DNA of 42,869 nt from NCBI RefSeq assembly GCF_017302315.1, contig NZ_JAFLDT010000031.1, positions 1 through 42,869 of the forward strand. Direction: 5' to 3'. Position numbers and translations under genes: made by a program. This document shows, in pieces, positions 1 through 42,869 of this stretch (positions are counted from its first letter, which is position 1; each line of letters begins with the position of its first letter). The stretch is from Zoogloea sp. GTDB taxonomy: Bacteria > Pseudomonadota > Gammaproteobacteria > Burkholderiales > Rhodocyclaceae. The notes under the pieces were generated by a model, which did not search any database, was not told where the DNA came from, and saw nothing but the letters and a program-made list of their open reading frames with translations.

Positions 1-473
1 ACGCTGAGCTGGCGGGTTTTGGCATGAGTGGTGATGCCTACCACATGACCGCGCCTGATACTGACGGACCCCGTCGAAGCATGGTCAATGCCCTCCGCAA
101 TGCAGGGGTCAATGTGGATGAGGTGCAGTATCTGAATGCCCACGGAACATCCACTCCGCTGGGTGACAAGAATGAGACGGAGGCCATCAAGCTGGCTTTC
201 GGGCTTGATGCTGCCAAGGGGCTCGTTGTCAATTCGACCAAGTCGATGACTGGTCATCTTCTCGGTGGCGCAGGTGGGCTGGAGTCCGTGCTCACGACGC
301 TGGCGGTGTATCACCAGGTGTCGCCTCCGACCATCAACATTTTCGACCAGGATCCGGAATGTGATCTGGATTACTGCGCGAATGTTGCCCGTCCCATGAA
401 GATTGATGTGGCCATGAAGAACAATTTTGGCTTTGGTGGCACCAACGGTACGCTGGTGTTCCGCAAAATCTGA
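1..473 (+). CDS. fabF: 3-oxoacyl-[ACP] synthase II, C-terminal part (start outside window)
   Basis: Beta-ketoacyl-ACP synthase II extends acyl-ACP with malonyl-ACP in cytoplasmic fatty acid synthesis. The reading frame is open from the first bases, so the gene begins before the window; about 156 C-terminal residues of a family of about 410 are visible. They hold both catalytic histidines of the Cys-His-His triad, in NAHGTSTPLGD and in STKSMTGHLLGGAGG, followed by the glycine-rich NNFGFGGTNG loop near the C-terminus. The nucleophilic cysteine lies outside the window. The YgfX-like gene follows after about 15 bp, so the two may be co-transcribed. The motifs leave little doubt about the family; FabF rather than FabB is chosen from overall similarity. 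Confidence 0.96.
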   Translation, partial: AELAGFGMSGDAYHMTAPDTDGPRRSMVNALRNAGVNVDEVQYLNAHGTSTPLGDKNETEAIKLAFGLDAAKGLVVNSTKSMTGHLLGGAGGLESVLTTLAVYHQVSPPTINIFDQDPECDLDYCANVARPMKIDVAMKNNFGFGGTNGTLVFRKI

Positions 474-488
474 CAAGGTTGCCGCACG

Positions 489-944
489 GTGGCCGTGCAC
501 ACCTTGAACGTGATCGATCTCAGGCCGTCACGCTGTCTTCGCCTGCTGCTTGCAGGTGGGCATGCGCTGGCGGCTTTTTCGTGTCTGTATTTACCGGGGG
601 AGTGGCTGCAGGGCTGCGGGCTGTTGGTGCTTGGCCTGTCGCTGGTGCATGCGCTGCGCGGGCCGCGTCGGGCGCCATCTCAGCTTGGACTGACACCGGA
701 CGGCGCCTTGCATTTCGTGCATGCGGTGCAGGAATATTTGCCCGCCCGCGTCTCGCCATCGACAGTGGTCAGCGCGGGTGCCATCTGGCTGGCGTGGGAG
801 AAGAGCCCGGGTTGGTCTTCGGGGGCAATCCTGCTTTGCCGGGATCAGATGTCGGCGCGCGAGTGGCGCAGCTTGCAGGTGTGGCTTCGCCTGGGCGTGA
901 GCTCCCAGGCGGCAGCGGATGCGGGTGGTCGGCTCAGTTCTTGA
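489..944 (+). CDS. YgfX-like small inner-membrane protein
   Basis: A 151-residue protein starting at GTG 489, about 15 bp after fabF. Residues 18-55 form a hydrophobic hairpin of two likely membrane segments (LRLLLAGGHALAAF and CGLLVLGLSLVHAL) joined by a short loop. A soluble C-terminal part follows with tryptophans in AIWLAWEKSPGW and the segment LLCRDQMSAREWRSLQVWL. Size, topology and the position between fabF and nadB resemble the YgfX (CptA-like) family often found here in betaproteobacteria; this assignment rests on general resemblance. Its 3' end overlaps the 3' end of convergent nadB by 11 bp. No specific function can be read from the sequence. Confidence 0.7.
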   Translation: MAVHTLNVIDLRPSRCLRLLLAGGHALAAFSCLYLPGEWLQGCGLLVLGLSLVHALRGPRRAPSQLGLTPDGALHFVHAVQEYLPARVSPSTVVSAGAIWLAWEKSPGWSSGAILLCRDQMSAREWRSLQVWLRLGVSSQAAADAGGRLSS

Positions 945-2520
945 GTCTGGTGGGACGGATGACCGTGTCCCGGGCTTTGGCTTGCGTCTCCGGGTAGTCC
1001 TGACTGAAGTGCAGTCCGCGGCTTTCCTTCCGCTTGAGTGCGCTCCGAACGATGAGATCGGCTGTCACTACCAAATTCCGCAATTCGATCAAGTCGTTCG
1101 AAATGCGGAAGTGGCTGTAGAACTCATTGATTTCGCTGGCCAGAAGGCGAATGCGATGCTGAGCCCGTTGTAGGCGCTTGTTGGTGCGCACAATGCCTAC
1201 GTAGTCCCACATGAAGCGGCGCAATTCGTCCCAGTTATGGGAGATCACGATGGCCTCGTCCGCGTCCGTTACGCGGCTTTCATCCCACTGGGGCAATTCG
1301 CCGGGGTGGGGGCGTGGATTTTTCAGGATGTCATCGGCCGCCGCTTCGCTGAAAACAAGGCATTCCAGGAGAGAATTGCTCGCCAGGCGGTTGGCACCGT
1401 GCAAACCGGTGCATGCCGACTCTCCGACCGCGTGCAGGCCGGCCACATCGGTGCGCGCATGCAGATCTGTGACGATCCCCCCGCAGGAGTAGTGGGCGGC
1501 GGGTACGACCGGGATGGGTTGGCGAGTGATGTCGATGCCCAGCTCCGCGCAGCGTGCGAGGATGTTGGGAAAGTGGGCCTCAAGGAAGTCGGCCGGCTTG
1601 TGGCTGATGTCAAGGAACACGCAGTCGAGGCCATGCTTCTTCATCTCGAAGTCGATGGCCCTGGCCACCACATCGCGGGGCGCGAGCTCCTCACGAGGGT
1701 CGTGTTCGGGCATGAAGCGTGAGCCATCGGGGCGGCGCAGCAGCCCGCCTTCACCGCGTACAGCTTCCGAGATCAGGAAAGACTTCGCCTGGGGGTGGTA
1801 CAGACATGTGGGGTGAAACTGGATGAACTCCATGTTCGCCACGCTGCACCCGGCTCGCCAGGCCATGGCGACACCATCGCCGGTGGCGGTGTCGGGATTG
1901 GTGGTGTAGAGATACACCTTGCCGGTGCCGCCGGTTGCGAGCACGGTGTGGGGGGCTGAGAACGTGCGGACTTCATCGCCGGCAATGTCCAGCACATAAG
2001 CACCCAGGCAGCCGGTGCCCGGTCGGCCGATCTTGTCGCCGACGATGAGATCAACGGCAATGTGTTGCTCGAAGATGAATATGTTCGGGTGGGCCCGCAC
2101 CTGCTCGGTGAGCGTGGCCTGCACGGCCGCCCCGGTGGCGTCGGCAACGTGGATGACCCGGCGCTGTCCGTGCCCGCCTTCCCGCGTGAGGTGGAAGCCG
2201 ATCGGAGAGTGGCTGTCGGGCGTGAACGCCACGCCATGCTCGATCAACCAGCGGATCGCGCGGGGGCCGTTCTCGACCACAAAGCGGGTGGCCTTGTCCG
2301 AGCACAAGCCCGCTCCGGCCATGTGGGTGTCAGCGATATGGGCTTCAGTGCTGTCAGCCGGGTCGAGGACGGCGGCGATGCCACCCTGAGCCCACGCACT
2401 GGCACTGTCCTCCAGGGTTCGCTTGGTAATGAGGGCAACCTTGAGCTTGTCAGCGAGACGCAGCGCGAGAGACTGCCCGGCAAGGCCACTGCCCAGAATA
2501 AGGACATCGAAAGCGGTCAC
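934..2520 (-). CDS. nadB: L-aspartate oxidase
   Basis: This flavoprotein oxidises L-aspartate to iminoaspartate, the first step of de novo NAD synthesis, in the cytoplasm. The N-terminus has the FAD dinucleotide-binding motif GSGLAGQSLALRL. Further family signatures are SAWAQGGIAA, GGHGQRRVIH, TGGTGKVYLYTTNP and the active-site region PAAHYSCGGI. The C-terminal helical domain ends near residue 528. The frame stays open upstream to 2706, but that extension lacks homology-like character, so GTG 2520, just before TAFDVLILGSG, is the likely start. This gives 528 residues, close to the usual 530-540. It is divergent from rpoE, leaving a shared 213 bp promoter region. Confidence 0.96.
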   Translation of the reverse strand: MTAFDVLILGSGLAGQSLALRLADKLKVALITKRTLEDSASAWAQGGIAAVLDPADSTEAHIADTHMAGAGLCSDKATRFVVENGPRAIRWLIEHGVAFTPDSHSPIGFHLTREGGHGQRRVIHVADATGAAVQATLTEQVRAHPNIFIFEQHIAVDLIVGDKIGRPGTGCLGAYVLDIAGDEVRTFSAPHTVLATGGTGKVYLYTTNPDTATGDGVAMAWRAGCSVANMEFIQFHPTCLYHPQAKSFLISEAVRGEGGLLRRPDGSRFMPEHDPREELAPRDVVARAIDFEMKKHGLDCVFLDISHKPADFLEAHFPNILARCAELGIDITRQPIPVVPAAHYSCGGIVTDLHARTDVAGLHAVGESACTGLHGANRLASNSLLECLVFSEAAADDILKNPRPHPGELPQWDESRVTDADEAIVISHNWDELRRFMWDYVGIVRTNKRLQRAQHRIRLLASEINEFYSHFRISNDLIELRNLVVTADLIVRSALKRKESRGLHFSQDYPETQAKARDTVIRPTRLKN

Positions 2521-2612
2521 TTCGGGAATTGCCGCAGAGGGCGATATTACGGAGTGCCGACTATAACATGGGCGGTTAGTCACACTGAACGCCGAAGGCC
2601 TTGTGGGCAACT

Positions 2613-2640
2613 GAACTATAAGCTTGGTCCAGGGTCTAGC
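2613..2640 (+). promoter_or_regulatory. Candidate sigma-E-type promoter for rpoE
   Basis: A -35 GAACTA (2613-2618) and a -10 TCTAGC (2635-2640) are separated by 16 bp. This resembles the ECF sigma-E consensus GAACTT-N16-TCTGA. It lies about 94 bp before the rpoE start, where autoregulatory promoters of this sigma factor are commonly found. A TATACT at 2675-2680 could be the -10 of a second, sigma-70 promoter, but no good -35 accompanies it. Confidence 0.55.
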
Positions 2641-2733
2641 GATTACTTCGGTGAGAAATGGGGATGTCTCGCGGTATACTCGGCGGTCGGTGACCTTTCT
2701 GGTCACGACAACGAAGGATCACGTTCCCCGACC

Positions 2734-3333
2734 ATGAGCGATCGCGAAATTGACCAGCTGTTGGTCGAGCGAGTGCAGCGCGGCGACAAGCAGGCCTTTG
2801 GCCTTCTGGTCTCCAAGTATCAGCGCAAGCTAGGCCGCCTGCTGTCGAGATTGATCCGGGATCCTGCCGAGGTGGAGGATGTTGCCCAAGAAACGTTCAT
2901 CAAGGCTTACCGGGCCTTGCCTTCGTTTCGCGGGGACAGTGCTTTCTATACGTGGCTATACAGGATCGGAATCAATACTGCCAAGAACTACCTAGTATCC
3001 CAGGGGCGGAGGGCGCCCACATCCACGGATTTTGATTCCGAGGAGGCCGAGACCTTCGAAGAGGGAGATCAGCTTCGAGATATCAATACGCCTGAACGTC
3101 TTCTGATGACCAAGCAGATCGGTGATACGGTCAATGTGGCCATGGAGGCCCTTCCGGAGGAGCTTAGAACGGCAATCGTCCTGAGAGAGATCGAGGGGCT
3201 GAGCTACGAAGAGATCGCCTCAATCATGGAATGCCCGATCGGCACGGTGCGCTCACGGATTTTTCGTGCGCGTGAAGCAATTTCAGAAAAGCTCAAGCCG
3301 TTGCTCGACACGGCTCCGAACAAAAGGTGGTAA
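2734..3333 (+). CDS. rpoE: ECF RNA polymerase sigma factor RpoE (AlgU)
   Basis: A sigma-24 family factor of 199 residues that directs RNA polymerase to envelope-stress promoters. Region 2 (about residues 20-95) contains DVAQETFIKAYRALPSF and AFYTWLYRIGINTAKNYL. Region 4 (about 130-185) contains LPEELRTAIVLREIEGLSYEEIA as overlapping blocks, and the recognition helix PIGTVRSRIFRAR. An acidic linker separates the two. The start is ATG 2734; the frame is open far upstream, but only as the antisense of nadB. rseA follows after 4 bp, the classic pairing with its anti-sigma factor. Autoregulation is suggested by the sigma-E-type promoter at 2613-2640. Confidence 0.97.
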   Translation: MSDREIDQLLVERVQRGDKQAFGLLVSKYQRKLGRLLSRLIRDPAEVEDVAQETFIKAYRALPSFRGDSAFYTWLYRIGINTAKNYLVSQGRRAPTSTDFDSEEAETFEEGDQLRDINTPERLLMTKQIGDTVNVAMEALPEELRTAIVLREIEGLSYEEIASIMECPIGTVRSRIFRAREAISEKLKPLLDTAPNKRW

Positions 3334-3337
3334 GAGG

Positions 3338-3877
3338 ATGAAAGAGAAAGTTTCTGCACTGCTTGATGGTGCGCTCGACGAGGCGGCCTCTGTCCGGATG
3401 CTGGAGTCCCTCAAGCGGGATGCCGGCTTGAGGCGGGAATGGGAGCGCTACAGTCTTATCGGAGATGTGCTGCGGGACGAGCCAGTCCTGTCGGCTGACT
3501 TCACCAGCAGAATCATGCTGCAGCTGGAGGCCGAGCCTACCGTCCTGGCTCCGGCACGTGCTGAGCCGCGAACCGGCTGGGCCAGCCACCTCATGCCGAT
3601 TGCGGCATCGGTGATGGGCGTTGCGGCGGTGGGGTGGGTTGCCATGACGTTGAACAATCCAAGCTCCCCTGCGGCTGCGCTGGCGGCACTCAAGAAGCCT
3701 CAGCCGGTTGTGGCTGTCGTGGATTCGGCAGCATCGGCACGCCTTGCGGCCGCCACCACCGAGCCTTCCGTGCGTGAGTACCTCATTGCCCATCAGGCCA
3801 TGGCACCGTCCGCTGCGATGCCAGGTGTGGCCCTCTACGTGCGGTCGGTTTCCGACACGCGGGTGGCTGGCGAGTGA
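3338..3877 (+). CDS. rseA: Sigma-E anti-sigma factor RseA (MucA)
   Basis: A 179-residue single-pass inner-membrane protein expected to hold RpoE inactive. The N-terminal cytoplasmic part (about residues 1-75) has the anti-sigma signature MKEKVSALLDGALDE and REWERYSLIGDVLRDE. A membrane segment follows at about 87-108 (MPIAASVMGVAAVGWVAM), then an Ala/Pro-rich periplasmic tail. The ATG at 3338 is preceded by AAGAGG as ribosome binding site. The stop overlaps the start of mucB in TGATG, implying translational coupling. In the known pathway, DegS/RseP-type proteolysis destroys RseA under stress and RseB protects it. Sequence conservation is modest, as is normal for RseA, and context supports the call. 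Confidence 0.92.
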   Translation: MKEKVSALLDGALDEAASVRMLESLKRDAGLRREWERYSLIGDVLRDEPVLSADFTSRIMLQLEAEPTVLAPARAEPRTGWASHLMPIAASVMGVAAVGWVAMTLNNPSSPAAALAALKKPQPVVAVVDSAASARLAAATTEPSVREYLIAHQAMAPSAAMPGVALYVRSVSDTRVAGE

Positions 3878-4842
3878 TGACGCGCTTCCTGTGCTGTCTG
3901 GCGTTCGTATTCGCCGGTTGCGGTTCGGCGCTGGCTCAGGCGCCCAATGATCCGCTCAGTTGGCTGGGCAGGATCTCAAACGCTGCCCACAAGCTGAACT
4001 ACACGGGTACCTTCACCTACCAAAGTGGCAAACATGTGGAGACTTCCCGTATCACCCATCTGGTGGATACGAGCGGCGAGTACGAAAAGCTTGAGGCTCT
4101 TGATGGAAGCCCCCGGGAGGTGGTCCGTAACAACGATGAAGTGCAGTGCTTCCTCCCAGAGCAGAAGCTCCTGATTGTCGACCAGTTCGGTGCCCGCCGC
4201 AGTTTCCCGGCGCGGCTGCCTCCGTCACCCAATGCGCTGGCCGAGAATTACCGCATCCGCAAAGGGGAGGTTTCCCGGATTGCCGGGATGGAGAGTCAGC
4301 AAATCATCCTTGAGCCACGGGACGAGATGCGGTTTGGCCATCATTTCTGGGCGGATGTGTCCTCGGGACTGTTGCTCCGGGCCCGTCTTGTTGGCGAGAG
4401 GGGCGATAGCATCGAACAGTTCGTGTTCACGGAGGTCCAGATTGGCGCGCCTTTTGACAAGGAGAAGGTGCGCCCCCGTTTCACCCGTTCCGCCGACTGG
4501 AAGGTGGTGAACGCCCGTGGTAACGATGTGCGTGTCGAGGACATCGGCTGGACTTTCCGGAACACCATTCCGGGTTTCCGGCAAGTCGTCTCCGTGGCGC
4601 GTCAGGCGCGCAAGGAGCGGGGGGAGGCCTATCACGTGGTGTTCTCGGATGGACTTGCTGCAATCTCGGTGTTCATTGAGCCGGAGTCTGGAAAGGGGGC
4701 TGCCCAGAGTGGTCTGAGTGCATCCGGCTCCTTCAACATCTTCCGCCGCAGCGTCGCGGATCATCGGATCACCGTGCTTGGTGAGGTTCCTGCCCAGGCC
4801 CTGGTGCGGATTGCGGACGGCGTGGAGATGCGGAAGCGGTGA
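3877..4842 (+). CDS. rseB: Sigma-E regulatory protein RseB (MucB)
   Basis: A 321-residue periplasmic protein that binds the RseA periplasmic domain and tunes its proteolysis. The N-terminus is a signal peptide (FLCCLAFVFAGCGSALAQA), most likely cut after AQA. The FAGC in it is only a poor lipobox. The mature protein begins with PLSWLGRISNAAHKLNYTGTF, typical of the family's lipid-binding-like N-terminal domain. The C-terminal domain runs from about residue 215 (ARGNDVRVEDIGWTF) to DGVEMRKR. GTG 3874 directly precedes ATG 3877 and is an equally possible start. Length and order match rpoE-rseA-rseB-rseC operons. Confidence 0.94.
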   Translation: MTRFLCCLAFVFAGCGSALAQAPNDPLSWLGRISNAAHKLNYTGTFTYQSGKHVETSRITHLVDTSGEYEKLEALDGSPREVVRNNDEVQCFLPEQKLLIVDQFGARRSFPARLPPSPNALAENYRIRKGEVSRIAGMESQQIILEPRDEMRFGHHFWADVSSGLLLRARLVGERGDSIEQFVFTEVQIGAPFDKEKVRPRFTRSADWKVVNARGNDVRVEDIGWTFRNTIPGFRQVVSVARQARKERGEAYHVVFSDGLAAISVFIEPESGKGAAQSGLSASGSFNIFRRSVADHRITVLGEVPAQALVRIADGVEMRKR

Positions 4843-5291
4843 TGCGGGTGCAGGGTGTGGTCAGCCGGGTTGATGGCGAATGTGCCTGGGTGGTGGTTTC
4901 GGTTTCCGGCGGCTGCGGGCGTTGCCACGAGGCTGGGGGGTGTGGGGGCGTGAATATTGCCAGGCCCTTCGGCGGCGTGCAGCGCGAGTTGCGTTTGCTC
5001 AACGACATCGATGCGCTGCCGGGGGATCCGGTGAGCGTCGTGGTTGATGATGCGGTGCCGCTCAAGGCGGCGCTCCTGACCTACGGATTTCCCATTCTCG
5101 GCGTGCTTGCAGGCGCTTGGCTAGGCACAGCTCTGGCTGCAGGCAATGTCGATTTGTCGGCGGCGATTGGCGCAGGCGCTGGGGGGGCGGTGATGTATCT
5201 CGTTGGACGCGCCCGTGCGGGGCAGGCCGGAGTGATGCCCATGAAGCTTGAGCGGCCCCAGGGGGCAGGCGCTGGAGGCTGCGGGCGATGA
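4842..5291 (+). CDS. rseC: Sigma-E positive regulator RseC (MucC)
   Basis: A 149-residue inner-membrane protein of the RseC/MucC family. The N-terminal soluble part carries a cysteine cluster, CGRCHEAGGCGG, at about residues 24-35. Two membrane segments follow at about 75-95 (LLTYGFPILGVLAGAWLGTA) and 100-120 (LSAAIGAGAGGAVMYLVG), then a short Gly-rich tail. It starts at ATG 4842, overlapping the mucB stop, with GTG 4839 as alternative. Its own stop overlaps the mucD start by 4 bp. The family modulates the sigma-E response and has been linked to reduction of the SoxR iron-sulfur cluster; which role applies here cannot be judged. Confidence 0.92.
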   Translation: MRVQGVVSRVDGECAWVVVSVSGGCGRCHEAGGCGGVNIARPFGGVQRELRLLNDIDALPGDPVSVVVDDAVPLKAALLTYGFPILGVLAGAWLGTALAAGNVDLSAAIGAGAGGAVMYLVGRARAGQAGVMPMKLERPQGAGAGGCGR

Positions 5292-6724
5292 TCCGTTCGG
5301 TCTGCGCGCGGCTCTCCCGTGGCCTTGTTTTACTGTTTTGCCTCTTCGTGTGTGCACCACTGGCGGCAAGAGATCTTCCCGATTTTGCCGGATTGGCCGA
5401 GCGGCAGGGTTCGGTCGTGGTGAATATCAGTACGACTCAGGCGATTCGGCAGGTGCGTCCCGGCGTGCCGAGTCTGGATGAAGACGATCCCATGTTCGAC
5501 TTTTTCCGGCGCCTCGTGCCTCGCCATCCCGGTTTGCAGCGCGGGCCAGAGCCCGACAACCGTTCCCTCGGTTCGGGGTTCATCGTCTCCGGTGACGGCT
5601 ATGTGCTGACCAACGCACACGTTGTCGAAGGGGCTGAAGAAATCGTTGTGAAGCTGACCGACAAACGGGAGTTCCGTGCTCGGGTGATAGGGGCGGATGC
5701 TCGCACGGATCTGGCTTTGCTGAAGATTGATGCAAGCGGTCTGCCCCGGGTGAGCTTTGGCGACCCCTCGAAGCTGCGTGTCGGGGATTGGGTAGTGGCG
5801 ATCGGCTCGCCGTTTGGTTTCGAGAATTCAGTGACTGCGGGCATTGTCAGTGCTAAAGGGCGCTCCCTGCCCCAGGAGAACTTCGTTCCTTTCATCCAGA
5901 CTGATGTGGCCATCAATCCGGGCAACTCCGGAGGCCCGCTGTTCAACCTGAAGGGCGAGGTGGTCGGGATCAACTCCCAGATCTACAGCCGAACCGGGGG
6001 TTTCATGGGGCTCTCCTTCGCGATACCCATCGACGTGGCGATGGAAGTGCAGGAGCAGTTGCGGGCCAACGGCCGGGTTCACCGCGGGCGAATCGGTGTG
6101 GTGATCCAGGAAGTCTCCCGCGAGCTTGCCGACAGTTTCAAGCTCGTGAAGCCGGCCGGTGCGCTGGTTAGCTCGGTTGAGAAGGGTAGCCCGGCGGACA
6201 AGGCGGGCCTTGAACAGGGCGATATCGTGCTGAGTTTCGATGGCCGTCCGGTGGGGGAGTCTGCTGATCTGCCGCGGCTCGTCGGCGGCACCCGCCCGGG
6301 AAACCGGGTGCCTGTGCAGGTATGGCGGCGTGGTGGAACCCGGGTGCTGACGGTGGCTGTGGCCGAGATGGCCGAAGAGAAACCCCGCAAGCCCGTGGCC
6401 CGCGCCCCCCGGCCAGAGCCTGCCGCGCCCAACAAGCTGGGGATCGCCGTTGTCGAGCCTAGTGCCGAGCAGCGCCGGGATGGCCGTTTCGCGGCCGGGG
6501 GCGTGGTAGTGGATGCGCTGCGTAGCGCGTCGGCCCGGGCCGCAGAGCTGCAGTCCGGCGACGGCATTCTTGCCCTGATCAGCAAGGGTGTGCGCACCGA
6601 GATCCGCTCCGTGGAGCAGTTCAACCGCGCAGTGGCCGGGCTGGATGCGGGCCAGATCGTGACCCTGCTGGTTGCCCGCGGTGATGTTCAGACTTTCGTT
6701 CCGGTGCGATCCCTTGAGCGCTGA
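5288..6724 (+). CDS. mucD: Periplasmic serine protease MucD (DegP/HtrA family)
   Basis: A 478-residue periplasmic Do-like protease/chaperone for misfolded envelope proteins. A signal peptide (LVLLFCLFVCAPLAA) is cut near residue 27. The trypsin-like domain has the triad His in LTNAHVVEG, Asp in ARTDLALLKI and Ser in NPGNSGGPLFN. Two PDZ domains follow: one at about 265-350 (RGRIGVVIQEVSREL, GSPADKAGLEQGDIV) and a more divergent one at about 380-470 (NKLGIAVVEPS). A Lys/Pro/Arg-rich linker separates them. It is the fifth gene of the rpoE operon and overlaps rseC by 4 bp, as in pseudomonad mucD. All catalytic residues are present. Confidence 0.96.
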   Translation: MIRSVCARLSRGLVLLFCLFVCAPLAARDLPDFAGLAERQGSVVVNISTTQAIRQVRPGVPSLDEDDPMFDFFRRLVPRHPGLQRGPEPDNRSLGSGFIVSGDGYVLTNAHVVEGAEEIVVKLTDKREFRARVIGADARTDLALLKIDASGLPRVSFGDPSKLRVGDWVVAIGSPFGFENSVTAGIVSAKGRSLPQENFVPFIQTDVAINPGNSGGPLFNLKGEVVGINSQIYSRTGGFMGLSFAIPIDVAMEVQEQLRANGRVHRGRIGVVIQEVSRELADSFKLVKPAGALVSSVEKGSPADKAGLEQGDIVLSFDGRPVGESADLPRLVGGTRPGNRVPVQVWRRGGTRVLTVAVAEMAEEKPRKPVARAPRPEPAAPNKLGIAVVEPSAEQRRDGRFAAGGVVVDALRSASARAAELQSGDGILALISKGVRTEIRSVEQFNRAVAGLDAGQIVTLLVARGDVQTFVPVRSLER

Positions 6725-6965
6725 CCGCGAACTCACCGTACTGAGTCGGGCGTGGTGTCATCTCTGCCACGATCTGCTTGATGCCCTCAAGCCCTTGCAG
6801 GATGAACTCGGTTTTAGGGTGAAGGTCTTGGATGTGGATGCCGATGATCTGCTTGAAGCCCGCTGGAGCGAGTGGGTGCCGGTGGTGCTCGATGGTGATA
6901 CCGAGATCTGTCACCATTTCCTTGATGAGTCTGCCGTTCGTGCTCATTTCCGGCGTATCGGTTAG
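6714..6965 (+). CDS. Glutaredoxin-like (DUF836 family) protein
   Basis: An 83-residue small thioredoxin-fold protein. The most plausible start is TTG 6714, overlapping the mucD 3' end by 11 bp. The first beta strand leads into the dithiol motif [12 protein letters not shown] (CxxC, about residues 13-16). It continues with [12 protein letters not shown], a cis-proline region [13 protein letters not shown], and ends HFRRIG. This is the usual short glutaredoxin-like family found next to lepA and mucD in betaproteobacteria. It probably acts as a cytoplasmic thiol oxidoreductase; the partner is unknown. An upstream in-frame ATG at 6672 would add residues lying inside mucD and is less likely. Confidence 0.85.
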
Positions 6966-6968
6966 AAT
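6963..6968 (+). promoter_or_regulatory. Possible -10 element ahead of lepA
   Basis: TAGAAT, with the stop of the glutaredoxin-like gene immediately before it, lies about 60 bp before lepA. No convincing -35 is seen at the expected distance; TGCTCA at 6941-6946 is the best available. If used, the transcript would include the hairpin at 7000-7018. Confidence 0.3.
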
Positions 6969-6999
6969 GCAAGTCTTTGCCAGGCAAACAAAATCTATC

Positions 7000-7023
7000 A
7001 GGGTGCCCTTCGGCACCCTTTTT
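7000..7023 (+). terminator. Intrinsic terminator-like hairpin directly before lepA
   Basis: GGGTGCC and GGCACCC form a perfect 7 bp GC-rich stem around a CTTC loop (7001-7018), followed by a run of T (7019-7023). This has all parts of a Rho-independent terminator. It closes the rpoE-mucD-glutaredoxin transcription unit but ends only two bases before the lepA ATG, leaving no room for a ribosome binding site there. Confidence 0.75.
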
Positions 7024-7024
7024 C

Positions 7025-8830
7025 ATGGCCCACATGCAACACATCAGAAACTTCTCGATCATTGCCCACATCGACCACGGTAAGTCCACCCTGGCCGACC
7101 GGATCATCCAGTTGTGCGGCGGCCTCTCTGCCCGTGAGATGGAAAGCCAGGTGCTGGACTCGATGGATATCGAGCGCGAGCGCGGCATCACCATCAAGGC
7201 CCAGACGGCGGCGTTGAGTTATCGTGCCCGGGATGGTCAGATCTACAACCTCAACCTCATCGATACCCCGGGGCACGTGGACTTCTCCTATGAAGTCTCC
7301 CGCTCCCTCGCCGCCTGTGAAGGGGGGCTGCTGGTGGTGGATGCCTCCCAGGGTGTCGAGGCCCAGACGGTGGCCAACTGCTACACGGCGCTGGAGCAAG
7401 GGGTTGAGGTCGTGCCGGTTCTCAACAAGATGGATTTGCCCCAGGCCAATCCGGACGGCGCCAAGCAGGAAATCGAGGATGTCATCGGTATCGATGCAAC
7501 CGATGCGATTCCGTGCTCGGCCAAGACCGGGATGGGCGTCGAGGACATCCTCGAAGCGGTGATCGCGCGCATTCCTCCACCCAAGGGCGATCCTGCGGCG
7601 CCTCTCAAGGCCCTCATCATTGACTCCTGGTTCGACAACTATGTTGGGGTCGTGATGCTTGTGCGCGTGGTCGATGGCACGCTCAAGCCCAAGGACAAGA
7701 TTCTCTTCATGTCCAATGGCAACCAGCATCTGTGCGAGCAGGTCGGTGTGTTCACCCCCAAGTCACAGTCGCGGGACAGTCTTTCCGCGGGGCAGGTGGG
7801 CTTCATCATCGCCGGCATCAAGGAGCTGAAATCCGCCAAGGTGGGCGATACCATCACCCTGGCGGGCAGACAGGCGACGGAGCCGCTGGCAGGCTTCAAG
7901 GAGATCAAGCCCCAGGTATTCGCGGGGCTGTATCCGGTGGAGTCCAACGAATACGACCAGCTTCGCGAATCCCTCGAAAAGCTGCGCCTCAACGACGCCT
8001 CCCTGCAGTTCGAGCCCGAGGTGTCCCAGGCCCTGGGTTTCGGCTTCCGCTGCGGCTTCCTCGGCTTGCTCCACATGGAGATCGTGCAGGAGCGCCTGGA
8101 GCGTGAGTTCGACATGAACCTCATCACCACGGCGCCCACCGTGGTCTATGAGGTGCTCATGAAGGACGGCACCGTGGAGCAGATCTCGAACCCCTCGCGC
8201 CTGCCGGATCTTTCCAAGGTGGAGGAGGTGCGGGAGCCGATCATCAAGGCGATCATCTTCCTGCCCCAAGAGTATGTCGGGTCGGTCATTACCCTCTGCA
8301 ACCAGAAGCGTGGTGCCCAGGTGGACATGCTTTACCACGGCCGTCAGGTGCAGCTGATCTACGACATGCCCATGAATGAAGTCGTGATGGACTTCTTCGA
8401 CAAGCTCAAGTCGGTGTCGCGTGGCTATGCTTCCCTTGACTACGAGTTCAAGGAATACCGCGCGGCCGATCTGGTCAAGCTCGATGTGCTGGTGTCAAGC
8501 GAGAAGGTCGATGCCTTGTCGATCATCGTGCACCGGGCCAACTCCCAGTACCGTGGTCGAGAGCTGGTTGCCAAGCTGCGTGAGCTGATTCCCCGCCAGA
8601 TGTTCGATGTGGCCATCCAGGCGGCCATCGGCTCCAATATCGTGGCCCGCGAAACCATCAAGGCCCTGCGCAAGAACGTGCTGGCCAAGTGCTACGGCGG
8701 CGATATCACGCGGAAGAAGAAACTCCTCGAAAAGCAGAAGGAGGGCAAGAAGCGGATGAAGCAGGTGGGTAACGTGGAGATTCCGCAAGAGGCGTTCCTG
8801 GCCGTGCTGCGGGTCGATGAAGGTAAATAG
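7025..8830 (+). CDS. lepA: Elongation factor 4 (LepA)
   Basis: A 601-residue translational GTPase that acts on the ribosome, proposed to back-translocate or assist 30S assembly. G-domain motifs are [13 protein letters not shown] (P-loop), ERGITIK (switch I), DTPGHVDF and NKMDLP. The domain order then follows EF-G, and the LepA-specific C-terminal domain contains [16 protein letters not shown] and [20 protein letters not shown] 7025 gives [13 protein letters not shown] 7034 is equally possible, giving the canonical start [16 protein letters not shown]. Neither has a visible ribosome binding site because a terminator-like hairpin lies immediately upstream. lepB follows after 30 bp, the standard arrangement. 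Confidence 0.97.
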
Positions 8831-8860
8831 GCCGGTGCATCCGGTAGCTGGAGTGCGTGC

Positions 8861-9649
8861 GTGAATTTTGCCCTGATTCTATTCGGCTTGTTGGTCCTGA
8901 GCGGTGCCCTGTGGGCCTTGGACCGATTTGTCGCGAGCAAACGGCGTTCAGTCGGAGCCAAGTCGCCCTGGTGGGTGGAGTACGGAGCCAGCTTTTTCCC
9001 CGTGATCCTGCTGGTCTTCTGCCTGCGGTCGTTCGTCGTCGAGCCCTTCAAGATTCCATCCGGCTCCATGATCCCCACCCTGCTGGTGGGTGATTTCATT
9101 CTGGTCAATAAATGGACTTACGGCGTGCGCCTGCCGGTCATCAACAAGAAGATCATAGAGGTCAATCAGCCCAAGCGCGGTGACGTGATGGTCTTCCGCT
9201 TTCCGGCCGACCCGTCCCTCGATTACATCAAGCGTGTAGTGGGGCTGCCCGGCGACAAGGTCGAGTACATCGATAAGAAGCTCACCATCAATGGTGTCGC
9301 CATGTCCCAGCGGGACGAGGGGGACTACCTTCACACGGACCGTCTCTACTATTCACCGCGGCGTTCCGAGAAGCTCGGTGAGGTCGAACACAGCATCATT
9401 GTGGAAAATGACGCGCCGGCCTTCGTTTCCCAGATCACCCAGTACGCCCACCGCGATAACTGCACCTATACTAGCCGTGGTGTCTCCTGCACGGTCCCGG
9501 ACGGGCACTATTTCATGATGGGTGACAACCGGGATGGCAGCTTCGACAGCCGGGGTTGGGGATTTGTCCCCGAGCAGAATATCGTTGGCAAGGCTTTCTT
9601 CATCTGGTTCAATTTCAGTGATCTGAAACGTATCGGCAGCTTCCATTGA
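8861..9649 (+). CDS. lepB: Signal peptidase I
   Basis: A 262-residue inner-membrane protease that removes signal peptides from exported proteins. Two N-terminal membrane segments (residues 2-20, ALILFGLLVLSGALWAL, and about 45-60, FFPVILLVFCLRSFVV) precede the periplasmic catalytic domain. The catalytic serine is in IPSGSMIPTL and the general-base lysine in YIKRVVGLPGD. The conserved MGDNRDGSFDSRGWG box follows. The start is GTG 8861, with GGAG about 7 bp upstream as ribosome binding site. It sits between lepA and the DUF4845 gene, as in many betaproteobacteria, and length is slightly under the E. coli enzyme (324). Confidence 0.97.
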   Translation: MNFALILFGLLVLSGALWALDRFVASKRRSVGAKSPWWVEYGASFFPVILLVFCLRSFVVEPFKIPSGSMIPTLLVGDFILVNKWTYGVRLPVINKKIIEVNQPKRGDVMVFRFPADPSLDYIKRVVGLPGDKVEYIDKKLTINGVAMSQRDEGDYLHTDRLYYSPRRSEKLGEVEHSIIVENDAPAFVSQITQYAHRDNCTYTSRGVSCTVPDGHYFMMGDNRDGSFDSRGWGFVPEQNIVGKAFFIWFNFSDLKRIGSFH

Positions 9650-9651
9650 TC

Positions 9652-10020
9652 ATGACGCGAAAAAGTCAGTCGGGCCTCAGCCTCATCGGTGTGCTGTTTG
9701 TCGGCGCAGTGCTTGGTGCTCTTGTCATTTTGGGCCTGAAGCTGGTGCCGGTGATGACCGAGTATTACGGTGTCAAGCGCTCAATCAATGCGGTGGCCAG
9801 TGAAGCCGACCCCCAGAACGCGAGCGTGTCCCAGTTGCGCAGTGCGTTTGCCAAGCGTGCCACCGTGGATGACATCTCGAGCGTTGCAGCATCCGATCTG
9901 GACATCACCAAGGAAGATGGCCGGATCGTGATTTCCGTTGATTACTCCCGCAAGATTCCCCTGTTTTCCAACGTGAGTCTTGTCATCGATTTTTCGGCGA
10001 CCACCGGGTCTTCCCGCTAA
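9652..10020 (+). CDS. DUF4845 single-pass membrane protein
   Basis: A 122-residue protein with an N-terminal membrane segment ([21 protein letters not shown] within residues 9-30) preceded by a basic MTRKSQSG, resembling a pilin-like N-terminus. A conserved periplasmic domain with [18 protein letters not shown] and [19 protein letters not shown] follows. Family DUF4845 is typically encoded between lepB and rnc in beta- and gammaproteobacteria, exactly as here. Function is unknown. TTG 9646 is an alternative start that would overlap the lepB stop; ATG 9652 is preferred. It is nearly contiguous with rnc. Confidence 0.85.
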
Positions 10021-10030
10021 GTTGGCTGCG

Positions 10031-10702
10031 ATGAAGCTGGAAGGATTGCAGCGGGCCATCGGTCATCGCTTTGCCCGCCTGGAGCTGCTTGAGCAGGCAG
10101 TCACCCACCGCAGTTTCGGGTCGCCCCACAACGAACGCCTGGAGTTTCTGGGGGATAGCGTCCTCAACTGCGTGACGGCCCTCGCCCTGTTCGGGCGCTT
10201 TGCCGAATTGCGCGAAGGGGATCTGTCCCGCCTGCGCGCCAATCTCGTACGCCAGGAGGCGCTGCACCGGCTTGCCGACAGCCTCAATCTGGGGGATTAC
10301 CTGCGTCTGGGCGAAGGAGAGCTGAAAAGTGGCGGACACCGCCGGCCTTCCATCCTGGCCGATGCGCTGGAAGCCATTTTCGCTGCGGTGTACATCGATG
10401 CGGGCTTTGAGGCGGCGAAGGCCGTCATTGATCGCCTGTACGCCCCCTCCCTCGCAGCCCTTGATCCGGCCCGTGCCCTGAAGGATCCCAAGACGGCCCT
10501 GCAGGAGTGGCTGCAGGGCCGTCGCATGGCACTGCCCCGCTATTCCCTTGCCGATACCCGTGGCGAGGCCCATCAGCAGGAATTTGAGGTCGAGTGTGAA
10601 ATCGCCGGCCTCGGCCTCAAGACCCGCGGCATCGGCGTAAGTCGCCGCGCTGCCGAACAGCAGTCCGCACAGCGGGCGCTGGAACTTCTCCCCAAGCAAT
10701 GA
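10031..10702 (+). CDS. rnc: Ribonuclease III
   Basis: A 223-residue endonuclease that cleaves double-stranded RNA in rRNA maturation and mRNA decay. The nuclease domain (about 1-145) carries the signature [12 protein letters not shown] with the metal-binding acidic residues, and the later acidic cluster [16 protein letters not shown]. The C-terminal dsRNA-binding domain (about 150-221) includes [11 protein letters not shown] and the basic end [22 protein letters not shown] 10031 is chosen because upstream in-frame codons lie within the preceding gene. The stop overlaps the era start by 4 bp; rnc-era is a conserved pair for ribosome assembly. Confidence 0.97.
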
Positions 10703-11607
10703 CCGAAACCGTATCTGCCGCTGATCACACCTTCCGCACCGGCTTTGTCGCCATCGTTGGCCGTCCCAATGTCGGCAAATCCACTTTGCTCAATCGCCTC
10801 ATCGGCCAGAAGATCAGCATTGTCTCGCGCAAGGCACAGACCACCCGCCATCGGGTGACCGGAGTCCTCACCGAAGGGGCTTCCCAGTTCATCTTCGTCG
10901 ATACGCCGGGTTTCCAGACCCGTCACAAGAACGCCCTCAATCGGGCCATGAACCGTACCGTGACCCAGGTGTTGGCCGATGTGGATCTGGTGCTCTTCGT
11001 CATCGAAAGCGGCCGTTTCGGGCCGGAGGACGAACAGGTGGTGAAGCTGTTGCCCGAGGGGGCGAAGGTGATCCTGGTGGTCAACAAGGTGGATCTCCTC
11101 GAGGACAAGGCGCGCATGCTGCCTTTCCTGCAGAAGATGAGTGTCGTCTATCCTTTCGCCGAGATCGTCCCGGTAAGCGCAGAAAAAGGCCGCAACACCG
11201 ATCAGCTGATCAAGGCGGCCCAGCCTTATCTGCCCGAAGGGGATCCGATCTTTGATGCGGATGACATTACGGACCGGAGTGAGCGCTTCCTCGCGGCGGA
11301 GTTCCTGCGTGAGAAGCTGTTCCGCCAGCTGGGTGAAGAGCTGCCCTACGGCATGACCGTTGAAATCGAGAAATTCGAGGCCGAGCTCGGCCTGCGCCGA
11401 ATTCATGCGGCCATCATTGTGGACAAGTCGGCTCACAAGGCCATGGTGATCGGCAAGGGGGGCGAGCGTCTCAAGCGCATTGGCACCGAAGCCCGTCTCG
11501 AAATGGAAAAGCTCTTCGACTCCAAGGTCTTCCTGGAGGTGTGGGTCAAGGTCAAGAGTGGTTGGGCCGACGACGAGCGTGCCCTCAAGAGCCTCGGTTA
11601 CGAGTAA
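10699..11607 (+). CDS. era: GTPase Era
   Basis: A 302-residue Ras-like GTPase that binds 16S rRNA 3' ends and assists 30S maturation. G motifs seen are [12 protein letters not shown] (G1), VDTPGF (G3) and VNKVDLL (G4), with [10 protein letters not shown] as G5. The C-terminal KH domain has the RNA-binding loop [13 protein letters not shown]. Length equals the E. coli protein (301). It starts at ATG 10699, overlapping rnc by 4 bp, and is followed 21 bp later by recO. Confidence 0.98.
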
Positions 11608-11628
11608 GCCCATCCGGAACTGCCCGCC

Positions 11629-12366
11629 GTGAGTGTCAGGCAGCGCATCGACCAGCAGCCCGGTTTCGTGCTGCACAGTTATCCCTACCGGGAAACCAGC
11701 CTGATCGTCGAGGTCTTCAGCCGCGACCACGGCCGCATCGGCCTGGTGGCCAAGGGTGCCCGGCGTCCCATGTCGCAGCTACGCGGCGTCCTCATGGCCT
11801 TCCAGCCCCTGCTCATCGACTGGAGTGGCGGTGGCGAGATGAAGACCCTGGTCCGCGCCGAATGGCAGGGCGGGCAACCGCTCCTGGGTGGTCAGGCCCT
11901 GCTGTGCGCCTATTACCTCAACGAACTCTTGCTGCGGCTGATGCCTCGGGAAGATGCCCATCCTGCCCTCTACCAGGCCTACGGTGAAGCCCTGCGGGCG
12001 CTGGCGGTGGGCGAACCCCAGGAGGTGGTGCTCCGGCGGTTTGAGTTGGCCTTGCTTCGGGAATTGGGTTACGGCCTTGAGCTGGAGTCCGATAGCGACG
12101 GTTTGCCCGTCCGGCCTGAGGAGCACTACGCCTATATAATCGAGTGCGGTGCCGTACACCTGGATGAACACCGGATCGACGACCCGATAGGCGTGCGTGG
12201 CAAGACGCTCATCGACATGGCGCACCAGGACTTCCGCGATCCCGAAACCCTCGCCCAGAGCAAGGCCTTGATGCGCAGACTCATCCAGCATTACCTCGGC
12301 GGGCAGGTGCTTCAGTCCCGCCGCGTATTCACCGAACTGTTTGCCTATCCCGGAGACCCCTCTTGA
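11629..12366 (+). CDS. recO: DNA repair protein RecO
   Basis: A 245-residue protein of the RecFOR pathway that loads RecA onto SSB-coated single-stranded DNA. The N-terminal OB-fold (about 1-80) holds [19 protein letters not shown] and [14 protein letters not shown]. The helical C-terminal domain includes [19 protein letters not shown] and [13 protein letters not shown]. The usual zinc-binding cysteines of some RecO proteins are not evident. The GTG start at 11629 gives [12 protein letters not shown]. Its end overlaps pdxJ by 4 bp, and the recO-pdxJ-acpS order is conserved in proteobacteria. Confidence 0.96.
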
Positions 12367-13124
12367 TCGAACTCGGCGTCAATATCGACCACGTGGCCAC
12401 CCTGCGTCAGGCTCGCCGCACCTGGGAGCCTGATCCGTGCTGGGCGGCGGTGGAGGCCCATCTCGGCGGTGCGGACGGCATCACCGTGCACCTGCGCGAG
12501 GATCGCCGTCACATCCAGGACGCGGATGTACGCAAGCTCGGTGAGCTCACCCAGATCAAGCTCAACCTCGAGATGGCGGCGACGGATGAGATGGTCGGTA
12601 TTGCCTGCGGATTGAAGCCGCAGATGGCCATGTTCGTGCCCGAGGGGCGGCATGAGGTGACCACGGAGGGCGGCCTCGACATCGTTTCCCAGGAGTCCCG
12701 CCTCAAGGACGCCGTGGCGCGCCTGGCAGAGCAGGGCATCATGGTCAGCGTCTTTATCGATGCCGAGATTGCCCAGGTGGAGGCGGCAGCACGCATTGGT
12801 GCCAAGGTGTGCGAGATTCATACCGGCCCCTATGCGCACGTCTTCCACGGCGCAGGGCGGGACGCGGAGAGCCCGGCGGTGCTGGCCGAGATCGACAAGA
12901 TCCGCCAGGCGGGGGCGGCGATACGGCAGCTCGGGTTGCGCTTCAATGCCGGGCATGCCCTCAACTACTACAACGTCCAGCCCATCGCCCGTCTGCCGGG
13001 GATTCGTGAACTGCACATCGGGCACGCCATCGTCAGTCGCTCGGTGTTCACCGGCCTGCGGGAGGCCGTTCGTGAGATGAAACGCCTCATGCGGGAAGCT
13101 GCCGAGCGCGGCGAGCAGGCGTGA
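12363..13124 (+). CDS. pdxJ: Pyridoxine 5'-phosphate synthase
   Basis: A 253-residue TIM-barrel enzyme that condenses 1-deoxy-D-xylulose 5-phosphate with 3-amino-2-oxopropyl phosphate to give pyridoxine 5'-phosphate, the last ring-forming step of DXP-dependent vitamin B6 synthesis. Signatures are [56 protein letters not shown] and the C-terminal [16 protein letters not shown]. The start codon is TTG 12363, overlapping recO by 4 bp. The end overlaps acpS by 4 bp. Confidence 0.98.
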
Positions 13125-13498
13125 TCCACGGGGTCGGCACCGACATCGTGCGGGTGGCCCGCATGGAGGATGCGCTGACCCGCCACGGCCTGCGTTTTGC
13201 GGAGCGTATTCTGGATGCTTCCGAACGCGCCGCCTTCCAGGCCGCACCCGCGCCGGCCCGCTTCCTGGCCAAGCGTTTTGCGGCCAAGGAGGCTTTCGGC
13301 AAGGCGCTCGGTACCGGCGTCGCAGTGCCGGCCACGCTGCATGCCCTGCGGGTCGGCCACGATGCTCTTGGCAAACCCCACTTCGAATATTCGCCGGGCC
13401 TTGCCGACTACATGGCGGAGCGGGGTCTCAGTGCCCATCTCAGCCTGTCCGACGAGGCCGACTATGTTGTCGCCTTTGCCGTCATAGAAAGACCATGA
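13121..13498 (+). CDS. acpS: Holo-[acyl-carrier-protein] synthase
   Basis: A 125-residue enzyme that transfers 4'-phosphopantetheine from CoA to apo-ACP. The magnesium-binding aspartate is in [13 protein letters not shown] and the glutamate in [15 protein letters not shown], both hallmarks of AcpS-type transferases. The C-terminal strand [16 protein letters not shown] completes the fold. The start is GTG 13121. It overlaps pdxJ and nagZ by 4 bp each, so all three are probably translationally coupled. Confidence 0.97.
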
Positions 13499-14532
13499 AG
13501 TCCTCTCCTGCCCTTCCAGGCCCCGTCATGCTCGACGTGGCTGCCCATGAGATCACTGCCGAAGAGCGGGAGATCCTGCAGCATCCCCTTGTCGGTGGCG
13601 TCATCCTGTTTGCCCGCAACTATGCCGAGCCGGCGCAGTTGCGTGCCCTCACCGGGGCGATCCGCGCCGCGCGGCCGGAGCTGGTGATCTCCGTCGATCA
13701 CGAAGGGGGGCGCGTGCAGCGTTTCCGTGAGGGCTTCACCCGGCTGCCGGCGATGCGTCGCCTCGGCGAGGCCTGGGCTGCCGATCCGGCAGTTGGCAGA
13801 GCTTGTGCCCGCCAGGCCGGCTTTGTGCTTGCGGCGGAGCTGCGGGCCCATGGTGTGGATCTGAGTTATGCGCCGGTGCTCGACCTGGATTACGGCGTCA
13901 GCAGCGTGATCGGCGACCGTGCCTTCCATCGGGATCCGCAGGTTACCGTCGAGCTGGCCGGCGAGGTCGTGGCCGGGCTGGCGGACGCCGGCCTGAGGGC
14001 GGTGGGCAAGCATTTTCCCGGGCATGGAGCCGTCGAGGCGGACTCTCATGTGGCGATTCCGGTGGATGGGCGCAGCTTCGAGGTGGTATGGGCCGAGGAC
14101 ATCGTGCCTTTCCGCCTGCTCTCCACCCAGCTCGGCGGCGTCATGCCGGCCCACGTGATCTTCGAAAACATCGACGCCCGCCCGGCGGGCTTTTCCCGCT
14201 TCTGGCTGCAGGACATCCTGCGCGGCAGGCTCGGCTTCCAGGGCGTGATCTTCAGCGACGATCTGACCATGGAGGGTGCCAGCGTGGCCGGCGGCATCGT
14301 CGCCCGGGCAGAGGCGGCCCACTCGGCGGGCTGCGACATGGTGCTGGTGTGCAATCGTCCGGACATGGCCGTAGACCTGCTCGACAACTGGCATCCCCAG
14401 GCCCACGCGGGCAGCCGCGAGCGCATCGTGGCCCTGCGCCCCAGGCCAGGCACGGCGCCGGCCGATCCTGGCACCCTGGCCGGCTGGGCGCCTTACTGTG
14501 AGGCCCGCGACGGCGTGCTGGCCCTCGCCTGA
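13495..14532 (+). CDS. nagZ: Beta-N-acetylhexosaminidase NagZ (GH3)
   Basis: A 345-residue cytoplasmic glycosidase that removes N-acetylglucosamine from anhydromuropeptides in peptidoglycan recycling. GH3 signatures are VISVDHEGGRVQRFREGFT (substrate binding), KHFPGHGAVEADSH (with the His acid/base dyad loop) and the nucleophile region GVIFSDDLTMEGA. No signal peptide is seen. It starts at ATG 13495, 4 bp inside acpS. It is a full-length, apparently active contrast to the degenerate NagZ-like gene at 40074-41078 in the other genome. Confidence 0.97.
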   Translation: MKSSPALPGPVMLDVAAHEITAEEREILQHPLVGGVILFARNYAEPAQLRALTGAIRAARPELVISVDHEGGRVQRFREGFTRLPAMRRLGEAWAADPAVGRACARQAGFVLAAELRAHGVDLSYAPVLDLDYGVSSVIGDRAFHRDPQVTVELAGEVVAGLADAGLRAVGKHFPGHGAVEADSHVAIPVDGRSFEVVWAEDIVPFRLLSTQLGGVMPAHVIFENIDARPAGFSRFWLQDILRGRLGFQGVIFSDDLTMEGASVAGGIVARAEAAHSAGCDMVLVCNRPDMAVDLLDNWHPQAHAGSRERIVALRPRPGTAPADPGTLAGWAPYCEARDGVLALA

Positions 14533-14548
14533 GCCGGAGCTTGCTGCC

Positions 14549-16345
14549 GTGGCCTTTGATGCCAAAGCCTTTCTGCGCACCCTCACCGAGGAGCCTGGCG
14601 TCTATCGCATGATTGGGGCCGACGAGGCCGTGCTCTACGTGGGTAAGGCGAAGAACCTCAAGCGCCGGGTGTCGTCCTATTTTCAGCGCACCCAGCTCAG
14701 CCCGCGCATCGCCATCATGGTGGGGCAGGTGGCCCGCGTCGACATCACTGCCACCCGTTCGGAGGCCGAGGCCCTGATCCTCGAGAACAACCTCATCAAG
14801 AGCCTCGGGCCCAAATACAACATCCTGTTCCGGGACGACAAGTCCTACCCCTACATCGCCCTGTCGGGGGGCGACTTTCCGCAGATCTACTATCACCGGG
14901 GCGGTTTCCGCAAAGGGGTGCGCTATTTCGGGCCCTTTCCCAATAGCTGGGCGGTGCGTGAAAGCCTGCACCTGATGCAGAAGATCTTTCGCCTGCGCAC
15001 CTGCGAGGACAGCACGTTCAGCAACCGCTCACGGCCATGTCTATTGCATCAGATCCAGCGCTGCACGGGGCCCTGCGTCGGGTTGATCGACAAGGATGCC
15101 TACGCCGCCGATGTGCAACTGGCCAGCCTGTTCCTCAACGGACGTCATGGGGACGTGGTGAATGATCTGTCCAGGCGCATGCAGGAGGCCTCCGATGCAC
15201 TGGCCTTCGAGAAGGCGGTTGTCTATCGCGACCAGATCCGCAATCTGCAGGCCGTGCTTCACAAGCAGTTTGTCGAAAGCGCCAAGGACGAGGACGTGGA
15301 TGTGCTGGCTGCGGTTGAGCGGGGTGGCACGGTGTGCGTCAACCTGGCGATGATCCGTGGCGGGCGCCATCTTGGCGACCGGCCCCTGTTTCCCAGCAAT
15401 GCTCAGGGCTGCGCGTCGCTCGATGCGCTGGCGGCCTTCGTCGAGCAGCACTATCTGGATCAGCCTCTGCCGGGCAAGATCCTGGTCAATGTCGATCCGG
15501 CGACCATCAAGGAAGCCCTCGATGAGGTGATCGACGGCAAGGTGGGCGTTACGGTGGCACGCTACGAGAACGAGCGGGCGTGGATGAGCATGGCCGAGAA
15601 CAACGCCAGCCTGGCCCTGATGGTGAGGGAGCAGGAGTCCAGCCGGGGAGAGCAGCGTCTCGAGGCCCTGCGTGACGCACTCGGCCTGGCCGATACGCCC
15701 GGCCGTATCGAGTGCTTCGACATTTCCCATACCATGGGCGAGTCCACCGTGGCCTCGTGCGTGGTGTGGGATAGTAAGGCCATGAAGAAGTCCGAGTATC
15801 GGCGTTACAACATCGCAGGCATCACCGCCGGCGACGATTACGCGGCCATGCGGCAGGCCCTGACCCGGCGCTACGAGAAGGTGGCCGCCGGGGAAGGCGT
15901 TCGCCCCGACTTGATACTCATTGACGGTGGCAAGGGGCAGATGGGGGTGGCCCGGGAGGTTCTGGCTGAACTGGGCCTGGAGAGCATCACCATGTTCGGA
16001 GTGGCCAAGGGCGAGAGCCGAAAGCCGGGGCTGGAAGAGCTGGTCTTCCCGGACGGGCGCGAGCCGGTGCATCTGCGCCCCGATGCCCCGGCCCTGCACC
16101 TGATCCAGGAGATCCGTGACGAGGCACACCGCTTCGCGATCACCGGACACCGCGCCCGACGGGCCAAGACCCGCAATACCTCGCGTCTGGAAGACATTGC
16201 CGGAGTGGGGCCGACACGGCGGAAAAAGCTGCTGGCAGCGTTCGGTGGCATGGATGGTGTGCGAAACGCCACGATTGAGGATCTGTGTCGTGTGGAAGGC
16301 ATCAACCGGCACCTTGCCGAACAGATATACAATGCGCTGCGATAG
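14549..16345 (+). CDS. uvrC: UvrABC excinuclease subunit C
   Basis: A 598-residue nuclease that makes both incisions in nucleotide excision repair. The N-terminal GIY-YIG domain (about residues 14-95) begins GVYRMIGADEAVLYVGKAKN. A UVR motif for UvrB contact lies near residues 200-235 (DLSRRMQEASDALAFEKAV). The RNase H-like endonuclease domain contains IECFDISHTMGESTVAS and DLILIDGGKGQMG. A C-terminal helix-hairpin-helix pair contains IAGVGPTRRKKLLAAFGG and VEGINRHLAEQIYNAL. GTG 14549 is the preferred start; the frame is open back to 14498 inside nagZ. Confidence 0.97.
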   Translation: MAFDAKAFLRTLTEEPGVYRMIGADEAVLYVGKAKNLKRRVSSYFQRTQLSPRIAIMVGQVARVDITATRSEAEALILENNLIKSLGPKYNILFRDDKSYPYIALSGGDFPQIYYHRGGFRKGVRYFGPFPNSWAVRESLHLMQKIFRLRTCEDSTFSNRSRPCLLHQIQRCTGPCVGLIDKDAYAADVQLASLFLNGRHGDVVNDLSRRMQEASDALAFEKAVVYRDQIRNLQAVLHKQFVESAKDEDVDVLAAVERGGTVCVNLAMIRGGRHLGDRPLFPSNAQGCASLDALAAFVEQHYLDQPLPGKILVNVDPATIKEALDEVIDGKVGVTVARYENERAWMSMAENNASLALMVREQESSRGEQRLEALRDALGLADTPGRIECFDISHTMGESTVASCVVWDSKAMKKSEYRRYNIAGITAGDDYAAMRQALTRRYEKVAAGEGVRPDLILIDGGKGQMGVAREVLAELGLESITMFGVAKGESRKPGLEELVFPDGREPVHLRPDAPALHLIQEIRDEAHRFAITGHRARRAKTRNTSRLEDIAGVGPTRRKKLLAAFGGMDGVRNATIEDLCRVEGINRHLAEQIYNALR

Positions 16346-16360
16346 CCTGCAAACGCCGAC

Positions 16361-16933
16361 ATGCTTTTCAACATCCCCAACTCCCTGACCTGGGCGCGCA
16401 TCGCCCTGATCCCCTTTTTCGTCGGCATCTACTATCTTCCGGACTCCGCCATTTCAGCGGAAGACAAGAATCTGGTGGCTACGCTGACCTTCATTGCAGC
16501 CGCGGTGACGGACTGGTTCGACGGCTATCTGGCGCGCACCCTGGGCCAGACATCTGCCTTTGGCGCCTTCCTTGATCCGGTGGCGGACAAGCTGATGGTG
16601 GCTGCCGCTTTGATCGTGCTGGTGCACCTGGGGCGGGTGGATTCCCTGATCGCGCTGGTCATCATCGGCCGCGAGATCACCATCTCAGCCTTGCGCGAGT
16701 GGATGGCCAAAGTCGGCGCTGCCGGCAGTGTGGCGGTGGCTTTCGTGGGCAAGCTCAAGACGGCTGCCCAGATGTCGGCGATCCCCCTCCTGCTCTATCA
16801 GGCCCCGGTGCTTGGTTTTGACGGGATGGCCCTGGGGACCGTGCTGATTTATGTGGCGGCAGTCCTGACCCTGTGGTCCATGGGTTACTACATGCGCTGT
16901 GCCTGGCCCGAGCTGATGAGGCGCAGTCGCTGA
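16361..16933 (+). CDS. pgsA: CDP-diacylglycerol--glycerol-3-phosphate 3-phosphatidyltransferase
   Basis: A 190-residue inner-membrane enzyme making phosphatidylglycerol phosphate from CDP-diacylglycerol. The CDP-alcohol phosphotransferase motif D-G-x2-A-R-x8-G-x3-D-x3-D is complete, running from DWFDGYLART to FGAFLDPVADKL at about residues 50-76. Several hydrophobic segments surround it (LTFIAAAV, AALIVLVHL, VLIYVAAVLTLWSMGYY). It starts at ATG 16361, 15 bp after uvrC; the uvrC-pgsA pair is widely conserved. It ends just before a tRNA cluster with its own promoter. Confidence 0.96.
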   Translation: MLFNIPNSLTWARIALIPFFVGIYYLPDSAISAEDKNLVATLTFIAAAVTDWFDGYLARTLGQTSAFGAFLDPVADKLMVAAALIVLVHLGRVDSLIALVIIGREITISALREWMAKVGAAGSVAVAFVGKLKTAAQMSAIPLLLYQAPVLGFDGMALGTVLIYVAAVLTLWSMGYYMRCAWPELMRRSR

Positions 16934-16949
16934 ATCCTGCATTCCAGGT

Positions 16950-16977
16950 TTGACATCGAAAAAATTTTGCCTATAAT
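16950..16977 (+). promoter_or_regulatory. Sigma-70 promoter of the tRNA cluster
   Basis: A perfect -35 TTGACA (16950-16955) and a perfect -10 TATAAT (16972-16977) are separated by 16 bp, just after pgsA. It lies 14 bp before the first tRNA. The near-consensus match suits strong stable-RNA expression. Confidence 0.88.
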
Positions 16978-16990
16978 GGCGGTCTGTCGA

Positions 16991-17066
16991 GCGGCAGTAG
17001 CTCAGTTGGTAGAGCGCAACCTTGCCAAGGTTGAGGTCGAGAGTTCGAGACTCTTCTGCCGCTCCA
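16991..17066 (+). tRNA. tRNA-Gly (anticodon GCC), copy 1
   Basis: A 76-nt cloverleaf with acceptor arms GCGGCAG/CTGCCGC, D-arm AGCTCAGTTGGTAGAGC, anticodon stem CAACC/GGTTG with loop TTGCCAA giving GCC, and T-arm GAGAGTTCGAGACTCTT. The 3' CCA is encoded. It is identical to the copy at 17193-17268. Confidence 0.96.
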
Positions 17067-17074
17067 GAGATTCC

Positions 17075-17095
17075 CGGGGAAGCCTTGCTTCCCCG
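17075..17095 (+). other. Spacer hairpin between tRNA-Gly and tRNA-Cys
   Basis: CGGGGAAGC and GCTTCCCCG form a perfect 9 bp stem with a 3-base loop. Only a short T-containing tail (GTTTGATT) follows, so it may be a weak terminator or a processing signal rather than a full stop, since two further tRNAs without an evident promoter follow. Confidence 0.55.
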
Positions 17096-17105
17096 TTTGA
17101 TTCAC

Positions 17106-17179
17106 GGCGCGATAGCAAAGCGGTTATGCACCGGATTGCAAATCCGTGTAGGTCGGTTCGACTCCGGCTCGCGCCTCCA
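17106..17179 (+). tRNA. tRNA-Cys (anticodon GCA)
   Basis: A 74-nt cloverleaf with acceptor arms GGCGCGA/TCGCGCC, anticodon stem CGGAT/ATCCG around TTGCAAA giving anticodon GCA, and T-loop GGTTCGACTCC. The CCA is encoded. It sits between two identical tRNA-Gly genes. Confidence 0.96.
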
Positions 17180-17192
17180 GGTATAGAACAAG

Positions 17193-17268
17193 GCGGCAGT
17201 AGCTCAGTTGGTAGAGCGCAACCTTGCCAAGGTTGAGGTCGAGAGTTCGAGACTCTTCTGCCGCTCCA
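17193..17268 (+). tRNA. tRNA-Gly (anticodon GCC), copy 2
   Basis: A 76-nt gene identical to the copy at 16991-17066, with encoded CCA. It is the last member of the Gly-Cys-Gly cluster and is followed by a strong terminator 6 bp later. Confidence 0.96.
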
Positions 17269-17274
17269 GCATGT

Positions 17275-17312
17275 AACGGGGAAAACGATGATGCGTTTTC
17301 CCCGTTTTGTTT
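17275..17312 (+). terminator. Rho-independent terminator of the tRNA cluster
   Basis: AACGGGGAAAACG pairs with CGTTTTCCCCGTT in a 13 bp stem with a 6-base loop, followed by a T-rich tract to about 17312. Confidence 0.9.
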
Positions 17313-17889
17313 TGTTCCGTTCTTCTCTCTTTTCGTGTTTCCGGTCGCGCTGTCCTTGGCGCGTGTAGCGCGGCTGACAAGCTCTTGTCGTCAGGATGTC
17401 ACGGTGCTGACGCACGATTGAACATGTCGGCGGCGCTATCGACCCACTCCGGGTCGGGCCGACGGGAGACCAGGATGAAGCAAGTTCTCGATACCCTCGC
17501 CAGAAAGCTGTGCCACTTTGCCTTTGGGCCGGAGGTGAGCGCATTTCTGATGGATGGCCAGTGGCGGGCACCCCTGTTTGTTCCCGATGCTTTCGACGTG
17601 GCTGAAAAGGGCGTCCAGGATCTGCCCGAGATGGCGTCCAGTCCGCGGGAGTTTCTCCGCTGCTGAAGGGCGCGCGGGTTAGGGCTGCAGTCGGCCCCTG
17701 AGCGTCGTCTCGCACCTGCTCACCTGTCGCGGGTTGTGATGGCGGCGGGCTCCTTCTAGTACAATTCAAAGGTTTACGTTGGTCTTGCCGCGTTGTGGCC
17801 CGGTTCCGCATGGGATCGGGCCTTCAGGCCTTTGGGCCTTTGCGCGGTTCCGGCATTTCCGCCGGGCTGGCAGGGTTGAAAGGTCTGGA
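17313..17889 (+). other. Gene-poor stretch between the tRNA cluster and the glycosyltransferase
   Basis: About 580 bases with no recognised gene except the doubtful short ORF at 17475-17666. A TACAAT at 17760-17765 could be the -10 of a promoter for the downstream glycosyltransferase; the nearest -35-like sequence, TTGTGA at 17734-17739, is 20 bp away, which is too far for a good match. No repeats or convincing RNA structures were seen apart from the tRNA terminator. Confidence 0.5.
17475..17666 (+). CDS. Small hypothetical protein (63 aa)
   Basis: An ATG-initiated frame of 63 codons preceded by GGGAGACCAGG, which could serve as a ribosome binding site. The product MKQVLDTLARKLCHFAFG... has an amphipathic N-terminal helix, one Trp, and ends with EFLRC. 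It has no recognisable family, no signal peptide and no membrane segment. The frame is the only plausible coding signal in a 600-base gap, but an ORF of this size can occur by chance in GC-rich DNA. I cannot assign a function. Confidence 0.3.
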   Translation: MKQVLDTLARKLCHFAFGPEVSAFLMDGQWRAPLFVPDAFDVAEKGVQDLPEMASSPREFLRC

Positions 17890-18726
17890 TTGAGCAGCAC
17901 GGAATTTTCGGTATTGATGGCGACGTACGGGCGTGATGATGCAGTGCATCTTGAACAGGCACTCGCAAGTCTGCTGGAGCAGAGCCTCCCCGCGTCGGAA
18001 GTGGTGCTGGTTGAGGATGGGCCGATTGGGGATGCCTCGCGGAGCGTTATCGAGCGGCATCGCGCCAGGCTCAACATCCAGTCAGTCGTGATGCCCCGCA
18101 ATGTCGGCCTGGCCACGGCGCTCAACGCCGGACTGCAGCACTGCCGCCATGAGATCGTCTTCCGTTTCGACAGCGATGACGTGGCGCTTCCGCAACGTTT
18201 CGCCAGTCAGATGTCGGCCTTTGAGACCGTCCCGCAGGTAGACGTGATGGGAAGCTACGCACAGGAAATGGACAGCGCCGGGACGCCGGGCCGGCTCCGT
18301 TCAATGCCCGTCTCCCACGACGAGATTCTCGCCACGCTGTGGGCCTGCCCCCTCATTCATCCCACGGTGGCCTACCGGCGCAGCCGTATCCTCGCCATCG
18401 GCGGATATCGCACTGATTTGCGGCGGAGTGAGGACTACGATCTGTGGTTTCGCTGCGCAAAAGCCGGGATGCGTTTTGCCAACCTCCCGGAAGCCCTGAT
18501 TCTCCATCGTTTTGATGAAACCAGTCATTTGCGCCACGCCTTCCGGGATGCCCTGGAGCGGGCCATGAGTGGCTATCGCGGAGCGAGCCTGCTGGGTATG
18601 CCCCTATGGACGCGTCTGGCCTGCTTCGTACCGCTCCTGCGTGCCGCGCTTCCGCTGCCCTTGCGGCACAGGGCGTACCGCATCCTGTCCAGCTTTGATC
18701 CCCGGCGCCGGGGGCCGGACACCTAG
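17890..18726 (+). CDS. Family 2 glycosyltransferase
   Basis: A 278-residue GT-A fold transferase that probably moves a sugar from a nucleotide donor during surface polysaccharide or glycan synthesis. N-terminal motifs are FSVLMATYGRDD and EVVLVEDGP, then PRNVGLATALNAGLQH and the DxD-type metal site FRFDSDDVALPQRF. The acceptor-side ED motif is in RRSEDYDLWFRCAKAGM. The C-terminus has a weakly hydrophobic stretch (FVPLLRAALPL). TTG 17890 is chosen as start because AAAGG lies 6 bp upstream; an ATG at 17917 would cut into the first strand. It stands alone between tRNAs and a convergent DUF1178 gene, so the substrate cannot be inferred. Confidence 0.88.
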   Translation: MSSTEFSVLMATYGRDDAVHLEQALASLLEQSLPASEVVLVEDGPIGDASRSVIERHRARLNIQSVVMPRNVGLATALNAGLQHCRHEIVFRFDSDDVALPQRFASQMSAFETVPQVDVMGSYAQEMDSAGTPGRLRSMPVSHDEILATLWACPLIHPTVAYRRSRILAIGGYRTDLRRSEDYDLWFRCAKAGMRFANLPEALILHRFDETSHLRHAFRDALERAMSGYRGASLLGMPLWTRLACFVPLLRAALPLPLRHRAYRILSSFDPRRRGPDT

Positions 18727-18733
18727 CCGACGT

Positions 18734-19156
18734 TCAGTGCATGTCGTCCTTGTCCGGTGGCACCGGCAGGACGGGAATGCCTTCCTCGATCAGTTCGATG
18801 ACCTCCTTGCGGTCCGCCTTGCCCCGGATGGCCCGCTCCTCGCTGTCCCCGTAGTGGATGCGGCGGGCTTCCTCCGCGAAACGTTCGCCCACGTCCTCGG
18901 ACTTTTCTGCCGCGCTGCGCAGGGCATCGATCAAGCGAGTGGCGATGGTTTGGGGACTGGGTGCGGTGGATGCGGCAGGCGCCGAATGGGAGGAGGTCTG
19001 GACATAGGGTGCCGAGGGCAGGCGCCTCACTTCCTGGCTTCCGCAGTGGGGGCAGCTCACCAGACCGGCCGCGAGCTGGTTTTCAAAGGCCTCGCCTGAG
19101 GCAAACCAGGCTTCGAAGTGGTGCTCCCGGTCACAGCACAGGTCGAGGACGATCAT
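18734..19156 (-). CDS. DUF1178 family protein
   Basis: A 140-residue protein. The N-terminus MIVLDLCCDREHHFEAWF with a later CPHCGS forms a zinc-ribbon-like cysteine arrangement (about residues 7-8 and 35-38). An Ala/Ser/Pro-rich linker follows, then a helical C-terminal half, RIHYGDSEERAIRGKADRKE, ending IPVLPVPPDKDD, which is highly characteristic of DUF1178. Function is unknown. It is encoded downstream of glgA on the same strand (90 bp gap) and converges on the glycosyltransferase. Confidence 0.88.
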   Translation of the reverse strand: MIVLDLCCDREHHFEAWFASGEAFENQLAAGLVSCPHCGSQEVRRLPSAPYVQTSSHSAPAASTAPSPQTIATRLIDALRSAAEKSEDVGERFAEEARRIHYGDSEERAIRGKADRKEVIELIEEGIPVLPVPPDKDDMH

Positions 19157-19245
19157 GGTTGGGCGACTCCATGGGGTTCATTGCAGCCCCCGGAAGGTCG
19201 GGGCAGGGAGGCCGGATTCAAGCCCCCGTCCGCTGGCCGCGCATT

Positions 19246-20715
19246 CTACTGCAGTTCTGCGCAGACCGAGACGGCCTCCCGATACAGGTCAATGTACTCT
19301 CTGGCCGGCTGTTCCCAGGAAAAATCCTGGCGCATGGCGTTCTGCTGGATGTGCGCCCATCGGGGCTGATCGCGCCAGATGCGGCATACCCTTTCAAGGC
19401 TGGTCCATAGGGCGTGGGGGCTGTCTCCGTCAATCCGAAAGCCGTTACCCCGGTCGGCGGGAAAAGGCGTGTCGCAGTCCACGACCGTGTCGGCGAGGCC
19501 ACCGGTGGCACGCACCACGGGCGGTGTCCCATAGCGCAGGCTGTACATCTGGTTCAGGCCGCAGGGTTCGAAACGGGAGGGCATCAGGAAGCTGTCGGCC
19601 CCGGCCTCGATGCGGTGGGCGAGGGTCTCGTCGAAGCCGATCTGTACCGCGACGTGGGCGGGAAGGCGTTGGGCCAGGGTCTGGAAGCCGGCCTCCATGC
19701 CCTTGTCACCACTGCCGAGCACGACCAGTTGGGCTGGCAGCGCCGGCAGACCATCGGCGATGGCAAGCAGGAGGTCGAGGCCTTTCTGGTGGGTGAGGCG
19801 GCTGATTACCCCGAACAGCGGGCACCCATTGGTGACCGGGAGCCCCATCTGCGCCTGCAGGGCGGCCTTGTTGAGCTGCTTGGCGGCGGGCTCGTCTGCC
19901 GAATAGGGATGGGGCAGGGCGGTATCGGTGGCCGGGTTCCACACGCTGGTGTCAATGCCGTTGAGGATGCCGCGCAGGGCGTCAGCCCGGTAGCGCAGCA
20001 GGGGGGCGAGGCCGTAGCCGAAACGCGGGTCCTGGATCTCCCGGGCATAGGTGGGGCTGACGGTGGACAGCCGGGTGGCAAACTGCAGGCCGGCTTTCAG
20101 GAAGGATAGCTGGTTGTGGTATTCCACCCCGTCAAAGCGCCAGGCATGCCCGGGCAAGCCCAGTCCGGCGAGCATGTCATGACCGAAGCACCCCTGGAAG
20201 GCGATGTTGTGAACGGTGATGACGCTTGCCGCGCCACCCTCGTAGTGCAGGAAGGCGGGCGCCAGGCCACCCTGCCAGTCATTCACATGCACCACGTCGG
20301 GCTGCCAGCCGAGGGGGGAACCCGGCTGGCCGAGCCGGGCGGCGACCCGGGACAGAAGGCCGAAGCGTCGGGCATTGTCGGGTTGGTCCTGGCCCTTGCT
20401 GTCCAGATAGGGGTTGCCGGGGCGGTCGAAGAGCTCGGGGCAATCCAGCAACAGCAGGGGCAGGCCATCGCTGTGGGCGGCCAGCAGGCGGGCGGCGGGC
20501 AGTGCGGGGGCCAGAGCGGGCAGTTCCGCCACGGTCCGGGCGTCTGGAAAGGCGGCCCGCAGCGCGGGATAGCAGGGAATGAGGACGCGGATATCCACTC
20601 CAGCTTGACGCAGGCTGGCGGGCAGCGCGGCAGCGACGTCACCGAGGCCACCGGTCTTGACCCAGGGTGCCATCTCCGAGGTGACGAACAGCACCGAGAG
20701 AGGTTTCACAGCCAT
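19246..20715 (-). CDS. glgA: Glycogen synthase
   Basis: A 489-residue GT5 enzyme that adds glucose from ADP-glucose to the growing alpha-1,4-glucan. The N-terminal ADP-glucose contact KTGGLGDVAAALP is at about residues 20-32. The C-terminal Rossmann domain has VISRLTHQKGLDLLL and the donor-binding region MPSRFEPCGLNQMYSLRYG with TGGLADTV after it. Length is that of bacterial GlgA (about 477). It is the last gene of a five-gene minus-strand operon and overlaps glgP by 10 bp, so it is likely co-expressed with degradation enzymes. Confidence 0.97.
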   Translation of the reverse strand: MAVKPLSVLFVTSEMAPWVKTGGLGDVAAALPASLRQAGVDIRVLIPCYPALRAAFPDARTVAELPALAPALPAARLLAAHSDGLPLLLLDCPELFDRPGNPYLDSKGQDQPDNARRFGLLSRVAARLGQPGSPLGWQPDVVHVNDWQGGLAPAFLHYEGGAASVITVHNIAFQGCFGHDMLAGLGLPGHAWRFDGVEYHNQLSFLKAGLQFATRLSTVSPTYAREIQDPRFGYGLAPLLRYRADALRGILNGIDTSVWNPATDTALPHPYSADEPAAKQLNKAALQAQMGLPVTNGCPLFGVISRLTHQKGLDLLLAIADGLPALPAQLVVLGSGDKGMEAGFQTLAQRLPAHVAVQIGFDETLAHRIEAGADSFLMPSRFEPCGLNQMYSLRYGTPPVVRATGGLADTVVDCDTPFPADRGNGFRIDGDSPHALWTSLERVCRIWRDQPRWAHIQQNAMRQDFSWEQPAREYIDLYREAVSVCAELQ

Positions 20716-23267
20716 ACCATCAGCCCCAGTTCGAACTTATGGGTCAATAGGGCGTGTTCGGGAAAGGCGCGGATGCGGTATTCCAGCTTGCCGCACTGCT
20801 CCGGGGTCAGGTCGAGTTCGAATAGGTGCTCGCCATGGTCCAGGGCGCCGCTGTGGGTGAGGCTGTAACGCCGGGCCCGGCCGTGGTCCGTGTCCGGGCG
20901 CCCGAAGAGGGCCTCCACCGTGACATCCTCCGGCAGCAAGCCACCTAGCTGAACGGCCACCTGCACGCGTACTGCCTGACCGAAGGGCACCCGGCCCGTG
21001 GGGGTTTCCAGGCAGCGCAGGCGGACCCCGGCCCAGGCGTTGCGGATTCGGGTCTTCCAGTCGGCCAGGGCGCGGGCGGGAGCAAAGCCGTCGGCGCCGA
21101 GTCGGCGGCCCTGGCGGGCGGCGGGGGCGTAAAACTTCTGCACGTATTCGCCCACCATGCGGATCACGTTGTAACGGGGCGCAATGGTGGCGATGGAGCG
21201 CTTTGACATGGCGACCCATTCGGGTGAATACCCCATCGGGCCGCTGCGGTAAAAGGTGGGGATGACCTTGTCCTGGAGCAGTTCGTAGAGGGTGCGAGCC
21301 TCCTCCGCGTCCCGACGGGCTTCATCCAGGTGACCCGAAGCGGGCTTGATGGCCCAGCCATTGGGGACGTTCCCCCGGTCGTCGTACCCCTCGCCCCACC
21401 AGCCATCCAGCACCGACAGGTTGATGGCCCCGTTCATGGCAGCCTTCATGCCCGAGGTGCCGGAGGCTTCCAGCGGATAGATGGGGTTGTTGAGCCACAC
21501 GTCCACCCCGGCCACCAGGCGCCGCGAGAGGTGCAGGTCGTAGCCTTCCAGCAGCAGGATGCGGCCTTCGAACTCCGGGCGGGCCGCCATCTCCGCGATG
21601 CGCCGGACGATCTCCTGACCGGGATGGTCGGCCGGGTGAGCCTTGCCGGCGAAGAGGAAGAGGACGGGTCGGTCGGCGTCGCAGATGATGCTGCGCAGGA
21701 CTTCCGGATCGTGAAAGAGCAGCGCGGCGCGCTTGTAAGTGGCGAAGCGCCGGGCAAAACCGATGGTGAGCACATTGGGCTGGCTCGGGTCGGCGAGCTT
21801 GAGCAGCCGATCCAGGTGGGCCGGTGAGCCCTGGTTGCGCAGGTGCTGCTCGCGCACCCGGTCACGCACCAGGTAGAGCAGGTGCGACTTGAGCAACTGG
21901 CGCACGCTCCAGTAGGTCTGGTCGGGGATGCGGTCGATGCCCTCCCAACTGGCGGGGTCGGTCTGGCGTTGCTGCCATCCGACACCGAGATAGCGGTCGA
22001 AGGTTTCGTGCCATTCGGTGGCCAGGAAGGTGGGCAGGTGGACGCCGTTGGTCACGTAGTCCATGGGGTTCTCAGCGGCGCTGAGTTGCGGCCAGAAGTG
22101 GCTGCAGATGCGCGCCGACACGTCGCCATGGATGCGCGAGACGCCGTTCTGGTGGCGGGAGCCGCGGATCGCCAGGGCTGTCATGTTGAAGTCGGTCTTG
22201 CCCGGCTCGGCACCCAGGGCCAGCAGGCGCTCGCAGGTGATGCCGGTATCCCTCTCCCAATGGGAGAAATAGCGCCGGATCACGTCTTCCGCAAAGTGGT
22301 CATGGCCGGCCGGCACGGCGGTGTGGGTGGTGAATACCACGTTCGCGGCGGTGGCCTCCAGGGCCGCGGCAAAGGGCTGGCCCGCGGCCACCAGGCCACG
22401 GATGCGCTCCAGGATCAGGAAGGCGGCGTGGCCCTCATTGACGTGCCAGACAGTCGGCTTCAGGCCGAGGGCGGTCAGGGCGCGCACGCCGCCGACGCCC
22501 AGCAGGATCTCCTGCTCGATGCGGGTATTGCGGTCACCACCGTAAAGGCGGTGGGTGATCTCGCGGTCGTGCTCGGTGTTTTCGGGGAGCCAGGTGTCGA
22601 GGAGGATCAGGCGCACATGCCCGATTCTCACTTCCCAGACCTTGGCCTGCACCGAGCGACCCGGCAGGTCCACCTCGACCCTCAGCTCCCGGCCTTCGGC
22701 GTCATGGAGCGGTGCGACGGGCAAGTCGTCGAAATCCGAATCGGTGTAGGTGGCGTGTTGCTGACCGTCGGCATCCAGGGTCTGGTGGAAGTAGCCCTGG
22801 CGGTACAGCAAGCCGATCCCCACGAAGGGCAGCCCCATGTCACTGGCAGCCTTGCAGTGGTCACCCGCGAGAATGCCGAGGCCGCCGGAATAGATCGGCA
22901 GGCTCTCGTGAAAGCCGAACTCCGCGCAGAAGTAGGCGATCAGATCGTCGTCGCGGAAGGGCCGGCCGTGCACGTGGGCCATCGATGGCAGGTCGTGATA
23001 CGTGTCGTAGGTGGATAGCACCCGAGCCATGCTACCCAGGAAGACCGGGTTCTCCGCCGCTGTGTCCAGGTGTTTCTGGTCGGCACGTTTCAGGAAGGCC
23101 TTGGGGTTGTGATCCACGGCCTTCCACAGGGAACGGGAGAGGCTGGCAAAGAGGGAGCGGGTGGGGCGGTCCCAGCTATACCAGAGGTTGTTTGCCACCT
23201 CTTCGAGGCGTTCAAGGCGCAGGGGAATCCGGGGATTGACTTCGAGTTTATAGACGGTGCCGGTCAT
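20706..23267 (-). CDS. glgP: Alpha-glucan phosphorylase (short GT35 type)
   Basis: An 853-residue PLP enzyme releasing glucose 1-phosphate from alpha-1,4-glucan ends. It begins with the DUF3417-type N-terminal domain (PLRLERLEEVANNLWYSWDR) of the short alpha-glucan phosphorylase subfamily, not the classic E. coli GlgP/MalP layout. The catalytic core has AEFGFHESLPIYSGGLGILAG as adjacent blocks, HVNEGHAAF, and the PLP-lysine motif ASGTSGMKAAMNGAINLS followed by DGWWGEG. A C-terminal extension of about 150 residues follows. Its start overlaps the GH57 glucanotransferase stop in ATGA, indicating coupling. Gene symbol is used for the function, not as proof of orthology to E. coli glgP. Confidence 0.94.
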   Translation of the reverse strand: MTGTVYKLEVNPRIPLRLERLEEVANNLWYSWDRPTRSLFASLSRSLWKAVDHNPKAFLKRADQKHLDTAAENPVFLGSMARVLSTYDTYHDLPSMAHVHGRPFRDDDLIAYFCAEFGFHESLPIYSGGLGILAGDHCKAASDMGLPFVGIGLLYRQGYFHQTLDADGQQHATYTDSDFDDLPVAPLHDAEGRELRVEVDLPGRSVQAKVWEVRIGHVRLILLDTWLPENTEHDREITHRLYGGDRNTRIEQEILLGVGGVRALTALGLKPTVWHVNEGHAAFLILERIRGLVAAGQPFAAALEATAANVVFTTHTAVPAGHDHFAEDVIRRYFSHWERDTGITCERLLALGAEPGKTDFNMTALAIRGSRHQNGVSRIHGDVSARICSHFWPQLSAAENPMDYVTNGVHLPTFLATEWHETFDRYLGVGWQQRQTDPASWEGIDRIPDQTYWSVRQLLKSHLLYLVRDRVREQHLRNQGSPAHLDRLLKLADPSQPNVLTIGFARRFATYKRAALLFHDPEVLRSIICDADRPVLFLFAGKAHPADHPGQEIVRRIAEMAARPEFEGRILLLEGYDLHLSRRLVAGVDVWLNNPIYPLEASGTSGMKAAMNGAINLSVLDGWWGEGYDDRGNVPNGWAIKPASGHLDEARRDAEEARTLYELLQDKVIPTFYRSGPMGYSPEWVAMSKRSIATIAPRYNVIRMVGEYVQKFYAPAARQGRRLGADGFAPARALADWKTRIRNAWAGVRLRCLETPTGRVPFGQAVRVQVAVQLGGLLPEDVTVEALFGRPDTDHGRARRYSLTHSGALDHGEHLFELDLTPEQCGKLEYRIRAFPEHALLTHKFELGLMVWL

Positions 23268-25243
23268 GGCGTACGGGGCTCGATGGTGATCTGGAGTTGG
23301 AGGGTGCAGTCGTCGTCGGGGATCGTCCAGCCAAGGCTGACTTCGGTCGCCTGCATGATTTTCTCAAAGCCCGCTTCCGACTGGGAAACGGTGTGGTGGG
23401 GGCGGCCACAGACCCGGGCCCCGGAGGCGATGGTGAGGCGCAGGAGGCCGCCGAGTACGCCGTCCTCAAGGGTCAGCCCCGCGGCCTCGGGCAGGTCGAG
23501 GGCCTGGCCGAAACCACAGGGAATGTGTCCGTCCTCGAGCACGTAGCGCCCGAGGAAACCGTCGCAGCTAGGCATGGCCAGATTGAGGGTGGTGGTGAGT
23601 TGCTGCCCCGCGAGACCCCTCAGCTGCCAGTGCACGTCGATGGTGGCTGCCGTCACGGTGTAGGTCTTGTCGATGCCCTCGCGCTGGAAGAGAGCCGGGC
23701 TGTCGTCCGCCTGTCGATAGTCAGCCAGGGTGTGGCCGTCCAGCTGGTCCAGCCAGAGGACCCGGGGATGGGGGTCGGGCAGCACATCGGAGGCCTCCAC
23801 CGGATGCTTGAAACGCACGATGTCGTGGGCCGAGGCGATGCCGCTGCCGTCGTGCTGGCTGGGGCCGGCACCGATGCGTTCGTGGTAGTGCTCGCTGTGG
23901 CGGCGCAGGGTGTCGCCGAAATTGTGGGTCAGGGGATAGCTGGACAGTTCGTGGACGGCGCCGAGCCCGTCATCCCGCAGGGCGATCTGCAGCAGTGGAG
24001 TGGTGACGAGGGTCTCCCGGCAGCCATCCAGGTCCATATCGTCAGGGCGGCCGGGGGCTCGGGGCTGCAGGCGATCGAGACCGGCCTCGAGGGTGAGGAT
24101 GTTGTTCCACACGGCCCGGCGCAGGTGGGGCAGGTAGAGCCCGCCGAAGAGCCCGTGCCAGTAGGCGTCGTTGGCCTGGGCACGGTACAAGGCCTCGGTG
24201 AGTTCCGCGGGGGGCGCGGGTAGTGCGGTGAGCCGCGCCGACAGGCCCTGCATGCGCTTGTGCATCCAGTTGGCCTCCGGGTAGCGGGACAGGAAGTTGC
24301 GCCAGATGCCACCACGGATGAAGGGGCGGTGCAGGTCGCCCCGCCCCGCCGCCTTCTCGCTAGCGAGGAGCCGGGCATAGGTGGCGGCTGCCGGCATGGG
24401 CAGGGTCCACTCGTTCATCTCGCTGTAGGAGGCGGTGGGCAGGTACACAATGCCGCGGGTGGCTTGGCGGGCGTGGAAATCGGCGTAGGTGGCGGTGCGG
24501 ATCCTGGGGCTGGCCAGCACGCCTTCGATCAGGGCCTTGAGCCAGCCCCGGTTGTAGACCCAGTCGTAGGTTTCAGGCCAGATGCCGAATTTCTCGATGT
24601 CGTCGAAGTAGATGGCGGCGCTTTGGCCACTGTCGGCCATTTGCTCCAGGTAGGCCACCACCTCATGGGCAGGATGGAAGGGCAGGCGGTAGCGCAGGGC
24701 TTCGGAGATGGGAAAGAGATCGAGGCGGGTGCCATCCTCCTCCGTGCTGAAGTGGCCGTCCAGCTCGCTGGCGCTGCGGCCGGTACAGAAGAAGTGGTAA
24801 TCATCGACGGTCACGTAGCGGATGCCGGTTTCGGCCAGGGCCGGTACGACCGCGGATTCCCATACCCGCTCGGTGAGCCATGCACCCTGCGGGCGTATGC
24901 CGGTCCAGGTGGTGAGCTTATCGTTGAGCGCGGTGAGCTGGCCCACCCTGTCCCGGTGCGGAATTGCGGCGAGCACGGGTTCGGTGTCGCCGGAGCTGAA
25001 CATCTCCACCTGGCCGCGCCGCACCATCCCGGCGAGCATCTCCATGTCGTCCGGAAAGCGCGTGCGCAGCCAGTCCAGCAGCCAGCCGGAGAAATGGGCG
25101 GCGAAGCGGAAGTCCGGGTAGGCGTTGAGGGTTTCCAGGAAGGGCTTGTAGCAGCGCCGGTGGGCATCCTCGATCACTTCGGGGAAATTGCCCACGGGTT
25201 GGTGGGCATGCACACCCAGGAGCAGGGTCACGGCGCGGGTCAA
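23264..25243 (-). CDS. GH57 4-alpha-glucanotransferase-like enzyme
   Basis: A 659-residue enzyme likely to disproportionate or hydrolyse alpha-1,4-glucans. The N-terminal GH57 barrel starts TLLLGVHAHQPVGNFPEV. The nucleophile glutamate is in AWLTERVWES and the acid/base aspartate in IYFDDIEKFGIWPETYDWVY, both like the Thermococcus litoralis 4-alpha-glucanotransferase. That archaeal enzyme is, to my recollection, also about 659 residues. The C-terminal half matches the DUF1925/DUF1926 beta-rich layout. TTG 25243 is chosen over GTG 25231 because GGAG lies 7 bp upstream; the frame runs further upstream only as the antisense or overlap of the neighbouring gene. It lies between a second GH57 gene and glgP. 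Transferase versus amylase activity cannot be decided from sequence alone. Confidence 0.9.
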   Translation of the reverse strand: MTRAVTLLLGVHAHQPVGNFPEVIEDAHRRCYKPFLETLNAYPDFRFAAHFSGWLLDWLRTRFPDDMEMLAGMVRRGQVEMFSSGDTEPVLAAIPHRDRVGQLTALNDKLTTWTGIRPQGAWLTERVWESAVVPALAETGIRYVTVDDYHFFCTGRSASELDGHFSTEEDGTRLDLFPISEALRYRLPFHPAHEVVAYLEQMADSGQSAAIYFDDIEKFGIWPETYDWVYNRGWLKALIEGVLASPRIRTATYADFHARQATRGIVYLPTASYSEMNEWTLPMPAAATYARLLASEKAAGRGDLHRPFIRGGIWRNFLSRYPEANWMHKRMQGLSARLTALPAPPAELTEALYRAQANDAYWHGLFGGLYLPHLRRAVWNNILTLEAGLDRLQPRAPGRPDDMDLDGCRETLVTTPLLQIALRDDGLGAVHELSSYPLTHNFGDTLRRHSEHYHERIGAGPSQHDGSGIASAHDIVRFKHPVEASDVLPDPHPRVLWLDQLDGHTLADYRQADDSPALFQREGIDKTYTVTAATIDVHWQLRGLAGQQLTTTLNLAMPSCDGFLGRYVLEDGHIPCGFGQALDLPEAAGLTLEDGVLGGLLRLTIASGARVCGRPHHTVSQSEAGFEKIMQATEVSLGWTIPDDDCTLQLQITIEPRTP

Positions 25244-25260
25244 GATGGGTCTCCGTCGGG

Positions 25261-26916
25261 TCAGGTGGCGCGCCGCATGGTGCCACCGCTCTCGGGGGCG
25301 CCACCACCGCGGCTGATGGGGTGGTCGAGGCTGCTGGGCGCGGGAAGCCCGAGCAACCGGTAAAGGGCACGGATGTTGTCCCGGAACAGCTGGTCGAAGG
25401 CGCTTACGGATTCGGAGGCGTTGTAGTCGCCCAACCACCAGAACCAGTCCGAGCTTTCGCATACGGCCAGCAGGGCAACAATCTGCTGGCGTTGGCCCGC
25501 GTCCGCCGCCGCGTTCTCGAGAACCCGGTCGGCACATTGCTTGACCTCGCAGAGCAGCTCCCAGGCGTGGTTCTTGTCGGGGTTGCCGATCCAGGTGGAC
25601 AGGGTGCCGTAGACCCAGCTACCGGCGACCAGGCGGGGCAGGCGCCGCCGTCGGTGCCGATGGCCTTCTTTCGCTTCTGAAAGGGTCAGGGTGCGGATGG
25701 CCGGATTTCGGGCGAGGCTCTCGTAAAGGTCGTTGAAGAAGTACCAGCCGTTGTAGGGGTAGTACTCCCAGGCGTTTTCACCATCAAGGAAGACCGGGAT
25801 GAGCCCTTCCGGAGCGCGCTCATGGAGGGTGATCACTTCGCTCATGAAGTGGGCCGCCGCGTCGCGGCCGTGCCAGCGGGCATACTCAAAACCGATAAGG
25901 TCGGAGAGATGCTCGTTGCGGAAAAACAGGGTCAGGTCGCCGGGAATGTCTTCCGGCGCCTGCCACGGCACGCCCGTGTCGGCGCCAGGACCGGCGGAGT
26001 GCTGAAGCACCCCCTGGCTGCTTGCCGTCCAGGTGAATCCTGCGTCGGCGATCTGGCGCAGAAAGGCCATCGACAGGGCGCCTTCTGCCGGCCACAAGCC
26101 CTTGGGCGTCTGGCCGAAGCGCTGTCGGTGGCTGTGCTGGGCAAGCTGCAAATGGGCCTCGACCCGAGAGCGGCCGCCGGGGTAACCCGGTGCCGCGGGT
26201 AGCTGGCAATCGGGCTGCGCTTCGCGGGCCACGCCGAAATCCAGCAGCAGGGGGGCCAGCGGGTGGTGAGAGGGGGTGCAGCTAAGTTCGATCTGGCCGC
26301 GGTCGGCAAGTGCGCGATAGCGTGGAACGAGTCCGTTAAGTACGGCGCCGATCTCGCTGACCAGGGCCTCGCGGTCGGCCAGCTCGAAGTTGCCTCCCTT
26401 GGCCATCAAGGCTGCGATGGGGCCGGGGCTCCGACGCAGGCTCTCTCCGCTCCAGGCAAGGACATACCAGGTGGCCAGATCGGCGTAATACTGCCCCGAG
26501 AGGTAGGCGAGGCCGTCGGCGTCCTGACTGCGCACGAAGGCAAGCAGGTCACGCAGGCGCCGATAGGGGGCAAACGGCTCCAGCATGGTCGGGGCGTGGC
26601 AGCGGAAGGCCATGTCCAGGAGCCAGTTGCGGTCGGCCGGCTCGAGTTGGTCGGGGTTCGGCCAGGCGAGGATGCGCAGCAGCGGGTCGCGCCACTGACG
26701 GGTGGCGAGCTGGTCGCAGTAGTCCTCGATCTGGGCCAGCAGGACAGGCACGAAGTTGACCGTGCAGCGGATCGCCGGGTGGCGTTCCAGGTGACTGGCC
26801 ATGTCCGGATAGTCCTTGAGCGCGTGGAGCAGGGCCCAGGGCAACGTGAAGTGGCCGGTCTCCGGATGCCGGTAGTCCGGCTGATGCATGTGCCACAGGA
26901 AGGCGAGATCCGCCAC
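25261..26916 (-). CDS. GH57 glycoside hydrolase (alpha-amylase/amylopullulanase type)
   Basis: A 551-residue GH57 enzyme. Its N-terminus FLWHMHQPDYRHPETG carries the family motif HxHQP. The putative nucleophile glutamate is in GLWPAEGALS and the acid/base aspartate in PVFLDGENAWEYYPYNG. The C-terminal helical part includes SWVYGTLSTWIGNPDKNHAWE and ESSDWFWWLGDYN. No signal peptide is seen, so it is cytoplasmic. It lies 18 bp after glgC and 17 bp before the GH57 transferase-like gene. A role in trimming or debranching storage glucan fits the context; the exact linkage cleaved is unknown. Confidence 0.9.
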   Translation of the reverse strand: MADLAFLWHMHQPDYRHPETGHFTLPWALLHALKDYPDMASHLERHPAIRCTVNFVPVLLAQIEDYCDQLATRQWRDPLLRILAWPNPDQLEPADRNWLLDMAFRCHAPTMLEPFAPYRRLRDLLAFVRSQDADGLAYLSGQYYADLATWYVLAWSGESLRRSPGPIAALMAKGGNFELADREALVSEIGAVLNGLVPRYRALADRGQIELSCTPSHHPLAPLLLDFGVAREAQPDCQLPAAPGYPGGRSRVEAHLQLAQHSHRQRFGQTPKGLWPAEGALSMAFLRQIADAGFTWTASSQGVLQHSAGPGADTGVPWQAPEDIPGDLTLFFRNEHLSDLIGFEYARWHGRDAAAHFMSEVITLHERAPEGLIPVFLDGENAWEYYPYNGWYFFNDLYESLARNPAIRTLTLSEAKEGHRHRRRRLPRLVAGSWVYGTLSTWIGNPDKNHAWELLCEVKQCADRVLENAAADAGQRQQIVALLAVCESSDWFWWLGDYNASESVSAFDQLFRDNIRALYRLLGLPAPSSLDHPISRGGGAPESGGTMRRAT

Positions 26917-26934
26917 GGTGCTGATCCCGGAGGC

Positions 26935-28260
26935 TCAGGTGGTTGGGGCCGCTGCGCCCTGGCCGAGCATCTCGGCGGTGACCAGGGTGACACCGCCGGG
27001 CGAGACAAAGAAGCGCTTGCGGTCCTCGTCCGGATCCAGTCCGATGCAGAGCCCTTCCGGTATGCGCACGTTCTTGTCGATCACGCAGCGCCGGATCACC
27101 GCATGCCGGCCGATATCCACGTTGGGCAGGATCACGGAATCCTCGACCCGGGCCCAGCTATGCACATTGACACTCGAGAACAATAGCGAGCGCTTTACCG
27201 TGGCCCCGGAGATGATGCTGCCACCGGAGACCATGGAGTCCACTGCCATGCCGCGCCGATCGTCGTCGTCGAAGACGAACTTGGCAGGGGGGAGCTGCTC
27301 CTGGTAGGTCCAGATCGGCCATTCCCGGTCGTAGAGATTGAGATCGGGGGTGACCTTGGTCATTTCCATGTTGGCTTCCCAGTAGGCGTCGATGGTGCCC
27401 ACGTCACGCCAGTAGGGTTGCTGATGGTCGCTGCCCACGCAGGAGTCGGCAAAGCGGTGGGCGAACACCCGGTAGCGCGGCACGATGTGGGGGATGATGT
27501 CCTTGCCAAAATCCCGGCTCGACCCCCTGGTCAGCGCGTCGCGGCCAAGCTGCTCATAGAGAAAGTCGGCGTTGAAGATATAGACGCCCATGGAGGCCAG
27601 GGCCCGTCCCGGGTTGCCCGGCATGGGGGGCGGACTGGCGGGCTTCTCGACAAAATCGATCACCCGGCCTTCGTCGTCCACATTCATCACCCCGAACTCC
27701 CGTGCCTCGGCAATGGGCACATCAATGCAGGCGACGCTCATGTCAGCGTGATGCCGGGCGTGGAAGGCCAGCATGCGACCGTAATCCATCTTGTAGATGT
27801 GATCGCCGGCGACGATCAGGATGTGGCGCGGGCTGTTGTGGCGGAGAAAGTTGAGATTCTGGTACACGGCGTCGGCGGTGCCCTGGTACCACTGGGTTTC
27901 ATCGATCTGCTGCTGGGCGGGAAGAAGCTGGATGAACTCGCCGAAACGCCCGTCGAGGAAGCTCCAGCCCCGCTGGATGTGACGGATCAGGCTGTGGGCC
28001 TTGTATTGGGTGGCCACCCCGATCTTGCGGATGCCGGAGTTGACGCAGTTGGACAGGGTGAAGTCGATGATGCGGAACTTCCCCGCGAAGGGTACCGCCG
28101 GCTTGGAACGGAAATCGGTAAGCTGCTTGAGACGGCTGCCGCGGCCGCCGGCCAGGATGATGGCGAAGGTATTGCGGGTGAGCTGGCTGATGAAGCGCAG
28201 GTCGGTCTGATCACGCATCTCGCAATACGGCAGATGCGGACAGGTGTTGCTCGGGGCCAC
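26935..28260 (-). CDS. glgC: Glucose-1-phosphate adenylyltransferase
   Basis: A 441-residue enzyme that makes ADP-glucose from ATP and glucose 1-phosphate, the committed step of bacterial glycogen synthesis. The nucleotidyltransferase domain has [36 protein letters not shown] and [13 protein letters not shown]. The C-terminal left-handed beta-helix contains the hexapeptide-like [19 protein letters not shown] and ends HFFV-like [12 protein letters not shown] 28260 has GGGAG 7 bp upstream and is preferred to ATG 28218. It is the first gene of the minus-strand operon and is divergent from glgB, only 55 bp apart, so both likely share a control region. Confidence 0.97.
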
Positions 28261-28315
28261 GATTGTTCTCCCTTGCTACTGTTTTGCCGTATGGTACTGC
28301 GCGAAGGGGGCGGAA

Positions 28316-30181
28316 ATGCAGCTATCTGATGCCATGCATCTTTTCAATGAAGGGCGCAACGTGCAATCGTACCGGTTGCTGGGCGCCCATCCGGATGCGA
28401 CCGGTACCGTGTTCCGGGTTTGGGCACCGAATGCCGTGGCGGTGGCGGTGGTGGGCGACTTCAACGGCTGGGACGGGGATGCCGACCCCATGCACAGCCT
28501 GGGTGGCGGCGGCGTGTGGGAAGCACGGGTGGCGTCGGCCCGGCCCGGCAGCCTGTACCGTTTTGAGATCACTTGCCAGAACGGCGGCGGGCGTGTGCGC
28601 AAGAGCGACCCCTATGCCCGCGGTTTCGAGTTGCGTCCTGGCTCCGCCGCCCGCGTGGCAGGCCCATCGCAGCATGTCTGGCGCGATGCCGCATGGATGG
28701 CCCGCAGGGCGGTCTGGGACTGGTTGCATGCACCGGTCAACATCTACGAGCTGCACGCGGGTTCATGGATGCGTCACCCGGATGGCTCACCCTACCGGTG
28801 GCCGGAGTTGGCCGAGCGTCTGATCCCCTATGCCCTGCAGCAGGGCTATACCCATCTGGAGCTGCTGCCCATCACCGAGCACCCCCTTGACGAATCCTGG
28901 GGCTATCAGACCACCGGCTATTTCGCGCCGACCTCCCGCTATGGCTCACCGGACGAGCTGCGCGCCTTCATCGATGCCTGCCACCAGGCTGGGCTGGGGG
29001 TGCTGCTGGATTGGGTTCCGGGGCATTTCCCGCAGGATGACTGGGCCCTGGCCCGCTACGACGGCACCGCGCTCTATGAGCACGCCGACCCGCGTCTGGG
29101 GGTACATGCGGACTGGGGGACGCACATCTTCAACTACGGCCGCCACGAGGTTCGCAGCTTCCTGCTGTCGTCGGCCCACTGGTGGCTGGCGGAGTTCCAT
29201 TTTGACGGCCTGCGCGTGGATGCAGTGGCGTCCATGCTCTATCTAGATTATTCCCGCCGGCCCGGCGAGTGGCTGCCCAACCGTTTTGGCGGGCGCGAGA
29301 ACCTGGAGGCCATCGATTTTCTGCGCGACCTCAACACCCTGGTGCACGGGGAGTTTCCCGGTGCTCTGACTTTGGCGGAGGAGTCCACCGCCTGGCCGCA
29401 GGTCTCGCGGCCGGCCTACACGGGGGGGCTGGGGTTTTCGATGAAGTGGAACATGGGGTGGATGAACGACAGCCTGCGCTATTTCCGGCGTGACCCGGTG
29501 CATCGGCGCTGGCATCACGACGAGCTGACGTTCGGCCAGATGTATGCCTACAGCGAGAACTTCGTCCTGCCCCTGTCCCACGATGAGGTGGTGCATGGCA
29601 AGGGCTCGCTGTTTGGCAAGATGCCCGGCGACGAGTGGCGGCGGCGGGCCCAGTTGCGCCTGCTGCTGGCCTGGCAGGCGTGTACCCCGGGCAAGAAGCT
29701 GATGTTCATGGGCGGCGAGTTCGGCCAGGTCCGGGAGTGGTCCGAAGCCCGCGAGCTGGACTGGTTCCTGTTGGCCGACGCCGGTCACGCTGGCATCCGG
29801 CGCCTCTCCGCCGACCTCAATCACCTCTACCGCGATCTGCCCGCGCTCCACGAGCAGGATTTCGAGCAGGCGGGTTTCGAATGGATAGACTGCCACGACA
29901 GCGAGCATTCGGTGTTGGCCTGGCTGCGTCTGGCCCGGGATGGCCGTTTCGTGGTGGTGCTTGCCAACTTTACCCCTGCGCCCTGCAGCGACTACCGCAT
30001 TGGCGTGCCCCGGGCGGGAATCTACCAGGAGATCCTCAACTCCGATTCAGCCCACTACGGGGGCAGCAATCTGGGTAACGGGGGGCGGCTTGAGGCGGTC
30101 GAGGGGGCCTGGATGAACCGGCCGGCCAGTCTGGTGGCAAACCTGCCGCCCCTGGCCGTGGTGATCCTTCAACCGGCCTGA
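28316..30181 (+). CDS. glgB: 1,4-alpha-glucan branching enzyme (short, lacking N1 module)
   Basis: A 621-residue GH13 enzyme that makes alpha-1,6 branches in glycogen. A CBM48-like N-terminal domain (about 20-110: [32 protein letters not shown]) precedes the GH13 barrel. The catalytic nucleophile aspartate is in [17 protein letters not shown], the acid glutamate in [11 protein letters not shown] and the transition-state aspartate in [12 protein letters not shown]. The E. coli enzyme is 728 residues; the missing about 110 correspond to its extra N1 module, so this is the shorter form. ATG 28316 is preferred; the frame upstream lies in the glgC control region. Its 3' end overlaps convergent glk by 13 bp. 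Confidence 0.97.
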
Positions 30182-31119
30182 AGGCGGGTTGCCGCCAGGG
30201 CCAGGGCACCGAGCAGACCGAGGCGCTCTTCGGTGACCAGATGGATGGGCGTGGCTTCGGCCAGCGGGCGATGCTCCCGTTTGGCGTTGAAGGCTGTCAC
30301 GAAGGGCGCTGCACCAGCACCGTCAGGGAGCAGCTTGGCGGCCATGCCCCCGGCCAGGTAGACCCCGCCCCGGGCGAGCCACTGCAGGGCCAGGTCGCCG
30401 GCGAAGGCGCCGTAGGCTTCCAGCCACAGGTCAAGGGCCCGGCGTGCCAGTGGGTCGCTGCCGTCCAGGGCTGCGGCGCCCACACCGGCCGGGCTGTCTG
30501 CCCGACCACCCAGGAAGCGGAGGATGCGCACCAGGCCCGGCCCCGACACCACGTCCTCCACGCTGACCCGGCCCGTTTGGGCCAGCAGCGCCTCCGCCAG
30601 TTTCAGTTGTTCCGGCGTCTGGGGCGAGAAGCCCATATGGCCGCCCTCGCCGGGAATCACCTGGCTGCGTTCGCCATTCCAGATAATGCCCGCCACCCCG
30701 AGCCCGGTGCCGGCGCCGAGGATAACCCGGGGCGCCCGGGCCAGTGGCTGGCCGGCCTGCAGCGGTACGATGTGCTGCGGCGCGACCAGGGGCAGGCCAT
30801 GGGCTGCAGCGGCAAAATCATTGACCAGCCCCACATGCCCGATGCCGAAGCGCCTTTCCAGGGCTGACGCGGACAGGTGCCAGGGCAGGTAGGTCAGGTC
30901 CGCCGTCTGCCCGTCGGTAGGCCCGGCGACGCCAAAGCAGGCCGCCGCCGGTATGGGGCCACCCGCCAGGAAGTCGTCCAGCAGGGGGGCGAGTCCTTCA
31001 TGTTCGCAACTGGCGTAGCGCTGCTCGCGCAGGATGGAGATACCTTTGGCGTCGAGAGAGGCCAGGGCCAGCAAGGTTTTGGTGCCGCCGATGTCGCCGC
31101 CGAGCAGCAGGGTATTCAT
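30169..31119 (-). CDS. glk: Glucokinase
   Basis: A 316-residue cytoplasmic kinase converting glucose to glucose 6-phosphate, here probably collecting glucose freed from glycogen turnover. The phosphate-1 motif is [32 protein letters not shown] and [13 protein letters not shown] follow, with [14 protein letters not shown] as the ATP-binding segment and the conserved EGGHMGFSP region. [17 protein letters not shown] is in the C-terminal lobe. ATG 31119 is preceded by GAGGG. The layout matches the E. coli Glk type, not ROK kinases. It is downstream of the tRNA-Leu terminator on the same strand. Confidence 0.95.
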
Positions 31120-31138
31120 TGCGCACCCTCTGAAACGA

Positions 31139-31168
31139 CAAAGCCCCCGGACCAGGGCCGGAGGCTTC
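31139..31168 (-). terminator. Terminator downstream of tRNA-Leu
   Basis: Read on the minus strand, AAGCCTCCGG and CCGGGGGCTT form a 10 bp stem with one mismatch and a 7-base loop, followed by TGTCGTTT. It lies 22 bp after the tRNA-Leu 3' end and ahead of glk. Confidence 0.7.
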
Positions 31169-31189
31169 GACTTGCGATGTCGTGCACGA

Positions 31190-31274
31190 TGGTGCCCGGA
31201 ACGGGACTTGAACCCGTAAGGCTTGCGCCGGCGGATTTTAAGTCCGCTGTGTTTACCAATTTCACCATCCGGGC
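31190..31274 (-). tRNA. tRNA-Leu (anticodon TAA)
   Basis: An 85-nt gene with acceptor arms GCCCGGA/TCCGGGC, a class II long variable arm and anticodon loop CTTAAAA giving TAA. The T-loop GGTTCAAGTCC is seen and the CCA is encoded. It lies 10 bp from the end of minE on the same strand. Confidence 0.95.
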
Positions 31275-31284
31275 GGGGAGGGCT

Positions 31285-31545
31285 TCAGCGCTGGGGCTGT
31301 TCCGGCAGGGTGATGTTGACTTCGAGGATCTCGCAGTTGTCCTGCTTTTCGAGCTGGACCTTGATGTCGTCGGGGCCCACATTGACGTACTTGGAAATCA
31401 CGGCGATCAGCTCGCGCTGCAGTTCCGGAAGGAAGTCCGGTGCCCGGTTGGTGCCCCGCTCGTGGGCGATGATCAGGGACAGGCGCTCCTTGGCAACGGA
31501 GGCGGTCTTCTGCTTGGAGCCGAAGAAATAGGAAAGAAGGGACAT
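31285..31545 (-). CDS. minE: Cell division topological specificity factor MinE
   Basis: An 86-residue protein that stimulates MinD ATPase and drives Min oscillation. The N-terminal amphipathic [20 protein letters not shown] is the membrane- and MinD-binding part. [20 protein letters not shown] and [12 protein letters not shown] form the anti-MinCD helix and dimer strand. It is the last gene of minCDE, one base after minD. Confidence 0.97.
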
Positions 31546-31546
31546 C

Positions 31547-32362
31547 TCACTTGCCTCCGAAGAGGCGCTTCAGCAGGCCGGGCTTTTCGTAGGTGACGAA
31601 TCGCAGGGGCCGATCTTCGTCGAGGAAGCGGGCGATGACGTCCTGATAGGCGGTGGCGACGTCGCTATCCTTCAGGTGGATGGCCGGGGTGCCCTGGTTG
31701 GAGGCCTGGAGCACGTCGTCGGATTCGGGGATGACGCCGATCAGCGGCACGCGCAGCAGCTCCTGGACGTCCTTGTAGGAGAGCATCTCTCCGTCCTCGA
31801 CGCGCTTCGGGGAGTAGCGGGTGACCAGCAGGTGTTCCTTGACCGGCTCGCGGCCTTCCATGGCGCGGCGGCTCTTGCTTTGCAGGATGCCGAGGATGCG
31901 GTCGGAGTCGCGCACGGAGGAGACTTCGGGGTTGGACACGACGATGGCTTCGTCGGCGAAGGTGAGGGCCATCACGGCGCCCCGTTCGATGCCGGCCGGG
32001 GAGTCGCAGATGACGTAGTCGAAGCCCATGTGCCCGAGCTCCTTGAGCACCTTCTCGACGCCTTCTTCGGTCAGCGCGTCCTTGTCGCGGGTCTGGGAGG
32101 CGGGCAGGATGAAGAGGTTTTCGCAGTGCTTGTCCTTGATCAGGGCCTGGTGCAGGTTGGCCTCACCGTTCACCACATTGATCAGGTCGTACACCACGCG
32201 ACGTTCGCAGCCCATGATGAGGTCGAGGTTGCGCAGGCCCACATCGAAGTCGATGACGGCGGTCTTGTAGCCACGCAGGGCCAGACCGGTGGAAATGCTT
32301 GCGCTGGTGGTGGTCTTGCCGACGCCACCCTTGCCGGACGTTACTACGATGACGCGTGCCAC
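31547..32362 (-). CDS. minD: Septum site-determining ATPase MinD
   Basis: A 271-residue membrane-associated ATPase that recruits MinC and MinE. It has the deviant Walker A motif [15 protein letters not shown] at residues 9-23, the [18 protein letters not shown] switch region and [10 protein letters not shown]. The C-terminal amphipathic membrane-targeting helix [11 protein letters not shown] is present. It is 1 bp from minE and 31 bp from minC, the standard minCDE operon. Confidence 0.98.
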
Positions 32363-32393
32363 GATGTCCCCTTAAGTCGTATGAGTCGCCGCT

Positions 32394-33182
32394 TCAGTCG
32401 TTCTGAAGCGGCATGATTTCGAGAGTATGCAGATTGTCGGATCCGCTCAGCCGGACGTGGGCACCGCGCCCCGCGACAGCCTGCGGGATGCCCCGTTCGA
32501 AGGTGCGGTACACCCCGGCAATGGAGACCAGCTCGGGGCCGAAATTGGTGCTGAAGATGCGCGCACCGGTGTCGCCCCGGGCGCCGGCCAGGGCGCGGCC
32601 GCGCAGAGGGCCGTAGCAGTGGATGCAGCCATCGGCGATGACCTCGGAGCCCGGGCTCATGCCGGCCAGCAAGACCAGATCGCCACCCTTGGCATACACC
32701 TGCTGGCCGGAGCGCAGCGGACGTTCGACGACCATGGTGGGCGCTGCCGTGGCTGGCGCTGCAGCCGGCTGGGGTGGCGGAGGTGCTTCGACGGGGGCTG
32801 GGGCTGGGGCCGGTGGCGGGGCCTGGGGCGCGGCGATGGGGCGCTCGGGGGAAATGCCCTCCGGACCGAGAATGGCCAGATTGGCGCGGCGGGCGCCGTC
32901 GTGCAGGTAGTCCGGCAGGTTGCGCACACCAATCGGCTGTACCTGGTAGCGGCGCAGCAGGCTGATGATGGCGGTCCAGTCCACCCGGTCCGGTGTGCTG
33001 ACAAGCTGGGCGAAGTCGAGCACCGCCGGTTCGCCGGCGAAGAAGTCCGGCATGCCGCCGAGCATCATGTGCAGGGCGTCGGCAAGACGCACGGCTTCCG
33101 TTTCACGGAGGTGGGCGGTCATCACCGCCAGGCTGGCGCCTTTGAACTCGATCAGTTTGCCCTGCAGGGAAGCGTCGGCCAT
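32394..33182 (-). CDS. minC: Septum site-determining protein MinC
   Basis: A 262-residue FtsZ inhibitor. The N-terminal FtsZ-inhibiting domain (about 1-105) contains [21 protein letters not shown] long Ala/Pro-rich linker follows at about 120-150 ([20 protein letters not shown]). The C-terminal beta-helical dimer domain has [37 protein letters not shown] and [19 protein letters not shown]. The linker is longer than in E. coli MinC (231 residues) and explains the extra length. ATG 33182 opens the minCDE operon. Confidence 0.97.
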
Positions 33183-33273
33183 GGATGTCGGGTGGAGGGT
33201 TAGCGGACTTAAACCGGTGAAGTCTACTTTTCAGCGGGGTTTCGGGCAAGTCCGCTCGCCAAATGACTGAAGA

Positions 33274-34143
33274 TCAATGCAGGATGCGGGGTTCGGCGGG
33301 GGGCTCCGCGAACAGGGCGGCCACATCTTCGGCATCGAAGCGGTATTCGTGGTTCGACAGATCGTCGTGAATCAGGATTTCGCCGTGTTCTTCGAGCATG
33401 GCTTCAAGCTCGGGCCGCCCCAGGGAGCGCAACATGTCGCGTACTTTGTCCCAGTCCTGGGGCCAGTCGTGGGTTACTTCGCGGGCATCCAGGAGGCGCA
33501 CGGTTTCCTGGTGGAAGAGACGGATCAGGAGTTCCTCGGCGGGAAGCCCGAGGAGCTCGTCCTCGCGCACCGTGGCGGCCAGGCGGGTGATCCGGTCCCA
33601 GCCGTCCGGATCCTTGCGGTCGGCATCGGGGAGCTTCTGCAGGAACAGGCAGGCTGCGCCGCGGGAAGAGGCTGCGGTGTGCAGGGCTGCGGGTTGCTGC
33701 TCGGACTGGGTGAGGTAGTGCTCGAAGATCTCGGCGACGGAGTTGCCTTCGATCGGTACGAAGCTTTGGTAGGGGTGGCGCAGGCCGGGCATGTCCAGGG
33801 TCAGCAGGAGCTGGCCGTCACCCACCAGGTCGGCGATGCTGACCTTGCCGGCCACCTCGTCACTGGCCTTGGCGTAACCGCGCAGGTTGAGGGCCTCGGT
33901 CACGTCCACCACCAGCAGGCTCACGGGGCCGTGGCCCTGAAGCTGGATGGTGAGGCGGCCTGCCTGCTTCAGGTTGCCGCCGATGACGCTGGCTACCGCG
34001 CTCATGGCGCCGAGCAGGTCGCGCACCGTGGACGGGTAATTGCGCGAGGCCAGCAGGGCTTGCCAGACGTCGTCGAGCCTGACGAAGGCGCCGCGGATGT
34101 CGAGATCTTCAAGCAGAAAGCGCTGGAGGATGGAGGTGCTCAT
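33274..34143 (-). CDS. hslO: Hsp33-family chaperone lacking the redox-switch cysteines
   Basis: A 289-residue Hsp33 homologue. The N-terminal chaperone domain is clearly conserved ([56 protein letters not shown]). Hsp33 is normally controlled by a C-terminal zinc site made of a CxC and a CxxC motif. Here the first region reads [15 protein letters not shown] and the second [16 protein letters not shown], so all four cysteines are replaced. One cysteine remains, near residue 164 (GAACLFLQ). ATG 34143 overlaps the ArsC-like stop in ATGA; the frame is open to 34452, but only as a shadow of the neighbouring gene. It may be a constitutive chaperone or one with a different trigger. Confidence 0.92.
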
Positions 34144-34505
34144 TCGGTCGTCCCTGCCGGGCTGAGAAAGCTGGTGTAAAGGGCGGTGTCGAGGCCGACC
34201 AGCAGTTGCCCGCCATCGGTCTCGATGACCGGCCTGCGGATCAGGCTGGGGAATTCCTGCATCAACGCGACGGCGGCGCTCTGGGTGTCGATGGCCTGGC
34301 GCTCGACCGGCAACTTGCGCCAGGTGGTGCCGCGGGTGTTGATGAGGCTCTTCCAGCCGATGGCCTTGCTCCAGGCATGGAGGCGGGCGGAGTCGATGCC
34401 GGACTTCTTGTAGTCGTGGAACGTGTAGGCCACCGCGTGCTCGTCGAGCCACGCAAAGGCCTTTTTCATGGTGTCGCAGTTCTTGATGCCGTAAATCGTT
34501 GTCAT
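34140..34505 (-). CDS. ArsC/Spx-family (YffB-like) protein
   Basis: A 121-residue thioredoxin-fold protein. It begins [20 protein letters not shown]; the conserved cysteine at about residue 10 follows the GIKNC pattern of YffB-like ArsC homologues, with DYKKSGID after it. The C-terminal [17 protein letters not shown] provides the Arg-Pro pair typical of the family. These proteins are arsenate reductase-like but mostly of unknown substrate. It overlaps hslO by 4 bp, so the two are likely coupled. Upstream, an 8 bp inverted repeat (34519-34541) separates it from tex. Confidence 0.88.
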
Positions 34506-34594
34506 GGTGCGGAAGCAGCGCGACGCCCCGGGAGGCGTCGCTGGAAAATCATGGGGATGGGGCGGATTTTAGCGGCCTGCAGCAGTGCCCGGGC

Positions 34595-36922
<2,328 letters not shown>

Positions 36923-37105
36923 GGACGGTTGCTGGCGTGGAAAAAGGGCGCATGGTGCAGAAACCCGGCCGCCGCTGCAAGCCCGTCGCCCGACAACTTT
37001 CCGGTAGAATTCGCCGATTATTCGTGCCGTGGGCAGCCCCCACCCGTGCACGCCCCGCCGGCCGTCTGTTTCGACGTGCCCGGCCTCGCAGGAGATACAC
37101 ACCCA

Positions 37106-37345
37106 ATGAACCCCCTATTCGCTACGCTGGCAGCGGTGGCGTTCGGTCTGATGGTGGTCGGAAGCGATGCTTCCGCCGCGCCGCAGCCCGCGCACCCGGC
37201 CAAGGCCGCAAAGCCTGCCGCGTCCAAGCCGGCCCCCAAGCCGGCCACCCAGAAACCCGTTGCCCAGAAGCCTGCCGCCAAGGCAGCGGCCCAGAAGGCC
37301 GCGCCGGCACCCAAGGCCGTTGCTGCCCGCGCGCCGGCCGCCAAA
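37106..37345 (+). CDS. Exported Ala/Lys/Pro-rich protein, N-terminal fragment cut by junction
   Basis: The start is ATG 37106 with GGAGA about 11 bp upstream. Residues 1-24 form a signal peptide ([14 protein letters not shown], cut after ASA). The next 55 residues repeat KPA, KPAP and QKPA units, ending near AARAPAAK, an unfolded cationic stretch typical of exported linkers or histone H1-like tails. After about residue 80 the frame runs into sequence that belongs to other genes: it continues through an unrelated fragment in the wrong frame and stops at 37540. The C-terminal domain, and so the function, is missing. Confidence 0.6.
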
Positions 37346-37426
37346 GACGATGGCATGGATCGGCACGCCGTTCGGGTTTTCCCAATCCGGGTCCATCGTC
37401 GGGCACTGCTTCGCCGGCGCGGTGAC
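37325..37426 (-). other. Fragment of GTP-type phosphoenolpyruvate carboxykinase at assembly junction
   Basis: Read on the minus strand this interval encodes about 34 residues without a start or stop, with [17 protein letters not shown] followed by [16 protein letters not shown]. This matches the conserved GTP-PEPCK segment QCP-x-(I/M)-D-P-x-W-x-(D/N)-P-x-GVPI-x-AI-x-FGGRR. Both sides stop abruptly. At the right end the same bases encode CFAGAVTD of GH27 on the plus strand, and at the left end RAPAAK of the Ala/Lys-rich protein. The fragment is too short to be a gene, and its dual reading at both ends points to a false join through shared short words. Confidence 0.75.
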
Positions 37427-38561
37427 CGATGGCAATATCCGCGACGCCGCCCGCGTGATGGCGGAAAGCAGTCTGGTGGACCACGGCTGGTGCTATGTGA
37501 ACAACGACGATTTCTGGCAGGTGAAACCCGGCAGCAATGATCCCACCTTGCAAGGCCCCGAGCGCGACGCGGAGGGCAATATTCTAACCAACAAGCGCTT
37601 TCCCGACATGAAGGCGCTGACCGACTACATTCACGGGCTCGGTTTGAAAGCCGGTTTGTATTCCTCGCCGGGACCGCTGACCTGCGGCGGATGCTCGGGC
37701 TCGTTCGGCCATGAGGAACAGGATGCCGCCAGTTATGCCAAGTGGGGATTTGACTATCTGAAACACGATTGGTGCTCGTATCGTCCCGAGTCCGAAAAGG
37801 ACCGTGCCAAACCCGCGCCGCGACTTTCCGTGCTGGATAGCATCACCAACGACGAGAAGCCCAAGCTGATGATCCCCTACGCCACGATGCGCGCCGCGCT
37901 GGACCGCCAGCCGCGCGATATCCACTACAGCCTGTGCCAATACGGCATGGGAAATGTCAGCGAATGGGGCGATATGGTGGGCGGCAACAGTTGGCGCACC
38001 ACCGGCGACATCAACGACTCCTGGAGCAGCATGGCGGGGATCGGTTTCAAACAGGCGGGCCTGGAGAAATACGCCAAACCCGGACGCTGGAATGATCCGG
38101 ACATGCTGGTGGTGGGCCATGTCGGCTGGGGGCCGGCCCTGCATCCCACCAAGCTGACTCCTAACGAACAATACACCCACATTTCGCTGTGGAGCCTGCT
38201 CGCCTCGCCGCTGCTGATCGGCTGCGATCTCACCAAGCTGGACGATTTCACCGTCGGTCTCCTCACCAATGATGAAGTGCTGGAAGTCAATCAGGACGAA
38301 CTCGGCAAACAGGCAGGCCGCATTTCCAAGGATGGCAACGGCGAAGTCTGGGCCAAGCAAATGGTTGACGGATCATGGGCCGTGGGATTGTTCAACCGCG
38401 GCACCGCGCCGCTCCAGGTCTCGTGCGACCTCTCGCTGCTCAACATCAGGGGCGCCGCCCAGGTCCGTGATCTGTGGCGCCAGAAAAACGAAGCTCCCGC
38501 CAGCGGCAAGATCACCCGGACCATCCCGCGCCACGGCGTGGCCCTGCTGAGGGTGAAGTGA
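37407..38561 (+). CDS. GH27 alpha-galactosidase, N-terminally truncated by junction
   Basis: About 384 residues of a melibiase/alpha-galactosidase that removes terminal alpha-galactose. Homology begins at [15 protein letters not shown]; the preceding signal peptide and the GWNSWN opening motif are lost at the junction. The nucleophile aspartate is in [10 protein letters not shown] and the acid/base aspartate in [12 protein letters not shown]. The conserved [16 protein letters not shown] and a C-terminal beta-sandwich ([19 protein letters not shown]) follow. The frame differs from the upstream Ala/Lys-rich ORF. Members of this type are frequent in Verrucomicrobia and Planctomycetes polysaccharide-degrading genomes; the taxonomic hint is inference. 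Confidence 0.92.
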
Positions 38562-38603
38562 GGGGGATGGGAGCCTCCGCGGATTTGGGAAGTTCGCGCG
38601 ATC

Positions 38604-38632
38604 TTGACACCAATCCGCAGAACACATAGACA
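38604..38632 (+). promoter_or_regulatory. Candidate promoter of the cyclophilin gene
   Basis: TTGACA (38604-38609) and TAGACA (38627-38632) are separated by 17 bp, a good sigma-70-like pair about 50 bp before the cyclophilin start. A perfect hairpin, CGGGGG-AAG-CCCCCG (38642-38656), lies in the predicted leader. Confidence 0.5.
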
Positions 38633-38682
38633 CTGGGCGAGCGGGGGAAGCCCCCGATGCTCCTCCGTGTTCGAACAATCCC

Positions 38683-40053
38683 ATGAAATCGAAACTTCTC
38701 GCCCTATCCGTGCTCGCGTTGCTGACACAGGCGTACGCCGGTTCCAAACGACTGCCTGTTCTCAACCAGCCGATCGCCAATATGGCCACCGTTGAGGTGG
38801 CGCCGATTGTGGTCAATCTCAATCAGGTTTTTGGAACCGAGGCGATCGACGATCAGGTGGTGAGGTTCACCTCATGGTATTCGTTAAGTGGGGCGCCGGT
38901 GGTGCTCGACTTCGCGCTGTTCAGCCAACGAACGCCTGCCACCCGGGCGAATTTTCTCAATTATGTGAATGGTGGGGATTACGTCGATTCCATCATCCAC
39001 CGGAGTGTTCCGGGTTTTGTAATCCAAGGGGGTGGGTTTCGCTTTGGCACCGGTGGGTTGGAATCCGTTCCGACCGATCCTCCGGTGGTGAATGAGTTCG
39101 GGGTTTCGAATACGCTCGGGACCATCGCCATGGCCAAACTGGGAGGCGATCCCAACAGCGCGACCAGCCAGTGGTTTGTCAGCCTGGGAGCCAACTCGGA
39201 TACCCTGGATCCCCAGAACGGAGGATTCACGGTTTTCGGCAGGGTCACGAAAGGCACCTTTGGCAATGCCCAGATTTTCGGAGATCCTGTGGATTTTCCG
39301 ATCTGGGATGCGGGTGGCGCGCTCAACGAACTCCCGCTTTTCCAGTCGTTTGTGGACGGGATCGGGCAGTCGTGGCCGGATTATTCGATCCTCTTCGAAA
39401 GCGTCACGCTGGAACCCCTCCCGGCCGGTCAGGCGGGGGAATCCTCGATCCTAACCTATTCGGTGGTTTCCAACAGCAATTCGGCCCTTGCCTCGGCCGT
39501 CCTAAACGCGGGCAATCTGACCGTGACCCCGGTGTCCGGTCAAACCGGGTCCACCACAATCACAATCCGGGCGACCGATAGCGTGGGCAACACGGTGGAT
39601 GACACGTTCCTTGTGACCGTCAACGCCTCTGACACCTACAGCACCTGGGCGTCGCGCACGACGTTTTCCAACAATCTGAGCGCGATGACCCAGAACGGGG
39701 ACGGAGATGCGCTGAACAACCTGCAGGAATACGCGTTTTTCGGGAATCCTTCAACCTCGGCGCAACCGGCGCTTCCCGTGAACGGCACGACGGGAATCGC
39801 TCCGGGTGCCCGCTACATGACTTTGGCATTTCCGGTCCGAAAGTTCACCACCGGGCTGACCTACACGGTTGAATCCAACACCGGCCTCGACGGATCATGG
39901 ACTACCGTGTGGAGTTCGACTGACGGATTCTCACATGCGCAGGTGGTTTCCGCCGTTTCACAGGCCGACCGCACGCAGGTGACGGTGAAGGACGTTGCGG
40001 CCATCGGGTCCAGCACCCGCCGCTTTATGCGGGTCAAGGTGGTTCAGAACTGA
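38683..40053 (+). CDS. Exported cyclophilin-type peptidyl-prolyl isomerase with C-terminal modules
   Basis: A 456-residue exported protein. A signal peptide (LLALSVLALLTQAYA) is cut near residue 20. The cyclophilin domain (about 45-230) has LFSQRTPATRANFLNYVN, YVDSIIHRSVPGFVIQGGGF, MAKLGGDPNSATSQWFVSLG and FTVFGRVTKG. An Ig/cadherin-like beta domain follows (about 245-310, TPVSGQTGSTTITIRATDS). The C-terminus has an acidic GDGDALNNLQEYAFFGNP repeat-like element, then a module with YTVESNTGLDGSW and RRFMRVKV, a style common in Verrucomicrobia surface proteins. No Shine-Dalgarno sequence is visible before ATG 38683. Prolyl isomerase activity of exported proteins is probable; the partner is unknown. 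Confidence 0.88.
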   Translation: MKSKLLALSVLALLTQAYAGSKRLPVLNQPIANMATVEVAPIVVNLNQVFGTEAIDDQVVRFTSWYSLSGAPVVLDFALFSQRTPATRANFLNYVNGGDYVDSIIHRSVPGFVIQGGGFRFGTGGLESVPTDPPVVNEFGVSNTLGTIAMAKLGGDPNSATSQWFVSLGANSDTLDPQNGGFTVFGRVTKGTFGNAQIFGDPVDFPIWDAGGALNELPLFQSFVDGIGQSWPDYSILFESVTLEPLPAGQAGESSILTYSVVSNSNSALASAVLNAGNLTVTPVSGQTGSTTITIRATDSVGNTVDDTFLVTVNASDTYSTWASRTTFSNNLSAMTQNGDGDALNNLQEYAFFGNPSTSAQPALPVNGTTGIAPGARYMTLAFPVRKFTTGLTYTVESNTGLDGSWTTVWSSTDGFSHAQVVSAVSQADRTQVTVKDVAAIGSSTRRFMRVKVVQN

Positions 40054-40073
40054 AGAACTCCCTCTCTATCCAA

Positions 40074-41078
40074 ATGCATGGCGCCCTGATGCTGATGGGA
40101 CTTTCGGGGGCGACGCTCACGGCGGACGAGGAACGGTTGGTTAGGGACTTGCAGCCGGTCGGTTTTCTGATCGACGCCGTATTGGGTGCCGGGCCGCGGG
40201 AGATGCGCGCGTTGACTGACAGCTTGCGGAAGCTGAGCGGGCGGCAGCCGGTGGTGGCGGTGGGGTTCGAAGTCGCGAGGCGTTTGGCGGCCGCGGGAGG
40301 AGGTCCCGTCCTGCCGGGGGCTGCGGATTTGATAGGAAATAGCGATTTGAAAACGACCGCAACCGCCGGCATGCTGACTGGCGAGATGTTTGGTTTGTTA
40401 GGTATCAACATGTGTCTGGGACCCGTGCTGGATCTCGGCGATCCGGGCGGTGCGGCGGGCGCGTGGAGCAGGGATCCCCAGCGGGTGATCGACCATGCCG
40501 GGCAGTGGAACCGCTGGCTGAGGAAACGCGGCGCGGTGTGTTGCGCGGGACGGTTTCCCATCGGAAATGCGGCCCGCAGCGAGGATGATGCGGATACCCT
40601 GCAACGCGGCCCCCTGCTGCCCTACACCGCGCTGATGCCGGAACTGGATGCGATCCGGATGGCGGCGGGGGAGATGGCCGGGATCGAATCGGGACTGCCC
40701 GCCACCATGGCTTCCGGTGTCGTTGGCAAACTGCTGCGGGACCGCCTGGGTTTCGATCATCACGCCGTTGTCAGCGCGGATTTGGCTGAGGTGTCCGCGG
40801 TTTCCGGCATTCCTCCGGCCGATTGCGCGCGCAAGGCGGTTGAAGCCGGATGCGATCTGATTCTATTGGCGGATGGCGCGGCGATGGGTTCCGCCATTGC
40901 TGCGGGGATGGCCAAGCTGCCCATTCCGGTGTTAGGCGACGCCTGGCAACGGGTCGAGCGGCTCCGGGATAAGTTGCAGTGGCCCCGCCCGTGGTCGGAG
41001 GCGAAGTGGGCGGAGTGGTCGGCGAAGGCGTGCGATCTCCTGCCGACTTTCGGTTGGAACCGGCTTCAATCGCCGTGA
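40074..41078 (+). CDS. NagZ-like GH3 protein without catalytic residues
   Basis: A 334-residue cytoplasmic protein without a signal peptide, recognisable as the GH3 N-terminal barrel by its opening ALMLMGLSGATLTADEERLV and the later GINMCLGPVLDLGDPGG. The functional motifs have changed. The substrate-binding DHEGGRVQRF of NagZ is VGFEVARRL here. The KHFPGHG loop is GRFPIGN. The nucleophile region SDDL is SADL, leaving alanine where the nucleophile aspartate should be. It may be a pseudoenzyme or a protein with a new role. It starts 20 bp after the cyclophilin gene and is likely co-transcribed. Its 3' end overlaps the convergent nidogen-domain gene by 13 bp. Confidence 0.75.
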   Translation: MHGALMLMGLSGATLTADEERLVRDLQPVGFLIDAVLGAGPREMRALTDSLRKLSGRQPVVAVGFEVARRLAAAGGGPVLPGAADLIGNSDLKTTATAGMLTGEMFGLLGINMCLGPVLDLGDPGGAAGAWSRDPQRVIDHAGQWNRWLRKRGAVCCAGRFPIGNAARSEDDADTLQRGPLLPYTALMPELDAIRMAAGEMAGIESGLPATMASGVVGKLLRDRLGFDHHAVVSADLAEVSAVSGIPPADCARKAVEAGCDLILLADGAAMGSAIAAGMAKLPIPVLGDAWQRVERLRDKLQWPRPWSEAKWAEWSAKACDLLPTFGWNRLQSP

Positions 41079-42679
41079 ATCACCGAGGTCTCCATCGTTT
41101 TCACAAACGGCGGATTGTGGTTGGTGGTGGCGGTCAGTTTGAACCGATAAACGCCGGAGTGCGGCAACACCACAGTCGGATTGATCGAGCTGGCGTTCTG
41201 GATACTGGCCTTCTCACCTTCGGTCTGGGTCCAGAGCACCGTGGCCACGTTTTGTCCGTTGAACTTGGCATAGGCGTCGGAAAGCTGCACCGAAAGGGGA
41301 TCCGCGGACGCGCGCTGATAGGATCCGGTGGCGATCTCGAAGGTCCCGGGGTGGACGACATTGATCGCATCCGACGAAGATGCGGTGAAGGTTCCCTGTT
41401 TCACACCGTAGAGGCGGAACGTGTATTGGCCGGTATCGGCGATCTGGATGGTCGGGGTGAGGGTGTTGCCGTTGGTGATGACCGCTTCGGGTGTTCCGCT
41501 CTCCTGCACCCACGTGTAGGTGACGCCGGTGGTGTCCGTCGGGGTCATCGTGGCGTTAAGGTTGAAAACCCGGCCGGCGCTCGCCATGAGGCTGAAATCC
41601 GAACCGGCGTTGACGGAGAAATCCAAACCGGTTTCGGTCTGGGGAAGGCCGTTGACCACCGGAATAATGATGCGCCCCGGTACACCGCTGTTCCACATCT
41701 GATAGATCAGGCCCTGCGCATGGTTGGGATCATCGTTGGACAACCGATCAAGGAGCGCCATGGACGTTCCGGATCCTTGGAACTCCATGAAAAGCCCTTG
41801 GCCATTGGTCCAGCCGACCCGCGCCGCGGAGCCGCCGAATCCGTAGCTGCCACCGCTGGCGTCGCCGGTTTCCCATTCGATCCGGTTGTAGTTGAACTCG
41901 ATGTCGAAGTCTCCCGGATTGCGGTCCGCCCGTTCGATGAGAATCAGTTGGAAGGTGTTCGTTTTCTCGACATGTTGGCTGAAGTAGCCGACTTCGCGCC
42001 ATGTGACGCCGAATGCCTGGCGGCCGTTGACGACGCCGGGAAGGCTGGAAAAGCGGGTGACGCCGGAGAGCGGGTTGCGGCTGTCCACATCCGCCCAGAA
42101 GGGAGCGATCATCACCGACTGCTTTTTGATGAGGCTCTCCGGGGTGTAAACGAACAGGGGTGCGTCGCATGTGATGTTGCCGTTGTTATTCACATAGCAA
42201 GACGAGCGAGCGACGCCGAAAAGGTTGATGGCGAATCCGAGTTCCACCGTGGTCGCGGGACCCGCGAATTGGGGGTAGCAGTGATCGTCTCCCCGGCTCA
42301 TTTCGACTTGGTCGAAGCCCGGCCTCACCGCTCCCTCCCGCAGACGGTAAAACCCCCGGAGCCCGGGTTTCGGAACCAGGGCCGTGATGGCCGAGTTGTT
42401 TCCGATGTGGAGGCAGCCGCAGTCGGTCCAGGAAACGAGATCCTCGCTGACCTCGACTTGATAAGGCCGGAGCATGCCCCCATGCCAGGACAGTTCGATC
42501 TGGCCGTTCGGCGCCGGGCAAATCCCAAGCGACGGAACCTGTTCGGTTGCCGCAAGAGTCGAGCCTCCGACCGCCACAAACACCAGAGCGGCCGTCCGGA
42601 TAGGCCTGGCAACCCCGCGATTTCCCCGGACGACTGGCGTGGGGCGGCGTTTCGGGCGGTGCTGGAATGATGGAGGCAT
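41066..42679 (-). CDS. Secreted nidogen-domain (NIDO) surface protein
   Basis: A 537-residue protein. Basic residues precede a signal-peptide-like segment (AALVFVAVGGSTLAA) ending near residue 44. A module with YQVEVSEDLVSW and GFYRLRE follows at about 60-105. The NIDO-type domain at about 130-330 contains CYVNNNGNITCDAPL, MIAPFWADVDSRNP, FGVTWREVGYF, NTFQLILIERADRNPGDFDI and AARVGWTNGQG. The C-terminal third has two Ig/PKD-like beta domains (TTGVTYTWVQESGT; ATVLWTQTEGEKAS) and ends KTMETSVIHGD. ATG 42679 is the likely start; the frame remains open to the window end. It is probably an adhesin-like cell-surface or extracellular protein of the second genome. Confidence 0.75.
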   Translation of the reverse strand: MPPSFQHRPKRRPTPVVRGNRGVARPIRTAALVFVAVGGSTLAATEQVPSLGICPAPNGQIELSWHGGMLRPYQVEVSEDLVSWTDCGCLHIGNNSAITALVPKPGLRGFYRLREGAVRPGFDQVEMSRGDDHCYPQFAGPATTVELGFAINLFGVARSSCYVNNNGNITCDAPLFVYTPESLIKKQSVMIAPFWADVDSRNPLSGVTRFSSLPGVVNGRQAFGVTWREVGYFSQHVEKTNTFQLILIERADRNPGDFDIEFNYNRIEWETGDASGGSYGFGGSAARVGWTNGQGLFMEFQGSGTSMALLDRLSNDDPNHAQGLIYQMWNSGVPGRIIIPVVNGLPQTETGLDFSVNAGSDFSLMASAGRVFNLNATMTPTDTTGVTYTWVQESGTPEAVITNGNTLTPTIQIADTGQYTFRLYGVKQGTFTASSSDAINVVHPGTFEIATGSYQRASADPLSVQLSDAYAKFNGQNVATVLWTQTEGEKASIQNASSINPTVVLPHSGVYRFKLTATTNHNPPFVKTMETSVIHGD

Positions 42680-42869
42680 GGAATTCCCGGCATGGAAAGC
42701 GGCACCCGTCGGCACCCGTTTCCGAGGCAAAGATAGCCCGAGGAACATCCTTGGCAAGCCCGGAAAACAGCGAATTTCGCGGAGTCTCCCAGCCGATGTC
42801 GCCGTGGTCTGTTGGTTGGGCGGTGCCGCCCGGATCGGCGCCGGATCGGTGAAAGCGGGTGGATTCATC

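Follow-up and report, generated by a model that had tools for sequence, protein, structure and literature searches.

Interspecies chimeric contigs are a described product of short-read metagenome assemblers: they carry two taxa on one contig, are joined at short shared words and cut both flanking genes. K-mers shared between genomes are described as one cause (PMC7299287). The window analyzed here is the whole of one contig (C91; 42,869 bp) from a Zoogloea genome, and it shows these same properties. It is unlike the typical case in that the partners are not joined directly; a scrap of ≈100 bp from a third genome lies between them. The evidence strongly supports an artefact in which Zoogloea-like DNA has been glued to unrelated Verrucomicrobium DNA via this short scrap of a third gene. 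Judged from sequence, the contig is almost certainly an interspecies assembly chimera whose join would have no biological function. The features to which we refer are the following.

1–37,344: left arm, Zoogloea-genus chromosome DNA (DNA match from 17,500; gene content and composition alone for 1–17,499)
34,595–37,102, minus strand: tex gene, given as the longest ORF, so that the true start may be internal (Pfam Tex_N, Tex_central_region, Tex_YqgF, HHH, S1)
37,106–37,344, plus strand: Ala/Lys-rich ORF, 5′ part only, ≈80 codons
37,328–37,425, minus strand: GTP-PEPCK scrap from a third organism (limits from 11 stacked loci)
37,328–37,344: 17-bp word fitting both the Zoogloea ORF and PEPCK (identical in locus L008 of G015; inside the PEPCK homology)
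37,405–37,425: 21-bp word common to PEPCK and the Verrucomicrobial GH27 gene (exact in L026; inside the PEPCK homology)
37,405–42,869: right arm, from UWPOB_VERRUCO3 or a strain nearly identical to it (3 differences in 5,465 bases from JAFLEH010000004.1, no gaps)
37,405–38,561, plus strand: GH27 alpha-galactosidase-type gene without its N-terminal part (Pfam Melibiase_2, E 2.6e-43; Melibiase_C)
38,683–40,053, plus strand: Verrucomicrobial cyclophilin-type peptidyl-prolyl isomerase (Pfam Pro_isomerase, E 6.5e-25)
40,074–41,078, plus strand: Verrucomicrobial GH3 N-terminal domain protein (Pfam Glyco_hydro_3, E 1e-13)
41,066–42,868, minus strand: Verrucomicrobial Nidogen-like/PKD protein at the contig end (Pfam NIDO, E 7e-25; K319L-like_PKD, E 1e-15)

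The initial annotation had proposed that an assembler walked across this join, and the right arm supports that reading, being 99.9% identical to, and unbroken in, a 319-kb contig of another MAG from the same study. That contig, JAFLEH010000004.1 (319,685 bp), belongs to UWPOB_VERRUCO3 (Akkermansiaceae), and the full gap-free alignment to it extends over 37,402–42,869, where 4 of 5,468 bases differ. The differences lie at 37,404, which falls in the part matched by PEPCK alone, and at 37,504, 37,861, and 42,168, which may be strain variants or low-coverage errors. The match runs down to the last base of the window, in keeping with the earlier description of all genes right of the join as Verrucomicrobia-like. 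JAFLEH010000004.1 thus holds the same DNA as window positions 37,405–42,869, but its GH27 gene continues uninterrupted upstream. Across the join position the native GH27 reads [19 protein letters not shown], and the native protein reads ...[21 protein letters not shown]...; the window alone lacks the N-terminal part of the domain. The catalytic domain is therefore incomplete in the window, where the residues before CFAGAVTDG, present in the native copy, are replaced by PEPCK-derived sequence. The gene does begin mid-domain, as had been claimed, with the unbroken native match starting at 37,405 and not at 37,407. A scan of genome contigs with the GH27 protein confirmed 296 relatives; among the best 80 of these, JAFLEH010000004.1 ranked first (99%), followed by two matches at 77%. 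Among the 40 relatives searched for GH27, the window's own genome was the sole positive (0 of the 39 others).

The left arm belongs to the genus Zoogloea. A single same-genus genome, G006, covers 17,500–37,211 in three collinear blocks of 92%, 96%, and 95% identity, apart from 58 bases; the assignment of all genes left of the join to the Betaproteobacteria is thus borne out by DNA for this interval, and for 1–17,499 solely by gene content and composition. Of 40 relatives, the window's own genome included, 36 match the segment 34,595–37,345 (E ≤ 0.001), the closest other relative being 92% identical and of the same genus. Nearest the join, the 344 bases up to 37,344 (37,001–37,344) show 97.1% identity to G015 and 93.3% to G003, and both alignments end at 37,344. 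Base by base, identity to G015 is 315/324 at 37,001–37,324 and 19/20 at 37,325–37,344, then drops to 11/60 at 37,345–37,404, which places the loss of coherence of the Ala/Lys-rich ORF where it had been noted, near 37,345. The native ORF is 412 aa long in G003 and 411 aa in G006, whereas in G015 it stays open as far as the contig reaches; in the window its frame passes into unrelated sequence after ≈80 codons. Both arms thus occur separately and uninterrupted elsewhere, the right arm in JAFLEH010000004.1 and the left ORF in G003, G006, and G015. Because the left ORF continues in relatives and the N-terminal part of GH27 is present in the native copy, both flanking genes are truncated by the join, as the initial annotation had held.

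Two further observations concern the left arm itself. Compared in 100-bp steps, it is a mosaic at 36,595–36,794, inside tex: its nearest relatives are G006, G004, or G011 up to 36,594, and from 36,695 they are G015 and G003 (G015 at 96–100%), with G006, G004, and G011 falling to 50–92%. Either natural recombination or a second, intra-genus assembly mosaic would account for this pattern. At a separate site (31,131–31,274), next to the window's tRNA-Leu(taa) (31,190–31,274), ≈2 kb present in G006 is absent from the window, a difference that is possibly an insertion beside the tRNA.

Between the arms, the minus-strand frame matches 33 residues of the Pfam GTP-dependent phosphoenolpyruvate carboxykinase profile (PEPCK_GTP, PF00821; E 3e-10), in agreement with the conserved block previously read at 37,325–37,426. 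The match takes in profile positions 145–177 of 357 only, and the frame is not full length; unlike a PEPCK gene, it is a scrap. By BLAST, all 13 PEPCK loci compared match the scrap DNA, 10 of them spanning 37,328 or 37,329 to 37,425; the three partial matches are L114, ending at 37,423, L115, ending at 37,409, and L118, beginning at 37,365. When 11 of the 13 loci were stacked base by base, the window departed from all 11 at 37,327 and at 37,426, which narrows the block to 37,328–37,425. Taken with the ends of the arm matches, these limits give shared words of about 17 bp and 21 bp and leave 60 bases (37,345–37,404) that belong to neither arm. The join therefore lies at short shared words on both sides, with the PEPCK side judged from relatives and the left side from G015, so the true length of the left word may differ from 17 bp by a few bases. 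The earlier estimate of about 20 bp per edge compatible with the coding of both partners comes close to both values.

The scrap does not come from the PEPCK of either partner. An origin in the genome's own full PEPCK gene (on contig C99) was rejected at 77% identity, and one in the PEPCK of UWPOB_VERRUCO3 at 78%, values that also favor the chimera reading. The genome's second, partial PEPCK, on contig C18, spans profile positions 256–350 and is therefore not the same piece. Scrap DNA is matched in 20 of 60 relatives (own window counted), the best other match being 83% in G047, a genome of the same family and the sole one of its genus in the collection. A 56-base PEPCK core, searched with at most 3 mismatches, occurred in the window alone among 120 relatives and again among 398 phylum-drawn genomes, a set that overlaps the 120 relatives. 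In a plasmid search 15 records matched the scrap, with a top identity of 81.3%. The donor was not found among the relatives, phylum-drawn genomes, and plasmids searched. Some of the scrap residues (...NPxGVP...AIVFGGRR) are common to the Verrucomicrobial locus L116. Of the second PEPCK on C18, only the C-terminal 288 bp are present (L003, 1,488–1,775), with 82.6% identity to the C99 gene and an aminotransferase after it, as on C99; the similarity ends abruptly at 1,775, and the unrelated ORF beyond looks HNH- or phage-like by eye only. This break may be another candidate join, or the gene may simply be broken.

Composition separates the arms only modestly by itself. GC content is 64.3% in the left arm and 61.4% in the right, and the tetranucleotide correlation of the right arm is 0.869 with other VERRUCO3 DNA versus 0.720 with the left arm. 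For six chunks of right-arm length taken from the left arm (1–32,790), the correlation is 0.840–0.881 with the remainder of that arm and 0.590–0.782 with VERRUCO3. Three pooled loci from Zoogloea relatives, which are short and mostly one gene, did not discriminate (left arm 0.779, right arm 0.743), and the 0.779 of the left arm is little above its 0.767 with VERRUCO3. The tetranucleotide comparison that the initial annotation had proposed thus places the right arm nearer to VERRUCO3 and gains nothing from the pooled relatives.

Both partners appear to come from one sample set. A study of a photosynthetic phosphorus-removal reactor describes 86 MAGs from three samples, obtained from libraries sheared to 300-bp fragments and 2 × 150-bp reads (SRR13786854–SRR13786856) that were assembled with metaSPAdes v3.9.0, the samples both together and singly, then binned and dereplicated (PMC8103865). 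Among the MAGs are UWPOB_ZOOG2 (Zoogloea; 4.52 Mbp in 165 contigs, completeness 95.2%, contamination 1.8%, without 16S, mean abundance 0.163%) and UWPOB_VERRUCO3 (Akkermansiaceae UBA1315; 7.04 Mbp, mean abundance 0.216%) (PMC8103865). The window's genome comprises 4,516,272 bp in 165 contigs and is 95.05% complete with 2.96% contamination; our search found no bacterial 16S in it, the same search being positive in 9 of 14 control genomes. We infer that this genome is UWPOB_ZOOG2, although its contamination is 2.96% here versus the published 1.8%. Because the samples were assembled singly as well as together, the same Verrucomicrobial DNA can plausibly stand in two MAGs.

These observations suggest how the join would have formed, the assembler step itself being a reconstruction. 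During graph-building from short reads with a small word size, a path would have left the Zoogloea ORF via a GC-rich word common with PEPCK, crossed PEPCK for less than the length of one read, and exited through the 21-bp word common with GH27. The bridge of 98 bp is indeed shorter than one 150-bp read. SPAdes uses a default starting k of 21, and under a simple random model genomes of 4.5 and 7.0 Mb would share 14 to 88 21-mers by chance, depending on GC; crossing two such words would thus be unremarkable. Against such a walk, the left word is 17 bp, shorter than 21. We propose that coverage did not contradict the wrong path because the two organisms occurred at similarly low abundance; binning would then have followed the longer arm and assigned the contig to Zoogloea.

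Two other origins of the joined sequence can be weighed against an assembly error. The window could record a genuine horizontal transfer, very recent and at least 5.5 kb in size, from the Verrucomicrobium to a Zoogloea, with the PEPCK scrap of a third organism caught at the join. The joined sequence is, after all, present in a contig of the deposited type, and the two organisms shared one reactor if the MAG identification holds. The moved piece, however, would still be 99.9% identical to a resident genome, would begin inside one gene and interrupt another, and would bring along a fragment of a third organism that has a short shared word at each edge, and GH27 is absent from the other relatives searched. 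Both edges of the join fall inside genes, and no integrase, transposase, or repeat is among the features listed there. A genuine cross-phylum transfer in the reactor, with repair via 17–21 bp of microhomology and filler from a third bacterium, is so improbable as to be barely credible. A hybrid molecule made in the laboratory, by PCR template switching or by ligation during library preparation, could instead have served the assembler as a bridge. Template switching also favors short shared words. A sheared fragment of 300 bp could contain the 98-bp scrap and both edges, but two switches within one molecule, surviving into the assembly, would be needed. We consider this origin very unlikely, if somewhat less so than a transfer, and a laboratory hybrid would equally not be biology.

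Overall, the feature is almost certainly an artefact. The contig should be cut at the join, with the left piece ending at 37,344 and the right piece starting at 37,405, and should not be taken as evidence of gene transfer. The window offers a clean worked example of such a join: the contig of the partner is publicly available, as are the raw reads provided that the window's genome is UWPOB_ZOOG2. A gene-transfer scan would obtain a false recent cross-phylum event from this contig. The window's genome is the only representative of its species in the collection searched, and the Verrucomicrobium glycosidase, isomerase, and NIDO/PKD genes would therefore be credited to a Zoogloea.
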